Shown here: piece by piece, positions 1 through 64,000 of the stretch
Layout of the letters: the number at the start of each line of letters is the position of its first letter
Numbering within the stretch: the stretch's first letter is position 1
From: Martelella mediterranea
GTDB lineage: Bacteria > Pseudomonadota > Alphaproteobacteria > Rhizobiales > Rhizobiaceae
NCBI RefSeq assembly: GCF_021021415.1
Contig: NZ_JAINWJ010000049.1
Span: 1-64,000, forward strand
Reading direction: 5' to 3'
Length of the DNA stretch: 64,000 bases
Program-made: the position numbers and the translations under genes
Notes under the pieces: generated by a model
What the model was told of the DNA's origin: nothing
The model's input: the letters and a program-made list of their open reading frames with translations, nothing else
Database searches by the model: none

Positions 1-20
1 CTGATATCACTCAATAACTT

Positions 21-374
21 TTAAATCGGCCTCTCAGATATGAGTGCCATCATCTCGCCATCCAGAAAATCGGCATTTTCCGGTGGCGGGAAAAGCTCCA
101 AGTCCTCAGACGTATGCGGAACAATTCCAACTTCGTCATTCGGGATATAGCCAACCAGATAGACCCCCAGAACATCCTCTTTTTCTTTATATCCCCGGCA
201 TTCAACTATCTTTTCTCCCACGACCGCACGACGTGTTGTTGGGCCTTCGAATGTGGCATGGATGGACTTCATAGCTTCGTATATCGATAACTTTGGAGGT
301 TGGTTTGTCCGGAAACTGTGCTCAGAAATTGCGAGTTTTGTTTGAAGCACTTTTTGAACCGACTCTTTAGCCAC
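21..374 (-). CDS. Hypothetical protein, low-GC, at the prophage edge
   Basis: A 117-residue soluble protein that I do not recognise. It has no signal peptide or membrane segment. The C-terminal half is acidic, and a basic stretch lies around residues 45-65. The reading frame is clean, from ATG at 374 to TAA at 21. Base composition is clearly lower in GC than the neighbouring phage genes, as is common for late-acquired phage cargo genes. It lies downstream of the methylase on the same strand, about 140 bases away. It could be an intact small protein or the N-terminal part of a longer one that ended by mutation; the sequence left of the window would decide. Confidence 0.45.
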   Translation of the reverse strand: MAKESVQKVLQTKLAISEHSFRTNQPPKLSIYEAMKSIHATFEGPTTRRAVVGEKIVECRGYKEKEDVLGVYLVGYIPNDEVGIVPHTSEDLELFPPPENADFLDGEMMALISERPI

Positions 375-513
375 GTCTTCCCCCTCCGTAAGTTGAAACG
401 GAAGTAATATTGAAGAAATCGGCTAGAGAGTCCATCCATCAAAGGGCGGATTGATTTCCCCAAGGCGGTCTTTCCTAATAGAGAGTGGTAGCCTGTTGAC
501 CGTGGGGGTAGCC

Positions 514-1362
514 TCATTCGGCCGCCACGCGAAAAGACTTTGCTGGCGTTATGATGACCTCCTTCACGCCCTTGTTGTTGCCGTCAGAGATCGAATATGT
601 GCAATCGACCTCCTCGATGTCGAACCGTGAGAAGGTTTCGAAGACGCCTTGAACGGCATTTAAGGACAGTATGAAGGTGCCTTGAAGGCCGGCTAAAGCC
701 TCCGCCATCGCCTCGAAATCCTCCCGGCCGAAGACGTCGGCGCCATAATCGGCCTCGTTTCCCCAATAGGGCGGGTCGAGATAGAACAGCATGCCTGGTC
801 GATCATAGCGGCGGATGAAGTCCTGCCAGGGCAGGCATTCGATGACGACGCCGGCGAGGCGCTCGTGGATGTCCTCAAGCGTCGAGGCGAGCTTGACCAG
901 ATTGAAGCGCGCGCCGGTGGTCTTGCTGACCCCGAAATTCCGGCCGGCGACCTTGCCGCCGAAGGCGAGGCGCTGGAGATAGAGGAAGCGGGCGGCGCGT
1001 TCGAGATCGGTCAGCGTTGACGGGTCGGTCTTCATCAGCCGCTCGAACTCCCGCCTTCCGGAGATCTGGAAGCGGAGCGTATCCATGAACTGCGGAAAGT
1101 GCCGCTGCAGGATGCGGAAGAAGTTGGCGACATCGCCGCTGATATCGTTGATCACCTCCGTCCTCGGCTGGCGATCGCGGCGCAGGAACACGCCGCCCAT
1201 GCCGACGAAGGGCTCGGCGTAGCCATCATGCGGGGTCGCATTGATCCTGGCGATCACGGTCTTCGACAGAATGCGCTTGCCGCCGATATAGCCGGCGGCG
1301 GGAACGGTCGGAGCGACCGGGCGCTGATTTACCATTTCAAATATCTCACGAGTCAGACACAC
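514..1362 (-). CDS. DNA adenine methylase (D12 class, Dam-like)
   Basis: Predicted SAM-dependent N6-adenine DNA methyltransferase of the D12/Dam family. Motif I is seen as PFVGMGG (around residue 52, the FxGxG loop that binds SAM), and the catalytic motif IV is DPPYWGN (around residue 195). An N-terminal GGKRIL segment matches the usual Dam start region. At 282 residues it is a normal length. The start is ambiguous: GTG at 1362 has a purine-rich AAAGGGCGG just upstream, while ATG at 1335 would give the compact start MVNQRP. No restriction enzyme gene adjoins it, so it is most likely an orphan phage methylase that protects or marks phage DNA. It ends the tail gene string. Confidence 0.88.
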   Translation of the reverse strand: MCLTREIFEMVNQRPVAPTVPAAGYIGGKRILSKTVIARINATPHDGYAEPFVGMGGVFLRRDRQPRTEVINDISGDVANFFRILQRHFPQFMDTLRFQISGRREFERLMKTDPSTLTDLERAARFLYLQRLAFGGKVAGRNFGVSKTTGARFNLVKLASTLEDIHERLAGVVIECLPWQDFIRRYDRPGMLFYLDPPYWGNEADYGADVFGREDFEAMAEALAGLQGTFILSLNAVQGVFETFSRFDIEEVDCTYSISDGNNKGVKEVIITPAKSFRVAAE

Positions 1363-1480
1363 TCGCGCCGCCCTTTATGGGGTGCGGGTGTGGCAGTTAA
1401 CTCATTGTGCTGTCCGGCGGGTCTCTCTGCCAAGTGTGACCCCGCCGCGCCATGGCCGTGAGGCCATGGCCACCTGCCTG

Positions 1481-2143
1481 CTATGCTTGCGAAGGCCACG
1501 CCGCCGCCAGATCGGCAAAGGCGTCATCGATCGCGGCCGCGTCGGTAACGGAGCCATCCGCGATCGCGGCGAGCACCGTCGCGCGGCGATCGAAGGTCGA
1601 TTGCACGAACGCGCCGACGGCCGTCGCCAGCGCGATCGCCTCTGCGGCCGTCAGGCTCACCATCCCGTCGCCGGCATCGAAGTTGAAGGTCCGCACCTCG
1701 TCCTGCTGGGCGAGCATGGCCATGCCGTTGATCAGCGCAATCGCGCCGTCATCGCACCTGACCTGGACGCCATTGATATCCGTGCCGGCCACGCGGATGC
1801 GCCAGGAGAGGTTGCGGGCATAGGCGGCAAGCTCGTCAGCCGTCGGCGGCGGCGCAGGGACGATCGGTTCTTCCGCAAGCAATCCAAGCTCGCCAGGATC
1901 GCCGAGAGTTTCGACCTCGACAGCTTTACCGTCCTTGCTGAACCAAGTCTGTCCCCGATAGTCCGCGACGAGGGACCATTGCCCGTCGACGAACACGCTT
2001 GCCTCATCCGGCCCGGCATCGGGCGGCGCAACGGTCACGGCATTTGCGGGCACGAGGAAACGACCTTTCTCCAGCGGGTCCGCATCGGCTTGTCCGTGCC
2101 CGAGATACTCGCCGGTCACGGCGCTGAAATAATAGATATCCAT
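1481..2143 (-). CDS. DUF4376-type phage tail protein
   Basis: A 220-residue protein with the two-part layout of tail-fibre accessory proteins. The N-terminal half (about 1-80) has the opening MDIYYFSAVTGEYLG and a later DYRGQTWF segment. The C-terminal half (about 105-215) resembles DUF4376, with WRIRVAGTDINGVQV followed by an alanine-rich helix. A good GGAGCAG ribosome site precedes the ATG at 2143, and only 12 bases separate it from the fibre gene. Such proteins are probably tail-fibre assembly factors or minor tail parts; the exact role is unknown. Family placement is from recalled pattern, not from a search. Confidence 0.72.
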   Translation of the reverse strand: MDIYYFSAVTGEYLGHGQADADPLEKGRFLVPANAVTVAPPDAGPDEASVFVDGQWSLVADYRGQTWFSKDGKAVEVETLGDPGELGLLAEEPIVPAPPPTADELAAYARNLSWRIRVAGTDINGVQVRCDDGAIALINGMAMLAQQDEVRTFNFDAGDGMVSLTAAEAIALATAVGAFVQSTFDRRATVLAAIADGSVTDAAAIDDAFADLAAAWPSQA

Positions 2144-2155
2144 GATCTGCTCCGG

Positions 2156-3112
2156 TCAGTATTTGATGCAGGCAAGAAGCGCGATGTTGCGGGGGCGGTT
2201 TTCGCTGCCGTTCGATGCTCCGCCAGCCGCTGATGTCGTGCCGTTTTCTGCGGCGAAATTGGCTCCCCCGTCGACCACCCAAGGGTACGCGCCGCCAGCA
2301 AGATACCGGCGCGGTCCGGACCAGTTGTGGGTATGCGACTGCATCTGCGAGCCCTGAAACGATCCGAGCGTACGGCCGCTGTCGACCCCTCGACCATCAT
2401 CAAGTGAGCGCAGAAACTCTCCTCTGAGATCGGGAAGGTTGAAGGTCGTCGCGCCATCGCCGGCGCCAAAAGTCGTTCCGATCGCACTGTAGAGGCCGGA
2501 ATAGATTGCGCGGGATACAGCCGCGCCGTTGGCCTTGAGCCAGCCCGTCGGCGCTGAACTCCTCGCGAAAAACGCGACCCTGCCAGGCGTTTCAGGCTCT
2601 GTACCCAGCGTCTGCCGTGCCTCTGACGAATCCGCGTCGCCCAGCAGGGTTTTCGCGAACGTCGAGACGCCCAGTGTCGCCAACGCATTGCTCGCGTTCG
2701 CGTCATCGAGCAGCGATCGCGCGAAGCTCGTCAGCGTGGTGATGGCGGCAGAGCCCGCGTCGTTGAAGTAGGGCAGTTTGTCGGCCGCCGGCGTCAACCC
2801 GGCGAGGGCTGACAACGTCTCGTTGTCAAGCCGCCGAATATAGTCCGCCAACGCCGCAGCATTGGCGATCACCTGATTGGCGTCATCCTGCCGCTGCAGA
2901 GCATAGGCATAGGTGCCGGACGCGCCGACCCATTCGGTGGCCGCCGTGATTGCGGTGTCGCTGTCGACGCTTGCGATCGGCAGCGGATTGCCTGCCGCCT
3001 GCGGATAGATCACCCCGCCGGCGATCAGCGCCGTCGTCCAGCCCGTGCCATCGCCGGTGACGGCTCTCGATCCGTTGGTGAGCGTGATTGTGCCTGTGGC
3101 GTAAGCGGTCAT
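2156..3112 (-). CDS. Phage tail fibre protein with collar domain
   Basis: A 318-residue tail fibre. The N-terminal part (1-80) is a beta-rich attachment region ([19 protein letters not shown]), followed by a helical, alanine-rich shaft (85-180). A tail-collar domain lies around 190-245, with [19 protein letters not shown] and the typical [14 protein letters not shown]. The C-terminal tip ends [15 protein letters not shown], the usual ending of collar/microcystin-dependent-type proteins. The start ATG at 3112 overlaps the TGA of the upstream gene (TGATG), which supports it over longer in-frame extensions. It probably forms the receptor-binding fibre of the lost phage. Confidence 0.86.
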
Positions 3113-3489
3113 CAGATAACCTCGTCGAAGATGAATGCAGAGATGGTCAGCGGCCGGCCGAGCATGTTGTAGAGCCTGAGCCGGTCGTAATAGGGCTCGA
3201 AACGGGCGTAGAAGGTCTTCTCGCCGGGGATGGTGTTGTCCGTTGCCTTGAGCACGATGAAGGGCGGAAGCCCGTAGTCTTTCGCCGTGTTGATCATCAC
3301 CGTGGAGGGCGGGCCGCCGGAAGAGCGCGCGGCAAGCCATGCGGTCACCACCTCCTTCGGCGTCAGCGGCCGCATGCCTTCCTTGATGGTCAGATGCTGG
3401 TCGGCCGCCGTCAGCGCATCGTGACTGGGCATGGAGACGCGAAAACGGAACGCGCCATTGTCATTGCCGATGAACACCCGCCGCGTCAT
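3112..3489 (-). CDS. Small phage tail-region protein, unknown
   Basis: A 125-residue protein starting [19 protein letters not shown]. It is predicted soluble and beta-rich, with no recognised domain. The start is fixed by an ATGA overlap with the preceding gene, and its stop overlaps the start of the fibre gene. This translational coupling and its place between tail-tip and fibre genes argue for a minor tail or fibre-connector role. The N-terminus resembles that of the next gene upstream (MARRIIIGRHPGFGVSGAF): both read basic residues, then IIIG or VFIG, then a G-rich turn. The pair may share a docking segment. Confidence 0.7.
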
Positions 3490-3956
3490 GTCGCCCTCTT
3501 CAGGATGATGTAATAGAAGTCGAAATCCGCGTTGCGCGGGCCGGTGTCGGCGTAGGTCTTGGCCTTGATCGTCCAGTTGTTTTCCAGCCAGACGCCGAAG
3601 AAGAACGGGACCTCGCCAAGCGTGGTGTCGCGATTGACGCAACTGCTTGTCGGGTAATAGTTGGAGTCCACCGGGACCGCGTTGGCATTGTGCGGATTGG
3701 CGTAGGTCATCGAGCCGTAGAACAGCGGCCTGTAGCCAAGGTCGGGGAAATTGACCGTCGCCCACCATGTCGAATAGCCGTTGCCGGTGGTCCGCCCCAT
3801 GCGAAAGCGGCCCTCGGCGTGCACCGCCACGTTCTGGTATCGGGAATCGAGCAGCAACGCGCCGGTCGGGTTGACGACGTCGTCGCCGGGCCGGCTCAGG
3901 AACGCGCCGGAAACGCCGAAGCCCGGATGTCTGCCGATGATGATGCGTCTCGCCAT
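3486..3956 (-). CDS. Phage tail-region protein, unknown
   Basis: A 156-residue protein rich in aromatic residues and glycine (RTTGNGYSTWWATVNFPDLG; FFFGVWLENNWTIKAKTY), suggesting an all-beta, exposed structural protein. It has no signal peptide or membrane helix. The ATG at 3956 follows the preceding stop by only two bases, and its TGA overlaps the next start in an ATGA. It belongs to a run of small genes between the tail-tip protein and the fibre, a position often taken by tail appendage proteins. I recognise no named family. Confidence 0.7.
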   Translation of the reverse strand: MARRIIIGRHPGFGVSGAFLSRPGDDVVNPTGALLLDSRYQNVAVHAEGRFRMGRTTGNGYSTWWATVNFPDLGYRPLFYGSMTYANPHNANAVPVDSNYYPTSSCVNRDTTLGEVPFFFGVWLENNWTIKAKTYADTGPRNADFDFYYIILKRAT

Positions 3957-3958
3957 GA

Positions 3959-4399
3959 TCAGACCCCAAACACGCGATAGTGGATGAGCCCGCGATATCG
4001 GCGATAGCCGCCGCCGGGGATGGACGGCCGAGAAAGCTCAAGCCGATCGGCATAGACCCTGGAACCATCTTCCACGGTGCTGTCTTCTATCCGCAGCTCG
4101 CCAAAGCCCGCGCCGTCATAGGGCGTGCTCGCGCCCTGGTTCTCGAAGGTGACATAGGCGGCCGGCACATAGCCGGGCGAGGGAAAGTGGATGACCAGCG
4201 GCGATGCGGTCGAGGTCAGGCCGTCGTTTCCGTTGACCGGCGCCGGGTCCGTGATGGTCCCGGCCGCGATCAAAACGCCTGAAAAATTCCAGTTGGAGTC
4301 AAACAGCTTGTGCCGGTCGGAAATCCCGCCGTCATAGGCATCATATCCTGGCTTGGTCAGCAGGATGCGGCCGGCCGTCATGAGAAATCGCGTTGCCAT
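3959..4399 (-). CDS. Phage tail-region protein, unknown
   Basis: A 146-residue protein (MATRFLMTAGRILLTKPGYDAYDGG), beta-rich, with no signal or membrane segment. Its start overlaps the stop of the large tail-tip gene (ATG at 4399, TGA at 4401-4399), so the two are translationally coupled. The opening LLTKPGYDA is the kind of N-terminus seen in small accessory proteins encoded directly after tail-tip proteins in rhizobial siphophage-like prophages; that match is from memory and weak. It is likely a minor tail component. Confidence 0.68.
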   Translation of the reverse strand: MATRFLMTAGRILLTKPGYDAYDGGISDRHKLFDSNWNFSGVLIAAGTITDPAPVNGNDGLTSTASPLVIHFPSPGYVPAAYVTFENQGASTPYDGAGFGELRIEDSTVEDGSRVYADRLELSRPSIPGGGYRRYRGLIHYRVFGV

Positions 4400-6501
4400 C
4401 AGTCGCTCACCGAAAGGTAATCATTGTCGAGATCGAGCCGCGTCTTGCCGCTGGAGCCGCGCAACAGACCGGCGACGATCGTGCCGATATGGCTGGCGTT
4501 GAGCTTCAGGACGCCGCCTTCGAACAGGAATGGCCGCTGGCCATTGTTGAGCACCACGAACTGGTCGGCGTTGACGGCAAAGCGTGAGCGCTGAACGCCG
4601 CCCTCGGTGTAGATTTCGAGGTAGAGGCCGCTTTCGTGATAGCCGCTGCCCGTGCCGGCCCTCAGGAGGACGGAGAAGCGGGCATTGACGCCGCTCTGGT
4701 TGGCGGTGGCTGCGAACTTCACCTGACCGGCCGCGAAGTTCTCGTTCAGCAACGCGGTCACGGCCGATGTCTGCTGCGCGATCGCCTCGTCGGCGGTCAC
4801 GCGCGCCTGGCGTTCCTCGACAACCGATGCGGAGACATCGACGATCTCGGCGCCGACCAGTTCAAGCGTCTGGGCAAGCGCTTCATCCTCACTGGCGCGC
4901 ACCAGCCTTTCCTCGATGATCTGCGCCAGCGCCTCGCCGCTCTGCTGACGCAAGACCTGACGGTCGAGAAGGCCGACGGAGCCTTGCAGCGAAAGCGCCG
5001 CTGCAAGCTCGGAGGAGCGCCTGATCGAGCGGTCGAGATCGGCCTGAAGCTCCTCGAAGCGCTTGCGGATGTCCTCGCCGACCGTATCCAGTCTGACGCC
5101 AAGGTCCTCCATGACATTCGGCGTTTCGACTTCCAGCCAGTCGGACCATGCCTGGTTCCGCACGAGGTCGGAGATGAACCGCCCGCGCGCCTCGACCCAT
5201 GTCTTCGACGGCAGCGGGCCGATCAGCCAGGAGTAGGGCTCCTCGTAAGCCGTCGTATGACCGGAAAACAGCATCTGGCCGGTGTCGCGGACGCGCACCT
5301 GCACGACCACGGCCGTCACGCCATCGATGCCCGCGCCACAGGAGACCTTGATGGCGGCCAACCGGCCGACGCCATTGCCATCGGCCATGGAGGCGGGCTC
5401 CACGGTCCAGCCCTTCATGATCTGCACCGGCGGCGTTCCCCGACCGAGCAGACCCGTCGTCGGCGGAATGACGATCGACGGCGGATCGTAGTCGGCGGGA
5501 TCGATCTCCTTGATCGTGACCTGGCTGAGCGAGCCCGGCAGGCGCGTCAGCGTGGTGATCTGGAAGGCCTTGTCCTGATAATTGTTGCGCGCGCTCGTCC
5601 AGGCGATCACGTCGCCGGCTTCCAGCAGGCGCGAGGGCGGCGGCAGAACGAGGGTGTGAACGCGCATCCGCCGCCCGTCCTCGATCATGGTCTTTTGCAG
5701 GTGCTGGACCTGCTCCGACCATGGCACGGCGGCGAAGGTCACCGATTGCGCCAGGCTGCGGCCATCGGCGGCAACCGCCGCGTCCTGGGCATATTCCGGC
5801 GCGTCCTTGCGCGCCCATTTGTCGCCCGGCTCGGGATAGGAGGCGGAGATCGTGTTGTGGGTATCGGAGAGCGACGGCCAGGGATCGAGCTGCTGCGGCT
5901 TGGTGATGATGACGTCCGCGTCGGTGAAGGCATAGACGGCCGCGCCTGGCCCGCCGACCGCGAGCTTCAGCACGCCGCCGCCCTCGACGAAGACGCCGTT
6001 GCAGGCAAGCCGGAACTGCTCCAGCACATCGAGCGGCTCGGCGCTGACATCGATCTCGATGCCGGCGCGATATTGCTGCGCGCCGTGTGCAGTTATGTCG
6101 CATTCGTTGGCGGCCGCCATCCAGTCGGACGGCGGAAGCCGGAGCGCCTCGACGTTCTGGCCGCCATAATACCAGCCGCCGGCGTGCCGCATGCCGCGGG
6201 CGATGTTGTAGGCGATCACGGCCGGACTAAGCGTTGGCGTCCAGGTCGCGGGATTATCGAAACGCTGCGGGCCAATGCCGCCGACGGTATCGTCGCGGTG
6301 CGGGTCGTAGAGCGGCAGCGGCGGCGGCTCGACCAGCACGGCCGGATTGCCGGAAAACAGATCGTCATTCTTCCGGAACGTGACGATGATCGCCTGCTTG
6401 CCACGGCCGATCATGGAGTGGCGATAGGGCTTTTCGACGTTGGCGAACTTCGAGAGGAAAAAGACGTCGGCCTCCGTCTGGGCGCCATCGAGATATCGCA
6501 C
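4399..6501 (-). CDS. Phage tail-tip (J-like) protein, 5' truncated
   Basis: About 700 residues of a tail-tip/host-specificity protein, the baseplate-hub part of long-tailed phages. The N-terminal third (DDTVGGIGPQRFDNPATWTP ... PAVIAYNIARG) matches the middle of such proteins. A long beta-rich region follows, then a coiled-coil stretch (about 480-590) and a C-terminal segment with RSRFAVNADQFVVLNN typical of DUF1983-like ends. The only usable start is an internal GTG at 6501, with no visible ribosome site. The frame stays coherent upstream for about 30 codons (HYPISEFRQDGKDHAW), then meets TGA near 6591. I infer that the original N-terminal portion was deleted, so the gene is probably non-functional. 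Confidence 0.8.
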   Translation of the reverse strand: MRYLDGAQTEADVFFLSKFANVEKPYRHSMIGRGKQAIIVTFRKNDDLFSGNPAVLVEPPPLPLYDPHRDDTVGGIGPQRFDNPATWTPTLSPAVIAYNIARGMRHAGGWYYGGQNVEALRLPPSDWMAAANECDITAHGAQQYRAGIEIDVSAEPLDVLEQFRLACNGVFVEGGGVLKLAVGGPGAAVYAFTDADVIITKPQQLDPWPSLSDTHNTISASYPEPGDKWARKDAPEYAQDAAVAADGRSLAQSVTFAAVPWSEQVQHLQKTMIEDGRRMRVHTLVLPPPSRLLEAGDVIAWTSARNNYQDKAFQITTLTRLPGSLSQVTIKEIDPADYDPPSIVIPPTTGLLGRGTPPVQIMKGWTVEPASMADGNGVGRLAAIKVSCGAGIDGVTAVVVQVRVRDTGQMLFSGHTTAYEEPYSWLIGPLPSKTWVEARGRFISDLVRNQAWSDWLEVETPNVMEDLGVRLDTVGEDIRKRFEELQADLDRSIRRSSELAAALSLQGSVGLLDRQVLRQQSGEALAQIIEERLVRASEDEALAQTLELVGAEIVDVSASVVEERQARVTADEAIAQQTSAVTALLNENFAAGQVKFAATANQSGVNARFSVLLRAGTGSGYHESGLYLEIYTEGGVQRSRFAVNADQFVVLNNGQRPFLFEGGVLKLNASHIGTIVAGLLRGSSGKTRLDLDNDYLSVSD

Positions 6502-6591
6502 CCAGGCATGATCCTTGCCGTCCTGGCGGAACTCCGAAATCGGATAATGGCGAAGTGTCAGGCATGTATCAAGGCCGTGCGCTCAACGCTT

Positions 6592-6799
6592 ACGTTTGCG
6601 GTGATGTTGGCGCTCGGACGGATGGCTTTGCTGTAGGCTCAAAGCCGTTGCCGAGAATTCTGCCTGGTCCCTCGGGTCAAGCCCGAAGGTGACCCAAGCA
6701 AAGGGGGGGAGTTTGTGGAACGTACCGGAAATGCCGCTGAACTGGTTGGCCTCTTCGGGCTTGGCCTTTGCCGCTCTGCCTTTCTACGTCTACCGCCTC
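6592..6799. other. Junction between prophage remnant and chromosomal locus
   Basis: This stretch holds no convincing gene. It starts at the in-frame stop that ends the broken tail-tip frame and runs to the end of the RpiR-type regulator. It includes one half-unit of a palindromic intergenic repeat (see 6662-6693). I see no direct repeat that would mark an attachment site. Confidence 0.5.
6662..6693. repeat. Half-unit of a palindromic intergenic repeat
   Basis: The core CTCGGGTCAAGCCCGA lies between GCCTGG on the left and TGAC on the right. The same frame (GCCTGG, CTCGGGTCAAGCCCGA, TGAC, equal spacing) recurs at 11671-11702 inside a larger palindromic unit. The short palindrome TCGGG-TCAAG-CCCGA can fold. 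Elements of this sequence type are common intergenic repeats in alphaproteobacteria. This copy lies beside the prophage junction. Confidence 0.65.
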
Positions 6800-7684
6800 T
6801 CACCCCGGTCGCCGAAACAGCCGGCTCTGCTCGAACAGCCCCTCCAGCACGCTGATGCGTTCGCGGGTCTTGGCCCAGCTTTTCGATTGCACCGCCTCGA
6901 TCAGTGCCTCGGCCACGAACAAAGTGACGATCGAGGAGTCCCAGGCGGAGGGAACCTCGATGTGGACGCGGAAGGTGTGGCGGGCGAATTTGGCGACCGG
7001 GGAGGCCCACTGGTCGGTGAACAGGATGATTTCCAGCCCGTTTTCCTTCGCCACCCGCGCCAGCACCGCCATGTCCTGCTCGTAGCGACGGATATCGAAG
7101 ATCACCAGTACATCGCCCTCGGCCATGTTCAGCATGTGCTGCGGCCATGAGGAGGAGTTGGACGACATCAGCGTCGTCTTCGGCCGGATCACCTGCATAT
7201 GGGTGAAGAAATAGCTGGCGAGCGCGCCGGTGATGCGGCCGCCGACGAAATAGATCGCGCGATCGAGATCGGAGAGAAGCTCGGCGGCGCCTGAAAAGGT
7301 CGCTTGGTCGAGTTGTGACAGCGTGCGGCGCATATTGTCGATCGCGGCCTCGCCGAAGCGGTTCAGGATATGGGTCTCGGGCACGTTGCGGGCGAGGCGG
7401 TCATGCTTGGCGATCGGATTGGAAAGCGTCGCCTCCAGCTCCTGATGAAGCCGCGCCTGAAACTCGCCATAGCCTTTGAAACCGAGCTTCTGCACCATGC
7501 GGGCGACCGTCGGCGTCGACACTTCGGCGTTTTCGGCAAGCGTTGTGATGCTGCCGAGGCCGGAGACCGGATAGTTCTCCCGGATCGTGTCGGCCAGCCG
7601 CTTCTCTGACCGCGTCAGCCCCTCATAGCTGGCGGCGATAATGTCGGCGACTGTCCGGACTGGTTCGTTCACGCTCTGCTCCAT
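6800..7684 (-). CDS. RpiR/MurR-family transcriptional regulator
   Basis: A 294-residue regulator. The N-terminal HTH_6 DNA-binding domain (about 10-85) contains LTRSEKRLADTIRENY and the recognition region SITTLAENAEVSTPTVARMVQKLGFKG, written here in parts of the usual RpiR pattern. The C-terminal SIS-like sensor domain (about 120-260) shows IYFVGGRITGALASYF and later FDIRRYEQDMAVLARVAKENG. Such sensors normally bind a phosphosugar or a pathway metabolite. It is divergent from the adjacent catabolic operon with about 137 bases between starts, so it is very likely the local regulator. The inducer is unknown. A palindrome at 7733-7750 is a candidate operator. Confidence 0.9.
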   Translation of the reverse strand: MEQSVNEPVRTVADIIAASYEGLTRSEKRLADTIRENYPVSGLGSITTLAENAEVSTPTVARMVQKLGFKGYGEFQARLHQELEATLSNPIAKHDRLARNVPETHILNRFGEAAIDNMRRTLSQLDQATFSGAAELLSDLDRAIYFVGGRITGALASYFFTHMQVIRPKTTLMSSNSSSWPQHMLNMAEGDVLVIFDIRRYEQDMAVLARVAKENGLEIILFTDQWASPVAKFARHTFRVHIEVPSAWDSSIVTLFVAEALIEAVQSKSWAKTRERISVLEGLFEQSRLFRRPG

Positions 7685-7732
7685 GGTTCGCGCTCATTAA
7701 GAGATGCGGCGCCAATTCCGTCAATGGCAAAA

Positions 7733-7750
7733 ATGAAGAGAAGTTTTCAT
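7733..7750. promoter_or_regulatory. Candidate RpiR-type operator palindrome
   Basis: The 18-base sequence ATGAAGAGAAGTTTTCAT is an imperfect inverted repeat: ATGAAGA on one side, and ATGAAAA when the other arm is read on the opposite strand. RpiR-family regulators often bind GAAA/TTTC inverted repeats. It lies in the divergent region, 49 bases from the regulator start and just upstream of a perfect -35 element for the catabolic operon. Assignment to this regulator is inference. Confidence 0.45.
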
Positions 7751-7757
7751 CCTGCGA

Positions 7758-7786
7758 TTGACAACGTCGGCGTTCTGAAGAACTAT
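7758..7786 (+). promoter_or_regulatory. Candidate promoter of the catabolic operon
   Basis: A perfect TTGACA (7758-7763) is followed after 17 bases by AACTAT (7781-7786), a weak -10. The amidohydrolase gene starts 36 bases further on, preceded by an AGGGG ribosome site. The -35 is convincing and the -10 is poor, which suits an activated or tightly regulated promoter. Confidence 0.45.
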
Positions 7787-7821
7787 TTACAAAACAAGAA
7801 ATACAAAAATCAGGGGATCGG

Positions 7822-8592
7822 ATGCTGGAAATGTCGGGGCTCTTGAGCGCCCGCGACGGTGTGCCTGTTGCCATCGAACGCGCGGAAGCGAAAAGCGATA
7901 TCGTGCTGATCTGCGAACATGCCAGCCGGCGTGTTCCGGAGGCCCTCGGCGATATGGGGCTGAGCGAAGAGCTGCTCGAAAGCCATATTGCCTGGGACCC
8001 CGGCGCGCTTGCGGTTGCCATGCTGCTCAGTGAAGCGCTCGACGCCACCCTCATTCACCAGCGTTTCTCGCGGCTTGCCTATGACTGCAACCGGCCGCCC
8101 GAGGCGAAGGATGCCATTCCGGAAATCAGCGAAGTTTTCGGGGTCCCCGGCAATCGTGGTCTGAGTACGGCCGAACGCGACGCCCGGGCGGATGCGCTCT
8201 ACCACCCGTTCCACAAGGCGATCGATGATCTGCTTGTCGCGCGCCAGAATGCCGGGCGTTCGCCCGTGATCGTCACCATCCATTCCTTCACGCCGGTCTT
8301 CAAGGGCGTCACGCGCGATGTCGAGATCGGCATTCTGCATGACAGCGACAGCCGGCTTGCCGATTGCATGCTGGCAAAGGTCGCGGGCGGATACGACGTG
8401 CGCCGCAACGAACCCTATGCACCTGTCGATGGCGTGACCCACACGCTGCGTCGCCATGCGCTGTCGCGTCGGCTCCCGAATGTCATGATCGAAATCCGCA
8501 ACGATCTGATTGCCGACCCGGCCGGGCAGGCGAAGGCCGCGGGCTTCATCGCCGGGCTTCTCGGCGAGTGCATTGGCGGGGAGGCCGGATGA
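7822..8592 (+). CDS. N-formylglutamate amidohydrolase family hydrolase
   Basis: A 256-residue metal-dependent amidohydrolase of the FGase family, which classically cleaves N-formyl-glutamate to glutamate and formate. Family motifs seen are CEHAS (31-35), AWDPGA (58-63), FSRLAYDCNRP (82-92) and the metal-site region THSFTP-like IHSFTPVF (153-160). No histidine-degradation (hut) genes are nearby. It is the first gene of an operon with a TRAP transporter, a gamma-glutamyl ligase and two dehydrogenases, and its stop overlaps the next start (ATGA). I therefore infer that it hydrolyses an N-substituted glutamate or gamma-glutamyl amide made by this pathway, rather than formylglutamate itself. Confidence 0.85.
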   Translation: MLEMSGLLSARDGVPVAIERAEAKSDIVLICEHASRRVPEALGDMGLSEELLESHIAWDPGALAVAMLLSEALDATLIHQRFSRLAYDCNRPPEAKDAIPEISEVFGVPGNRGLSTAERDARADALYHPFHKAIDDLLVARQNAGRSPVIVTIHSFTPVFKGVTRDVEIGILHDSDSRLADCMLAKVAGGYDVRRNEPYAPVDGVTHTLRRHALSRRLPNVMIEIRNDLIADPAGQAKAAGFIAGLLGECIGGEAG

Positions 8593-9101
8593 TGCCGCAG
8601 GCGATCAGGACCTATGTGCGCTATGTCGACGGCTTCAACCGCGTGGTCGGGCGCATCGCGATGTGGCTGATCTTCGTGATGATGGGCATCCTGCTGTGGT
8701 CGTCGATCTCGAAGACCATGTTCAACCCGTCGCTCTGGACGCTGGAAATGGCGCAGTTCGTGATGACCGCCTATTACATCCTCGGCGGCGCCTATTCGCT
8801 TCAGCTCGACAGCCATGTGCGCATGGACCTGATCTATGGCCGCTGGACGCCGCGCCAGAAGGCGGCGGTCGATGCCATCACGGTGATCATGCTGTTCACC
8901 TACCTCATCTTTCTGCTGATCGGCGGGGTGTCCTCCACCCAATACGCGCTGAAATACGGCGAGACCTCCTATTCAAGCTGGTCGCCCTATATGGCGCCGA
9001 TCAAGATCGTCATGGTGGCCGGCATTTTCCTGATGTTCCTGCAGACCACATCGATCTTCTTCAAGGATCTGGCGAAAGCGCTGGGGAGGGACATGGCATG
9101 A
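8589..9101 (+). CDS. TRAP transporter small permease (DctQ-like)
   Basis: A 170-residue inner-membrane protein with four predicted transmembrane helices (around residues 20-42, 55-73, 93-115 and 133-152), the standard layout of the TRAP small subunit. The motif WTLEMAQFVMTAYYILGGAY around helix 2 is typical. The start ATG at 8589 overlaps the stop of the amidohydrolase, and its stop overlaps the start of the large permease, so all three are coupled. Longer in-frame upstream sequence exists but lies inside the amidohydrolase and is not used. It works with the large permease and binding protein in sodium-driven solute uptake. Confidence 0.92.
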   Translation: MMPQAIRTYVRYVDGFNRVVGRIAMWLIFVMMGILLWSSISKTMFNPSLWTLEMAQFVMTAYYILGGAYSLQLDSHVRMDLIYGRWTPRQKAAVDAITVIMLFTYLIFLLIGGVSSTQYALKYGETSYSSWSPYMAPIKIVMVAGIFLMFLQTTSIFFKDLAKALGRDMA

Positions 9102-10426
9102 ACCTCTCCTATGAAATGATCGCGCTTCTGCTGTTCTTCTCGATGATGATGACCATGCTGACCGGCCAGCGCGTGTTCGCGGCGATCGGCTTTGTCGGCG
9201 TGGTGGCGGCAGCCGCGCTCTGGGGCACGGGCGGCACCGAACTCGGATTCTCGGCCAGCATGAAGCTGATGAAGTGGTATCCGATGCTGACGCTGCCGCT
9301 GTTCATTTTCATGGGCTACATGCTGTCGGAATCGGGCATTGCCGAAGACCTCTACAAAGCGTTCCACGTCTGGATGGGCGGGTTGCCCGGTGGCCTTGCG
9401 GTCGGAACCATCGGGCTGATGGTGGTGATTTCGGCCATGAACGGCTTGTCGGTCGCCGGCATGGCGATCGGCGCGACCATTGCGCTGCCGGAACTCCTGA
9501 GGCGCGGCTATGACAAGATCATGGTCTCGGGCGTCATTCAGGCCGGTTCCTCGCTCGGCATTCTGGTGCCGCCGAGCGTGGTTCTGGTGCTTTACGGCAT
9601 GATCGCCCGCCAGCCGGTTGGCAAGCTCTGGGTCGCGGGCGCGCTGCCGGGCCTGATGCTCGCCGCTATGTTTGTGATCTACATCGTCATCCGCTGCCGC
9701 ATGAACCCGGCGCTCGGGCCCGCGCTTCCCAAGGAAGAGCGCGACATGCCGCTGGCCGAGAAGCTGAAGCTGCTCAGGGCCGGCATCATCCCGTTCCTGA
9801 TCTTCTTCCTGATGATGGGCCTGTTCCTGATGGGCGTCACCAGCCTGACGGAAAGTGCAGCGATCGGCGCGCTTTCGGCGCTGGTCGCCGCCCTCGTCAA
9901 GCGTCGCCTGACATGGAAGCTCTTGAACCGGACGATGGAGCAGACGCTCGGCATTTCCTGCATGTTCATGTGGATCATCGTCGCCGCCCTCTGCTTCGGC
10001 GCGGTATTCGATGGGCTTGGCGCGGTCCGGGCGCTGGAGCATCTGCTGCTCGAAAAATGGGAACTCGGCCCCTGGGAAATCCTGATCCTGATGCAGATTT
10101 CCTACATCATCATGGGCACGTTCCTCGATGACACGGCGATGCTGGTGATTGTCGCGCCGCTTTACGTGCCGCTGGTCGGTCATCTTGGCTTCGATCTCGT
10201 CTGGTATGGCGTGCTCTATACCATCACCTGCCAGATCGCCTATATGACGCCGCCCTTCGGCTACAATCTCTTTCTCATGCGGGCCATGGCCCCGCCCGAA
10301 ATATCGCTTGTCGATATCTACCGCTCCGTCTGGCCGTTCGTGATCATCATGATCATCGGTCTGGCGATCGTCACGGCATTCCCGCAGATCGCGCTGTGGC
10401 TGCCGAACCTTGTCTATGCGCGCTGA
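9098..10426 (+). CDS. TRAP transporter large permease (DctM-like)
   Basis: A 442-residue multi-spanning membrane protein of the DctM family with about 11-12 hydrophobic helices. It forms the transport channel of a TRAP system driven by the sodium gradient. Recognisable segments include LPLFIFMGYMLSESGIAEDL near residue 67, the conserved turn IQAGSSLGILVPPSVVLVLYG around 147-167, and TPPFGYNLFLMRAMAPPE near 383. The start is fixed by ATGA overlap with the small permease. About 90 bases separate it from the binding-protein gene. TRAP systems mostly take up carboxylates or zwitterions; this one's substrate is probably the precursor of the pathway encoded downstream. Confidence 0.94.
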   Translation: MNLSYEMIALLLFFSMMMTMLTGQRVFAAIGFVGVVAAAALWGTGGTELGFSASMKLMKWYPMLTLPLFIFMGYMLSESGIAEDLYKAFHVWMGGLPGGLAVGTIGLMVVISAMNGLSVAGMAIGATIALPELLRRGYDKIMVSGVIQAGSSLGILVPPSVVLVLYGMIARQPVGKLWVAGALPGLMLAAMFVIYIVIRCRMNPALGPALPKEERDMPLAEKLKLLRAGIIPFLIFFLMMGLFLMGVTSLTESAAIGALSALVAALVKRRLTWKLLNRTMEQTLGISCMFMWIIVAALCFGAVFDGLGAVRALEHLLLEKWELGPWEILILMQISYIIMGTFLDDTAMLVIVAPLYVPLVGHLGFDLVWYGVLYTITCQIAYMTPPFGYNLFLMRAMAPPEISLVDIYRSVWPFVIIMIIGLAIVTAFPQIALWLPNLVYAR

Positions 10427-10516
10427 GGGAGCGGGAGGCGCGCTGGAGCCGGCTTTGCCGGGAAAATGCGAAATGCGGCATGAGGCCGGATTTCGATAAA
10501 ACAGAGGGAAACGGAC

Positions 10517-11563
10517 ATGAACAGCAGACGTACATTTCTCAGGAATGCCGGTCTGGCGACAGCAGCCGGCGCATCCGCGCTCGCCGCGCCCGCCGTCGTT
10601 CGCGCGCAGTCGAAGATCACCTGGCGCCTCCAGACCTATGCCGGTCCGGCGCTGGCCGAACATGTGGTGAAGGACTGCATCGACAACTTCAACAAGGCGG
10701 CGAACGGCGAGATGGAGATCCAGCTCTTCACCGCCGACCAGTTGGTGCCGACCGGCGAACTGTTCCGCGCCATGCAGGCCGGCACGATCGACGCCGTTCA
10801 GTCGGACGACGATTCGATGAACTCGCCGCTCGATATCAAGGTATTCGGCGGCTACTTCCCCTTCGCCTCGAAGTTCAGCCTCGATGTGCCGACGCTGTTT
10901 TATGAATACGGACTCGCCGATATCTGGGAGAAGGCCTATTCGGAGGTCGGCGTGCAGTGGATTTCCGCCGGCGCCTGGGACCCGTGCAACTTCGCCACCG
11001 TCAATCCGGTCAAGAGCCTGTCCGATCTCGAAGGACTGCGCATCTTCACCTTCCCGACGGCCGGCAAGTTCCTGTCGCAGTTCGGCGTCGTGCCGGTCAC
11101 GCTGCCCTGGGAAGACGTGCAGGTTGCGATGCAGACCGGCGAGCTTGACGGTCTGGCATGGTCGGGCATCACCGAGGACTACACCGTCGGCTGGGCGGAT
11201 GTGACCAACTACTTCCTGACCAACAACATTTCCGGCGGCTGGTGCGGCTCGTTCTTCGTCAATTCTGACAAGTGGGCGGAGGTGCCGGAGCACCTCAAGG
11301 TGCTGTTCCGCATGTGCACGGATTCATCGCACCTCCACCGCCTGCACTGGTACTGGGGCGGGGAGGCCCGGTTGCGCGCCCATGGCGAGAAGCTGGAACT
11401 GACCACCATTCCGGATGCCGAATGGAAGACGGTGGAAGATGCCGCCGATGCCTTCTGGGACGAGATCGCCGCCGAGACCGACCGCACGGCGGAAGTCGTC
11501 AAGATCCTGAAGCAGTATCAGGCCGACATGAACGCCGCCGGCCCGCCCTACCGCGCCGGCTGA
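10517..11563 (+). CDS. TRAP transporter substrate-binding protein (DctP-like)
   Basis: A 348-residue periplasmic binding protein. The N-terminus has a twin-arginine signal (RRTFLRNAG, then an alanine-rich stretch ending near AVVRAQ, residue 31), so it is probably exported folded by Tat. The mature part shows DctP features: TWRLQTYAGPALAEHV at the start, the GELFRAMQAGTIDAVQ region, and SLSDLEGLRIFTFPTAGKFL followed by VVPVTLPWEDVQVAMQTGELDG, which carries the family's ligand-carboxylate pocket region. It resembles the Tat-exported, long-chain binding proteins used for amides or keto acids rather than the C4-dicarboxylate type; that subgrouping is tentative. AGAGGGAAACGG is its ribosome site. 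Confidence 0.92.
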   Translation: MNSRRTFLRNAGLATAAGASALAAPAVVRAQSKITWRLQTYAGPALAEHVVKDCIDNFNKAANGEMEIQLFTADQLVPTGELFRAMQAGTIDAVQSDDDSMNSPLDIKVFGGYFPFASKFSLDVPTLFYEYGLADIWEKAYSEVGVQWISAGAWDPCNFATVNPVKSLSDLEGLRIFTFPTAGKFLSQFGVVPVTLPWEDVQVAMQTGELDGLAWSGITEDYTVGWADVTNYFLTNNISGGWCGSFFVNSDKWAEVPEHLKVLFRMCTDSSHLHRLHWYWGGEARLRAHGEKLELTTIPDAEWKTVEDAADAFWDEIAAETDRTAEVVKILKQYQADMNAAGPPYRAG

Positions 11564-11627
11564 TTGACGAGGCTGCCGGGGCGGGAAGTGTTTCTGTTCG
11601 CCAAGCCGTCCCTCCTTTTCTGAGTCA

Positions 11628-11703
11628 CCCTCGGGCTTGACCCGAGGGTCCAGGCAGCGTTCTCCGTGTCGCCTGGATGCTCGGGTCAAGCCCGAGCATG
11701 ACG
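11628..11703. repeat. Palindromic intergenic repeat unit
   Basis: A mosaic of palindromes. CCCTCGGG-CTTGA-CCCGAGGG (11628-11648) is a perfect 8-base stem, GCTCGGG-TCAAG-CCCGAGC (11679-11697) is a perfect 7-base stem, and CCAGGC/GCCTGG arms enclose the region between them. Its right half matches 6662-6693. It lies between the binding-protein and ligase genes, where it could act as an RNA processing or attenuation site. Confidence 0.75.
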
Positions 11704-11763
11704 CATGAGAGGGGAAGAGGCCGGTGCACACCGTATGCCCGGGCAGCCACACCATTGACACCG

Positions 11764-11793
11764 GTCGTCCGGAGTGTTCCTGCTCCGGACGAC
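11764..11793 (+). promoter_or_regulatory. Strong inverted repeat upstream of the ligase gene
   Basis: The arms GTCGTCCGGAG (11764-11774) and CTCCGGACGAC (11783-11793) are perfectly complementary over 11 bases around an 8-base loop. The structure ends 24 bases before the chosen ATG of the glutamine-synthetase-like gene. No T-run follows, so it is not a simple terminator. It could be an RNA stem controlling translation or stability, or a regulator's operator. Confidence 0.6.
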
Positions 11794-11817
11794 TGCATGA
11801 ACCACAGGATGAACCCG

Positions 11818-13191
11818 ATGAGCGCGGAATACACATTCAACCAACTGAAAAAGGATGTCGCGGACGGCAGCATCGACACCGTTCTCGTCTGCCAGATCGA
11901 CATGCAGGGTCGCCTGATGGGCAAGCGTTTCACGGGGACGCATTTCGTCGATAGCGCCCACAAGGAAACCCATAGCTGCAATTACGTCCAGGCGACCGAC
12001 ATGGAGATGCACACCGTCGAAGGCTATGCCGCGACGAGCTGGGCTTCTGGTTATGGCGACTACACCATGACGCCCGATCTTTCGACGCTGCGCCGCGTGC
12101 CTTGGCTGGAAGGCACTGCGCTGGTGCTGTGCGATGTGTCCGACCACGCTACCCATTCGGTCGTCGCCCATTCGCCGCGCGCGATCCTGAAGAAACAGAT
12201 CGCCCGGCTGGAAGACCACGGCTACCGCGCCTTCATGGCGACGGAGCTGGAGTTCTTCCTGTTCAACCAGACATTCGAGAGCGCACAGCAATCCGGCTAT
12301 CGCGGGCTGACCCGCTCCAGCGCCTATAACGAGGACTACCACATTCTCCAGACCACCAAGGAGGAGGATGTGATGCGGGCGATCCGCAACGGCTTGCAGG
12401 GCGCGGGTATCCCGGTCGAAAACACCAAGGGCGAGGCGGATGCGGGGCAGGCGGAACTGAATGTCCGCTATGCCGATGCGCTGACCATGGCCGACCGCCA
12501 CGTGATCGCCAAGAATGCCTGCAAGGAAATCGCCTGGCAGAAGGGAAAGGCCGTCACCTTCATGGCCAAGTGGAATTACGACGCAGCCGGCAACTCCTCC
12601 CATGTCCATCAGTCGCTGTGGAGCAAGGATGGCAAGACGCCGCTGTTCTACGATCCCGACGGGCGGTTCGGCATGTCGAAGCTGATGGAGCATTATGTGG
12701 CCGGCCTGCTCGCCCATTCCGCCGAGATCACCTATTTCCTGGCGCCCTATATCAATTCCTACAAGCGCTTCATGGCAGGCACCTTCGCGCCCACCAAGGC
12801 GATTTGGTCGAAGGACAACCGCACGGCCGGCTTCCGCCTTTGCGGTGATCATTCGAAAGGCATCCGCATCGAATGCCGCGTCGGCGGCGCCGATCTCAAT
12901 CCCTATCTCGCCTTTGCGGCGCTTCTGGCGGCGGGTCTCGACGGCATCGAGAAGGAAATGACGCTGGAGGAGCCCTATGTCGGCGACGCCTATGGCAGCG
13001 CCGCCGATGTCCGAGAAATCCCGAAGACATTGCGCGCCGCGCGCGAGGCGCTGAACGGCTCCGACATGCTGCGCAAGGCCTTCGGCGACGATGTGATCGA
13101 CCATTATTGCCGCGCGGCGGAATGGGAGCAGGAAGAATATGACCGCCGCGTCACGGACTGGGAAGTGGCGCGCGGGTTCGAACGCGCCTGA
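11818..13191 (+). CDS. Glutamine-synthetase-like gamma-glutamyl ligase
   Basis: A 457-residue member of the glutamine synthetase superfamily, resembling gamma-glutamyl-polyamine/amine synthetases (PuuA, GlnA3/GlnA4, IpuC types) more than housekeeping GlnA. The metal and glutamate site is seen at MATELEFFLF (140-149), GEADAGQAELNVRY (205-218) and SHVHQSLW (261-268). The ATP/phosphate arginine region is at GIRIECRVGGADLNPYLA (348-365). It should join glutamate to an amine using ATP. The start was chosen for an AGGA site 8 bases upstream of ATG 11818; ATGs at 11797 and 11809 are possible. It is followed by two dehydrogenases, which supports a role in amine or amino-alcohol catabolism. Confidence 0.88.
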   Translation: MSAEYTFNQLKKDVADGSIDTVLVCQIDMQGRLMGKRFTGTHFVDSAHKETHSCNYVQATDMEMHTVEGYAATSWASGYGDYTMTPDLSTLRRVPWLEGTALVLCDVSDHATHSVVAHSPRAILKKQIARLEDHGYRAFMATELEFFLFNQTFESAQQSGYRGLTRSSAYNEDYHILQTTKEEDVMRAIRNGLQGAGIPVENTKGEADAGQAELNVRYADALTMADRHVIAKNACKEIAWQKGKAVTFMAKWNYDAAGNSSHVHQSLWSKDGKTPLFYDPDGRFGMSKLMEHYVAGLLAHSAEITYFLAPYINSYKRFMAGTFAPTKAIWSKDNRTAGFRLCGDHSKGIRIECRVGGADLNPYLAFAALLAAGLDGIEKEMTLEEPYVGDAYGSAADVREIPKTLRAAREALNGSDMLRKAFGDDVIDHYCRAAEWEQEEYDRRVTDWEVARGFERA

Positions 13192-13242
13192 CTTTGAGCG
13201 GCGCGAGCGAAACGAGATTATCAAGACAACAGGATGCCGATC

Positions 13243-14628
13243 ATGACAATGATCCAATGTATCTCGCCGGTCGACGGATCGGTCTATGCCGAGCGCGGGG
13301 CGCTTTCGGCCACGGCGGCGAAGAGCGCCGTTGAGCGGGCGCGCGTGGCGCAGAAGGAATGGGCCGCACGGCCGCTTTCGGAGCGGATCGCGCTGGTGCA
13401 GGCCGGCGTGAAGGCGCTCAACGCCATGAGCGACGAGGTGGTGCAGGAGCTTGCCTGGATGATGGGCCGGCCGGTGCGCTATGGCGGTGAGTTCGGCGGC
13501 GTTAACGAGCGCGCGGACTATATGGCGAAGATCGCCGAACAGGCGCTGGCGCCGATCGAGGTCGAGGACAGCGGCGATTTTCGCCGTTACATCGCCCGCG
13601 AGCCGCACGGCGTCGTTCTCGTCATTGCGCCGTGGAACTACCCCTATCTGACGTCGATCAACACCATCGTGCCGGGCCTGATCGCCGGCAATGCGGTGAT
13701 CATCAAGCATGCCAGCCAGACGCTGCTGGTCGGCGAGCGTATCGTGAAGGCCTTCGTCTCCGCCGGAATTCCCGAGGACCTGTTCCAGAACATCTTCCTC
13801 GATCATGCGACGACCAGCGAGCTGATTGCCGTAAAAACCTTTGATTTCATCAACTTCACCGGTTCCGTTGAAGGCGGGCGTGAAATGGAGCGGGCCGCCG
13901 CCGGCACCTTCACCCCGCTCGGCCTGGAGCTTGGCGGCAAGGATCCGGGCTATGTCATGGACGACGCCGATCTCGACGCCGCCGTCGCGACGCTGATGGA
14001 CGCGGCGATGTTCAATGCCGGCCAGTGCTGCTGCGGCATCGAGCGCATTTATGTGATCGACAGCCTCTACGACGCCTTCGTGGAAAAGGCGGTGGCCTTT
14101 GCTTCCGCCTACAAGCTCGGCAATCCGCTCGACAGCGAAACCACGCTCGGCCCGATGGCGCACAAGCGGTTCGCCGCGGTCGTGCGCCAGCAGATCGAAG
14201 AGGCGGTTGCCGCCGGCGCAAAGGCGTTGGTCGATCCGGCGCTGTTTCCGGAAGATGACGGCGGCGCCTATCTCGCCCCGCAGGTGCTGGTCGATGTCGA
14301 TCACTCGATGAGCGTGATGCGGGAGGAAAGCTTCGGCCCCGTCGTCGGGATCATGAAGGTGTCGTCCGATGAGGAGGCGCTGACGCTGATGAACGACAGC
14401 CAGTACGGCCTGACAGCATCGCTGTGGACTGAAGATGCCGACCGCGCGGCAGCACTTGGCGCGCGGATCGAGACGGGCACCATCTTCATGAACCGCGCCG
14501 ATTATCTCGACCCCGGCCTGTGCTGGACCGGCTGCAAGAATACCGGGCGCGGCGGATCGCTCTCGGTCATCGGTTTCCACAATCTCACCCGGCCGAAATC
14601 CTATCATCTGAAGAAAGTCACGAAATGA
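13243..14628 (+). CDS. NAD(P)-dependent aldehyde dehydrogenase
   Basis: A 461-residue aldehyde dehydrogenase, soluble, oxidising an aldehyde to the acid. The conserved parts are present: APWNYPYL cofactor region (129-136), FTGSVEGG (205-212), the general base Glu in LELGGKDPG (about 229), the catalytic Cys in FNAGQCCCG (about 263), and ESFGPVVG near 372. The start ATG at 13243 has AGGA at 8 bases; ATG at 13234 would sit directly on that site. Its stop overlaps the start of the alcohol dehydrogenase (ATGA). The substrate is probably the aldehyde produced by the neighbouring alcohol dehydrogenase, perhaps still attached to a gamma-glutamyl group. Confidence 0.93.
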   Translation: MTMIQCISPVDGSVYAERGALSATAAKSAVERARVAQKEWAARPLSERIALVQAGVKALNAMSDEVVQELAWMMGRPVRYGGEFGGVNERADYMAKIAEQALAPIEVEDSGDFRRYIAREPHGVVLVIAPWNYPYLTSINTIVPGLIAGNAVIIKHASQTLLVGERIVKAFVSAGIPEDLFQNIFLDHATTSELIAVKTFDFINFTGSVEGGREMERAAAGTFTPLGLELGGKDPGYVMDDADLDAAVATLMDAAMFNAGQCCCGIERIYVIDSLYDAFVEKAVAFASAYKLGNPLDSETTLGPMAHKRFAAVVRQQIEEAVAAGAKALVDPALFPEDDGGAYLAPQVLVDVDHSMSVMREESFGPVVGIMKVSSDEEALTLMNDSQYGLTASLWTEDADRAAALGARIETGTIFMNRADYLDPGLCWTGCKNTGRGGSLSVIGFHNLTRPKSYHLKKVTK

Positions 14629-15770
14629 GCCCGAGAGCCAATTGGAGCTATCCGACCGCCATAAAATTCGGCGCCGGACGGATCGTCGAACTTGCCGATG
14701 CCTGCAACAGCCTCGGCATCAAGCGCCCGCTGCTGGTCACCGACAAGGGGCTGGCCGGCCTGCCGATCACCAGACAAGCGCTGGCGATCCTCGCCGATGG
14801 CGGGCTTGAGGCGGGCCTGTTTTCCGATGTCGACCCCAATCCGAACGAGAACAACCTCGCCGCCGGCGTGAAGGCCTATGTCAATGGCGGCCATGACGGC
14901 GTGATCGCCTTTGGCGGCGGTTCGGGCCTCGATCTCGGCAAGCTGGTGGCGATGATGCCGGGCCAGACCCGTCCGGTCTGGGATTTCGAGGATATCGGCG
15001 ACTGGTGGACGCGGGCGGATGCCAGCAAGATCGCGCCGATCATCGCGGTGCCGACCACGGCGGGCACCGGTTCGGAAGTCGGCCGGGCAGGGGTTCTCAC
15101 CAATTCCGAAACCCATGTGAAAAAAATCATCTTTCACCCGAAACTGCTGCCGGGCATCGTCATCTGCGATCCCGAACTGACGGTCGGCATGCCGAAGGTG
15201 ATCACCGCGGGCACCGGGCTCGATGCGCTGGCGCATTGCCTGGAGGCCTATTGCTCGCCGCATTACCACCCGATGTCGCAGGGAATCGCGCTTGAGGGCA
15301 TGCGGTTGGTTAAGGACAATCTCCCGCGCGTCTATGCGGATGGCAACGATATCGACGCCCGCGCGGAGATGATGAGCGCCGCCGCCATGGGCGCCGTTGC
15401 CTTCCAGAAAGGCCTCGGCGCGATCCATGCGATCTCCCATCCCATCGGCGCGGTCTACAACACCCATCACGGCATGACCAACGCCGTGGTGATGCCGCCG
15501 GTGCTGCGCTTCAATCGCGAGAAGATTGAGGGCAGGCTGAAGTTGGCTGCTGATTATCTTCAGATTTCAGGTGGTTATGAAGGTTTTTACAACTTCATTC
15601 TGGAGTTCAGGGCGGCTCTTGATGTGCCGGATACGCTGACGGCCATGGGCATCAAGCCGGACAGGATCGATGAACTGGCGGCAATGGCCATGGAAGACCC
15701 GAGCACCGGCGGCAATCCGGTCGAGATGACTCTGGCGAACACCAAAGCGTTGCTCGCCGATTGCTTCTGA
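14625..15770 (+). CDS. Iron-containing alcohol dehydrogenase
   Basis: A 381-residue group III (Fe/Zn) alcohol dehydrogenase that oxidises an alcohol to an aldehyde with NAD. The cofactor loop is GGGSGLDLGK (about 97-106), followed by VPTTAGTGSEVG. The metal site is formed by Asp and His in GLDALAHCLEAY (about 199-210) and by the histidines in AISHPIGAVYNTHHG (about 269-283). All expected ligands are present. It is coupled to the aldehyde dehydrogenase by a 4-base overlap and is the last gene of the catabolic operon, followed by a strong hairpin. In this context it should act on the hydroxyl group of the transported or glutamylated substrate. Confidence 0.94.
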   Translation: MSPRANWSYPTAIKFGAGRIVELADACNSLGIKRPLLVTDKGLAGLPITRQALAILADGGLEAGLFSDVDPNPNENNLAAGVKAYVNGGHDGVIAFGGGSGLDLGKLVAMMPGQTRPVWDFEDIGDWWTRADASKIAPIIAVPTTAGTGSEVGRAGVLTNSETHVKKIIFHPKLLPGIVICDPELTVGMPKVITAGTGLDALAHCLEAYCSPHYHPMSQGIALEGMRLVKDNLPRVYADGNDIDARAEMMSAAAMGAVAFQKGLGAIHAISHPIGAVYNTHHGMTNAVVMPPVLRFNREKIEGRLKLAADYLQISGGYEGFYNFILEFRAALDVPDTLTAMGIKPDRIDELAAMAMEDPSTGGNPVEMTLANTKALLADCF

Positions 15771-15779
15771 TCGGCGAGC

Positions 15780-15810
15780 GAGGCGGCGGCTGTATCAGGC
15801 CGCCGCCTTC
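15780..15810. terminator. Bidirectional hairpin between convergent genes
   Basis: AGGCGGCGGC and GCCGCCGCCT form a near-perfect 10-base GC stem with an 8-base loop. It lies just after the alcohol dehydrogenase stop and overlaps the last codons of the convergent HhH gene. The T-run is short. It probably terminates the catabolic operon and blocks read-through into the opposite gene. Confidence 0.6.
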
Positions 15811-16448
15811 AGTATGTCGTCTTTCGCTTCGTCAAGCGCTGCGCGTACAAGCCCGGTCAGCAGGCGGGGGAGGTTCTCCCGCTTGCCGGCCAGATCGGCC
15901 AGCGCCTCGCTATCGAGCCCCAGATCGGTGGCAGCCTCCGCCGCCTTGTGGTCGACCAAGGGATAATGCTCCTCCCACACCACCTGGACCTCGCGGAAGA
16001 AGATATCCGCGCCGACATTGCCGATGCCCTTGAATTGCTGAAGCAACGCTCTCTCCCGCTCCGGATCGTTCTCCGCCTCCTTGCGGAGATTGCGCAGATC
16101 GCCCGCGTATCGATCAGTGATGATCTTCGTGGTGTCGGCGATATAGCGAGCGGTGCTCTCGTCATAGCGGGCATAGCCGTTCTCGTTCAGAACCTTGACG
16201 CGTTGCTCCCAGGTCGTCGCCGCCATCTTCTCGGGCGTCGTCCAGCCGGTGTCGAAAAGCGCCGCGGCTGCCTGCCGGGCCTGGTTGGCGTTGATGCGCG
16301 CGCTCATCAGCAATGAGCACAGGAGCCATTGATAGAGAGGAGCCGGCGTGTTCTTGCCGACATTGATATGAAGCGCTTCCGCGTAGCTTTCGGGATAGCG
16401 CTCGAGGACTGCCTTGGCGATTGCCTTCTGTTGTGCCTTGCCGGTCAT
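15795..16448 (-). CDS. HhH-GPD/endonuclease III-like protein without FeS cluster
   Basis: A 217-residue soluble protein with the helix-hairpin-helix of the DNA glycosylase superfamily: FKGIGNVGADIFFREV (about 139-154), followed by PLVDHKAAEAATDLGL. The aspartate of VDHK aligns with the catalytic Asp of endonuclease III (VDTH). The catalytic Lys of endonuclease III, in its GVGRKTA loop, is replaced here by Val, and the C-terminal four-cysteine iron-sulfur loop is absent. It could be a monofunctional base-excision glycosylase or a non-catalytic DNA-binding relative. It stands alone, convergent with the catabolic operon, with no repair gene beside it. Confidence 0.7.
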   Translation of the reverse strand: MTGKAQQKAIAKAVLERYPESYAEALHINVGKNTPAPLYQWLLCSLLMSARINANQARQAAAALFDTGWTTPEKMAATTWEQRVKVLNENGYARYDESTARYIADTTKIITDRYAGDLRNLRKEAENDPERERALLQQFKGIGNVGADIFFREVQVVWEEHYPLVDHKAAEAATDLGLDSEALADLAGKRENLPRLLTGLVRAALDEAKDDILKAAA

Positions 16449-16643
16449 GTCTGCCTCCGATCGTGAGCTGTTGAGCTTCTTTTGCGGTAATGCGTCGATC
16501 CGCCCAAGGTTCCCGCCGTTGCTTTGAGCGGGGTAAACGGTTTAAGGAGGGGCGAGCAGGATGGCGCAAGCGACGGACCGGTTATGTCTGGCCGGTACGA
16601 ATTGCGACAGAATGTCGGCGCCCATCCGGTCGGAGGTTGATAC

Positions 16644-16910
16644 GTGTCGGTGTTTTCCGCGTTTGCTGTTTATTTCGTGATCTGGTGGATCACCTTGTTC
16701 GCCGTGTTGCCGTTCGGCCTCAGGACCCAGGATGAGGCAGGCGACGTCGTGCCCGGCACCACCGAGAGCGCGCCCCACAAATTCCGCCCCTGGCGCGTGG
16801 TGCTGTGGACCTCGGCGGTCTCGGCCGTGGTGTTCGCGCTGTGGTGGCTGGTGGTAAAGGAAATCGGCTTTACGCTGGGAGACTTCGCTCGCCTGATCGG
16901 GCCGGCGTAA
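16644..16910 (+). CDS. DUF1467 family membrane protein
   Basis: An 88-residue inner-membrane protein with two predicted helices (about 3-23 and 52-72). The family hallmark is the N-terminal YFVIWWITLFAVLPFGLRTQDEAG stretch (shown here in part as WWITLFAVLPFGLRTQ). The start is a GTG at 16644 with a clear GGAGG seven bases upstream. DUF1467 proteins are conserved across alphaproteobacteria; function is unknown. Relatives often lie beside proS or LPS-related genes. Here it points towards lptD, with about 105 bases between their ends. Confidence 0.88.
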   Translation: MSVFSAFAVYFVIWWITLFAVLPFGLRTQDEAGDVVPGTTESAPHKFRPWRVVLWTSAVSAVVFALWWLVVKEIGFTLGDFARLIGPA

Positions 16911-17015
16911 CGGATCGGTCTCTGAGAGCGTTCCGTTTCTTGGCAAGGATGGCATCCCGTCGCATTGCCGAGTTCTTACCGGTCTCAGATTTTCCCACGT
17001 AAAAGCGAAATAATT

Positions 17016-19364
17016 CTAGAAACTGCCGCCGAAATTGTCGGAGCCGATCGCGATATCGCCGAGCGTGCGCAACGTCAGGCGCGCGCCGATCGTCCAGTCG
17101 ACGCCCTTGGCGTCGTCGGTGTCCCAGCTTTCCTGGTAGGTGATCGAGAACAGGGTGCAGATGTCCTCATAGGTCAACCCTACCCAGCGGCGCGTCAGGA
17201 CATTGTTGCTGAGGTCGTAGGTCAACGAGCCCGAGACGCCCCAATTGTCGTTGAACCGGAAGGTGCTGGTGGATTTAATCTCGCTGTTGCGCTCGTCATA
17301 GGCATAGCCGGGCTGGGCCATGACATTGGTGTAGTCGAGCGCGGTGTCGAAGCGGGCGGAGGTGTAGGTGATGCCGGCATCCGTGCGCTGCAGCGAAAAA
17401 TCGGTCTCGTCGAAACGGGCGGAGGCGTTGAGGCCGACGCCGAAGGGGAAAGAAATCTGGGCCGCGCCGACATAATCGGAGCGTTCTGTTTCAAGCCCGG
17501 ATTCCATACCGACGCCAACCAGATCCGGTGAGGCGAACGAGTTCGCGCCGGCAAGCTGGAAGGACTGGCCGAAAAGCCCGTCGACCATGATTCCGTTGTC
17601 GTAGACGCCGCGATAGCGCAGCCCGATATTGGCGCGGGTGCCGCCCTCGACGCGATCATAGCCGGAGAACTTGTCGCGATCAAACAGCGTGGTGGCATCG
17701 AACACGAAGCTCTGGCTGTCCTCGTTCGGCAGCCCGCCGGCATACCGCTCGTCCGGGCGGACGAAGATCTGGCCGATCGGCTCGACGATATGCGAGCTGA
17801 AGCCGTTGGTGATCAGCATCGGGTATTTGACTTCCAGGCCCGCCGTCAGCATGGCACGGGCGGCGGCATCCTGATCGACGAAATTGCCGGCGTAGTTGTA
17901 GGTGCCCGGCGCGATCTGGTTCGGATTGTCGACGTTCAGCAGGTAACCGTCGGCGCGCGCGGCCAGGATCGGCGTAAGCTGGAGGCCCTGCGGCGTTGTG
18001 AAGGTCTTCTTCCACTCGACCTCGCTGGTCAGCCGCGTGCTGTTGCCCTGAAGCCCAAGGAAGCGGTCGTTGACCGTGGTCTCGACAACATCGTTCTTCT
18101 GCCGGACGATATTTGTGAGGTTGTTGGTCACGGAAAGTTCGCCGCCGGCGAACGGGCGCGGGGCGATATAATCGTAATCGATCACCGGCAGAACGATCGC
18201 CTGCTCGTCCTCGTTGGCGTTCTGGCTGTTGGCGTCCTGAACGTCGAAATAATTGCCCTTGATGGAGAGCGAACTGCGCTTGCCGAGACCTTCCAGATAG
18301 ACCTGGTTATTGAAAATCCGGTCGTCATGGCCGTCAATCGAATAGGTCCGCGCGAAATTGGTGTCGCTCTGCACCATGACATCCCAGCCGAACACCCAGC
18401 GCGGGTTGATCTGGAACTCGCCGGTGGAGGCGATCATGCCGCGCAGGTCATTGTCGGCATCGCTGGTGCCGGCGGGGAAGCGGCTGCTGCCCAACTGGTC
18501 GATGCCGGCCATGCGCAGCGTGTGCTGGCCGTTGCGGTAGCGCTTGCGATACTCCGCCTCAAGCAGGAAGCCCTGCTGGGTGTAGCCTGTCCCGGTGAAG
18601 GTGACGTCCGCGCTCGGGCCAAGCGGAATGTAGTAAGGCACGGAAATGCCGAAGCCGAGATTCTCCTCGACGGTTGCCGAGGGGAACAGAAAACCGCGCT
18701 TGCGCTTTACGCTGGCGTCGGGAACCGTCACGGTCGGCAGGATCGCGATGGTGTGGCCCAGAAGCTGGAATCGCGGATGCTCCAGCCGCACCGTCTTTTC
18801 GACGCCGTTCTGGATGACGCGCTGGGCCCTGATCTGCCAGAAGGGCGGCTTTTCCGGATTTTCCGCGCAGGGAATGCAGGCGGTGTAGACGCCGTTTTCC
18901 AGCACCATGACATCATTGTCGATTCGCTCGGCGCGCTCGCCGGCGATCGCGATATCTTCCGGGGTGCGCACGCTGATGGCTTCGAGAAAGCCGTTGGCGA
19001 AGTCGTCGGTGACGTCGAGCTTTTCGGCGCGCAGGCGATTGCCGTCGGGGTCGACGACCTCGATGCCGCCGAAGGCCAACAGCTTGCCGGCCTTCTGGTC
19101 ATATTCGACCTTGTTGGCGACCATGCGGTAGCCGGCGTAATAAATCTGCACGCCGCCAAGCGCGTAGACCTGCTGGGTGTCGTGGTTATAGACCAACTCA
19201 TTGGCGCTGAGCAGCATCGGGCCCTGGTCGTCGGCGGGGGGCTCCGGAAGCACGCTTTCCTGCGCTCCGGCCGTGTAATGCAGCCCCGCTCCGGGTGGGG
19301 TCAATGCGGTGGCAAGGACCAAGAGCCCGGCAAGGCGATATGCGCTTAGTTTACGCCGGGCCAC
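17016..19364 (-). CDS. lptD: LPS-assembly outer membrane protein LptD
   Basis: A 782-residue outer-membrane protein that, with LptE, inserts lipopolysaccharide into the outer leaflet. It has an N-terminal signal peptide (about 1-34, ending near TAGAQ). An OstA/LptA-like beta-jellyroll lies around 50-160 (LLSANELVYNHDTQQVYALG), followed by a large beta-barrel to the C-terminus. The CIPC cysteine pair near residues 163-166 and a late cysteine in YEDICTLF are candidates for the disulfides that lock the plug in LptD proteins. The start overlaps the stop of lptG by one base. It is the last gene of lptF-lptG-lptD, which carry the two permeases and the terminus of the LPS bridge. Confidence 0.95.
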   Translation of the reverse strand: MARRKLSAYRLAGLLVLATALTPPGAGLHYTAGAQESVLPEPPADDQGPMLLSANELVYNHDTQQVYALGGVQIYYAGYRMVANKVEYDQKAGKLLAFGGIEVVDPDGNRLRAEKLDVTDDFANGFLEAISVRTPEDIAIAGERAERIDNDVMVLENGVYTACIPCAENPEKPPFWQIRAQRVIQNGVEKTVRLEHPRFQLLGHTIAILPTVTVPDASVKRKRGFLFPSATVEENLGFGISVPYYIPLGPSADVTFTGTGYTQQGFLLEAEYRKRYRNGQHTLRMAGIDQLGSSRFPAGTSDADNDLRGMIASTGEFQINPRWVFGWDVMVQSDTNFARTYSIDGHDDRIFNNQVYLEGLGKRSSLSIKGNYFDVQDANSQNANEDEQAIVLPVIDYDYIAPRPFAGGELSVTNNLTNIVRQKNDVVETTVNDRFLGLQGNSTRLTSEVEWKKTFTTPQGLQLTPILAARADGYLLNVDNPNQIAPGTYNYAGNFVDQDAAARAMLTAGLEVKYPMLITNGFSSHIVEPIGQIFVRPDERYAGGLPNEDSQSFVFDATTLFDRDKFSGYDRVEGGTRANIGLRYRGVYDNGIMVDGLFGQSFQLAGANSFASPDLVGVGMESGLETERSDYVGAAQISFPFGVGLNASARFDETDFSLQRTDAGITYTSARFDTALDYTNVMAQPGYAYDERNSEIKSTSTFRFNDNWGVSGSLTYDLSNNVLTRRWVGLTYEDICTLFSITYQESWDTDDAKGVDWTIGARLTLRTLGDIAIGSDNFGGSF

Positions 19365-20434
19365 TAACCATCCTCCTGATGCAGCAATATCGTCAAACCC
19401 AATGCCATAGCCACGACAACCGGAATCCAGGCTGCCAGAAGCGGGGACAGGATTCCGCTGCTGCCGAACGCCTTTACAAGAACACTCGTCACATAAAGCA
19501 GAAACCCGGACAGGATGCCACCCAAAATAACAGTGGGTGACTGCGCGAAGCGCGAAAACTTGAGGCAGACCGTCGCGGCGATCAATGTCATCGCGACTAG
19601 CAATAATGGCAGGGAAAGCAGGTAGTTATACTGGGTTTCCAAGGCGCTGGTGGAAGTTCCGAACTGGCGCGCCAGGGTAATTTGCCGCGGCAAGGCGAAG
19701 AAGCTTACGAGATCGGGCTGGACGAGATGCTGCTGAACGAAATCCTCCTCCAGATTGGTCTTCACCTGCACCTCGTCCATATGTGTGGATAATTCGCCCG
19801 CCTCGGTCTGGGTCACGTCATGCAGCGTCCACAAACCGTCGCTCAGCACCGCGCGGGTGGCATCCTGGCGCTTGGCGATTCCCCCTTGATCGTCGAAATA
19901 TATGACCACGGCATCGAGCAGTTCGGTCCCGTTCTCGGCGATGCCGCGGCCGCCGATGATCGTGTCCTGACCGTCGGTGATCTGTCTGAGCCAGGGCACA
20001 ACCTGATCCTGCTTGCCGCCGACAGCCTCGAGCCCGAGGGCCCGTTTCTGGCTCCAGGAGGCAAGCGGGTTGAGCGCGAGCACGCTTGCCGCGCCCAAGA
20101 GGGCTGCGCCGATCACGAACGGCATGATGAACTGCCACACCGAAATCCCGGCGGCGCGGGCAACGACCAGCTCATGGCGGCGGTTGAGCGCGATCAGCGC
20201 CACCATCGCCGAGAACAGCGCGATGAAGGGTATGGTCTGCTGCAGGATATAGGGCAGGCGCAGCGCGGTGATCAGCAGGGCGTCGAACAGGTTCTGCCCG
20301 GCCTCCTCGGAAATATTGCCAACCACCTCGCTAAAGTCGATCAGGTAGATGATCGACACCACGCCGAACAGGAACCATAAGACGGTGATGACGTAGCGGA
20401 CGAAGAAGTAGCGGCCGAGCACGGAGTAGATCAT
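19364..20434 (-). CDS. lptG: LPS export ABC transporter permease LptG
   Basis: A 356-residue inner-membrane permease of the LptF/LptG family that, with LptF and the ATPase LptB, extracts LPS from the inner membrane. It has six predicted helices: three at the N-terminus (about 15-35, 50-75, 100-120) and three at the C-terminus (about 275-295, 305-325, 335-350), separated by a periplasmic beta-jellyroll. The gene starts by ATGA overlap with lptF and ends overlapping lptD. The pair order LptF then LptG is as usual in alphaproteobacteria. lptB, lptC and lptA are not in this window. Confidence 0.94.
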   Translation of the reverse strand: MIYSVLGRYFFVRYVITVLWFLFGVVSIIYLIDFSEVVGNISEEAGQNLFDALLITALRLPYILQQTIPFIALFSAMVALIALNRRHELVVARAAGISVWQFIMPFVIGAALLGAASVLALNPLASWSQKRALGLEAVGGKQDQVVPWLRQITDGQDTIIGGRGIAENGTELLDAVVIYFDDQGGIAKRQDATRAVLSDGLWTLHDVTQTEAGELSTHMDEVQVKTNLEEDFVQQHLVQPDLVSFFALPRQITLARQFGTSTSALETQYNYLLSLPLLLVAMTLIAATVCLKFSRFAQSPTVILGGILSGFLLYVTSVLVKAFGSSGILSPLLAAWIPVVVAMALGLTILLHQEDG

Positions 20435-21591
20435 GCCGCACCTCCGCCATCAGCCCTGCGCGGCAGGCGGAACAGCGCGGCCATCATCCGGCCGAGCGGC
20501 CCGGTCTTTCGCCGCGCCCGGCGCGGCCGCAGCAGAAGATAGAGCCCGATAGCCAGCGATACGAAGATGATCGCATAGCAGACATAGACGAAGAACGGAT
20601 CGTTTTCTGCCTGGTTGGAACTGAAGTGGGAGAGCAGCCTGAGCAGCAGCGTCAGCCCGAACGCGCTTGCCATCGGCGGCACCCGCCGCTCACGGTGGGA
20701 GCGGGCATCGCCGACGATCACGATGGTGAACACGGCATAGATGAAGGGCAGAGTCCAGTCGGTCAGCCGGCGGGTGAGTTCGGCGCGATAGGAGCCGGGA
20801 TTGGCGAGGTAATCGGGGTCGTCCTGCGGCGGGTTCAGCAGATAGGCGAGGCCCCGGTCGGTCGCGCGCCTGCGGGTCTGGCTCTTGTCGCTGGTGAGTT
20901 CGGAAAGGTCGAAACTGTAGGAGTCGAACTGAACGATGGAAACGTCGCCGTCCTGATTTTCCCTCTGCACCTGGCCGTCACGCATGATGAGCTGGCTACC
21001 GCTTTCATCAACCGCGCCTTCCTTGGCGTAGTAGATGTAGGAATTGTCCGGCTGACGGTAATCGGCGACGAAAAGCCCCTTCAGCACCCGGCCGGACAGG
21101 CGCTCGGAAATCTGGATGTAAAGCCCGTCCTCGATCTCGCGGAATGTCTTTTCCTCGATCACGGAGGACAGAAGGTCGGCATAGACGGAAGCGATTACGC
21201 TGCGGGCCTCGGCGCGCGAGCGCGGCTCGATATAATTGTCGAGCACGAAGGAGAATGCGCAGAGCACGACGGCGAACGCCAGAATCGGCCGGTAGATGAT
21301 CGAGCGCCCGGCGCCTGCGCCGTCGATCACCGCGAGCTCCGAATCATTGTTCATCGACGTCAGCGTCTGCGCGGTGCCAAGCACGATGCCGAAGGGCAGG
21401 ACGGTCGGAATCACGGTCGGGAGAATCAGCGTCGCCAGCGTCAGGAAGGATACGATCGACTGGCCGCTGTCGGTCACCAGATTGATGCGCCCCAGCACCT
21501 GCGTCAGCCAAAGCACCGCCAGCACCGGCAACAATGTCGCCAGGAACATGCGCACAACCCGCGCCAATATGTAGCGTTCCAGTATCTTCAT
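20431..21591 (-). CDS. lptF: LPS export ABC transporter permease LptF
   Basis: A 386-residue LptF permease, partner of LptG. The N-terminus MKILERYILARVVRMFLATL and the helix-loop FGIVLGTAQTLTSMNNDSELAVIDGAG (seen here as TLTSMNNDSELAVIDGAG, about 75-92) carry the coupling-helix pattern of the family. Six membrane helices flank a periplasmic domain (about 115-265). A basic C-terminal tail (RPRRARRKTG) extends beyond the last helix. It is the first gene of the lptF-lptG-lptD operon, divergent from pepA across the PAP2 gene. An in-frame ATG start at 21591 is well placed for the family. Confidence 0.95.
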   Translation of the reverse strand: MKILERYILARVVRMFLATLLPVLAVLWLTQVLGRINLVTDSGQSIVSFLTLATLILPTVIPTVLPFGIVLGTAQTLTSMNNDSELAVIDGAGAGRSIIYRPILAFAVVLCAFSFVLDNYIEPRSRAEARSVIASVYADLLSSVIEEKTFREIEDGLYIQISERLSGRVLKGLFVADYRQPDNSYIYYAKEGAVDESGSQLIMRDGQVQRENQDGDVSIVQFDSYSFDLSELTSDKSQTRRRATDRGLAYLLNPPQDDPDYLANPGSYRAELTRRLTDWTLPFIYAVFTIVIVGDARSHRERRVPPMASAFGLTLLLRLLSHFSSNQAENDPFFVYVCYAIIFVSLAIGLYLLLRPRRARRKTGPLGRMMAALFRLPRRADGGGAA

Positions 21592-21627
21592 GCCGTTCGG
21601 TGTCGTGCGTTGCGGAGCGGACCGGTC

Positions 21628-22452
21628 TCAGGTCGTTTCGCGAAGCGGGCTGACGTGCTCCTTTCTCGTGAAAATGTAAAGACATCCGGTGAAAATCACC
21701 ACCGATGCAAGCCATCCGAGTATGATATCCGAAAGATAATGACCGCCATAGGCCAGCCGCATCGCCGGCGAGGCCAGCGAAAGCGCGATCAGCGGCGGCA
21801 TCAGCAGGATTCGGAAGCGCTCCGGGACGAGGAAGATCGCATAGCAGAACAGCCAGCCGGCGCCGGCCGCCTCGCCGGAAACGAAGGAGCAGTTCGACTG
21901 GCACGCGCCGGAAAAATCGCCGGCCGGAACGAAGGTCAGATCGCCGCCGAAGAGATCGGTATTGCGCGGCCTTGGCCGGTGGGAAATCTCCTTCAGCACG
22001 CTGTTGACCAAAAGGCCGGGGCCGATGATCAGGGCGACGAGCCCGGCCAGCAGCCTGCGGGCGAGCGCCTTGTCATAGGTCGCGCCGTGATGGGACCAGA
22101 CAGTGATCAGGCGGTAGATCAGGGTCAGGCCGAGAATGATCGGCAGGTAGAAGATCACTTCGCGCAAAAAGCCGAGCACGGCGTCGGCTGCAATCGGAAA
22201 GCTGCCGCATATTTTGCCGTCCGGCGCGCTGGTGCTGCAGGTCGTCTGATGAAAGAACGCCCGGGAGGCCGCAAGGTCGATGCCGGGAAAGAGGTAAAAA
22301 ACCAGGAGCAGGAAACACCACAGCGCCAAAAGCAGAATGAATGCGGCCTTGAGTGGCCGCATCGTGCCAAAGCGCCCCGGCAGTTTGTCAAGCCATTGGT
22401 GGTGTTGCTGCAATGCGGCGTTTTCCGGTTTCGTTGGCGGCGCGGCGCACAC
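21628..22452 (-). CDS. PAP2 family membrane phosphatase (lipid A phosphatase-like)
   Basis: A 274-residue inner-membrane phosphatase of the PAP2 superfamily with five or six helices. The three catalytic blocks are visible: KEISHRPRPRN (about 152-162), CSFVSGEAAGAGW (about 188-200), and the last block PAMRLAYGGHYLSDIILGW (about 229-247), which keeps its histidine and aspartate. Block two has SGE where most PAP2 enzymes have SGH; similar SGE versions occur in rhizobial relatives, as far as I recall. Next to the lpt genes it could be an LpxE/LpxF-type lipid A phosphatase, or an undecaprenyl-pyrophosphate or phosphatidyl-glycerophosphate phosphatase. The start may be GTG 22452 or ATG 22365. Confidence 0.78.
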   Translation of the reverse strand: MCAAPPTKPENAALQQHHQWLDKLPGRFGTMRPLKAAFILLLALWCFLLLVFYLFPGIDLAASRAFFHQTTCSTSAPDGKICGSFPIAADAVLGFLREVIFYLPIILGLTLIYRLITVWSHHGATYDKALARRLLAGLVALIIGPGLLVNSVLKEISHRPRPRNTDLFGGDLTFVPAGDFSGACQSNCSFVSGEAAGAGWLFCYAIFLVPERFRILLMPPLIALSLASPAMRLAYGGHYLSDIILGWLASVVIFTGCLYIFTRKEHVSPLRETT

Positions 22453-22586
22453 ACCGTTTCCATTTTCGTCGTTTTAAGTGTTATGAGAACCGGGTCAACC
22501 ATTCTTGGCCGGTTGCGTTAACAAGGGGTGGATTTCTTTTTCATCCCATCCTGTCAATTCCGTGACACCAGAACCCGGAGCATGAA

Positions 22587-24074
22587 ATGAAGTTCTCGAT
22601 TTCCTTTGTCGACAAGGCCGAAAGCGCCGGAAACACCGCGATTGTCCTGGCGAGCGCCGGTCACGCTCCGGCGGGACTTCAGGCCGCCGGCATGGGCGAG
22701 ACGCTTTATGAAAAGGCCTCGGCCACCGCCGGCTTCAAGGCGAAACTGTGTTCGACGCTCGATCTGCTGGCGCCTGCCGAAAGCGCTGCGGCGCGGATCG
22801 TGCTGATCGGGCTCGGCGAGCGCGACTCGCTTTCGGCCAATGCCTGGCTCAGGGCCGGCGGCAAGGCCGCCGCTGTTGCCGGCAAGGCCAGGAAACTGGT
22901 GGTCTATCCGGACAGCGCCGCAACGGCTTCCGAGCTCGCGGATTTCGCGCTCGGCATGATTCTCGGCGGCTATTCCTTCGACCGGTTCAAGACCACGGGC
23001 AAGGACGAGGAAGAAGACGGTAACGGGCGTGAAATCCCGGTCGAGATCGTGACCGGCGACGTGACCGCCGCCAATTCTGCTTTCGCGGATCGACAGGCGG
23101 TGGGCGAGGGCGTGGTGCTGGCGCGCGAACTGGTGAACCTGCCCGCCAATATTCTCGGCCCGCGCGAATTCGCCGATAAGGCCGAGGCGCTTTCGGCGCT
23201 CGGCGCTAAGGTCGAGATTCTCGATCGCGACAAGATGGAAGAACTCGGCATGGGCGCGCTGCTCGGCGTTGCCCAGGGCTCGGTGCGTCCGCCCTATCTC
23301 GCCGTCATCCAGTGGAATGGCGGCGGCAATGACGAGCGCCCGATCGCCTTCGTCGGCAAGGGCGTGGTGTTCGACACCGGCGGTATCTCGATCAAGCCTG
23401 CCGCCTCGATGGAAGACATGAAGGGTGACATGGGCGGGGCGGCCGCCGTCATCGGCCTGATGCATACGCTCGCCGCGCGCAAGGCCAAGGTCAATGTCGT
23501 CGGCATTCTCGGTCTCGTCGAAAATATGCCGGATGGCAATGCCCAGCGTCCGGGCGATATCGTCACCTCGATGTCCGGCCAGACGATCGAGGTGATCAAC
23601 ACCGACGCCGAGGGCCGGTTGGTTCTCGCCGATGCGCTCTGGTACTGCAAGGAGCGTTTCAAGCCGCGCTTCATGATCGATCTCGCGACGCTGACCGGCG
23701 CCGTCATGGTGGCGCTCGGCTCGCATCGCGCCGGCCTGTTTTCCAATGATGACGGCCTCTCGAAGGAGCTTGCGGACGCCGCCGAACGCACTCAGGAAAA
23801 CCTTTGGCGCCTGCCGCTCGGCGACGAGTATGACAAGATGATCGACAGCCGCTTTGCCGATATGCGCAATACCGGCGGCTCACGTTATGCCGGCTCGATC
23901 ACCGCCGCGCAGTTCCTGAAGCGCTTCGTGGGCGAAACGCCCTGGGCGCATCTCGATATCGCGGGCACCGCCATGGGCGCGCCAAAGAGCGAGATCAATG
24001 GCGGCTGGGCCTCCGGGTTCGGCGTCAGGCTTCTGGACGAACTGGTGCGCGCCCATTACGAGGCGCGTGACTGA
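22587..24074 (+). CDS. pepA: Leucyl aminopeptidase (M17)
   Basis: A 495-residue cytosolic cytosol-aminopeptidase that removes N-terminal residues from peptides; it is usually a hexamer with two metals per subunit. The signature [14 protein letters not shown] is present at about 342-355. Metal and catalytic residues appear in [18 protein letters not shown] (about 251-268, Lys and Asp) and [14 protein letters not shown]. The N-terminal domain (1-160) is typical for PepA. It is divergent from lptF/PAP2 and followed after 14 bases by holC, an order widespread in alphaproteobacteria. A GGAG site lies upstream of the ATG. Confidence 0.95.
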
Positions 24075-24088
24075 GGGCAGGGACGTTC

Positions 24089-24538
24089 ATGGCGGAGATC
24101 CTGTTCTATCATCTGACGGAATCGCTGCGCGACGCGGCCCTGCCGCCGCTTGTCGAAAAAAGCCTGGAGCGTGGCTGGCGGGTTGTGATCCAGGCGACGA
24201 GCGAGGCGGAGCGCGACCGGCTGGATGAGGTGCTGTGGACCTTCCGCGCCGACAGTTTCATCCCGCACGGACGGGATGACGAGCCGGACGCGGAGCGCCA
24301 GCCCGTGCTTCTGACGACCGCGGACACCAATCCCGGCAAGGCCGATATCCGATTCTTCGTGGAAGGCGCGCCGGTCTCGGCCGTCGAGGACTATCAGCGC
24401 GTCGTGGTGATGTTTGACGGCCATGATGTGGATGAGCTGAATGCGGCGCGTGCGGAGTGGAAGCGGCTGAGGCAAAGTGAGCATAGCCTCACCTACTGGC
24501 AGCAGGGCGAGGGTGGTCGCTGGCAGAAAAAGGCTTGA
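24089..24538 (+). CDS. holC: DNA polymerase III chi subunit
   Basis: A 149-residue chi subunit of the DNA polymerase III clamp loader, which contacts single-strand-binding protein. The typical features are the opening EILFYHLTESLRDAALPPLVEKSLERG and the middle segment FIPHGRDDEPDAERQPVLLT (shown in short form); the chi family has HG...D...PVLLT at this point. It sits directly behind pepA, 14 bases away, probably in the same transcript, as in many alphaproteobacteria. The length matches the family. Nothing unusual is seen. Confidence 0.92.
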   Translation: MAEILFYHLTESLRDAALPPLVEKSLERGWRVVIQATSEAERDRLDEVLWTFRADSFIPHGRDDEPDAERQPVLLTTADTNPGKADIRFFVEGAPVSAVEDYQRVVVMFDGHDVDELNAARAEWKRLRQSEHSLTYWQQGEGGRWQKKA

Positions 24539-24565
24539 GGGCCGCTTCCTTCGTTGCGGCGGCCG

Positions 24566-25243
24566 TCAGCTCGTCTCCACCGTCTCGGGCTTGGCGATCA
24601 GGCTCTCATCCTCGTTTTCCTTCAGGAATTCAGCAAAATAGCGCTTCAGCTTCGGAATCTTGATGAGCTCGTCGAATGAGTACTTGTGCGCGTCGCGCAC
24701 CAGCGTCGACGGGTTGAAATAGGCCTCGGCGTTTTCGGGCGTCAGCACGAAGGGCGGCTTGCCCTCGCGGCCGAGAATATAGCTCATGATCAGCGCGCCG
24801 GTGCGGTGATTGCCCTCGATATAGAGCTGCGGACGGCTGAGTACCCGGACATAGACGCCCGCCGCGCGCTTGCGCACCGGCTTGCCTCTGTGGCGCGCGT
24901 ACCAGTCCACGAGCCCGCCGATGTCGCCCAGTTCACGGTCGTAGAACTGGGCTTCGGTGCGCTCGATGTGATTGCGGAATTCCGCGCGCCGCTCCCTTTC
25001 GGAACCGCAAAGCACGAGATGGTTGAGTTCCAGCAGGTGGTGAAACTGCCCGATCCTCAGGATGTCCGTGTTGTCGCGCAGCAACCGGTCGACATAGCTG
25101 TAGCCCTCCATCATGTGCTCGACGATGCTGTCGGACATGCCGTCGCGCTGCATCGTCAGGCGCGCATTGATAAGGGCGAACTGCCGCTGGGTCTCGCGCA
25201 GCCTTTCTTCGATCTTTTCAAGGTCGAGTACGTGTTTGAACAT
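24566..25243 (-). CDS. Fic-like protein with degenerate active site
   Basis: A 225-residue, mostly helical cytosolic protein. The region QLYIEGNHRTGA (139-150) lines up with the Fic motif HxFx(D/E)GNGRxxR, but the catalytic His is Gln, the second Gly is His and the last Arg is Ala. The acidic residue and GN are kept. This argues against standard AMP transfer; it may bind nucleotides without catalysis or do different chemistry. No antitoxin-like partner gene is visible. It lies downstream of the pst operon on the same strand but is separated from it by a terminator, and it converges on holC. I have seen no characterised relative. Confidence 0.65.
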   Translation of the reverse strand: MFKHVLDLEKIEERLRETQRQFALINARLTMQRDGMSDSIVEHMMEGYSYVDRLLRDNTDILRIGQFHHLLELNHLVLCGSERERRAEFRNHIERTEAQFYDRELGDIGGLVDWYARHRGKPVRKRAAGVYVRVLSRPQLYIEGNHRTGALIMSYILGREGKPPFVLTPENAEAYFNPSTLVRDAHKYSFDELIKIPKLKRYFAEFLKENEDESLIAKPETVETS

Positions 25244-25330
25244 CTTGGTTTCCGCTCAACCCTGAATTGGGTTCGAGTTTGATAGCGTAGCGAAGCGAGC
25301 GTTGAGATCAACGGCTTCGTTGCGGATATC

Positions 25331-25360
25331 AAAAGGGCGGCATCCCGAAAGAGCCGCCCG
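25331..25360 (-). terminator. Terminator after the pst operon
   Basis: On the minus strand GGGCGGC pairs perfectly with GCCGCCC around an 11-base loop, and TTTTG follows. It lies 30 bases after the pstB stop and separates the operon from the Fic-like gene. Confidence 0.7.
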
Positions 25361-25389
25361 AAATGCGTCGATTGCGACCTTGTCGTGGA

Positions 25390-26211
25390 TCAGCTGAACT
25401 CGCCGGAGAGATATTCCTTGGTGAGCTGCTGCTTCGGGTTTTCGAAGATCTGCTTGGTCGCGCCGACCTCGACCAGGAAGCCGGTGCGGCCGCCCTGCGA
25501 CATGTCGACCGAGAAGAAGGCGGTCTTGTCGGCAACGCGGATCGCCTGCTGCATGTTGTGGGTCACGATCGCGACCGTGTAGTCGTTCTTCAGCTCCAGC
25601 ATCAGCTCCTCGATCTGACGCGTGGCGATCGGGTCCAGCGCGGAGCAGGGCTCGTCCATCAAAAGCACGGTCGGCTCGGTGGCGATCGCACGGGCGATGC
25701 ACAGGCGCTGCTGCTGGCCGCCGGAAAGCGACAACCCGTTCTGCTTCAGCTTGTCCTTGACCTCGTTCCAGAGAGCCGCGCGGCGCAGCGCCTTTTCGAC
25801 GCGACCGTTGATATCGCCCTTGAAGCCGTTGAGGCGCAGGCCGAAGGCAACGTTTTCGAAAATGCTCATGGAAAATGGGTTGGGCTGCTGGAATACCATG
25901 CCGATATGGCGGCGCACGACGACCGGGTCGACATTCCTGCCGTAGACATCCTGGCCGAGGAAGTGGACATGCCCCTGGAGGCTAAAGGAGGGGATCAGAT
26001 CGTTCATGCGGTTCAGCGAGCGCAGCACGGTCGACTTGCCGCAGCCTGACGGGCCGATAAAGCCGGTGATCTTTCCTTTTTCGATGTCGACATCGGCATC
26101 GCGCACGGCAAGGAAGTCGCCGTAGAAAATCTTCTCGATCCGCGCGCCGATCGCGACTTCGGGGCTGACATCGGCGGCTGGGGCGGTGTTCATTTCCAGT
26201 GTGGCAGACAT
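25390..26211 (-). CDS. pstB: Phosphate ABC transporter ATP-binding protein PstB
   Basis: A 273-residue ATPase of the high-affinity phosphate importer. It shows Walker [10 protein letters not shown] (about 53-61), the Q-loop VFQQPNPF (about 106), the signature [14 protein letters not shown] (about 168-181), Walker [13 protein letters not shown] (about 190-201) and the switch His in THNM. All residues are intact. It is the last gene of pstS-pstC-pstA-pstB. In many rhizobia phoU and phoB follow, but here the transcript ends at a terminator, so phosphate signalling by PhoU must be encoded elsewhere. Confidence 0.96.
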
Positions 26212-26229
26212 ATCTTTACGACCTTTTTC

Positions 26230-27135
26230 CTAAACGCGGCGGGTGCCGAAGGAGCGGCTGAGGATGTTGAAGACAAGCACGATGAGCACAAGCACAAGCG
26301 ATGCGGTCCAAGCGAGTTCAATCTGGTTTTCATAGGGCATTGCCGAGAAATTGTAGATCAAGATCGACAATGACGCTGTGGGCTCCGTGAAGCTTCCGAT
26401 CCAGTAATTCGAAAACAGCGCTGTAAACAGCAGCGGGGCCGATTCTCCGGACGCGCCCGCAACCGCCAGCATGACACCGGTCATAACACCGGGAAGCGCC
26501 GTCGGCAAAACAATTCTGGTGGCAACCTGTGTGGCATTACAGCCCATGCCATAGGCTGCGTCCTTCATGCGCTGCGGCACCATCCGGAAGGCCTGTTCGG
26601 AGGTCAGAAGAATGGTCGGCAGCATCAGGATCGCCAGGGAAAGCCCGCCGGCCACCGCCGAGTAGGTCTTCATGACGATGACGAGCCAGGCGTAGACGAA
26701 AACGCCCGAGAGGATCGACGGAAAGCCGGTCAGCACCTTGCCCACGAACCGGACGGTTGCGGAGAAGCGGCTGTTGGGATTGATCAGGCCGGTATAGACG
26801 CCGCCGAGAACGCCGATCGGAATCGAGATCACCGATGCGATCGCAACCATCACAAGCGTGCCGACGATCGCGTTGCCGATGCCGCCGCCCTGTTCGAAGG
26901 GGGCGGGCGGAAGCTCTGTAAGGATCGCCGTGCTGATGCGCGCGCCGCCGCGGCTGATCAGCATGTAGAGCACCGAGATCAGCGGAATGGCCGCGATGCC
27001 GGCAAGGATCCAGAGGATGACGGTCTGGATGAAGTTCATCATCGTGCGCCGCTCGGCAAACGAGAAGCTCAGATTGGGATCACCGAGGGCAATCACCTCG
27101 GGATTCATCGTTGTCTGATCGGTCGTCGTGGTCAT
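26230..27135 (-). CDS. pstA: Phosphate ABC transporter permease PstA
   Basis: A 301-residue inner-membrane permease with six predicted helices and the BPD transport domain. The cytoplasmic loop that contacts PstB is visible as AYGMGCNATQVATRIVLPTALPG (about 198-220; the EAA loop is here DAAYGMGCN). The long N-terminal tail (about 1-30) is cytoplasmic. It lies 18 bases upstream of pstB and 19 bases after pstC, in one operon. It pairs with PstC to form the phosphate channel. The length is normal. Confidence 0.95.
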   Translation of the reverse strand: MTTTTDQTTMNPEVIALGDPNLSFSFAERRTMMNFIQTVILWILAGIAAIPLISVLYMLISRGGARISTAILTELPPAPFEQGGGIGNAIVGTLVMVAIASVISIPIGVLGGVYTGLINPNSRFSATVRFVGKVLTGFPSILSGVFVYAWLVIVMKTYSAVAGGLSLAILMLPTILLTSEQAFRMVPQRMKDAAYGMGCNATQVATRIVLPTALPGVMTGVMLAVAGASGESAPLLFTALFSNYWIGSFTEPTASLSILIYNFSAMPYENQIELAWTASLVLVLIVLVFNILSRSFGTRRV

Positions 27136-27154
27136 GTTCGGTTTCCCAATGGCC

Positions 27155-28126
27155 TTACGTTACGGTCTGGCGCGAGGTGTAGCTCATGATGATCGTGCCG
27201 ATGATATTGACGGCCATGGTGATCACCAGCAGGGCGACGGCGGCATACATCAGCGGACCGATCTGGTTTGCGCCGGCTTCCGGGAAGGTGGAGGCCAGAA
27301 GCGATGCCAGCGTCGTCGCCGGGGCGAAGAGCGACAGGGTCACCTGCTGGGAGTTGCCGATCAGCATGGCGAGCGCCATGGTCTCGCCGAGCGCGCGGCC
27401 GAAGCCGAGGACGAGCGAGGCGAAAATGCCGCCGGAGGCGGTCGGGATGATGACCTTGCGGATCGCTTCCCACTTGGTGGTGCCCATGCCGTAGGCCGCT
27501 TCCTGGATCTTCATCGGGATAGCCTTGAAGGCGTCCTGGGAGATCGCCGCGACGGTCGGCAGGATCATGATCGACAGTACGATCATGGCCGGGAACATGC
27601 CGGGACCGGCCAGGTTGGTGGAAAAGAACGGAATGAAGGGCAGGGTGTCGTGCAGCCAGTTCGCCATCGGGCGGATCGCCGGGATCAGCACATAAATGCC
27701 CCAGAGGCCGAAAACGACCGAGGGGATCGCGGCCAGCATTTCGACGATGAGGCGGAACACCCAGGCCAGGCGGGCATTGAGAAAGCCCTGCGTCAGAAAG
27801 ATCGCGACCGCGATACCGAGGCCGCCGCCGAAGATCAGCGCCAGAAACGACGAATAGAGCGTGCCCCAGATCTCAGCCAGAATGCCGTATTCGTTGGTGT
27901 TGGGGTTCCACTCGACGGTCGTCAGGAAGCTCAGGCCGTATTCGCGCATGGCAGGTGCTGCCTGCCCGCCGATCTTCCAGAAAATATAGGCCAGCAGGAC
28001 GACGATAAGAAGGCCTGCCAGGAATGTCAGGAAGCGGAAGGATTTGTCGTAGCCATACTCGAAAGCGGTCGGCGGGCGCGAAACGCTGCCATCGCTTGGC
28101 GGGGCGGATTTCGATGTGTCGGCCAT
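27155..28126 (-). CDS. pstC: Phosphate ABC transporter permease PstC
   Basis: A 323-residue permease with six predicted helices and the conserved loop EAAYGMGTTKWEAIRKVIIP (about 211-230) that couples to PstB. ATG at 28126 was chosen because an AGGAG site lies about 8 bases upstream; an open frame continues to 28228 but overlaps the intercistronic hairpin region. N-terminal residues 1-30 are cytoplasmic and hydrophilic. It is separated from pstS by 140 bases that hold a terminator-like hairpin, which should keep permease levels below those of the binding protein. Confidence 0.94.
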   Translation of the reverse strand: MADTSKSAPPSDGSVSRPPTAFEYGYDKSFRFLTFLAGLLIVVLLAYIFWKIGGQAAPAMREYGLSFLTTVEWNPNTNEYGILAEIWGTLYSSFLALIFGGGLGIAVAIFLTQGFLNARLAWVFRLIVEMLAAIPSVVFGLWGIYVLIPAIRPMANWLHDTLPFIPFFSTNLAGPGMFPAMIVLSIMILPTVAAISQDAFKAIPMKIQEAAYGMGTTKWEAIRKVIIPTASGGIFASLVLGFGRALGETMALAMLIGNSQQVTLSLFAPATTLASLLASTFPEAGANQIGPLMYAAVALLVITMAVNIIGTIIMSYTSRQTVT

Positions 28127-28212
28127 CAACGGGCTCCTGCTGGCGGCGGTCGGGTAGCCGCGATCTGACAAATAACGAGCGTCACAATTCTTGCGCGGTG
28201 CTGCAATCGGAC

Positions 28213-28245
28213 AAAAGCCGGGGCGCAAACAGGTTACGCCCCGGC
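28213..28245 (-). terminator. Intercistronic hairpin between pstS and pstC
   Basis: On the minus strand GCCGGGGCG pairs with CGCCCCGGC around a loop of about 11 bases, followed by TTTTGT. It lies 22 bases after the pstS stop. Partial termination or 3' protection here would give more PstS than PstCAB, a common arrangement for binding-protein operons. Confidence 0.65.
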
Positions 28246-28266
28246 GAAAGCTTGATCAGGCCGAAA

Positions 28267-29304
28267 TCAGCCGCCGATTTCTTCGAGCGACTTCTTGTTG
28301 ATTTCGATGATGTTTTCCGGCAGCGGGATGTAGCCCAGCTTGTCGGCCATGGTCTGGCCGGTGGTCAGGCCGTAATTGACCATTTCCTTGAGCGCCGCAA
28401 CGGTGTCGGCGTCCTGGCCGTCCTTGTAGAACAGCATCCAGGTGAAGGTGGCGATCGGGTAAGCCTGCTCGCCCTTCGGGTCGGTGATGAAGGCGACGTT
28501 GTTTTCGTCGAGTTCGGCCGAAGCGAGCGCGGCGCTACCGGCTTCCGGACCAGCCTTCACGAAGTTGCCGGCCTGGTTTTCCAGCATGGCGTAAGGCGTG
28601 TTGGTCTGCTGGGCGTAGCCATACTCGATGTAGCCGATGGCGCCGGGGGTCTGCTTGACCGTGGCGGTGATGCCCTGGTTGCCCGGAGCGGCAACGAAGT
28701 TCGAAGCCTTCGGCCACGGAACGGTCTTGCCGCCGCCAACAGTGCTGTTGAACTCTTCGGAGATGGCTGCGAGGTGGTTGGTGAAGTTGAAGTTGGTGCC
28801 CGAGGAGTCCGAGCGAACGACAACGGTGATGTTTTCGTCGGGGAGCTCGACGCCTTCATTGGCGGCGGCGATCGCTTCGTCGTTCCACTTGGTGATTTCG
28901 CCGAGGAAGATCTTCGGGTAAACGTCGCGCGGCAGCTTCAGTTCGGAAACGCCTTCGAGATTGTAAGCGAGAACGACTTCACCGGCCGTCATCGGCAGCA
29001 GAACGACGCCGCCGTCGATCTTGGCGATTTCTTCTTCACTCATGGCAGCGTCGGAGGCTGCGAAGTCGACAACGCGGTTGGTGAAGTCTTCGATACCACC
29101 GCCGGAACCCTTGGCCTGGTAGTTGACTTCAATGCCGGTCTTCTGGCCAAAATCCTTAAACCAGGCCGAATAGAGCGGGAAGGGGAAGGAGGCGCCCGAG
29201 CCGGTCAGCGACGTGTCGGCGGCGTGAGCGAAAGTGCCGGAGACGGCCATGGCGACGGCAACGGCAGCAACCTTAGCGCCCTTGGAAAAATTTCCGATTT
29301 TCAT
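28267..29304 (-). CDS. pstS: Periplasmic phosphate-binding protein PstS
   Basis: A 345-residue secreted binding protein that captures inorganic phosphate. The signal peptide spans about residues 1-28 (cleavage near AHA-AD). The phosphate site residues are visible in LTGSGASFPFPLYSAW (about 32-47), the YQAKGSGGGIEDF loop (about 60-72) and VRSDSSGTNFNFTNHL (about 158-173), with the SGT turn typical of the family. The start at 29304 has an AAAGGG site; the open frame extends upstream without one. A perfect Pho box lies about 130 bases upstream, although it reads on the opposite strand. It is the first gene of pstSCAB. Confidence 0.96.
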   Translation of the reverse strand: MKIGNFSKGAKVAAVAVAMAVSGTFAHAADTSLTGSGASFPFPLYSAWFKDFGQKTGIEVNYQAKGSGGGIEDFTNRVVDFAASDAAMSEEEIAKIDGGVVLLPMTAGEVVLAYNLEGVSELKLPRDVYPKIFLGEITKWNDEAIAAANEGVELPDENITVVVRSDSSGTNFNFTNHLAAISEEFNSTVGGGKTVPWPKASNFVAAPGNQGITATVKQTPGAIGYIEYGYAQQTNTPYAMLENQAGNFVKAGPEAGSAALASAELDENNVAFITDPKGEQAYPIATFTWMLFYKDGQDADTVAALKEMVNYGLTTGQTMADKLGYIPLPENIIEINKKSLEEIGG

Positions 29305-29949
29305 CAGATAGCCCTTTTGAGGTTTGGTTGAAAACGGGAGTGCTATAACAACGAAAGTCATGTAAGCATATATTGTTGTAAAAATTTCATAATTCCCGAA
29401 ATTTACCGGTGTGTTGTTATTTAATATTCAAATAACTGTCATAAAACTGTCATGTTGGATTCGATGTCTTCATTTTTCAGGCGCGCAATGGGCCGTCCTG
29501 CGATCGCCTGTCGCTCCGCTTTCGGTGCTGGGAAAAGAGTGTATGCAATCTTCGGTGGCAGGGTGCAGGCGCGGTCAGACAATCATTTTATTAGCCAAGC
29601 TTCAGATGAATTTTCCCACTCATGCCGCAAACAGTGTGCGGTTGGCGTGAACTCAGTTTCGCGTGCGCTGTCTATTCCTGGCAATGCGCAACTTTTAGTT
29701 ATGATAATAATGTTTTAATTCAATTACTTGCTATTTGGTGGCGTGCTTTCGAGGTAGTGGTTGCACTTACAGGTGGCACGACGGCTTCCAAGCTGTTGCT
29801 GTGGGTTGCCGTCCGTTGCAGCTTGGCAACTATCGATCGTCAACCCCTGCAAATGTTAGTATTTGCTGTCAATCTTGCTTGTATTTTCGCCCGCATAATG
29901 TCATTTCCCTAATACAGGAATCGAACGTTCAGCTTTTTTGGGGGATTTT
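29305..29949. other. Long AT-rich intergenic region with a Pho box
   Basis: These 645 bases lie between two divergent genes, pstS and the autotransporter. They are much richer in A and T than their surroundings and contain only short, unconvincing open frames on the plus strand. The region holds a perfect Pho box (29436-29453) and an AT-rich patch around 29695-29730 (TATGATAATAATG) that could carry a promoter for the autotransporter. A long untranslated leader or a small RNA is possible, but no defined structure is visible. Confidence 0.6.
29436..29453 (+). promoter_or_regulatory. Perfect Pho box (PhoB-binding site)
   Basis: CTGTCATAAAACTGTCAT is an exact pair of CTGTCAT repeats with a 4-base A-rich spacer, matching the classic PhoB box. 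It lies 132 bases before the pstS start. The repeats read on the plus strand, that is, away from pstS and towards the autotransporter. PhoB boxes usually read in the direction of the gene they activate, so control of the rightward gene, or of both, must be considered. Confidence 0.85.
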
Positions 29950-32900
29950 ATGTCATTGTTGGAAGCGAAGCCGCGCGGCGGGCGCATGACCAAGGTTGCG
30001 GGTAATGCAGCGAGCTACGCGCCGCGCGCAACCGCATCGGTGCTCGCGCTCAGCATGCTCGCGCTGTCGTCCGGAGCCGCCTATTTCGGCACGGGCGTTT
30101 CTACTGCCTTCGCGGCGAATGAGTGCGGCGCTGCGGGCGGCGCTGATGCGGTGATCGATTGTACCGGCAACAAGCCGAGCGGCATCACCTATAATAACCT
30201 GCAGGGTGCGACCGTTAATCTCAAAACCCCTAGCATGAACATCGGCAACGGCCTCTTTAATACAAGAGGTGTAATGCTCACGTCGACCGGCAGCAATGAC
30301 CTGACCCTCAACGCCACCAGCTATAACAGGATTTACTGGCCGGTTGTGCTGCAAGGCGATGGCGCCGTAACCGCAAACTTTTCCGGCGGCCAGGTGCGGG
30401 CTGCTCCCGTTTTCGGGCTTGACGTTAGTACGGCCAATATCGTCGTGACGCTTGCGCCAGGCGGCACGGCCGATCATATCGGTACGATCAACCTTGACGG
30501 CACAACGGTAAGCATCGGCTCGGCCCTGACCCCCGGCACCAGCGCCGTGATCGTGAACGGCAATGCCGACGGTTCTGAAATGGCGGCGACGATCACCGGT
30601 GGTTCGTCCGTCAGCATTGGCGGCAACAATGCCTTCGGCGTGCGCCTGACGGGCAGCGGCACGGGCAATACCGGCTCGGTCACGGTTGATGGCGCAAGTC
30701 AGATCACGGCGTCCAACAGCGTTAATATAGATCTCAGCAATCCGGGCCTTCACAAGGCAACCGCGATCAGCGTCGAAACGTCCGGCGCTTCGAGCATGGG
30801 ATATGTGTCCTTGTCGGACGATGCTGATGTCAGCGCATCGGCCACCAACGCTGTTAATCTTGCTCTTTCTACCGGTATTTCCAACAAAGCCGGCGACGGC
30901 GGCGTCGAAACCATTGTCGACGACGCATCGCTTTCGTCCACCGCGACTTCGCTCCTGACCTCGACGGCCTTCGGGATCGACAACCAGAGTATCGGCGGCG
31001 TGGCCAAGGCCACGGTCAAGGGTGGCGGATCGATCTGGGCCGATGCTGACAGCCTTGTTACCATCGGCAGCGGAGTTCAGTCTTGGGCGACTGCGATCCG
31101 TAACGTCTCCGATTCCCAGGGTGCGATTGTTTACGTAGGCGAAAACGCAACGCTTGAAGCCGAAGCCGATAACCTTCTCGGCAACGCGACTGCCTCGGGT
31201 ATTATCAACGAGGGCGGTCTTGCCGGAATTGTTATTCTGGAAGACGGTACGATTACCGCAACAGGAAGCGCCACCGGCCGCACCGAAGCAACGGGCGTCG
31301 CCAACACCGCTACTGATGGGGTCGCCGGCGTCGGCGGCAGTGCCAGCACGCTGACGGTTGTCGCGACCAGCTCTCTGGGAGAGGCAGTGGCCATCTCGGT
31401 CGATAACGTTGCCGTTCTGGGCGATGCCGAAGTCGCTTTCGAGGATGGCAGCCAGGTCAACGCTCTCGCCGATGGCTTGACCAATGCGCAGGCCGTTGCC
31501 CTCAATAACGACTCGCAACAAGGCAATGCCTCCGTACGCGTGGATAGCGCAAGCGCCTTGCATGCCGAGGCAATTGGCGGCGCAGAGGTGAATGCCTCCG
31601 GCGTCATCAATACCGGCGGCCCTGAGGCAACGACTGTTCTGGACGAAAGCGGGATTACCGCGACGGCAAGTGGAACCGGCGTTGTGGAAGCCACGGCGGT
31701 TGACAACACCGCTACCACTGGACGCGCCGGCGTCGGTGCTGATGCCAGCACGCTTATGGCCTCCGCCACCAGCGGCAACAGCTATGCGGTCTCAACCGCA
31801 ATCGAAAACCGGGCGGAGACCGAAGCGCGGATTCGCATTCGCGGCGGCAGCGTCATCACCAGCAGGGCGACGGGCGCGGCGAGCGCCGGTCTTGGCGGAT
31901 TCGCCGCCAGTTCGACCGGCGTGCTCAACGCTTCGACGGCGGGCGATGCCTCCACCGTCATCGACGATATGTCGAGCGTTGCCGCCGGGGCGTTCAGCAC
32001 CACGGACAACACCAACGCTCTTGCGATCAACACCTTCACGTCGCTTGGCGAGGCGCGCACCGTTCTGGACAATGGATCGACTGCGGTTGCCCTGGCTGAA
32101 AGCCAGCTTGATGCCACGGCCCTCGCGGTTCGCAACTTCTCCTACGATGGCGCTGGCCGGGTCGAGCTGGACAATGGCAGCACGATCACTGCCACGGCGG
32201 ACAGCGTTGCCGGCAGCGCCACGGCGACCGGGGTCATGTCCGTCGCGGTGGGCAGCGATGCCATCGTTCGCCTGCTGGGCTCAAGCGATGTTTCCGTCGA
32301 CGTCAACGGCAGCGATGTTTACGCCTATGGCATCATGAACACCCTGAGCGGGGCCGGCACGGCCGGTGTCGCCATCGATGCCGGCAGCGTGGTCGAAGTC
32401 GGAACCCTGGACCAGGCGGGAACGACCGCATATGTGACCGGCGTCAGCAACAGTGCCAAGGACCCGCTTGGCGTGGCCTACGCCTCGATCAAGGGGCTGG
32501 TTTCCGGCACGGCGGATGCCAGCGGGGCGGCCGAAGTCTTTGGCGTCGTGAACGCCGCCGCGGGCGGCGAGGCCGTGACCGAGCTTTCGGACGCGGCAGA
32601 AGTGATTGCGGAGGGCAAGAGCGAGAACGATATCGCCACGGCCGTCGCGATAGAAAACACCAACACCGCCGGCCTGGCCAAGGGCGTGGTTGCGGGCGCT
32701 GGCAGGGTTACCGCCTTTGCCGAAGGTGCGCTTGATGCCAACGCGGCCGGGTTCAACAATGTCTCGGGCTCCGGCTTTGCGGGCCTTGCCCTTGCCGAGA
32801 CGGGCAGCGTCAGTGCAACCGCGATCAGCGGTACGGCATCTGCCGAGGCAAGGGCGCTCAACAACTTTGCCAATGACGGCGACGCTTTTGTCGAACTGCT

Positions 32901-35805
32901 CGATGCCAGCCTCGCTTCGGCCGAGGCCGAAGGCCAAATTGCCACCGCGCGCACCGTGGCCAACGAAGTGCATGGCGCCGGCGAGGCCTTTCTTGATCTT
33001 GGTGCCGGAAGCACGCTGCTTGCGAAGGCCTCGGCAAGTGATGAGGCGAGAGCGGTGGCGGCGACCAACTTCGCCAACAACGCCGGCGGCTCGGCAACCG
33101 CTATGCTGGGCGGCCTGATATCCGTCGGTGCCGAGGGCAACGGTGATGCTATTGCCGGCGGCGTCTGGAACAGTTCCCGCTTCGGCGACGCCGACATGGT
33201 CGTGTTGGGGACGAGCGTCGTCAAGGTCAAGATTCTCGGAGCTCTTGACGCCTCTGCCACCGGGCTGCGCAACGTGACCGAAGAGGGCAGGGCGCGGCTG
33301 CTGGTGGAGGACGGGGCTTCGATCAGTGCGATCTCCGCTGCGAGTTTCTATGCAGAATCGATCGGCATCGAAAATGTTGCCGTGGGCGATGGAACGGCCC
33401 ACTCCATCCTTGGCGGCGTCGCCTCGGTAATGGCGAGCAGCCTCAGCGACGATGCAGTAGCAACCGGCCTCAGCACTGAGACCGATGGCGCCGGCGACGC
33501 CGTCACGGAAGTCAAGTCGACGGCTTCGGTCAACACGACGGTGGGGGCCGACAATGGATTTGCAAGCTCGATCGGTGTGGCCAGCATGGCCCATGGCACC
33601 GGCGATGCCTACACCACCTCCGAAGCCGGTTCCTATATCCAGACGATTGCAGATGGCGGCCCTGTTGCCACGGCCATCGGCATCGGCGCGCTTGCGGAAA
33701 ACGGCAATGCGACCGTTGTGACCGCGGGCGATATCGCGCTCGACGCAAGCGCCTCCGGGGATATCTTCGCTGCTGCTGCCATCGCACAGGTCAACAATGG
33801 CGGCATGGCCAGCCTGACGATGAACGGCGGTTCGATTTCCGCGACCGCTTCCGGCGCGGCGATCGGCCTCGGCACCTTCACGCTTGGTACGGGCGCGACC
33901 TACGCCGTCAACGCGCTTGGCGGTTCGGTGTCTGCCGATATCGGCATCAAGACCGAGTCCGAAGCCGGCCAGACCGGCACGGTGATGATCGGCTCCGATG
34001 CCGCGATCACGGCTTCCGGCGGCCATGACGGCATGGCGCTTGTCGATCTCGACGGCGCGGTCACCGTGACCACGACCGGCACGGTCGTCGGCACGGCCTG
34101 GCTCGGCGCGGGCGATGACACCTTCAATCTGGCCGGCGGTTCCTGGACCGGCGATATTCAGGGCGAAGACGGCAATGATGCCTTCAACTGGACCGGCGGC
34201 GCGCTCAACAGCGGCTTCTACGGCGGCGCGGGCAATGACACGGCCTATCTCGGCGGCGGCGCGATCTATGACGGAACCGAGGTGTTCGACGGCGGCGACG
34301 GCGTCGATGCGCTGAGCTTTAACGGCGTTTCGGCGACGACGGCGGGTTCGCTCATCGCCAACTGGGAAACCTTCAGCCTCGACAACACCATGCTGACGCT
34401 GACGGGCGGGGCGATTACCGTCGGTTCGACGTCGGCCGCGTCGCAGGGGATCTACCTCAACGGTTCGACGCTTCAGGTCAACCAGAGCACAGTCTTCAAC
34501 GGCAACATGTTCCTGACTTCAGGCTCGACGTTGTCGTCGGTTGATGGGGCGACGGGTGATGCCATGACGGTGACGGGCAACCTTACCGGCGGCGGTACGC
34601 TCGCGATCGATGTCGATCTCGCCAATGCGCAGGCCGACTCGCTCGCGGTCAACGGCGCCTATCTCGGCGGCGTCACCACGCTTTCGCTCAACGAGCTGTC
34701 GACGGGCTATGCTACCGGCAAGCCGATCGAGATCATCACGCTCGATGGCGGCGAAACCGGCGCCTTCGTTCTGCCGGGCTACAATGTGTCCGGCGCCTAT
34801 GCCTATGACGTTCTCAAGCAGGGCAACCAGTACTTCCTGGTCGGCGATTTCTCCAACGCCACGCCGGTCTACGAGGTTCTGCCCGAGCTGATGCTCACTC
34901 TGAACCGCCCCGACTCGCTGCAGGATCGCGTCGGCGAGCGCTACTGGAACCTCGGCGACGTGTCCGATCCGGGCTATGTCTGGGCCGATTTCACCGGCGG
35001 CCGCGAGCATTATGACGGCACCGAGGGCACGCTGAACGCCTCCTACAATGCCGATATCTACCGGCTTCGCATGGGTGTTGATGCCCAGTTCGGCGAGACC
35101 GAAAGCGGCTTTGCCGTCGGCGGCCTGGTGTTCCAGTATGCCAACGCCACGGCTGACGTCAGCTCCCGTGTTGGCGGCGGTGATGTCGTCACCCAGCTGT
35201 TCGGCATGGGCGCCACGATGACCTGGTACGGCAATAACGGCTTCTATGTCGACGGTCAGGCCTTCGGCAATGTCATCAACAATGACATCACGATCGCCGG
35301 CACGCCGACGCTCAACATGCAGCAGTCCTATGGGTACTCGTTGTCTGCCGAGACGGGTTACCGCATAGACGTGGCGCCGGGTTGGGCGATGACCCCGCAG
35401 GCGCAGCTCACCTGGGGCTCGGTCAATTTCGATGATTTCACTGGCGTCTACAATGAAGACGTATCGCTGGTGAATGGCGACAGCCTTGCCGCGCGCATGG
35501 GTCTGCAGACCGATTACCGCACCAACTGGACCACGGCCACGGGTGAAGCGCGCAGCGCTTCGCTCCACGGTATCGCCAACGTCTATTACGACTTCACCAA
35601 CGACCCGAGCGAAGTCCGGGTCTCGGGCGTCAACATGTCGACGGATGACGGCGACTGGACCGGCGAGATCGGCATTGGCGGCAGCTATACCTGGCTGAAC
35701 GGCAAGCTCGGCATCAATGGCGACGTGACGGCCTCGACCGGGCTGGAAAACTTCGGCGACAGCTACGGCCTCACCGGCAAGGTCAGCTTCCAGATGCAGT
35801 GGTAA
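29950..35805 (+). CDS. Giant autotransporter adhesin-like protein
   Basis: A type V secreted protein of 1951 residues. It has an extended signal peptide (about 1-56; basic start, long hydrophobic core, cleavage near AFAA). A very long, Cys-poor, Ala/Ser/Thr/Gly-rich beta-helical passenger of degenerate repeats follows (about 60-1380). Next come RTX-like GGxGxD repeats (about 1385-1457), a linker (1460-1650) and a C-terminal barrel (about 1675-1951) that starts GYVWADFTGGREHYDG and ends KVSFQMQW with the usual terminal aromatic. ATG 29950 has GGGGGA just upstream; TTG 29938 is possible. It probably exposes a cell-surface adhesin or biofilm factor; no protease or lipase site is seen. A strong terminator follows. 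Confidence 0.93.
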   Translation: MSLLEAKPRGGRMTKVAGNAASYAPRATASVLALSMLALSSGAAYFGTGVSTAFAANECGAAGGADAVIDCTGNKPSGITYNNLQGATVNLKTPSMNIGNGLFNTRGVMLTSTGSNDLTLNATSYNRIYWPVVLQGDGAVTANFSGGQVRAAPVFGLDVSTANIVVTLAPGGTADHIGTINLDGTTVSIGSALTPGTSAVIVNGNADGSEMAATITGGSSVSIGGNNAFGVRLTGSGTGNTGSVTVDGASQITASNSVNIDLSNPGLHKATAISVETSGASSMGYVSLSDDADVSASATNAVNLALSTGISNKAGDGGVETIVDDASLSSTATSLLTSTAFGIDNQSIGGVAKATVKGGGSIWADADSLVTIGSGVQSWATAIRNVSDSQGAIVYVGENATLEAEADNLLGNATASGIINEGGLAGIVILEDGTITATGSATGRTEATGVANTATDGVAGVGGSASTLTVVATSSLGEAVAISVDNVAVLGDAEVAFEDGSQVNALADGLTNAQAVALNNDSQQGNASVRVDSASALHAEAIGGAEVNASGVINTGGPEATTVLDESGITATASGTGVVEATAVDNTATTGRAGVGADASTLMASATSGNSYAVSTAIENRAETEARIRIRGGSVITSRATGAASAGLGGFAASSTGVLNASTAGDASTVIDDMSSVAAGAFSTTDNTNALAINTFTSLGEARTVLDNGSTAVALAESQLDATALAVRNFSYDGAGRVELDNGSTITATADSVAGSATATGVMSVAVGSDAIVRLLGSSDVSVDVNGSDVYAYGIMNTLSGAGTAGVAIDAGSVVEVGTLDQAGTTAYVTGVSNSAKDPLGVAYASIKGLVSGTADASGAAEVFGVVNAAAGGEAVTELSDAAEVIAEGKSENDIATAVAIENTNTAGLAKGVVAGAGRVTAFAEGALDANAAGFNNVSGSGFAGLALAETGSVSATAISGTASAEARALNNFANDGDAFVELLDASLASAEAEGQIATARTVANEVHGAGEAFLDLGAGSTLLAKASASDEARAVAATNFANNAGGSATAMLGGLISVGAEGNGDAIAGGVWNSSRFGDADMVVLGTSVVKVKILGALDASATGLRNVTEEGRARLLVEDGASISAISAASFYAESIGIENVAVGDGTAHSILGGVASVMASSLSDDAVATGLSTETDGAGDAVTEVKSTASVNTTVGADNGFASSIGVASMAHGTGDAYTTSEAGSYIQTIADGGPVATAIGIGALAENGNATVVTAGDIALDASASGDIFAAAAIAQVNNGGMASLTMNGGSISATASGAAIGLGTFTLGTGATYAVNALGGSVSADIGIKTESEAGQTGTVMIGSDAAITASGGHDGMALVDLDGAVTVTTTGTVVGTAWLGAGDDTFNLAGGSWTGDIQGEDGNDAFNWTGGALNSGFYGGAGNDTAYLGGGAIYDGTEVFDGGDGVDALSFNGVSATTAGSLIANWETFSLDNTMLTLTGGAITVGSTSAASQGIYLNGSTLQVNQSTVFNGNMFLTSGSTLSSVDGATGDAMTVTGNLTGGGTLAIDVDLANAQADSLAVNGAYLGGVTTLSLNELSTGYATGKPIEIITLDGGETGAFVLPGYNVSGAYAYDVLKQGNQYFLVGDFSNATPVYEVLPELMLTLNRPDSLQDRVGERYWNLGDVSDPGYVWADFTGGREHYDGTEGTLNASYNADIYRLRMGVDAQFGETESGFAVGGLVFQYANATADVSSRVGGGDVVTQLFGMGATMTWYGNNGFYVDGQAFGNVINNDITIAGTPTLNMQQSYGYSLSAETGYRIDVAPGWAMTPQAQLTWGSVNFDDFTGVYNEDVSLVNGDSLAARMGLQTDYRTNWTTATGEARSASLHGIANVYYDFTNDPSEVRVSGVNMSTDDGDWTGEIGIGGSYTWLNGKLGINGDVTASTGLENFGDSYGLTGKVSFQMQW

Positions 35806-35828
35806 GAGGCTGACTTTTTCCAAAACAG

Positions 35829-35861
35829 AACCCCCGGAACCGCGCGGTTTCGGGGGTTTTT
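35829..35861 (+). terminator. Intrinsic terminator of the autotransporter gene
   Basis: CCCCCGGAACCG and CGGTTTCGGGGG form a 12-base stem with one mismatch and a tiny loop, followed by TTTTT. It lies 24 bases after the stop codon. Confidence 0.88.
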
Positions 35862-35895
35862 CGTTTAGCCCGTCTAAAAAGCGCTTTGAGCCGGC

Positions 35896-36255
35896 TCAGT
35901 TGTCGTCCATGCAGCCGAACATGTCGAAGCCGAGAATGCCGTCGTCGCATTCGGGCGGTCCGGGCTTGCAGGACAGCGTCGGGCAGGCATTGGTGTCCTT
36001 GGTCGGGACCACGCGCTGGACCGCATGGCCCTGTTCCGCGAAGCAGATGGTGGGGTTGTCGACATAGCGGTCATAGAGGATACGGCCATTGCCGTTGGGC
36101 GAGGGATAGCGCAGGATTGCAGCACCCTGCTGGCGCAGGATAGACTGAACCTGATTGCAGGTCATGTCCTGAATGTCGTATCGGTTGATCGGCTCCTGCG
36201 CGCCCGCCATCCCGACTGAGGCCAGAAGCATACCGGCCGCGATGAAAGTTTTCAT
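35896..36255 (-). CDS. Small secreted Cys-containing protein, unknown
   Basis: A 119-residue protein with a clear Sec signal (MKTFIAAGMLLASVGMAGAQ, cleavage near AGA-QE). The mature part has six cysteines, spread as MTCNQ, TICFAE, ACPTLSC, PECDD and FGCMD, suggesting disulfides in the periplasm. TCNQVQSILRQQGAAILRYPSPNG resembles small conserved proteobacterial secreted proteins that I cannot name. ATG 36255 was preferred because it begins the signal peptide; the frame is open to 36303. It is flanked by the autotransporter terminator and the divergent CoA-binding gene. Confidence 0.75.
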   Translation of the reverse strand: MKTFIAAGMLLASVGMAGAQEPINRYDIQDMTCNQVQSILRQQGAAILRYPSPNGNGRILYDRYVDNPTICFAEQGHAVQRVVPTKDTNACPTLSCKPGPPECDDGILGFDMFGCMDDN

Positions 36256-36322
36256 GAACTCCAAACCCGCAAGGGCCTCCCTGATTGTCTTGATAACCCG
36301 CATCTAGAGGAATTGTTTCATC

Positions 36323-36754
36323 ATGGTACAACTTAAAATGGACGATTCAATTATTATCGATGTCCTGAAGTCGGTGCGACGCATCGCTCTCGTCGGCGCG
36401 TCTCCCAAACCCGAGCGTCCCAGCCATCGGGTGATGGGTTTTCTGATGTCGAAGGGCTACGAAGTCGTGCCGGTCAATCCGGGTCTTGCCGGCAAGACGA
36501 TCCATGGCGAAACCGTCTATGGCAGCCTGTCCGATATTCCGGGTGCCATCGACATGGTCGATATCTTCCGCGCCTCGGCTTTCGTCAGTGGCGTGGTGGA
36601 TGAGGCGCTGACGCTCTCGCCGCTGCCGCGGGTCATCTGGATGCAGCTCGATATCCGCGACGATGCCGCAGCCGAGCGAGCGCGGGCGCGTGGTCTGACC
36701 GTCATCATGGACAGATGCCCGGCGATCGAGTATCCGCGCCTGATCGGCGCCTGA
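36323..36754 (+). CDS. CoA-binding domain protein (YccU-like)
   Basis: A 143-residue protein consisting of a single CoA_binding_2 Rossmann-like domain. It shows the nucleotide loop ALVGASPKPERPSHRV (about 22-37), followed by GYEVVPVNPGLAGKTIHGETVY and the C-terminal VIMDRCPAIEYPRLIG, all typical of small stand-alone YccU-type proteins. These relate to the N-terminal domain of succinyl-CoA ligase-like enzymes; the biological role is uncertain. Very close to its stop (8 bases) lies the convergent DUF6455 gene, and metY follows further right. YccU genes are commonly near metY in rhizobia, as recalled. Confidence 0.88.
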   Translation: MVQLKMDDSIIIDVLKSVRRIALVGASPKPERPSHRVMGFLMSKGYEVVPVNPGLAGKTIHGETVYGSLSDIPGAIDMVDIFRASAFVSGVVDEALTLSPLPRVIWMQLDIRDDAAAERARARGLTVIMDRCPAIEYPRLIGA

Positions 36755-36762
36755 GGCGGCCT

Positions 36763-37122
36763 TCAGCCCTCCGCGCGCAACATCTCCGGGTCCGCGCGCA
36801 TCTCGTTCAGCAAAGCCTCGTTGTCGCAGTAGTCGCGGAAGTTTTCCGCGGCGGTATTGCTTGCGAGATCGGCGCGGCAGCGCTCCTTGTCGCGGCAGCC
36901 GGTACAATTGGCCTCCATGCCGTAATAGAGCCGGCGATACTGAAATTCCGCCTCGACCGGGTCGATGTTGAGCGCCTTCATCATTTCGGTCATTTCCGCG
37001 GCGTCGCGCGGCTCGGCGAAGGCGAACTGCGCCGTGGAGATCGCGGGGAAGATCGTATTTGCGTGATGCCACCCGTGCGCGCCACGATCGGTTCCCGCAA
37101 GGCCTTCAATCAAAAAATCCAT
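36763..37122 (-). CDS. DUF6455-like protein with conserved cysteines
   Basis: A 119-residue cytosolic protein. Helical residues 45-70 (MTEMMKALNIDPVEAEFQYR) precede a cysteine block CTGC...RC...YC (about 76-102: ANCTGCRDKERCRADL, then FRDYCDN). This pattern matches DUF6455, a family whose cysteines suggest metal or redox binding. The function is unknown. ATG 37122 is preferred; the open frame goes to 37176. It is convergent with the CoA-binding gene and divergent from metY, which starts 120 bases away. Confidence 0.72.
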   Translation of the reverse strand: MDFLIEGLAGTDRGAHGWHHANTIFPAISTAQFAFAEPRDAAEMTEMMKALNIDPVEAEFQYRRLYYGMEANCTGCRDKERCRADLASNTAAENFRDYCDNEALLNEMRADPEMLRAEG

Positions 37123-37242
37123 TGCTGTTCTCCGCGTTGTCGACAGCGATACTGACACCTGTATAAAAGACAGCATTGATCCCGATCAAAAAAGCCGGAG
37201 GGGTGCTTTCGGCCGGGGCAGAACACAGGGAAGGAACTGATC

Positions 37243-38526
37243 ATGGAAAACCGGGAACCGGGATTTTCGACGCTATCGATCCACGCGGGTGCGGCGCCCG
37301 ACAGCGCAACGAATGCGCGGGCGACGCCGATCTACCAGACGACCTCTTTTGTCTTCAACGATTCCGATCACGCCGCAGCGCTCTTCGGCCTTCGGGAATT
37401 CGGCAATATCTATACCCGCATCATGAACCCGACCACGGCCGTGCTGGAAGAGCGCGTCGCAGCGCTTGAGGGCGGTTCGGCAGCACTCGCGGTTGCCTCC
37501 GGCCATGCTGCGCAGCTCCTGACCTTCCACATGCTGATGCAGCCCGGCGACAATTTCGTCGCGGCCCGTCGTCTCTATGGCGGTTCGATCAACCAGTTCG
37601 GCCATTCCTTCGAAAACTTCGGCTGGCAGGTGCGCTGGGCCGATTCCGGCGATCTCGACAGCTTCGCCTCGCAGATCGATGACCGCACCAAGGCGATCTT
37701 CATTGAAAGCCTTGCCAATCCCGGCGGCACCTTCGTGGATATCGAGGCGATCGCCAAGGTCGCCCATGATCACGGCCTGCCGCTGATCGTCGACAACACG
37801 ATGGCGACGCCCTATCTGGTGCGCCCGCTTGCCCACGGCGCGGATATCGTCGTGCATTCGCTGACCAAGTTCCTCGGCGGCCATGGCAATTCCATGGGCG
37901 GCATTCTGGTCGATGGCGGCACGTTCGACTGGTCGAAATCCGGCAAGTATCCGATGCTGTCGGAGCCGCGCAGCGAATATGGCGGTCTGGTGATCCACGA
38001 AGCCTTCGGCAACCTTGCCTTCGCGCTTGGCGCCCGGGTGCTGAGCCTGCGCGACCTCGGCCCCGCGATCTCGCCGTTCAACGCCTTTATGATCGCGACC
38101 GGCATCGAGACCCTGCCGCTGCGCATGCAGCGCCATTGCGACAATGCGCTGGCCGTCGCCAAATGGCTGAAACGGTCGGACAAGGTGGCCTGGGTCGGCT
38201 ATTGCGGTCTGGAGGACGATCCCAATCACGCGCTTCAGCAGCGCTACGCGCCCAAGGGGGCAGGGGCGGTCTTCACCTTCGGGCTGAAGGGCGGCTACGA
38301 GGCCGGAAAGACCTTTGTCGGCGGGCTCGAACTGTTCTCGCATCTGGCCAATATCGGCGACACCAAATCACTGGTTATCCACCCCGCATCCACAACCCAT
38401 GCACAGCTTACGCCGGAGCAGCAGGTTGCCGCCGGGGCGGGGCCGGACGTGGTGCGTCTGTCGATCGGCATCGAGGATGTCAATGATATCATCGCCGATC
38501 TTGAACAGGCCTTGAGCAAGATCTGA
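37243..38526 (+). CDS. metY: O-acetylhomoserine sulfhydrylase (MetY-like)
   Basis: A 427-residue PLP enzyme of the Cys/Met metabolism family that makes homocysteine from O-acetylhomoserine and sulfide (and may accept O-acetylserine). Family features are STLSIHAGAAPDSATNARATPIYQTTSF at the N-terminus (in part), the PLP region ALAVASGHAAQLLTF (about 84-98) and the Schiff-base Lys in VHSLTKFLGGHG (about 206-217). The length is normal. A GGAAGG-like site precedes the ATG. I searched the 120-base leader for a SAM-II riboswitch, often present before this gene in alphaproteobacteria, and saw none. Confidence 0.94.
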   Translation: MENREPGFSTLSIHAGAAPDSATNARATPIYQTTSFVFNDSDHAAALFGLREFGNIYTRIMNPTTAVLEERVAALEGGSAALAVASGHAAQLLTFHMLMQPGDNFVAARRLYGGSINQFGHSFENFGWQVRWADSGDLDSFASQIDDRTKAIFIESLANPGGTFVDIEAIAKVAHDHGLPLIVDNTMATPYLVRPLAHGADIVVHSLTKFLGGHGNSMGGILVDGGTFDWSKSGKYPMLSEPRSEYGGLVIHEAFGNLAFALGARVLSLRDLGPAISPFNAFMIATGIETLPLRMQRHCDNALAVAKWLKRSDKVAWVGYCGLEDDPNHALQQRYAPKGAGAVFTFGLKGGYEAGKTFVGGLELFSHLANIGDTKSLVIHPASTTHAQLTPEQQVAAGAGPDVVRLSIGIEDVNDIIADLEQALSKI

Positions 38527-38597
38527 GTCGATTGCGTGACGGGCGGTGCTGAGCTGCCGCCCGTCGCAAAGCCCGAATGGTCCCGGGCCTGCCGCCA

Positions 38598-39851
38598 CTA
38601 AACGGCGAGCGCGACCTCACGATCGGCTGATTGCGCGGGTTGCGGCGTCGGGCCGTCATAGAACACGATGCGATTGCGTCCGTCGCCTTTGGCCTGGTAG
38701 AGCGCTCGGTCGGCCTCGGTCAGCATGGATTCGATATTGCCGAACCGACCGCGCATCAGGGTAACGCCGATGCTGACGGTCATTCGCAATTCTTGACCGT
38801 CCTCGTGGAACGTGGTGGCTTCCAGCGTCGACCTGATCCGTTCCGCGATCTGGCCTGCGGTGTTTCGATCGGCGACCCGCGTGAAGATCGCGAACTCCTC
38901 CCCACCGGTCCGGCCGAATATATCCCTTTCGCGCAGGCATTGGCGCACCACGTGCGTGAAGTTTACCAGGGCCCTGTCGCCCGCATTGTGGCCGTGAACG
39001 TCGTTGATGCTCTTGAAATCATCGAGATCGAGAGAGAAAAACGCGAACTGGTCCGATTTGGCGGAGCGCTGGGACAGTTTCTCGATTTCATCGACGACGC
39101 CGCGACGGTTCAGGACGCCGGTGAGCGGATCGCTGAAGGCGAGGTCGCGCAGATCGCGTTCCAGCCGCTCGACCGTCAGCCAAACGGCGAGGAAGCCTTT
39201 CAGGGAGAACAGCACGAAACCGGTTATCAGTGCGATCGAGGTGGTCGCGCTACCAAGCGATGGCGGCGCTTCCTGAAGATTGTAGGCGCTGAGCAAGGCA
39301 AGGCAGGTAAGGGCTTCAACGATGAAGATCGCCATGAGCGACTGGCGAAACGGCCCTTTGAGCGCGTGCAGGTTTTTCGCCATGAAATAGAAGCCGTAAA
39401 TCGCGATCGTAAAGGCCGCGACGTAGAAACTGGCGACATTGGCAACGCTATCAAATCCCGCAAGTCTGCTGACGACCACGGCAGCGAACCAGAGCCCGAC
39501 GATCACCGAGGTGAAGGCGGCGGGCCGGTCTTCCCCGCAAAGGCTGAGAAGCCCCGCAGTCGAAAGCGCGCGGGCGCTGATGAGACCTGTGAACGCTATC
39601 ATTCCGATCAGACGCAACTCGTCGCGACCGGCAACCGTGAGGAGCGCCAGGCCGATCCCCTGGGCAAGCAGGGCGAACACCCAGTAAAGCACATATACGC
39701 GGGTTCGATTCCGCAACCAGAGAGGAAGCAGAAAGGCGGCCAGAAGCAAGCTGTCCGCTGACCAGGCTATGACTGCGGTCAGGTTATAGGGCAAATCGAA
39801 ATCCCGAATATCTGCAATGCGGGACCTGAGCATAGCGAGGGTGCAACCCAT
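38598..39851 (-). CDS. Membrane diguanylate cyclase (GGDEF)
   Basis: A 417-residue protein with an N-terminal membrane sensor of about six or seven helices (25-235) and a C-terminal GGDEF domain (about 240-400) that makes cyclic di-GMP. The active site is GGEEF (about 322-326). RERD lies five residues before it, matching the RxxD inhibitory I-site, so product feedback is likely. The substrate region DLDDFKSINDVHGHNAGD is intact. The start is uncertain: ATG 39851 directly abuts a GGAGG, and ATG 39833 is an alternative. The gene is divergent from clpP. Confidence 0.92.
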   Translation of the reverse strand: MGCTLAMLRSRIADIRDFDLPYNLTAVIAWSADSLLLAAFLLPLWLRNRTRVYVLYWVFALLAQGIGLALLTVAGRDELRLIGMIAFTGLISARALSTAGLLSLCGEDRPAAFTSVIVGLWFAAVVVSRLAGFDSVANVASFYVAAFTIAIYGFYFMAKNLHALKGPFRQSLMAIFIVEALTCLALLSAYNLQEAPPSLGSATTSIALITGFVLFSLKGFLAVWLTVERLERDLRDLAFSDPLTGVLNRRGVVDEIEKLSQRSAKSDQFAFFSLDLDDFKSINDVHGHNAGDRALVNFTHVVRQCLRERDIFGRTGGEEFAIFTRVADRNTAGQIAERIRSTLEATTFHEDGQELRMTVSIGVTLMRGRFGNIESMLTEADRALYQAKGDGRNRIVFYDGPTPQPAQSADREVALAV

Positions 39852-40072
39852 CCTCCAGATATGCCCCGACCCATTTTTGGTGCTAAACGATTTAATACGA
39901 GAGTTTGTGAAGTTTTACACAATTGAAACGGGAATAAAAGGACCTTCGCCGCCGAAAACCTGTCGCGCCGGACGCAAACCATCTCTTGAAGTGACAAGGT
40001 GTGGCACTCTATGTAGGGGAGGACGAAAAGATTCGAATGAGACCGGTGGCGATCAGCGCCCGAAGGAAAGCC

Positions 40073-40699
40073 ATGACAAATCCCGTAGACACCGCGATGG
40101 CCCTCGTACCCATGGTCGTGGAGCAGACCAATCGCGGCGAACGATCCTATGACATCTATTCGCGCCTTTTGAAGGAGCGGATCATCTTCCTGACCGGCCC
40201 GGTCGAGGACCATCTGGCGTCGCTCATCTGCGCGCAGCTCCTGTTCCTCGAAGCGGAAAACCCGAAAAAGGAAATCGCGCTCTACATCAACTCGCCGGGC
40301 GGCGTGGTGACGGCAGGCATGGCGATCTACGACACCATGCAGTTCATCCGTCCCGCCGTGTCGACGCTTTGCGTCGGCCAGGCCGCGTCGATGGGCTCGC
40401 TGCTGCTGGCCGCCGGCGAAAAAGGCATGCGCTTTGCCACGCCGAATGCGCGCATCATGGTTCACCAGCCCTCGGGCGGGTTCCAGGGCCAGGCATCCGA
40501 CATCGAGCGCCACGCCCGCGACATCATCAAGATGAAGCGCAAGCTCAACGAAGTTTATGTCCGCCACTGCGGCAAGACCTACGAGGAAGTTGAAACCACG
40601 CTCGATCGTGACCATTTCATGGACGCCGGCGAAGCGCAGGACTGGGGTCTGATCGACAAGGTCATGACCTCGCGCAGCGAAATCGAAGGCGCGAACTGA
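40073..40699 (+). CDS. clpP: ATP-dependent Clp protease proteolytic subunit
   Basis: A 208-residue serine peptidase that forms the two-ring ClpP chamber working with ClpX (next gene) and ClpA. The catalytic Ser is in GQAASMGS (about 107) and the His in [10 protein letters not shown] (about 131), and the Asp follows near 180. The N-terminus [20 protein letters not shown] matches rhizobial ClpP, supporting ATG 40073 with an AAGGAAA site, against longer in-frame starts. It is the first gene of the proteostasis block clpP-clpX-lon-hup. Confidence 0.96.
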
Positions 40700-41026
40700 G
40701 CATCGGCTCCATTCGGCCGATATTTCGGTCGGATGGCCGCCTTTGACGGGGCCGGGCGATGTCGCAGAGTTGCAATCGCGATATGCAAATCGCGCCGGTC
40801 GACGCTTTTGGGGTTTTATCCGCGGTTGAAGCCGTTAATAGTATGGCAAACCGAAGCTGTTACGACATCGTAGTGCGTAACGGGGCCGGGCTTGACGGCA
40901 TGGCCTGGAAGCGGGCATGACCCGTCGTGTTGTTGCCCTTTTGTTTTGCGAGCGTTCTTCAGGGCGGCAGAAAGCGAATATGATAGTGGCCGTTCAAGGC
41001 GGGCGGCTTACTGGAAGGAAGTGATA
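40700..41026 (+). other. Intergenic region between clpP and clpX
   Basis: This 327-base stretch contains no credible gene. A hairpin-like element (ATTCGGCCGATATTTCGGTC, near 40710) follows clpP and might attenuate read-through. A TTGACGG at about 40890 could serve as a -35 of a separate clpX promoter, but no clear -10 matches it. No RNA gene is visible. Confidence 0.45.
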
Positions 41027-42307
41027 ATGAGCAAAGTCGGCGGTAACAATGGCGGTGACTCGAAGAACACGCTCTATTGTTCCTTTTGCGGAAAGAGTCA
41101 GCACGAAGTCCGTAAGCTGATCGCTGGCCCGACGGTTTTCATCTGCGATGAATGCGTCGAGCTGTGCATGGACATCATCCGCGAGGAAAACAAGACCTCG
41201 ATGGTGAAGTCGAGCGACGGGGTGCCCACGCCGCAGGAGATCATGGAGGTTCTGGACGAGTATGTGATCGGGCAGAACCACGCCAAGCGCATTCTGTCGG
41301 TGGCGGTCCACAACCACTACAAGCGGCTCGCCCATGCCTCCAAGGGCGGCGGCGAGATCGAGCTTTCGAAGTCCAACATCCTGCTCGTCGGCCCGACCGG
41401 CTGCGGCAAGACCTATCTTGCCCAGACGCTTGCCCGCATCATCGACGTGCCGTTCACCATGGCGGATGCGACGACGCTGACGGAAGCCGGCTATGTCGGC
41501 GAGGATGTCGAAAACATCATCCTGAAACTGCTGCAGTCGGCCGATTACAATGTCGAGCGCGCCCAGCGCGGCATCGTCTATATCGACGAAGTCGACAAGA
41601 TTTCGCGCAAGTCCGACAATCCCTCGATCACCCGTGACGTTTCGGGCGAGGGCGTTCAGCAGGCGCTGTTGAAGATCATGGAAGGCACGGTTGCCTCCGT
41701 GCCGCCGCAGGGCGGGCGCAAGCATCCGCAGCAGGAATTCCTGCAGGTCGACACCACCAACATCCTGTTCCTGTGCGGCGGCGCGTTCGCGGGCCTCGAC
41801 AAGGTCATCTCGGCGCGCGGCGAGCGCACCTCGATCGGCTTCGGCGCATCGGTCAAGGCCGCCGATGACCGCCGCGTCGGCGATGTGCTGCGAGAGCTGG
41901 AGCCGGAGGACCTGGTCAAGTTCGGGCTGATCCCCGAATTCATCGGCCGTCTGCCGGTGATCGCGACGCTGGAAGACCTTGATGAGGCGGCGCTGATGCA
42001 GATCCTGACCGAGCCGAAGAATGCTCTGGTCAAGCAGTATCAGCGGCTGTTCGAAATGGAGGATGTCGAGCTGACATTCCACGAGGACGCGCTGCTCGCC
42101 ATTGCGCGCCGCGCAATCGAACGCAAGACCGGCGCGCGCGGCCTGCGCTCGATCATGGAGAAGATCCTGCTCGACACCATGTTCGAACTGCCGGCCATGA
42201 AGGGCGTTCGCGAAGTGGTGATCTCGGACGAGGTGGTCGAAGGAACGGCGCAGCCGCTCTACATCTATGAGAATCGCTCGGGCGACAAGGCCAATGCCTC
42301 GGCCTGA
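41027..42307 (+). CDS. clpX: Clp protease ATP-binding subunit ClpX
   Basis: A 426-residue AAA+ unfoldase that feeds substrates to ClpP. The N-terminal zinc-binding domain has [10 protein letters not shown] and [10 protein letters not shown] (about 18-44, four cysteines). The AAA+ core has Walker A GPTGCGKT (about 121-128), Walker [11 protein letters not shown] (about 182-191), sensor and arginine-finger regions in FIGRLP, and the small C-terminal domain. The start ATG 41027 follows a GGAAGGAAG site. All residues expected for activity are present. Confidence 0.97.
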
Positions 42308-42558
42308 GGCAGACGCTTTCTGACTATATCTGGCGCGGGCAGGGCGATTTCATCGTCCTGCCCGCGTCGTTTCAGGGCGCATCCGGCACGAAACGGCGCG
42401 GATTGCCGGTTTGTTCCGCCGAATTCGCGGTACAGCTTGAAATCGACCTTCCAAAGCGCCACTTGTTCCGCAACAATCGAGAAGAAATCAACGGGTTGCT
42501 CCCAACGGCCCGTCAATACTGCCCGGTCTTCCTCCGGGCGGTCGGAAAGGAAAAAGAC

Positions 42559-44976
42559 ATGACGCAGAACGCGCCAGCAGCGGAAGCCGCCGCTTATCCC
42601 GTGTTGCCCTTGCGTGACATCGTGGTTTTCCCCCACATGATCGTTCCGCTGTTCGTCGGCCGCGAGAAGTCCATCCGCGCGCTGGAAGAAGTGATGAACG
42701 CCGATCGCCAGATCATGCTCGTCACCCAGATCAATGCCGGCGATGACGATCCGGAACCCGACGCGCTGTATCGTATCGGCACCATCGCCAACGTCCTGCA
42801 ATTGCTGAAATTGCCCGACGGGACCGTCAAGGTTCTGGTCGAGGGCAAGGCGCGTGCGCAGATCGACGATGTCCGTCTTGAGAACGACTTCTACGAAGCC
42901 AATGCCAGCGTGCTGGCCGAACCGGAAGAAGATACCGTCGAAATCGAGGCGTTGTCGCGCTCGGTGGTGTCCGAATTCGAGAACTATGTGAAGCTGAACA
43001 AGAAGGTTTCGCCCGAGGTTGTCGGCGCCGCCGGCCAGATCGAGGACTACTCGAAGCTTGCCGACACGGTGGCCTCGCATCTCGCGATCAAGCTGACCGA
43101 GAAGCAGGAAATGCTGGAAACCACCAGCGTGAAGAGCCGCCTGGAAAAGGCGCTCGGCTTCATGGAAGGCGAAATCTCGGTCCTTCAGGTCGAAAAGCGC
43201 ATCCGGACCCGCGTCAAGCGGCAGATGGAGAAGACCCAGCGCGAGTATTATCTGAATGAGCAGATGAAGGCCATTCAGAAGGAACTCGGCGAGGGCGAGG
43301 ATGGCCGCGACGAAATGGCCGAGCTCGAAGAGCGCATCAAGAAGACCAAGCTCTCCAAGGAAGCCCGTGAAAAGGCCGATGCGGAGATGAAGAAGCTGCG
43401 CAACATGAGCCCGATGTCGGCCGAATCGACCGTCGTGCGCAATTACCTCGACTGGCTGACGGGCCTTCCGTGGAATTCGAAGTCGAAGATCAAGCGTGAT
43501 CTGAAGGCGGCCGAAAAGGTGCTGGAGGAAGATCACTTCGGTCTCGAAAAGGTCAAGGAACGCGTGGTCGAGTATCTCGCCGTGCAGGCGCGCGCCAAGA
43601 AACTCAAGGGCCCGATCCTGTGCCTCGTCGGCCCGCCCGGCGTGGGCAAGACCTCGCTCGCCCAGTCGATCGCCAAGGCGACCGGCCGCGAATATGTGCG
43701 CATGGCGCTTGGCGGTGTGCGTGACGAGGCTGAGATTCGTGGTCACCGCCGGACCTATATCGGTTCGATGCCCGGCAAGATCGTGCAGTCGATGAAGAAG
43801 GTCGGCAAGAGCAATCCGCTGTTCCTGCTTGATGAAATCGACAAGATGGGCGCCGATTTCCGCGGCGATCCGTCATCGGCCCTGCTTGAGGTGCTGGATC
43901 CGGAACAGAACGCGACGTTCATGGACCACTATCTCGAGGTCGAATACGATCTGTCGAACGTGATGTTCATCACCACGGCGAACACGCTCGATATTCCGGG
44001 CCCGCTGATGGACCGTATGGAGATCATCCGCATCGCCGGCTACACCGAGGACGAGAAGCTGGAAATTGCCCGTCGTCACCTTCTGCCGAAGGCGATCCGC
44101 GAGCATGCTCTGAAGCCCGAGGAGTTCTCGGTCGATGACGGCGCGCTGACCCGCACGATCCAGCAGTATACCCGCGAGGCGGGCGTGCGCAGCCTTGAGC
44201 GCGAGCTGATGAAGCTCGCCCGCAAGGCCGTGACCGAAATCGTCAAAGGCGACAAGACCGAGGTCCATGTCACCGCGGACAATCTGCACGACTATCTCGG
44301 CGTCCAGCGCTATCGCCACGGCGAGGCGGAAGGCGACGATCAGGTCGGCATTGTCACCGGTCTTGCCTGGACGGAAGTCGGCGGCGAACTGCTGACGATC
44401 GAAGGCGTGATGATGCCGGGCAAGGGCCGCATGACGGTTACCGGCAATCTGCGCGACGTGATGAAGGAATCGATTTCTGCGGCGGCATCCTATGTCCGCT
44501 CGCGCGCCGTCGATTTCGGAATCAAGCCGCCTATGTTCGACAAGAACGACATTCACGTTCACGTTCCGGAAGGCGCCACGCCCAAGGACGGTCCGTCGGC
44601 GGGCGTCGCCATGGCGACAGCCATCGTCTCGGTCATGACCGGCATTCCGGTCAACCGCAACGTGGCGATGACGGGCGAGATCACGCTGCGCGGCCGGGTT
44701 CTGCCGATCGGCGGTCTGAAGGAGAAGCTGCTTGCGGCGCTGCGCGCCGGCATCACCAAGGTGTTGATCCCCGAAGAGAACGCCAAGGACCTGCCGGACA
44801 TTCCGGACAACGTCAAGAACGGTCTCGAGATCGTCCCGGTATCGCGCATGGGCGAGGTACTTCAGCACGCGTTGCTGGAGGTTCCCAAGCCCATCGAATG
44901 GGATCCGGAAGCGGATCCGGTCGCGATTTCGAGCGATGAATCGGAAGGCGACTCGGTCAAATCCGTGGCCCATTGA
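42559..44976 (+). CDS. lon: ATP-dependent protease Lon
   Basis: An 805-residue Lon protease that degrades misfolded and regulatory proteins. The N-terminal substrate domain starts [20 protein letters not shown] (about 13-32). The AAA+ domain has Walker [13 protein letters not shown] (about 355-366) and Walker [12 protein letters not shown]. The C-terminal peptidase carries the Ser/Lys dyad: Ser in [14 protein letters not shown] and Lys in [18 protein letters not shown] 42559 follows GGAAAGGAAA and gives the family N-terminus; the longer frame starting 42403 lacks a site. It is followed by hup after about 200 bases. Confidence 0.97.
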
Positions 44977-45183
44977 GGTCGAACAATTGCCACTTTTCAC
45001 GGGCTCCTGTGGAAAAGGGGCGCAGGAGGCCGGTTTTCAACCGGCCTTTTGCGTGCAAAATGCCCCAAACCCCTTGCAATTCCCTGCCACGCAAGGCTTT
45101 TGAATTGCAGCGGGCTTTGGTGGAGTGTAACTAAACCCCTGAGACAAGACCTCGTTTCGAACCATTTGAGAAAGGGTGGAAAC

Positions 45184-45459
45184 ATGAACAAGAGTGAACT
45201 CGTAGCATCCGTAGCTGAAAAGGCCGGCCTGTCGAAGACCGACGCGGCTTCCGCTGTTGACGCTGTATTCGACGCCGTTCAGGGCGAACTGAAGAATGGC
45301 GGCGAAGTCCGTCTTGCCGGCTTCGGCGCCTTCACGGTCTCCCACAGCGCCGCGCGCAAGGGCCGCAACCCCTCGACGGGCGCCGAAGTTGATATCCCGG
45401 CGCGCAACGTTCCGAAGTTCACGGCCGGCAAGGGCCTCAAGGAAGCTTGCAACTCCTGA
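45184..45459 (+). CDS. hup: HU family DNA-binding protein
   Basis: A 91-residue nucleoid protein of the HU family that bends DNA as a dimer. The start MNKSELVASVAEKAGLSKTD and the signature GFGAFTVSHSAARKGRNPSTG (about 47-67, the DNA-binding arm) are standard. It follows lon, the usual alphaproteobacterial order. A GGGTGGA site lies upstream of the ATG. A TTGCAG...TAACTA promoter-like pair around 45105-45135 may drive it alone. A strong terminator follows directly. Confidence 0.96.
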   Translation: MNKSELVASVAEKAGLSKTDAASAVDAVFDAVQGELKNGGEVRLAGFGAFTVSHSAARKGRNPSTGAEVDIPARNVPKFTAGKGLKEACNS

Positions 45460-45476
45460 TCTCGCTGTTTGGCGAA

Positions 45477-45507
45477 AAACCCGGAGCCTCGCGTTCCGGG
45501 TTTTTTT
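45477..45507 (+). terminator. Intrinsic terminator after hup
   Basis: AACCCGGA pairs with TCCGGGTT around a short loop, followed by seven T. It lies 20 bases after the hup stop and ends the protease block's transcript. Confidence 0.88.
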
Positions 45508-45722
45508 ATATTTAAGTTAGTTAGTATAAACTTACATAAAGTGGCAGTGTCCATCGCCATTTGATCCGGTCAGACCTTGCCTGGTTGAAAAACTTGCTTT
45601 GCGCTTCATATCATGAAGTCAGGCCGTTGATGTCCGGGCCTGGGCCTGGACGTATTACGGGATGTTTTTCATGCTATGCTAATATGTCATAGAGGATCTT
45701 GCCGGTATCAGGACGAGCGCCA

Positions 45723-48700
45723 TTGAATAGCCCCCTGAAGCCCAATGCGGAGGAGAAGCGCCTCGCGGCGCTGCGGAAGCTCGAGGTGATCGACACGCAG
45801 CCGGAGGCGGAGTTCGATGCGCTCGCCAGGGCGGCGGCACTGGTTTGCGGCACGCCCGTTTCCCTGATTTCGCTGATCGACAGGGATCGCCAGTGGTTCA
45901 AGGCGAATGTCGGCCTTGAAGGTCTGGTGGAGACCGAGCGGCGCCTTTCGTTTTGCACCCACGCCATCGAAGGCGAGGGGCTTTTTGAGGTTGGCGATGC
46001 CCGCAAGGATGAGCGCTTCGCGGCAAACCCCTTCGTTACGGGAGATCCCGGGATCCGCTTTTACGCCGGCGTGCCGCTGAAGCTCTCCGGCGGTGAGAAT
46101 GTCGGTTCTCTCTGCGTTATCGATATGGAAGCGCGCAGCCTTTCGGACGAGCAGCGGCAGATTCTGAGCCATCTTGCGGAAGCGACGGCCAGGGCGCTGG
46201 AGATGCGCCGAGCGTTCCTGCACGAGAATGAACTGCTGGCCGCCGCGGCCGAGACGCAATCGATCCTGCAAAACAGCGAGGATGCGATTGTCACCATGGA
46301 TATGGGCGGCCGGATCACCCGGTGGAACAGGGCCGCCGAGCGGATGTTCGGCTATGCGGCTGATGAGGCCCTGGGTGCTTCGGCAGGCATCATGTCCGGC
46401 GACGATGCCGCCGCCTACGACCCATATGCGCGGCTGAGGGAACTCGGCAACGCCCGCACGGTCCGCACGGAACGCAGGCACAGGGATGGATCGGTCATTC
46501 CGGTTTCCGTGTCGATCGGTCCGGTGGTCTCCGAAGACGGTGATATCGTCGGCGCCACCGAAATCATCCGCGACATTTCGGATATCCTGGCGACGCAGAA
46601 CGAGCTTTCGCAAGCGGAACAGCGACTGCGCCGGCTCTATCAGGCCACGCCGGCCATGCTTCACGCCCTCGACCCCGACGGCCGGCTTTTGAGCGTCAGC
46701 GATCGCTGGCTTGAGATGATGGGCTATTGTCGGGAGGATGTGCTCGGCCGGCCGCTCGCGAACTTCATGCCGGAGCCGTCGGCGCGCCGCTTCCGCGCTG
46801 AGCTGTTGCCGGCGCTTGCGAACGAAGGACATTACGAGGATGTCGAGGCGCAGATGACCACCCGTTCCGGCGCGGTGATCGATGTCCTGCTTTCGGCCGT
46901 GATCGAACGCGGTGCTTCAGGAGAGGTGCTGCGGTCAATCGGCATTGTCGAAAACATCACCTATCGCCGGCAGATCGAAATGGCGTTGCGGGCAGAACGG
47001 CGCAGGCTCGGCCAGATCATCGAGGGCACCAGCGCGGGCACATGGGAGTGGAACGTCGCCACCGGCGAGAACCGGGTGAATGAGGAATGGGCGGCCATGC
47101 TGGGCTATACGCTGAAGGAGCTCGCGCCCGTCACCATCGATGCCTTCCGGGACCGCATTCACCCCGATGACCGGCCGCTGCTCGACGCGCGGATTGACGC
47201 GCATTTCAGCGGCGAGAACGATAATTACGAAGCCGAGCTGCGCGTACGCCACAAACAGGGGCACTGGGTATGGATCGCCACACGCGGGCGCGTGCTTGCG
47301 CGCCTGAGCGATGGCCGGCCGGAGTGGATGTTTGGCATCCATGTGGACATCACGGTCCAGAAGCGCAGGGAAGAGGAACTCCGCCTGAGCAAGGAGCTTC
47401 TCGACCGCACGGGCCAAGTGGCTGGCGTCGGCGGCTGGGAGCTGGACCTGCTGGAAGGCAGGTTGCGCTGGTCGAAAGAGACCTGTCGGATTCACGACGT
47501 CGAACCGGATTTCGAGCCAGGTCTCGACGAGGCGATCAATTTCTATGCGTCGGATTCGCAACCCCTCATTCTGACTGCGGTTGAAAAATGCATCGCCACG
47601 GGCGAGGGGTGGGACCTGGAGCTGCAACTTGTTACCGCCAAGGGCAGGTTGCTTTGGGTCCGCGCCGTCGGCTCGGCGGAATTCCTGGACGGCAAGGCCG
47701 TCCGGCTGGTCGGAACATTTCAGGATATCAGCGAGACGGTAGCCCAGCGCAAGGCGCTGGAAGACGTCAACCAACTCTTCGCGGTGGCGACCCAAACGGG
47801 CAGGATCGGTATATGGGACGCCGACCTCGTTACAGGAAAGACGGACTATTCCGATATCTGGTGCGAATTGATCGGCTATACCCGTGAAGAGGTTTCGGAC
47901 AGCGGAACGGCCTGGCAATCCTTCATCCATCCCGACGACATGGAGCGCGCACTGGCGGCGGATGCCGCCCATGTTCGCGGCGAGGCGCCGATCTTCGAGG
48001 AACAGTTCCGGATGCGCCACAAGGATGGTCGGTGGATCTGGATCCTCGACCGCGGGCTGGTCACCGAACGGGACGAGGACGGCCGGCCGCTGCGCATGAT
48101 CGGGACCCACACCGACATCACCCGGCAAAAGGAGCAGGAGGTCGAGCGGCTCCTGAACGCAGAGCGCATGGCGATCGCTGCCGACAATGGCGGCATCGGC
48201 ATATGGGAGATAAACCTCTCCACCAATGAGGCAAGCTGGGACGCCGGCATGTACCGCCTGTACGGATTGCCGCCGGATACCCCAACCCCTCTGGCCGTTC
48301 TATGGCGGCGCTACACGCTTGAAGAGGATGTCACCCGTCTGGTGGATGCCGTCAGGCGCGCCATCGACAATGACGGTCAGCTCGACGAGGAATACCGGAT
48401 TGTCTGGCCGGATGGCTCGCTCCATCATCTGCGCGCCTCGGCGCGGGTGGTGCGTGGCGTTGATGGGGGGCCGGATCGCTTCATCGGCGTCACCTGGGAG
48501 GTCACCGACGAGCGACAACTGGCGCTTGAGCTTGCGGAGCAGCACGAGCTTATGCGGGTCACGCTGGATTCGATCGGCGATGCCGTGATCACGGCGGATG
48601 CGGACGGCATGATCCGTTGGCTGAACCCGATCGCCGAGCATATGACCGGATGGTCCGCGGCGGATGTCGAGGGCGAGCCGTCACACCGCGTTTTCCGAAT

Positions 48701-50207
48701 CATTCGCGAAGACAGCCGCGAACCGGCAGTGGATCCGATCCGCGCCTGCCTGGAACTGAGGCAGGTGGTTGGTCTGCCGGAAGATACTGTCCTGATTTCG
48801 CGCGACGAACGGGAGTTCGCGATCGAGGATTCCTGCGCGCCGATCAGGAGCGAGGAGGGCGAGATCCTGGGCGCCGTATTGGTGTTTCGCGATGTCAGCG
48901 AACAAAGACGGCTGGCGCGCGAGATGTCCTATCGCGCCAACCATGATCAGCTCACCGGACTTATCAACCGTTCGGAATTCGAGCGGCGGATGCACAGGAC
49001 ACTCGATGCGGCTCGTACCGGCGGTCCCGAATCGGCGCTGCTGTTCATCGACCTCGACCGGTTCAAGATCGTCAATGACAGTTGCGGCCATGCCGTGGGC
49101 GACGAGTTGCTGATCAAGATCAGCCGGCTGATGCAGGGCGTGATCCGGGCGAACGACGCTCTCGCGCGTCTCGGCGGCGATGAGTTCGCCGTGATCATCG
49201 AAAACTGTCCCATCGATATCGCCCAGAACATCGCCCAGAAAATCTGCGACGCGGTCGCCGATTTCGTTCTGGTTCACGAGGGCAAGCACTACCGGATCGG
49301 CGCCAGTATAGGTCTCGCCCGGATCGATGCGGCCGCGTCGAGCGTTGCGACGATCCTTCAGGAGGCAGACGCCGCCTGTTATGCGGCGAAGGAGGAGGGA
49401 CGCAACCGGGTTCATGTCTGGAGAGACTATGACGAGGCTGTGAGATCCCTGGTCGGCCAGACGAGTTGGGTCACCCGCATAGAGGAGGCGCTGGAGGAGG
49501 ATGGCTTTGTCCTCTATGCCCAGAAGATCGTCCCGTTTTCCGGAACGGGCGGCAAGACCCATGTCGAACTCCTGCTGCGCATGATCGGCGACAATGGCGA
49601 GGTTATTCCGCCCAGCGCCTTTCTGCCGGCCTCCGAGCGCTTCAATCTCGCGACCCGGATAGATCGCTGGGTGCTCGCCCATGCGCTGGAATGGATGGCG
49701 TCGGCCGGTGCCGGTCCCCAGAGCGTCGTGTCGGTGAATGTCTCGGGCCAGTCGGTCGGCGACCGCGGGTTTCACCGTTTCGCTTTGGAATTGCTTGATG
49801 GGGCAAGCGAGGCGGTGCGCCGCAGCCTGTGCCTGGAAATCACCGAGACATCGGTGATCTCCAACATGGCCGAGGCCATGGAATTCATTCGGGCGCTGCG
49901 TGAACGCGGCGTGATGATCGCGCTTGATGATTTCGGTGCCGGTTCCTCCTCCTTCAGCTACCTCAAGCGCTTTTCGATCGATTTTCTCAAGATCGACGGC
50001 CAGTTTGCCCAGGGGCTGCTGACCCATCCCGTCGACGAGGCGACGATACGGTGTTTCGTGGAGATGGCCCGGATACTGCGCATTCAGACGATTGCTGAAT
50101 ATGTTTCCGATGATAAGATCGCCGCGCGTCTCAGGGATCTGGGCGTCGATCTGGCGCAGGGCTATGCCTATCACCTTCCCGAACCGGCGGCCGGACTCAA
50201 GCTATAG
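45723..50207 (+). CDS. GAF/multi-PAS sensor with GGDEF and EAL domains
   Basis: A 1494-residue cytosolic cyclic-di-GMP enzyme without membrane helices. An N-terminal GAF domain (about 25-160) is followed by seven PAS/PAC modules (about 180-1070, e.g. ILQNSEDAIVTMD, LYQATPAMLHALD, IIEGTSAGTWEWN, WELDLLEG, GIWDADLVTG, GIWEINLSTN, TLDSIGDAVITAD). A GGDEF domain (about 1080-1235, LGGDEFAV intact) and an EAL domain (about 1255-1490) complete it. In EAL the motif reads ELL, but the Glu and the LEITETS, DDFGAGSS and DFLKIDG metal sites are kept, so phosphodiesterase activity is plausible. TTG 45723 was chosen for an AGGA site; TTG 45699 is possible. The input signal is unknown. Confidence 0.9.
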   Translation: MNSPLKPNAEEKRLAALRKLEVIDTQPEAEFDALARAAALVCGTPVSLISLIDRDRQWFKANVGLEGLVETERRLSFCTHAIEGEGLFEVGDARKDERFAANPFVTGDPGIRFYAGVPLKLSGGENVGSLCVIDMEARSLSDEQRQILSHLAEATARALEMRRAFLHENELLAAAAETQSILQNSEDAIVTMDMGGRITRWNRAAERMFGYAADEALGASAGIMSGDDAAAYDPYARLRELGNARTVRTERRHRDGSVIPVSVSIGPVVSEDGDIVGATEIIRDISDILATQNELSQAEQRLRRLYQATPAMLHALDPDGRLLSVSDRWLEMMGYCREDVLGRPLANFMPEPSARRFRAELLPALANEGHYEDVEAQMTTRSGAVIDVLLSAVIERGASGEVLRSIGIVENITYRRQIEMALRAERRRLGQIIEGTSAGTWEWNVATGENRVNEEWAAMLGYTLKELAPVTIDAFRDRIHPDDRPLLDARIDAHFSGENDNYEAELRVRHKQGHWVWIATRGRVLARLSDGRPEWMFGIHVDITVQKRREEELRLSKELLDRTGQVAGVGGWELDLLEGRLRWSKETCRIHDVEPDFEPGLDEAINFYASDSQPLILTAVEKCIATGEGWDLELQLVTAKGRLLWVRAVGSAEFLDGKAVRLVGTFQDISETVAQRKALEDVNQLFAVATQTGRIGIWDADLVTGKTDYSDIWCELIGYTREEVSDSGTAWQSFIHPDDMERALAADAAHVRGEAPIFEEQFRMRHKDGRWIWILDRGLVTERDEDGRPLRMIGTHTDITRQKEQEVERLLNAERMAIAADNGGIGIWEINLSTNEASWDAGMYRLYGLPPDTPTPLAVLWRRYTLEEDVTRLVDAVRRAIDNDGQLDEEYRIVWPDGSLHHLRASARVVRGVDGGPDRFIGVTWEVTDERQLALELAEQHELMRVTLDSIGDAVITADADGMIRWLNPIAEHMTGWSAADVEGEPSHRVFRIIREDSREPAVDPIRACLELRQVVGLPEDTVLISRDEREFAIEDSCAPIRSEEGEILGAVLVFRDVSEQRRLAREMSYRANHDQLTGLINRSEFERRMHRTLDAARTGGPESALLFIDLDRFKIVNDSCGHAVGDELLIKISRLMQGVIRANDALARLGGDEFAVIIENCPIDIAQNIAQKICDAVADFVLVHEGKHYRIGASIGLARIDAAASSVATILQEADAACYAAKEEGRNRVHVWRDYDEAVRSLVGQTSWVTRIEEALEEDGFVLYAQKIVPFSGTGGKTHVELLLRMIGDNGEVIPPSAFLPASERFNLATRIDRWVLAHALEWMASAGAGPQSVVSVNVSGQSVGDRGFHRFALELLDGASEAVRRSLCLEITETSVISNMAEAMEFIRALRERGVMIALDDFGAGSSSFSYLKRFSIDFLKIDGQFAQGLLTHPVDEATIRCFVEMARILRIQTIAEYVSDDKIAARLRDLGVDLAQGYAYHLPEPAAGLKL

Positions 50208-50320
50208 CCGCACTCCCGGTTCCGGGGCGGTTCCCGTGGCGGGGCTTCTCGAATTCACCCGCCAGGCAGACAGCATCAGGGATCATCAAAACGCTTGACC
50301 GCGGCTCAAATCTGTTGCAC

Positions 50321-50345
50321 TAGGTACCGTACCGTACGTTACCTA
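50321..50345. promoter_or_regulatory. Operator-like palindrome upstream of the TetR gene
   Basis: The left arm TAGGTACCGTAC (50321-50332) and the right arm GTACGTTACCTA (50334-50345) are complementary at 11 of 12 positions around a single central C. The element ends immediately before the first possible start codon of the TetR-type gene. This is the usual position and form of a TetR-family autoregulatory operator. Confidence 0.7.
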
Positions 50346-50366
50346 TTGGAGAAAGAGAGCCGTTCC

Positions 50367-50990
50367 GTGGTCGAGGACAGCGACATCGAGGCCCATTTTT
50401 CGCCCCGCCAGCAGGCGGTGCTCGAGCAGGCGCTGCGGCTTCTGGTCGAGGGCGGCGAGAAATCCGTGACGACGGCGGGTATCGCGCGCGCGGCAAGCTG
50501 CTCGAAGGAAAGCCTCTACAAATGGTTCGGCGATCGTGACGGTCTGCTGGCGGCCATGGTCGCCTATCAGGCCAGCAAGGTGCGCACCTTCGAAAGCGCA
50601 GGCCATCGCCTTGATAGCGACGAACTCAAGCGGCATCTCCAGACATTCGGACAGGATCTGCTGGAAGTGCTTTCCGGCGATGTGTCGCTGGCGCTGAACC
50701 GGCTGGCGATCGGCCGGGTGACGCGGGATGGACAGAAGCTCGGCCGCATGCTTCTGGAACGGGGCCGGGCGCAGATCGACCAGCGCGCCCGCGCGCTTCT
50801 GGAAGACGGCAGACGCTCCGGCGTGCTGCTGTTCGACAATGGCGACGAGGCTTACCGTGTGCTTTACGGGCTGATCGTCGGCGACAGCCATGTGCGCCAG
50901 CTTCTGGGCGAGCCCGCCGACCGCGGCATGTTCCAGCGCCGCGCCGAGCGTGCGGTTGAACGTTTCTGGCTGCTTTACGCGGCCAAGTGA
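50367..50990 (+). CDS. TetR/AcrR family transcriptional regulator
   Basis: A regulator of about 207 residues. The N-terminal helix-turn-helix (about 10-60) reads QQAVLEQALRLLVEGGEKSVTTAGIA, followed by RAASCSKESLYKWFGDRDGLLAAM, the TetR recognition-helix pattern. The C-terminal ligand domain (about 65-205) is helical and of a TetR_C type seen in rhizobia next to ilvC. GTG 50367 after GAGAAAGAGAG was chosen; TTG 50346 is an alternative. It sits right behind a 25-base palindrome, suggesting autoregulation, and 58 bases before ilvC on the same strand. The effector is unknown. Confidence 0.85.
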   Translation: MVEDSDIEAHFSPRQQAVLEQALRLLVEGGEKSVTTAGIARAASCSKESLYKWFGDRDGLLAAMVAYQASKVRTFESAGHRLDSDELKRHLQTFGQDLLEVLSGDVSLALNRLAIGRVTRDGQKLGRMLLERGRAQIDQRARALLEDGRRSGVLLFDNGDEAYRVLYGLIVGDSHVRQLLGEPADRGMFQRRAERAVERFWLLYAAK

Positions 50991-51015
50991 ATTGACGCCG
51001 CCTTGGGGCGGTTGA

Positions 51016-52068
<1,053 letters not shown>

Positions 52069-52094
52069 GTCTTTCGCCTAAGCGATTTAGGAGA

Positions 52095-52124
52095 AGCCGG
52101 AGCCGAAAAGCGCTCCGGCTTTTT
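52095..52124 (+). terminator. Intrinsic terminator after ilvC
   Basis: AGCCGGAGC pairs with GCTCCGGCT, with one bulged base, around a short A-rich loop, followed by TTTT. It lies 27 bases after the ilvC stop. Confidence 0.85.
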
Positions 52125-52334
52125 CGTATGACGCGTTCTTTCTGAGTGTGTCTCCACGAGCGATTGCCTTGAGGGCCTCTTTTGTGAGGCGCAGCAGCCC
52201 GTCATCCAACCGCCCTGGTGACCAGACGACAACACGGTTGCTCTAAAAGTCAGGCGAATGATGTTAGCCTGCACACGCTTGGCCAGCCTTCCGCATGACC
52301 TTTTCAGGCAGCGGACCACAAAGGGAATCAGCGA

Positions 52335-52748
52335 ATGTCCTCAGCCGGCAAAACCAGAAGTCTTGCAGGGATGATCCGGACACACGGAATCATTCTCGGA
52401 ACAGAGCGCTACGATGCCTGCCTGCGGTTCTATCGCGACATTCTTGAACTGCCCGTCTGGTTCGAGAAGGAGCGATTGTGCTGTCTGCATTTCGGCGACG
52501 GCTATCTGATGATCGAAACCGGCGGGTTTGCCCGCGACGCGCGCAAACCCAACACCGAAAACCCAACCATGTTGCGGCTCAACGTCGAGGACGTTGATGC
52601 GGCGGCCGATGTGCTCGAAGCCCGCGGCGTCGCCGTTACCCGCAAATCGTTCGATTGGGGCACTGTTGCGACCTTCATCGACCCCGACGGCAATGCCTGC
52701 GAGCTCAAGGACGCAGGCGATCCGTTCTTTGCGCGCGCGGAAGAATGA
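52335..52748 (+). CDS. VOC/glyoxalase-fold protein
   Basis: A 137-residue single-domain vicinal-oxygen-chelate protein. GIILGTERYDACLRFYRDILELPVWFE (about 17-43, in part) begins the first beta-alpha-beta-beta unit, and the second ends FIDPDGNACELKDAG (about 114-128), with the usual metal-type Glu in ACEL. The family includes glyoxalases, dioxygenases and antibiotic-resistance binding proteins; the substrate cannot be told. AGGGAA before ATG 52335 supports this start; ATG 52371 is possible. It stands alone between ilvC and the aminotransferase, about 270 bases after ilvC. Confidence 0.82.
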   Translation: MSSAGKTRSLAGMIRTHGIILGTERYDACLRFYRDILELPVWFEKERLCCLHFGDGYLMIETGGFARDARKPNTENPTMLRLNVEDVDAAADVLEARGVAVTRKSFDWGTVATFIDPDGNACELKDAGDPFFARAEE

Positions 52749-52954
52749 AGCCACGCACCGTGATGGGCTTCGAGCGCTTGCAGTTGCGCGACAAGTGATC
52801 ATAAAGTTGCCGTGCTTGATCCCGCTGAGACTGAAAATTACGTCAGTCCGCTGTTTCATGCGCTTTTATTGCCGAAAAATAGGTCAGCATTATTGACTTA
52901 AATCCCGTGCTGTGTTGATCTTCCCGGCACAAAAAGACGTTTGAGGAAACCCCC

Positions 52955-54181
52955 ATGCTTGACTGGGAAAACATCTATGCGACGCGCGCCAAACGCATGG
53001 GCGCGTCCGAAATCCGCGAATTGCTGAAACTTCTCGAGCAGCCGGATATCATCTCGTTTGCCGGCGGCATTCCCGATCCCGCGCTGTTTCCGGCGGCCGA
53101 CTTCCAGAAGGCCTATTCGGATATCCTTGGAAGCTCCGAGGCCGGTCAGGCGCTGCAATATTCCGTCAGCGAAGGCTATCCGCGCCTGCGCGAATGGATC
53201 GTGCAGCGCATGAATGCGCGCGGCATCAATGCCGATATCGGCAATATCTTCATCACCTCCGGCTCGCAGCAGGCGCTCGATTATCTCGGCAAGCTGATGC
53301 TGTCGCCAGGCGATACCGCGCTGGTGCAATGGCCGACCTATCTCGGCGCGCTGCAGGCCTTCAATGCCTATGAGCCGCGTTATGACAGGCTCGATCTTTC
53401 GCGTAACACCGCGCCGGAAGACTATGCAAAGGCCGCCAGCGAAGCCGGAAGCCGGGTGAAATTCGCCTATCTTTCGGCCGATTTCGCCAACCCGACCGGC
53501 GAATGCCTGACGCCGATGGAGCGCGAAAAGCTGCTCGATATCGCCGAGGCGCTGGATATCGCCGTGATCGAGGATGCCGCCTATCGCGCGCTGCGTTTTG
53601 ACGGCGAGCGTCAACAGACGCTGCTTGCGATGGATTGCGCGCGCTCCGGCGGCATCGAGAACACCCGCACGCTTTACTGCGGCAGTTTTTCGAAAACGCT
53701 GTCGCCGGGCCTGCGCGTCGGCTGGGTCTGCGCGGCGCGGCCGGTCATCCGCCGGCTGGTGCTGGCAAAGCAGGCCGCCGACCTGCACTCGCCGACGATC
53801 AACCAGATGGCGGTCGCGCGCGTTGCCGAAGCCGGTTTCGACGCCCAGGCCGAAAAGATCATCGCCGTCTATCGCGAGCGTCGCGACGCCATGCTGGATG
53901 CGCTCGCCAGGCATATGCCCGACGGCGTGAGCTGGACCAAGCCGCAGGGCGGCATGTTCGTCTGGGTGACGCTGCCGGAGCATATCGACAGCGCCGCGCT
54001 GCTCAAGGAATCGCTCAAGGAGGCCAAGGTGGCCTTCGTGCCCGGCAATGCGTTTTACGCGGACGGCAGCGGCAAGAATCATCTGCGCCTGTCGTTCTCC
54101 TGCTCGGCGCCCGCGGCGATCGACGAGGGCATGCGCCGGCTCGGCGCGCTGATCGGAAGCGAACTCGCCGCTGCCGCCTGA
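52955..54181 (+). CDS. PLP-dependent aminotransferase (class I/II, LysN-like)
   Basis: A 408-residue aminotransferase of fold type I. The PLP region is SGSQQALDYLGKLMLSPGD (about 86-104, in part), the Asp/Tyr pair lies in VIEDAAYRALRF (about 203-214), and the Schiff-base Lys is in CGSFSKTLSPGLRVGW (about 248-263). It resembles 2-aminoadipate or aromatic aminotransferases related to the MocR C-terminal domain, but lacks the GntR-type DNA-binding part. The true amino acid cannot be named. It has its own upstream region and a strong terminator after it, so it is probably transcribed alone. Confidence 0.88.
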   Translation: MLDWENIYATRAKRMGASEIRELLKLLEQPDIISFAGGIPDPALFPAADFQKAYSDILGSSEAGQALQYSVSEGYPRLREWIVQRMNARGINADIGNIFITSGSQQALDYLGKLMLSPGDTALVQWPTYLGALQAFNAYEPRYDRLDLSRNTAPEDYAKAASEAGSRVKFAYLSADFANPTGECLTPMEREKLLDIAEALDIAVIEDAAYRALRFDGERQQTLLAMDCARSGGIENTRTLYCGSFSKTLSPGLRVGWVCAARPVIRRLVLAKQAADLHSPTINQMAVARVAEAGFDAQAEKIIAVYRERRDAMLDALARHMPDGVSWTKPQGGMFVWVTLPEHIDSAALLKESLKEAKVAFVPGNAFYADGSGKNHLRLSFSCSAPAAIDEGMRRLGALIGSELAAAA

Positions 54182-54212
54182 CAAGGGCAGCCGGAAAAAA
54201 CGTTCAGACAGA

Positions 54213-54245
54213 AAGAGGCCCGGCGTTCAGCGTCGGGCCTCTTTT
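54213..54245 (+). terminator. Intrinsic terminator after the aminotransferase
   Basis: AAGAGGCCCG pairs with CGGGCCTCTT around an 11-base loop, followed by TTT. It lies 32 bases after the stop. Confidence 0.85.
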
Positions 54246-54380
54246 TCTGTTCAATTCGTCCTCGCGCCACATCATCCTTCCAATCCAGGGCCCGTATTTC
54301 GGGTATTGTCATCAAAGTCTCAACCGGCGTCATTACGACTGTTGTCGCAGGGGATTGCGTCCGGCAGGGAAGGGATTGTG

Positions 54381-55856
54381 ATGAACGTGGTAGACAAGGA
54401 CATGCGGACCGAGGCGGATGGCCACAGCGTCCAGCACTATATCGACGAACACCCGTATTGGGCGGATGGCACGGCAGCGCCGGCGCCGCAGATGACGGCG
54501 ATGCAGTGGCGGATCTGGAGCCTTTCGGTCGCCGGCAAGTTCTTCGAAGGGCTTGTGGTTTTCATGACCGGCGTCGCCATGCCGCTGATTGCAAAAGAGT
54601 TCGGCCTCAATGCCGCCCAGCACGGTATGGTTGGCTCGGCCTCGCTGTTCGGCATCCTGATCGGCGCGAGCGCGCTTGGCAGCCTTTCGGATCGCTTCGG
54701 GCGCAAGCGAGTGTTCATCTTCGAGATCGGGCTTTTCATCGCCTTTCTGGCGATGATCGTGTTCACCCCGAACTTCCCATGGCTCATTGTCTGCCTGTTC
54801 GGCATGGGGCTCGCGCTCGGTTGCGATTACCCCACGGCCCATCTGGTGATTTCGGAAAGCACGCCGTCACGCACGCGCGGGGGCCTTGTGCTTTCCGCGT
54901 TTGGGTTTCAGGCCGTCGGCGCGCTGTTCGGCACGGTTCTCGGCTACATCATCCTCACGCTGGACCCGTCCGTCGGGGCATGGCGCTGGATGTATGGCTG
55001 CGCGATCATTCCGGCGCTCGCGGTCTTTATCGGCCGGTTCTTCATTCCTGAAAGCCCGCACTGGCTGGCCGTCAGCGGCCGGGAGCGCGCCGCGGAGACG
55101 GAACTGCAGAAGCTGCTGCGCCGCAATCCGCTCTATCCGAAGACGGTTTCGATCAATGGCCGGCGGGAAAAGCATGGTGAAAAACCGCATGCGACGGGCT
55201 ATCGCGGCTTGTTCCAGAACCGGAACCGCAGGGCGCTGGTCCTGGCCTCCGTGCCATGGTTCCTGCAGGACCTCGGCACCTATGGGATCGGCATCTTCAC
55301 GCCGACGATCCTGGCCGCCACCGTGGGCCACCAACGCGAGCATGCCCAGAACATCGCCGATCTCGTGCATAACGACCTGATCGCCGCCAAGGGCACTGCC
55401 CTTTTGGACGTGCTTCTGCTGGTCGGCATTGTCGCCGCCGTCCTGCTCGCCGATCGGATCGGGCGGATCAGGTTGCAGGTCTTCGGCTTTGTCGGCTGCG
55501 CCGCAGGCCTGTTCATCGCCGCCCAGGCCGGGAGCTATAGCGGGGCGACCCAGACCGCACTGATCTTCACCGGCTTCATGCTGTTCAATTTCATGACCAA
55601 TCTCGGCCCCAACGCCCAGACCTATCTGATTGCCGGCGAGGTGTTTCCGACGCGGATCCGGGGGACGGGAGCGGGGTTCGCGGCCTCTTTTGCCAAGATC
55701 GGGGCCTGCCTCACGGCCTTCCTGTTCCCGATCCTTCTCGCCGATATCGGCACGACGGCGCTGCTCTACGCCCTTGTGGCGACCTCGCTTGTCGGCGCGC
55801 TGGTGACCTTCTTCTTCCGCATCGAAACCAAGGGCATCAGCCTCGACGCTTCTTGA
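54381..55856 (+). CDS. MFS transporter (sugar-porter-like)
   Basis: A 491-residue major facilitator with 12 predicted helices. Typical loop motifs are GSLSDRFGRKRVF between helices 2 and 3 (about 95-107), PESPHWL after helix 6 (about 224-230) and PTRIRGTG near helix 10, all features of the sugar-porter/metabolite:H+ symporter subfamily. A longer soluble N-terminus (about 1-40) has HPYWADG. The predicted substrate could be an organic acid, sugar or inositol; it cannot be determined. ATG 54381 follows AGGGA; the frame is open further upstream. It is convergent with proX. Confidence 0.88.
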   Translation: MNVVDKDMRTEADGHSVQHYIDEHPYWADGTAAPAPQMTAMQWRIWSLSVAGKFFEGLVVFMTGVAMPLIAKEFGLNAAQHGMVGSASLFGILIGASALGSLSDRFGRKRVFIFEIGLFIAFLAMIVFTPNFPWLIVCLFGMGLALGCDYPTAHLVISESTPSRTRGGLVLSAFGFQAVGALFGTVLGYIILTLDPSVGAWRWMYGCAIIPALAVFIGRFFIPESPHWLAVSGRERAAETELQKLLRRNPLYPKTVSINGRREKHGEKPHATGYRGLFQNRNRRALVLASVPWFLQDLGTYGIGIFTPTILAATVGHQREHAQNIADLVHNDLIAAKGTALLDVLLLVGIVAAVLLADRIGRIRLQVFGFVGCAAGLFIAAQAGSYSGATQTALIFTGFMLFNFMTNLGPNAQTYLIAGEVFPTRIRGTGAGFAASFAKIGACLTAFLFPILLADIGTTALLYALVATSLVGALVTFFFRIETKGISLDAS

Positions 55857-55869
55857 GATTCACGCATAA

Positions 55870-55899
55870 AAAGAGCCCCGGCCGAAAGGCCGGGGCTCA
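55870..55899. terminator. Bidirectional terminator between MFS gene and proX
   Basis: GAGCCCCGGCC pairs perfectly with GGCCGGGGCTC around a GAAA tetraloop. A-rich sequence on the left serves as a T-run for the minus strand. It lies between convergent stops at 55856 and 55926. Confidence 0.85.
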
Positions 55900-55925
55900 T
55901 CATTTCATTCAACCGTGAAGGCTGA

Positions 55926-56930
55926 TCAGTTGGCCGCGGCGCGGGCCTTTTCGAGCCAGCCGTCAACCTTGTCCTGGTTGTTCTTGATCCAGGCGCTGGC
56001 CTGGGCCTGAACGTCATCATCGCCATTGTTCATCTTCGAGTTCTGGGCGAAGATATCCGGCAGCGGGATCGATACTTCCTTCAGGAGCGCATCGACGGCC
56101 GGGTTGTCAGCGATGAATTCGTCGTTGACGACCGGAACGATGTCGTTGGCGACAAAGCCCATGTAGCACGGATCGGCGACGCAGGTGTCGAGACCCTTGG
56201 CCGGAGCCGGCAGTTCGACGCCTTCCTTCTGCGGCACTTCGATCCACATCACGTCCTTGCCCGGCGAAAGCTGGTCAACGGTCCAGTTCGGCGTCCAGGT
56301 GTAGAACAGGATGTGCTCGCCGTTCTGGTAGGCGGCGATCGCATCGGCCATCGAAGCGGAGTAGCCGGCCTTGATCGGGTTGATGTCATCCCCCAGGTCG
56401 AACTCTTCCATGTGCTTCGAAATGGTCAGCTCGCAGCCCCAGCCGGGCGGGCACGCGACCAGATCGGCCTTGCCGTCGCCATTGCGGTCGAAGGCTTCCT
56501 TGACTTCGTCGCGCTTGAAGTCGTCAAGCGTCTTGATGTCGAATTCCTCGATCGCGGCCTTGTCGACGAGGTAGCCCTGCAGGGCACCGCCCTTGGCGAC
56601 CGCGCCGTCAACCTTGGCCTTGCCTTCGAAGGTCGGCTTGTAGGTTTCATGCAGCGGGAACCAGCCATTGACCCAGAGGTCGACATCGCCCTGCGACACG
56701 GCCTGATAGAAGGCGGAAGCGCCGAGCGTCATCGGGCCGGTCACGCTGTAGCCGAGATCCTCGAACATCTGCTTGTAGATTTCGGCCTGGAACCAGCCGG
56801 TATCCCAGTCGGCCTGCGCCATCTTGATGGTCTTGCCATCGCCGGGTTCCTGCGCGAAGGCGGCAGTGGCCGGGACGATGCTGGCGGCGCCAAGCATAAG
56901 GGCGGCGGTCAGTTTGGTGAGATTGTTCAT
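55926..56930 (-). CDS. proX: Glycine betaine/proline-binding protein (ProX-like)
   Basis: A 334-residue periplasmic binding protein with a signal peptide (about 1-27, cleavage near AFA-QE). Features shared with ProX are WVNGWFPLHETYKP (about 86-99), the segment DRNGDGKADLVACPPGWGCE (about 148-167), and the aromatic ligand-cage residues in LFYTWTPNW (about 215-222), which hold the trimethylammonium or proline group. It matches E. coli ProX closely in plan. It is the last gene of a proV-proW-proX operon and probably imports betaines as osmoprotectants or nutrients. Confidence 0.93.
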   Translation of the reverse strand: MNNLTKLTAALMLGAASIVPATAAFAQEPGDGKTIKMAQADWDTGWFQAEIYKQMFEDLGYSVTGPMTLGASAFYQAVSQGDVDLWVNGWFPLHETYKPTFEGKAKVDGAVAKGGALQGYLVDKAAIEEFDIKTLDDFKRDEVKEAFDRNGDGKADLVACPPGWGCELTISKHMEEFDLGDDINPIKAGYSASMADAIAAYQNGEHILFYTWTPNWTVDQLSPGKDVMWIEVPQKEGVELPAPAKGLDTCVADPCYMGFVANDIVPVVNDEFIADNPAVDALLKEVSIPLPDIFAQNSKMNNGDDDVQAQASAWIKNNQDKVDGWLEKARAAAN

Positions 56931-57040
56931 GAGCGTTTCTCCGTTTCTTCGTGTTGCGGCGCTTGCCCTGTTTCAGGCAACCGCCTTGGCGACGGGATTG
57001 GAGATCCCTTTCGGAAAACGTCCGGATGGACGCCTTCGTT

Positions 57041-57952
57041 TTATTCGGCGGCCTTTTTCTGACCGCTGAAAAGCGTACCCAACGCCTGACGGAATGTCAT
57101 CCGGTTGGGGTCTGATGGCTCGACAAGGCCCTGGGTGATGCGGTCGAGCACGATGGCAAGAACCACAATCCCGACGCCGCCGGCGGTCGCGCCGCCGACA
57201 TCAAGCCGGCCGAGGCCAGTGTTGACGACCTGTCCAAGGCCGCCCGCGCCGATAAGCGCTGCGATGACAACCATTGACATGGCCAACATCAGCGTCTGAT
57301 TCAACCCCGCCATGATGGTTCTCATGGCAAGCGGGAGCTGAACTTCGAACAGCGTCTGCGAATAGGTGGCGCCGAAAGCCTCCGATGCCTCGATCAGATC
57401 GGTGCGCACATTGCGGATGCCGAGATTGGTCATGCGGATGATCGGCGGCAGCGCGAAGATGATGGTGGCGATGATGCCCGGCGCCATGCCGACACCGAAC
57501 AGCATAACGATCGGAACGAGATAGACGAAGCTTGGAACCGTCTGCATCACGTCGAGGATCGGCCGAACGATCTTCCACATCATATCGCTGCGGGCGACAA
57601 GAATTCCGACCGGCACGCCGATGACGGTACAGAAGATTACCGAGGTCAGGATCATCGCAAGCGTGGTCATGGTTTCAGGCCACAGCCCGATGAGATCGAC
57701 GAACAGGAAGCCGACGATCGTGACGATCGCCATGGTCTTGCCGACGATGCGCCAGGCAAGCAGCGCGAACACCGCCGTCAGCACCAGCATCGGTATGAAG
57801 GCCAGGAAGGAATCCAGCGCCATCAGAACCTGGTTGACCGGCACCTGAAGCGCGCGGAAGAACGGCCGGAAATTCGGCACCAGAAAGCCGCGGACGAAGT
57901 CGTTTACCCAGGCGTCGAAGGGAATGGTGAAATACTGTGATGGATCGAACAT
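57041..57952 (-). CDS. proW: Glycine betaine/proline ABC permease (ProW-like)
   Basis: A 303-residue inner-membrane permease with six to eight predicted helices and one BPD transport domain (about 90-270). The coupling loop EASEAFGATYSQTLFEVQLPLAM (in part, about 189-206) is the usual ProW pattern. A periplasmic loop precedes the first helix (FDAWVNDFVRGFLVPNFRPFF, in part). It lies 19 bases downstream of proV and about 110 bases upstream of proX, consistent with one operon and with higher proX levels. The length is shorter than E. coli ProW but standard for alphaproteobacteria. Confidence 0.93.
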   Translation of the reverse strand: MFDPSQYFTIPFDAWVNDFVRGFLVPNFRPFFRALQVPVNQVLMALDSFLAFIPMLVLTAVFALLAWRIVGKTMAIVTIVGFLFVDLIGLWPETMTTLAMILTSVIFCTVIGVPVGILVARSDMMWKIVRPILDVMQTVPSFVYLVPIVMLFGVGMAPGIIATIIFALPPIIRMTNLGIRNVRTDLIEASEAFGATYSQTLFEVQLPLAMRTIMAGLNQTLMLAMSMVVIAALIGAGGLGQVVNTGLGRLDVGGATAGGVGIVVLAIVLDRITQGLVEPSDPNRMTFRQALGTLFSGQKKAAE

Positions 57953-57971
57953 GGTCTAGCTCCCTCTCGAC

Positions 57972-59207
57972 TTATTCGCTGGCCGGCTGGCCGGCCTGCT
58001 TCTTGGCTTCTTCCTGGGCGAGTTGGGGAGGGGGCTCCTCCGTCTCGGAGGCGAGCTGCTCGAAGATCGCTTCCTGATCGACGACGCCGACAAGCTTGCC
58101 GTCGTCATCGGTCACGGCCATGGGAACGCCGGCCTGCGCCGCGCCATAGACCTCGTTCAGGTAGGACTCTTCCGAAACGGTCGGCGGCTCGGCATACATC
58201 ACGTCGCGAACCGGGGCCGTGCGTTGGGCCTCCATCGCGTCGGAGCGCATCAGAAGGCCGACCGGCACGCCCTTTTCGACGACATAGGCGAGGTCGGACT
58301 TGGCCTTGTCCATCACCGCAAGCGCATCGGCCGCAGTCGAATCGACCTTCACCCATGCGGCATCGCGGGAAATGTCGGAGACCTTGAAGACCCGGCTGCG
58401 GTCGATATCGGAGACGAAGGCGCGGACATAGTCGTCGGCGGGCTCGGAGACGATCTCCTGCGCCGTGCCGACCTGCACGAAGGCGCCGTCCTTCATGATC
58501 GCGATCCGGTCACCGAGGATCATCGCCTCGTTGAGATCGTGGGTGATGAAGATGATGGTCTTTTTCAACTCTTTTTGAAGAACGATCAGTTCGTCCTGCA
58601 TTTCGCGACGGATCAGCGGGTCGAGCGCGCCGAACGGTTCGTCCATCAGCAGGATCTCGGGATCATTGGCAAGGCCGCGCGCAAGGCCCACGCGCTGCTG
58701 CATGCCGCCGGAAAGCTGGCTCGGATAGCTGTTGGCATAGGCCTCGAGCCCCACCTTGGCGAGCGAGGCGCGCGCCAGTTCGTGGCGTTCTTCCTTGCCC
58801 ATGCCCTTGAGCTTCAATCCGAAGGCGACATTATCTATGATCGTTTTGTGAGGAAATAGCGCGAAGTGCTGGAAAACCATGGTGATTTTCTTGCGCCTGA
58901 CTTCGCGCAGCGTTTCCTTGTCGCAGGAAGCGACGTCGACATTGTCGATGATGATCTGGCCGGAGGTCGGCGGAATCAGGCCGTTGAGCGTGCGAACGAT
59001 CGTCGATTTTCCGGAGCCGGACAGCCCCATGATCACGAAGATTTCACCTTCATTGACGTCGAAACTGACGTTGTCGATCCCGACCGTGACGCCGGTTGCC
59101 TTGAAGATATCTTCCTTGCTTTCGCCAGCAGCGAGGCGTCGCGCGCCTTCGCCATCGTCATCATTGAACAGTTTCGACACGTTTTTAGCGGTCAGTTTGA
59201 CGCTCAT
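57972..59207 (-). CDS. proV: Glycine betaine/proline ABC ATPase (ProV-like)
   Basis: A 411-residue ATPase with the ABC domain (about 30-270) and two C-terminal CBS repeats (about 280-400) typical of ProV/OpuA, which sense ionic strength or nucleotides. Walker A is GLSGSGKST (about 60-68), the signature [14 protein letters not shown] (about 160-173) and Walker [14 protein letters not shown] (about 179-191). ATG 59207 is preferred because AGAAGGAAC precedes it and [12 protein letters not shown] matches the family; a longer frame goes to 59399. The C-terminal tail after CBS is acidic and Gln/Ala-rich. Confidence 0.94.
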
Positions 59208-59588
59208 ACTTGTTCCTTCTCCGGCGGACATCGGTTTGTCCAGCGCTTTGTGCCAGCGCTTGCACGCGATAAAACGCGGGGGTTGCGTGCGGACGGTGGT
59301 CCCGCATGGGGCGGGCATGCGAAGCCTCAGGCGGCGTCGCTCGGGCCTCCAGATAAGCAATAGCGGAGGCTTGCCGCAAACAGCGTTCGTCGACGGCACG
59401 GCTGATGTTTAGAATTTGGACGCCCGAATGTCAAATTTGCGGCCAGAACGTGCCCGTGCGGGAAAACCGTCCGGATTGAGCGCGGCGCGCGAGATTTGAG
59501 CGCATTTCAACCGTCTTTCGCCTTGAACAGCGGGGGCTGGCGCGCTAGTCCATGAGGCGTTGTTGAAAGGGATGAAACGGGTGACGGT
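59208..59588. other. Intergenic region between proV and the J-domain gene
   Basis: These 381 bases separate two divergent genes and must hold both promoters. I see no RNA gene, repeat or convincing operator; an AT-richer patch at about 59400-59440 is the likeliest promoter area. Open frames here are extensions of the neighbours or antisense shadows. Confidence 0.5.
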
Positions 59589-60230
59589 TTGATCGACCCC
59601 TATGAAGTGCTGGGCATAGATCGCGATTGCGATAGCGAGACCGTGCGCGCGGCCTACCGGCGGCTTGCCAAGGAGGCGCATCCCGACAGCGGCGGCGACG
59701 GCGAACGTTTCGCCCGCCTCCAGGCCTCCTATGACCTCTTGAAGGACCCGGTGCGCCGCAAGGTCTATGACGATACCGGCTACGATCCCGAACTGGCCGA
59801 CGCCAAGGATCTCAAGGGCGTGCTGCTGCTCGAACCGCTGGTCAACGAAATGATCCTCGACGAGCGCGAGCCGGGCAGTTTCGATCCAGTCGCGGCGATG
59901 CGGCGCAAGCTCTCCGACGACATTTTGAAGAGCCGCTTCCACATTCTGGAGCTGGAGCGTCATCGCGCGCGGGTGCGCAAGCACCTTGCGCGGCTCGCCC
60001 GGCGCAAGAGCGACAAGGGCAATTCGGACGTGCTGGGCTCCATGCTGCGGGCGCGCAGCGAATCGATCGCGGAGGCGATCCGCAACGCCGAAACCCAGAT
60101 CGAGGCGATCGAGCAGGCCTATGTGATGCTTGAAGGCTATGCCTATGAGATGGAACATGACGGCGAAGCGGAGGATGCCGCCGGGCAGCGTCTGGAAGAC
60201 AAGTCCGCGCAGGACAAGGCTGCCGAATAG
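59589..60230 (+). CDS. J-domain (DnaJ-like) protein
   Basis: A 213-residue protein with an N-terminal J-domain (about 1-65): DPYEVLGIDRDCDSETVRAA, then YRRLAKEAHPDSGG with the essential HPD tripeptide, and DLLKDPVRRKVYDDTG. There is no Gly/Phe-rich region and no zinc finger, so it is a class C J-protein that should stimulate a DnaK ATPase for a specific client. The rest (about 80-213) is helical and charged, with a probable coiled coil, and is not a family I recognise. The start is a TTG at 59589. It lies 60 bases upstream of dgt, probably cotranscribed. Confidence 0.85.
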   Translation: MIDPYEVLGIDRDCDSETVRAAYRRLAKEAHPDSGGDGERFARLQASYDLLKDPVRRKVYDDTGYDPELADAKDLKGVLLLEPLVNEMILDEREPGSFDPVAAMRRKLSDDILKSRFHILELERHRARVRKHLARLARRKSDKGNSDVLGSMLRARSESIAEAIRNAETQIEAIEQAYVMLEGYAYEMEHDGEAEDAAGQRLEDKSAQDKAAE

Positions 60231-60290
60231 GGGCCGCCGAATAGGGGCTTTTGCATAAAGGGCAGGGACACGCTGCCGGGGGATGACGAA

Positions 60291-61622
60291 ATGGCTGAAA
60301 TGGAATGGTCGCGACTGCTCGACCTGGAACCACTCTACCGTCCCGACCGCAAAGCCTCGCCCCGCCGTCCGGCCTTTGATCAGGACGCCGACCGGATCAC
60401 GTTCTCCGCGCCGTTCCGCCGGCTGGCCAACAAGACCCAGGTCCACCCGCTCTACGATCACGACCACATCCATCACCGGCTGATCCACAGCGTGGAGACC
60501 GCAAGCGTCGGTCGCTCGCTTGGGCTGGAGGTCGGCTACTGGCTTGAGGAGGAAGGCAAGATTGCCAAAGGCGGGCAGACAATCGTCGCCGGCCTCGTGC
60601 ATGCCGCCTGCCTTGCCCATGATATCGGCAATCCACCCTTCGGCCATTCCGGCGAGGCGGCGATCGGCGCGTGGTTTGCCGAGCGCTTCGACCGGGGCGA
60701 GGGGCTGTTTTGCGACCGGGACGTCTGTTTTGCCGAGGAGTTCGAGGCATTCGAGGGCAATGCCCAGGGCTTCCGCATCCTTACCCGGCTGGAGATGAAC
60801 CGGCCCGGCGGCATGCGGCTGACCCATGGCACGCTCGGCGCGTTCATCAAATATCCGGTGACGGCGCGGGTGCGCAAGACCATCGCCGTCCATGATGGCG
60901 GGCTGAAGAAATTCGGCGTGTTCGAGAGCGAGCGGGCCGAGCTTGAGACCGTCGCCGCCCGGACCGGTCTGATCGCAGGCGACGCCTCGGGCACGTGGTG
61001 GCGTCGTCATCCGCTGGTGCTCCTGGTCGAGGCGGCCGATGATATCTGCTACAATATTCTCGATCTCGAGGACGCCTTCACCACCGGCGATCTCGGCTAT
61101 GGCGATGTCGCGCCGCTTCTGTCCGAGGTTGCAGGTTTTTCGCCGAAGGATGATCGCGGCGACAGTCCGGCCGAAAAGATCGCCGTTTTGCGGGCGGTCG
61201 CGATCCACAAGGCCTTCGAGGCATGCAGCGCCGCCTTTGCCGAGAACTATGATGCGATCATGGGCGGCAGCTTCGCCGGCGCGCTCGTCAGCGCCTCGGC
61301 CCAGGCGGAAAACTTCGCCGCGATCGAGACGCTCGCCAGCGAGCGCATCTTCACCTCGCCGCGCAAGACCGAACTCGAGGTCATGGGGCGCAATCTGGTG
61401 CATCGCATTCTCGACGGCATCCTGCCGGTGGCCGATGCGCTCGCCGCCGCCGACTGGCAGGCCGATCGGATCGACGGCTATCCCCGGCAATTGCAGCGCG
61501 CGCTGGGCATGGACCTGCGACAGGCGCGCGATCCTTACAGCGCGCTCCACGCGCTCGCCGACTACGTTTCAGGCATGACCGACCGTTACGCCGTGAAGAT
61601 CGCGGAGATGATCTCGCGTTAG
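60291..61622 (+). CDS. dgt: Deoxyguanosinetriphosphate triphosphohydrolase-like protein
   Basis: A 443-residue HD-domain dNTPase that removes triphosphate from deoxynucleotides. The metal-binding HD motif is CLAHDIGNPPFGHSGE (about 105-120), with RLIHSVETASVGRSLG upstream (about 63-78) and the phosphate/allosteric region DADRITFSAPFRRLANKTQV (about 31-50, in part). It follows the J-domain gene on the same strand. The role is control of dNTP pools, and possibly defence, since dGTPases can restrict phages; nothing here points to a defence context. Length and motifs are normal. Confidence 0.93.
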   Translation: MAEMEWSRLLDLEPLYRPDRKASPRRPAFDQDADRITFSAPFRRLANKTQVHPLYDHDHIHHRLIHSVETASVGRSLGLEVGYWLEEEGKIAKGGQTIVAGLVHAACLAHDIGNPPFGHSGEAAIGAWFAERFDRGEGLFCDRDVCFAEEFEAFEGNAQGFRILTRLEMNRPGGMRLTHGTLGAFIKYPVTARVRKTIAVHDGGLKKFGVFESERAELETVAARTGLIAGDASGTWWRRHPLVLLVEAADDICYNILDLEDAFTTGDLGYGDVAPLLSEVAGFSPKDDRGDSPAEKIAVLRAVAIHKAFEACSAAFAENYDAIMGGSFAGALVSASAQAENFAAIETLASERIFTSPRKTELEVMGRNLVHRILDGILPVADALAAADWQADRIDGYPRQLQRALGMDLRQARDPYSALHALADYVSGMTDRYAVKIAEMISR

Positions 61623-61746
61623 CCCTGCGCACCTTGTCCACTGGCAGCTATCACTCCAGTGCAAGGCTGGGCTGCGTTGGGGGCCATACCTGGCTGGCAA
61701 TAAATCACTATCTTGGACGTATCAACGCCAAGATGAGGATATGAAG

Positions 61747-61887
61747 ATGAAAACCACCCGTAAGAGTGAAGCCAGCAACCAGCGCAATCCCCTGGTGCGT
61801 TTCATGCACGGCCTTGGCGTCGTCTATAACGACTACCATGAGCTGCGCGCCGAAGCCCGTCGTCGCTTTCCCGACACTTTCCGCTGA
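61747..61887 (+). CDS. Small conserved-looking protein, 46 residues
   Basis: A short open frame starting MKTTRKSEASNQRNPLVRFM and ending ARRRFPDTFR, basic and predicted helical. A GAGG site lies eight bases before ATG 61747; ATG 61741 would be too close to it. The middle segment GVVYNDYHELRAEARRR looks like selected protein sequence: charged and aromatic residues alternate as in an amphipathic helix. It is not antisense to a larger gene. I do not recognise the family. Its position, about 120 bases after dgt, is free of other signals. Confidence 0.5.
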   Translation: MKTTRKSEASNQRNPLVRFMHGLGVVYNDYHELRAEARRRFPDTFR

Positions 61888-62076
61888 TTTGAGCTTTGCC
61901 GGCAAACGCAGCTTCGCCTTCGCCTTGCGCAGTTTCCGCCGCAGCCGCCCCTCCGGCTGACGTGTTCTCTAACTGGATTATATTCCGCTAGGGCGGAGGT
62001 GCTCAGTCGACGACATGTGATGTCGCCGGCTGTTTTTTTCGGCATTGGGGGGTATCCCGCGCAGGCCGGTGATCCC

Positions 62077-62703
62077 TTATAGTCTCCTCGCTCTCTTGGT
62101 GTAAGGCGTCATGGAGGACTGGACGGGATAGCAGGAGACGAGATTAAGTATGTCGCCTTCCTCCAGAATCTCTCCGTCCAGATACGGGGCCTCGAAGCTC
62201 AGACTTGTTCCGTTCATCATCAGGTCGACGATTTTCTTGCCATCGCTCGAGCGCCAGCCCATGATTTGCTGGCCCGTCGCCGGAGCTGTTCCGGAAACCT
62301 GGTTCGCGCCAACCTCGGTGATGGCAGGCGCATCATACTGCGGCGTTCGGGCGGGCTGTTTGACATAGGTATCGGACAGTTCGCCGCCCGGATAGTTCGC
62401 TGTCGCGAGCAAGGTCGTCACGGGCGCGAAGCTTGTTGTCCCGATATCGAGCGACCACATGCCATCGGCAGAAAAAACCGGTCCAAATCCCCTTGGGTAT
62501 CCCGTGGCGCCCGAGACCGTCAACTTGACATAAGTGTTCGGAGAAGTTGTCCCGGTCACCACCGAACCGGAGATACTTTCGACTTCCGGCGGCACCGGCA
62601 CGACATCGCAGTCGCCGATAACAACTGGATCTGAAGGGGCAGAGTTAATTCCAAATTTCTGTTTCAATTGTAATCGCCAAAGATAGTTTAGATTGTGAGA
62701 CAA
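62077..62703 (-). CDS. Orphan protein with Ig-like beta repeats
   Basis: A frame of up to 208 residues. Two beta-sandwich-like modules are visible: one around 44-95 (SISGSVVTGTTSPNTYVKLT, then FSADGMWSLDIG) and one around 128-195 (AITEVGANQVSGTAPATGQQ, then MNGTSLSFEAPYL). This pattern resembles the Ig-like repeats of large adhesins. No signal peptide, anchor or secretion signal is seen, and the only starts are TTG codons (62703, 62667) with poor ribosome sites. The GC is lower than in the flanks. It may be a fragment of a former adhesin or a laterally acquired orphan. Confidence 0.5.
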   Translation of the reverse strand: MSHNLNYLWRLQLKQKFGINSAPSDPVVIGDCDVVPVPPEVESISGSVVTGTTSPNTYVKLTVSGATGYPRGFGPVFSADGMWSLDIGTTSFAPVTTLLATANYPGGELSDTYVKQPARTPQYDAPAITEVGANQVSGTAPATGQQIMGWRSSDGKKIVDLMMNGTSLSFEAPYLDGEILEEGDILNLVSCYPVQSSMTPYTKRARRL

Positions 62704-62890
62704 AGTGCTCGTTAAAGTTGTGAATTTGCTTTAGGCTTGGGAGCCCTCATCTGTGGGCGTCGCGGCTTTTCATCAGCTTATTCCAATAAAGTGAGTGCAA
62801 GTTAAAAGAAGATCGAGAGCAGTTCGAACGGTGCGGGGACGCTTGATGCGACGGACCACGGAAAACATGCCGCAACCGGGTTTCTGTCGT

Positions 62891-62910
62891 TGCGATTGTC
62901 ATATATCGCA
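62891..62910. promoter_or_regulatory. Inverted repeat upstream of nnrU
   Basis: The sequence TGCGATTGTCATATATCGCA has perfect 6-base arms (TGCGAT/ATCGCA) with 8 bases between them, 38 bases before the nnrU start. Regulators of the Crp/Fnr group near nnrU are thought to bind TTGCG-type inverted repeats, but with a shorter spacer, so assignment is uncertain. Confidence 0.35.
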
Positions 62911-62948
62911 GACGAATCTTATCGTTCGTCTGGAGACGGGACCAAGAC

Positions 62949-63638
62949 ATGACGAATTTTCTGCTCGCGATCTTTGCTTTCCTGCTGGCCCACGTGGTTC
63001 CGCCGGCGCCGCCCGTGCGCGCGCGGTTGATCGCCCTCTTCGGACGTCGAGTCTATCTCACCGTCTATTCCGCCGTCTCGACCCTGCTTCTGATCTGGAT
63101 CATCATTGCGGCCCGGCAGGCGCCGATGATTTACCTCTGGTATCCCGCGCCGTGGCAGGCTTTTGTTCCGATAATCGCGATGCCGTTCGCCTTCTGGTTC
63201 ATCGCAACAGGTCTTGCCGCGCAAAACCGGGTTTCTGTCACCTTTCGGCGCAATACCGGGGCGGGTGCGCAAGGCACGATCATAGCCATAACGCGCCACC
63301 CCGTGCTGATCGGTTTCCTGATCTGGGCGCTGGCGCACATCCCGCCGAACGGGGATGTTGTTTCGCTGATCCTGTTTGGCGGCATGGGGCTGCTTGCGTT
63401 CGCCGGAATACCGCTGCTTGACCGTCGGGCGCGGCGCCGGCTTGGCGATGCCGAATGGGCGACCGTTCGTGCGCAAACCTCCATCGTGCCTTTTCTGGCA
63501 ATCATCGAAGGGCGCGCGCATCCGCATGCGAATCGAAGCTTTTGGCTTTGGTCCGGCCTTGGGCTGGTCTTCTATGTGTGGTTCCTGTTGCAGGGCCACC
63601 GCCTGCTGATCGGCGTCGACCCGCTGGCCTGGCTATGA
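62949..63638 (+). CDS. nnrU: NnrU family membrane protein
   Basis: A 229-residue inner-membrane protein of the NnrU family with six or seven predicted helices (about 1-18, 33-55, 67-92, 110-130, 138-158, 190-215). NnrU-type signs are the segment AQNRVSVTFRRNTG and the conserved ITRHPVLIGFLIWALAH (about 116-132) resembling isoprenylcysteine-methyltransferase-like topology. NnrU is linked by genome context to nitric-oxide and nitrite respiration; its biochemical role is not known. It is convergent with a Crp/Fnr-type regulator that fits NnrR, which supports the call. Confidence 0.85.
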   Translation: MTNFLLAIFAFLLAHVVPPAPPVRARLIALFGRRVYLTVYSAVSTLLLIWIIIAARQAPMIYLWYPAPWQAFVPIIAMPFAFWFIATGLAAQNRVSVTFRRNTGAGAQGTIIAITRHPVLIGFLIWALAHIPPNGDVVSLILFGGMGLLAFAGIPLLDRRARRRLGDAEWATVRAQTSIVPFLAIIEGRAHPHANRSFWLWSGLGLVFYVWFLLQGHRLLIGVDPLAWL

Positions 63639-63710
63639 CCATGTTCGATCCGACGCCGTTCCCTGGCGGCGTTCGTCACGGGCCTTCAAGACCGGACAAA
63701 CAGGCAGGCG

Positions 63711-64000
63711 TCAGGTTTTCGGGTCGTCGATCAGTGGTGTCGGCTTGGCAAGGGTCTTCAGCGCCTTGAGGTCGGTTAGCCGGATGGTCGTGCCATCCAC
63801 TTCGACGCCGTAGGGCTTCAGCGTGTTGAAGGCGCGCGACAGGTTTTCCGGAGTCATGCCGAGCAGCGAGGCCAGCGTGCGTTTGTCGTAGGGCAGGTCG
63901 AACGTGCCGGTGCCATTGCCGAATTCATGGTCCTGGCGCAGCAGCGTGTTCGCCAGCCGTTCGACGGAACTGCGCAGCTTGAGGCCCTTGTGCTCCTTGA
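63711..64000 (-). CDS. Crp/Fnr-family regulator, NnrR-like (3' part only)
   Basis: The window cuts this gene: only the last 95 codons are visible, read on the minus strand from 64000 to TGA at 63711. They encode the winged-helix DNA-binding end of a Crp/Fnr regulator: KLRSSVERLANTLLRQD, then DLPYDKRTLASLLGMTPENL, the recognition helix LSRAFNTLKPYGVEV, and the C-terminal TIRLTDLKALKTLAKP. The MTPENLSRAF helix matches the NnrR/FnrN-type subgroup as recalled. Because nnrU lies beside it, I suggest NnrR, a nitric-oxide-responsive activator. The sensor domain and start are outside the window. Confidence 0.8.
   Translation of the reverse strand, partial: KEHKGLKLRSSVERLANTLLRQDHEFGNGTGTFDLPYDKRTLASLLGMTPENLSRAFNTLKPYGVEVDGTTIRLTDLKALKTLAKPTPLIDDPKT

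What the first reader, a model, noticed from the sequence alone, without database searches (positions are those of the whole stretch)
6800..15770. A possible gamma-glutamylation pathway for an amino alcohol, built around a TRAP importer
Seen: one locus holds an RpiR-type regulator, an FGase-family hydrolase, a full TRAP importer, a glutamine-synthetase-like ligase, an aldehyde dehydrogenase and an iron alcohol dehydrogenase, mostly coupled by ATGA overlaps. Known: in IpuC-type isopropylamine and GlnA4-type ethanolamine use, an amine is first joined to glutamate, then the alcohol and aldehyde are oxidised, then the amide is hydrolysed. Inferred: this locus has all four chemical steps (ligase, alcohol oxidation, aldehyde oxidation, amide hydrolysis), and the hydrolase is an FGase relative instead of the usual gamma-glutamyl hydrolases. 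I know of no described route with this exact composition.
Basis: partly seen in the sequence, partly recalled or inferred. Interest (0 to 1): 0.82.

Follow-up and report, generated by a model that had tools for sequence, protein, structure and literature searches.

The report
Known ethanolamine-eating gene cluster in Martelella
This is an eight-gene cluster that most likely imports ethanolamine and turns it into glycine by temporarily joining it to glutamate; the same cluster, in the same gene order, is already described in other bacteria, so it is ordinary.

Summary
The genes are real: a divergent RpiR regulator, FGase, TRAP small and large permeases, TRAP binding protein, GS-like ligase, ALDH and iron ADH, at 6800-15770. 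The inferred chemistry is probably right, but the likely substrate is ethanolamine and the route is not new. The binding protein's best PDB match is 4uab (540 bits), the ethanolamine-bound Csal_0678 of Chromohalobacter (PMC12410723, passage). The same eight genes in the same order are published as the ethanolamine operon of Phaeobacter MED193 (PMC10132767, passages), which credits earlier work in C. salexigens and Agrobacterium C58. A 2022 review lists the C. salexigens enzymes as PF00120, PF00465, PF00171 and PF05013 (FGase) (PMC9397018, passages). Of 80 loci kept from 308 EtoX relatives, 38 carry all eight genes, all 38 in the same order and orientation. Verdict: already known; a Martelella copy of a described operon. 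One small observation goes beyond the passages read: in other bacteria the same importer sits beside a second module (a distant ligase plus a class-I glutamine amidotransferase), never together with FGase in these loci. No enzyme was assayed here.

The parts
6800..7684 (-). RpiR-family regulator (HTH_6 + SIS), divergent from the operon; probable regulator of it
   Evidence: PF01418, PF01380; an RpiR gene heads the Phaeobacter MED193 list and is divergent at this place in 38 of 38 complete loci
7822..8592 (+). FGase-family hydrolase, predicted gamma-glutamylglycine amidohydrolase (GGAH)
   Evidence: PF05013 157.5 bits; only PDB relative 2odf, Atu2144; published assignment of PF05013 to this step
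8589..9101 (+). TRAP small permease (EtoV-like)
   Evidence: PF04290; ATGA overlap with FGase
9098..10426 (+). TRAP large permease (EtoW-like)
   Evidence: PF06808; TIGR00786 over its cut-off
10517..11563 (+). TRAP solute-binding protein, predicted ethanolamine binder (EtoX-like)
   Evidence: 4uab_A 540 bits over residues 31-346; Phe177 in place of the usual Arg; Glu220 invariant in 81 of 81
11818..13191 (+). Glutamine-synthetase-like ligase, predicted gamma-glutamylethanolamide synthetase (the listed ORF starts at 11677; the start at 11818 is my choice)
   Evidence: PF00120; best PDB 11zs and 5dm3, 645 and 624 bits, next best 186; all four ammonium-site positions differ from this genome's GlnA
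13243..14628 (+). Aldehyde dehydrogenase, predicted gamma-glutamyl-aldehyde dehydrogenase
   Evidence: PF00171; no cut-off reached among the 25 of 44 NCBIfam rows shown
14625..15770 (+). Iron-containing alcohol dehydrogenase, predicted gamma-glutamylethanolamide dehydrogenase
   Evidence: PF00465, PF25137; none of 14 NCBIfam rows reaches its cut-off, the best being 4-hydroxybutyrate dehydrogenase at 344 of 500 bits

Best explanation
The locus is the known TRAP-linked ethanolamine utilisation operon. EtoVWX imports ethanolamine. The GS-like ligase joins it to glutamate with ATP to give gamma-glutamylethanolamide. The iron ADH oxidises the alcohol to the aldehyde, the ALDH oxidises that to gamma-glutamylglycine, and the FGase-family enzyme releases glycine and glutamate. 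The RpiR protein probably controls expression. Gene content, order and homology are shown here; substrate, reactions and regulation are inferred from published homologues.
For: The binding protein matches 4uab at 540 bits, the next structure being at 69 bits; 4uab is Csal_0678 with ethanolamine bound. The TRAP carboxylate Arg is Phe177 here, against Arg in 16 of 17 aligned paralogues of the same genome and Gly in one, as expected for a ligand without a carboxylate. Glu220 is invariant in 81 of 81. The four positions of this genome's GlnA at the ammonium site (Asp, Ser, Tyr, Glu) read Glu, Ala, Asp, Phe in the ligase; PMC6529630 reports the Glu-to-Phe change in a model of the ethanolamine ligase GlnA4. 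The Phe holds in 48 of 49 window-type ligases, the other being a gap. The same operon order is published for Phaeobacter MED193, where hydrolase, binding protein, ligase, ALDH and ADH rise on phosphorylethanolamine and EtoX binds ethanolamine with Kd 7.9 uM. The Pfam families agree with those listed for C. salexigens. 38 of 80 loci have the full cluster in order. No EutB match in this genome.
Against: No assay of the Martelella proteins is known to me. No enzyme reaches a specific curated NCBIfam cut-off (for the ALDH only 25 of 44 rows were shown), and the best ADH and ALDH rows carry other substrates' names. The primary paper (Vetting et al. 2015) is not held; of papers citing this pathway, one calls it demonstrated and another calls it predicted in silico. 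In Phaeobacter the binding protein also rose under phosphorus starvation without the ethanolamine headgroup. In 7 FGase+ligase loci with at least about 2 kb downstream, no ALDH or ADH of this set is seen.
Confidence: 0.93

Rival explanations
1. The same chemistry acts mainly on another small amino alcohol, such as alaninol, serinol or 3-aminopropanol.
For: The family binds a small amino alcohol; from recall only, entry 4xf5 is the same protein with 2-amino-1-propanol (one search shows only that the two entries share the sequence).
Against: The closest characterised homologues bind ethanolamine, and the published operon rises on phosphorylethanolamine. Sequence alone cannot exclude a close analogue.
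Confidence: 0.04
2. The ligase is an ordinary glutamine synthetase and the FGase an ordinary N-formylglutamate deformylase, next to an unrelated TRAP importer.
For: Family names only: PF00120 and PF05013.
Against: A separate GlnA-like gene exists (471 bits), and the ligase differs from it at all four ammonium-site positions examined. Two other FGases of the genome fit PF05013 far better (244 and 243 bits, against 158). The operon FGase has only 26-37% identity, in local alignments, to the three other FGases. The genes are co-conserved in order in 38 of 80 loci.
Confidence: 0.02

Closest known systems
Ethanolamine operon of Phaeobacter sp. MED193 (RpiR-GGAH-EtoVWX-ETAGA-GAADDH-GETADH; PMC10132767, abstract and passages seen)
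   Same: Same eight genes, same order. A roseobacter relative, Ruegeria sp. B32 (L119), has an annotated N-formylglutamate amidohydrolase at that place and 47-75% protein identity to the window genes.
   Different: Sequence and host. I did not have the MED193 sequences, so that its GGAH is an FGase is inferred from Ruegeria and.
Ethanolamine pathway of Chromohalobacter salexigens (Csal_0678; Vetting et al. 2015, not held, seen only through other papers)
   Same: Binding protein homologue 4uab; enzymes listed as PF00120, PF00465, PF00171, PF05013.
   Different: Gammaproteobacterial host; gene order there not checked here.
GlnA4 pathway of Streptomyces coelicolor (PMC6529630, passages seen)
   Same: Gamma-glutamylation of ethanolamine, then two predicted oxidations and amide hydrolysis.
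   Different: The cluster figure lists a putative transporter, a short-chain dehydrogenase and, as orf5, a glutamine amidotransferase; no TRAP importer or iron ADH is named there.
IpuC isopropylamine route (recalled, no call)
   Same: Amine first joined to glutamate.
   Different: Different substrate and gene set.

Membership tests
TRAP-linked ethanolamine gamma-glutamylation operon (EtoVWX type) | Eight genes in the published order | tested here: met
   38 of 80 relatives identical in order and strand
TRAP-linked ethanolamine gamma-glutamylation operon (EtoVWX type) | Binding protein of the Csal_0678/EtoX family, without the carboxylate Arg | tested here: met
   540 bits to 4uab; place 177 is Phe in 80 of 81 and Leu in 1
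TRAP-linked ethanolamine gamma-glutamylation operon (EtoVWX type) | Platform Glu of the ethanolamine site (Glu220 in Csal_0678) | tested here: inconclusive
   Glu220 of the window protein is invariant in 81 of 81, but in the 4uab chain it falls at index 217, so equality with the paper's Glu220 depends on a 3-residue numbering shift that I did not verify
TRAP-linked ethanolamine gamma-glutamylation operon (EtoVWX type) | Enzyme families PF00120, PF00465, PF00171, PF05013 | tested here: met
   against the table quoted
TRAP-linked ethanolamine gamma-glutamylation operon (EtoVWX type) | Ethanolamine binding, ligation and growth | not testable with these tools
   Needs bench work
Glutamine synthetase (glutamine-forming GlnA) | Ammonium-site residues Asp50, Ser53, Tyr179, Glu327 (Salmonella numbering; Ser53 recalled, the others named) | tested here: not met
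   Glu, Ala, Asp, Phe in the window ligase; Asp, Ser, Tyr, Glu in this genome's GlnA. The first three columns lie near gaps and are less certain.
Cobalamin-dependent Eut ethanolamine ammonia-lyase pathway | EutB present | tested here: not met
   No PF06751 match at E 0.001 in the genome; the E. coli control matches

The most novel reading that the evidence does not exclude
One ethanolamine TRAP importer has been combined with two different chemistry modules that replace each other: FGase hydrolase with the window-type ligase (Phe flap), or class-I glutamine amidotransferase with a distant ligase (about 30% identical, Trp flap). FGase and amidotransferase never occur in the same locus (0 of 80). 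If functional, this is non-orthologous replacement of the hydrolase, and use of a distant ligase, within one pathway.
Probability: 0.55. Interest if true: 0.28.

Novelty: already known. Interest (0 to 1): 0.12.

Why it matters
Ethanolamine from phospholipids is a nitrogen and carbon source (abstract of PMC10132767), and this operon would explain how Martelella could use it without the cobalamin Eut enzymes. It also bears on automatic names: the "N-formylglutamate amidohydrolase" and "glutamine synthetase family protein" labels used for these genes in Ruegeria and Paracoccus are better read as gamma-glutamylglycine amidohydrolase and gamma-glutamylethanolamide synthetase. It opens no new question by itself.

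Tried and rejected
Considered and rejected: ordinary GlnA (ammonium-site positions differ, separate GlnA present); ordinary formylglutamate deformylase (two other FGases fit PF05013 far better); cobalamin Eut route (no EutB match). A scan of 7600-12000 found no promoter-like site (shuffles 1.0) and 2 terminator-like sites (shuffles 3.4), so it says nothing. Literature searches for Atu2144, for gamma-glutamyl + ethanolamine + N-formylglutamate + TRAP transporter and for ethanolamine + TRAP transporter + glutamine amidotransferase returned no paper. Martelella + ethanolamine gave 5 papers, seen as a listing only for this question. Vetting 2015 is not held.

Rows and limits: the 80 loci are the best 80 of 308 confirmed relatives of the binding protein, so close relatives are over-represented and relatedness was not corrected for. 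Two loci with window-type ligase but no FGase (L011, L017) are cut at the contig end upstream of the small permease; L020 is cut downstream. In one search two rows are the window itself and were dropped; 17 of the 27 other DctP genes of the genome were aligned, the other 10 were not recovered. Loci were typed by ligase identity (window type 60% or more; distant type under 45% to the window, or over 45% to two distant-type queries). One of the 24 distant-type loci, L075, has its ligase upstream and only 27% like the distant-type queries, so it is probably a third kind. Amidotransferases: 3 of the 12 were confirmed by Pfam, the other 9 by similarity only (41-93%). The 9 Pseudomonas loci with distant ligase, ALDH and ADH showed neither FGase nor an amidotransferase like my three queries; their hydrolase was not found.

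Full report
What is there. The window lies in a 5.4 Mb genome whose nearest named relative by the binding protein is Martelella limonii (98% identity, L004); the genus is inferred from that. The RpiR gene points away; the other seven run forward. ATGA overlaps join 3 of 6 forward junctions (read).

What the importer carries. The binding protein is a modest DctP by Pfam (69.5 bits) but matches PDB 4uab at 540 bits, the next structure being at 69 bits. PMC12410723 (passages) states that 4UAB is Csal_0678 of Chromohalobacter salexigens with ethanolamine bound by a platform Glu220. PMC4646407 (passage) notes that this protein lacks the Arg that TRAP proteins use to hold carboxylates. In the window protein that place is Phe177; among 17 aligned paralogues of the same genome, 16 have Arg and one Gly. 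Across the window and 80 relatives the place is Phe in 80 of 81 and Leu in 1, and Glu220 is invariant in 81 of 81. That this Glu is the paper's Glu220 is likely but rests on a numbering shift that I did not verify.

What the enzymes are. The ligase matches two structures, 11zs and 5dm3, at 645 and 624 bits; the next GS structure is at 186 bits. From recall, not from a call, 5dm3 is the neighbouring C. salexigens gene. Aligned with this genome's GlnA, the four ammonium-site positions Asp, Ser, Tyr, Glu read Glu, Ala, Asp, Phe (the first three lie near gaps). PMC6529630 (passages) reports Glu-to-Phe at the last position in a model of the ethanolamine ligase GlnA4. Phe323 holds in 48 of 49 window-type ligases, the other (L005) being a gap. 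The FGase has a single PDB relative, 2odf, Atu2144, and in local alignments only 26-37% identity to the three other FGases of its genome. All 48 operon FGases from the loci match the window copy best among the four (the window copy itself was the 49th query). The genome has no EutB match.

Is the cluster conserved? Of the best 80 loci (out of 308 relatives), 38 hold all eight genes with the window-type ligase, and all 38 keep order and strand. Eight more hold FGase and ligase without ALDH or ADH (L020 among them is cut by the contig end). Two have ligase, ALDH and ADH but are cut before FGase. Two have FGase but no ligase, four the importer only, two ALDH and ADH without ligase. The remaining 24 have a distant ligase: 12 with an amidotransferase plus ALDH and ADH, 9 with ALDH and ADH but no hydrolase found, 3 without either. 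Two of 17 matching plasmid records were opened: Ruegeria sp. B32 and Paracoccus denitrificans PD1222 both have the eight genes in order, with the hydrolase annotated N-formylglutamate amidohydrolase, at 46-75% identity to the window proteins.

Is it known? Yes. PMC10132767 (Sci Adv 2023; abstract and passages) gives the Phaeobacter MED193 operon as RpiR, GGAH, EtoV, EtoW, EtoX, ETAGA, GAADDH, GETADH, the same order as here. Five of its proteins rise on phosphorylethanolamine, and EtoX binds ethanolamine with a Kd of 7.9 uM; EtoX also rose under phosphorus starvation. The paper says the genes are closely related to a pathway demonstrated in C. salexigens and A. tumefaciens C58. PMC6529630 calls the C. 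salexigens pathway predicted in silico and names a formylglutamate amidohydrolase family member for the last step in S. coelicolor. PMC9397018 (passages) lists the C. salexigens enzymes as PF00120, PF00465, PF00171 and PF05013. The primary paper is not held, so I cannot say which enzyme steps were assayed.

What may be left. Amidotransferase and FGase never share a locus (0 of 80), and each goes with its own ligase type: 46 of 48 window-type loci have FGase, the other two being cut at the contig end, and 0 of 24 distant-type loci have it. The 12 amidotransferase loci are from Vibrio, Photobacterium, Alginatibacterium, Halopseudomonas, one Pseudomonas MAG and Thalassospira. The distant ligase has Trp at the flap place in 23 of 24, one being a gap; L075 is an odd member with a poor alignment there. 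PMC6529630 gives Trp at that place in PauA7 and labels orf5 of the GlnA4 cluster a glutamine amidotransferase. So the two modules are each known in part; their exchange beside one importer is an inference. One search for it (ethanolamine, TRAP transporter, glutamine amidotransferase) found no paper in the held library.

Verdict. Shown: genes, order, homology, conservation. Inferred: substrate, reactions and regulation in this organism.

Noticed in passing
window 6672-6686, 11631-11645, 11681-11695: The 15-base sequence TCGGGTCAAGCCCGA occurs three times exactly in the window, beside and inside the operon and outside its genes; none is expected by chance. The two copies between the binding protein and the ligase lie in opposite orientation.
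   Followed up: partly
window 2156-6501 (-): Phage tail genes (tail collar domain, Phage-tail_3, tail tip) lie directly beside the operon, with a D12-class adenine DNA methyltransferase at 514-1362; prophage or gene-transfer-agent remnant, not tested.
   Followed up: no
window 17016-21591 (-): LPS export genes: LptD and two LptF/LptG permeases.
   Followed up: no
L042, L068 (Pseudomonas): EtoX importer with ALDH and iron ADH but no ligase found in the locus.
   Followed up: no
L009, L010, L048, L071: EtoX importer without ligase, hydrolase or dehydrogenases of this set nearby; some neighbours of L009, L048 and L071 were scanned, among them urocanase, ThiC and DUF4202.
   Followed up: partly
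L005:11138-11917: The ligase match is 93% identical but covers only 260 residues in one piece; a frame break or assembly fault is possible, not checked.
   Followed up: no
L119:12204-14435 (Ruegeria sp. B32): A radical SAM RiPP maturation gene and an NHLP-clan gene sit right after the ethanolamine operon.
   Followed up: no
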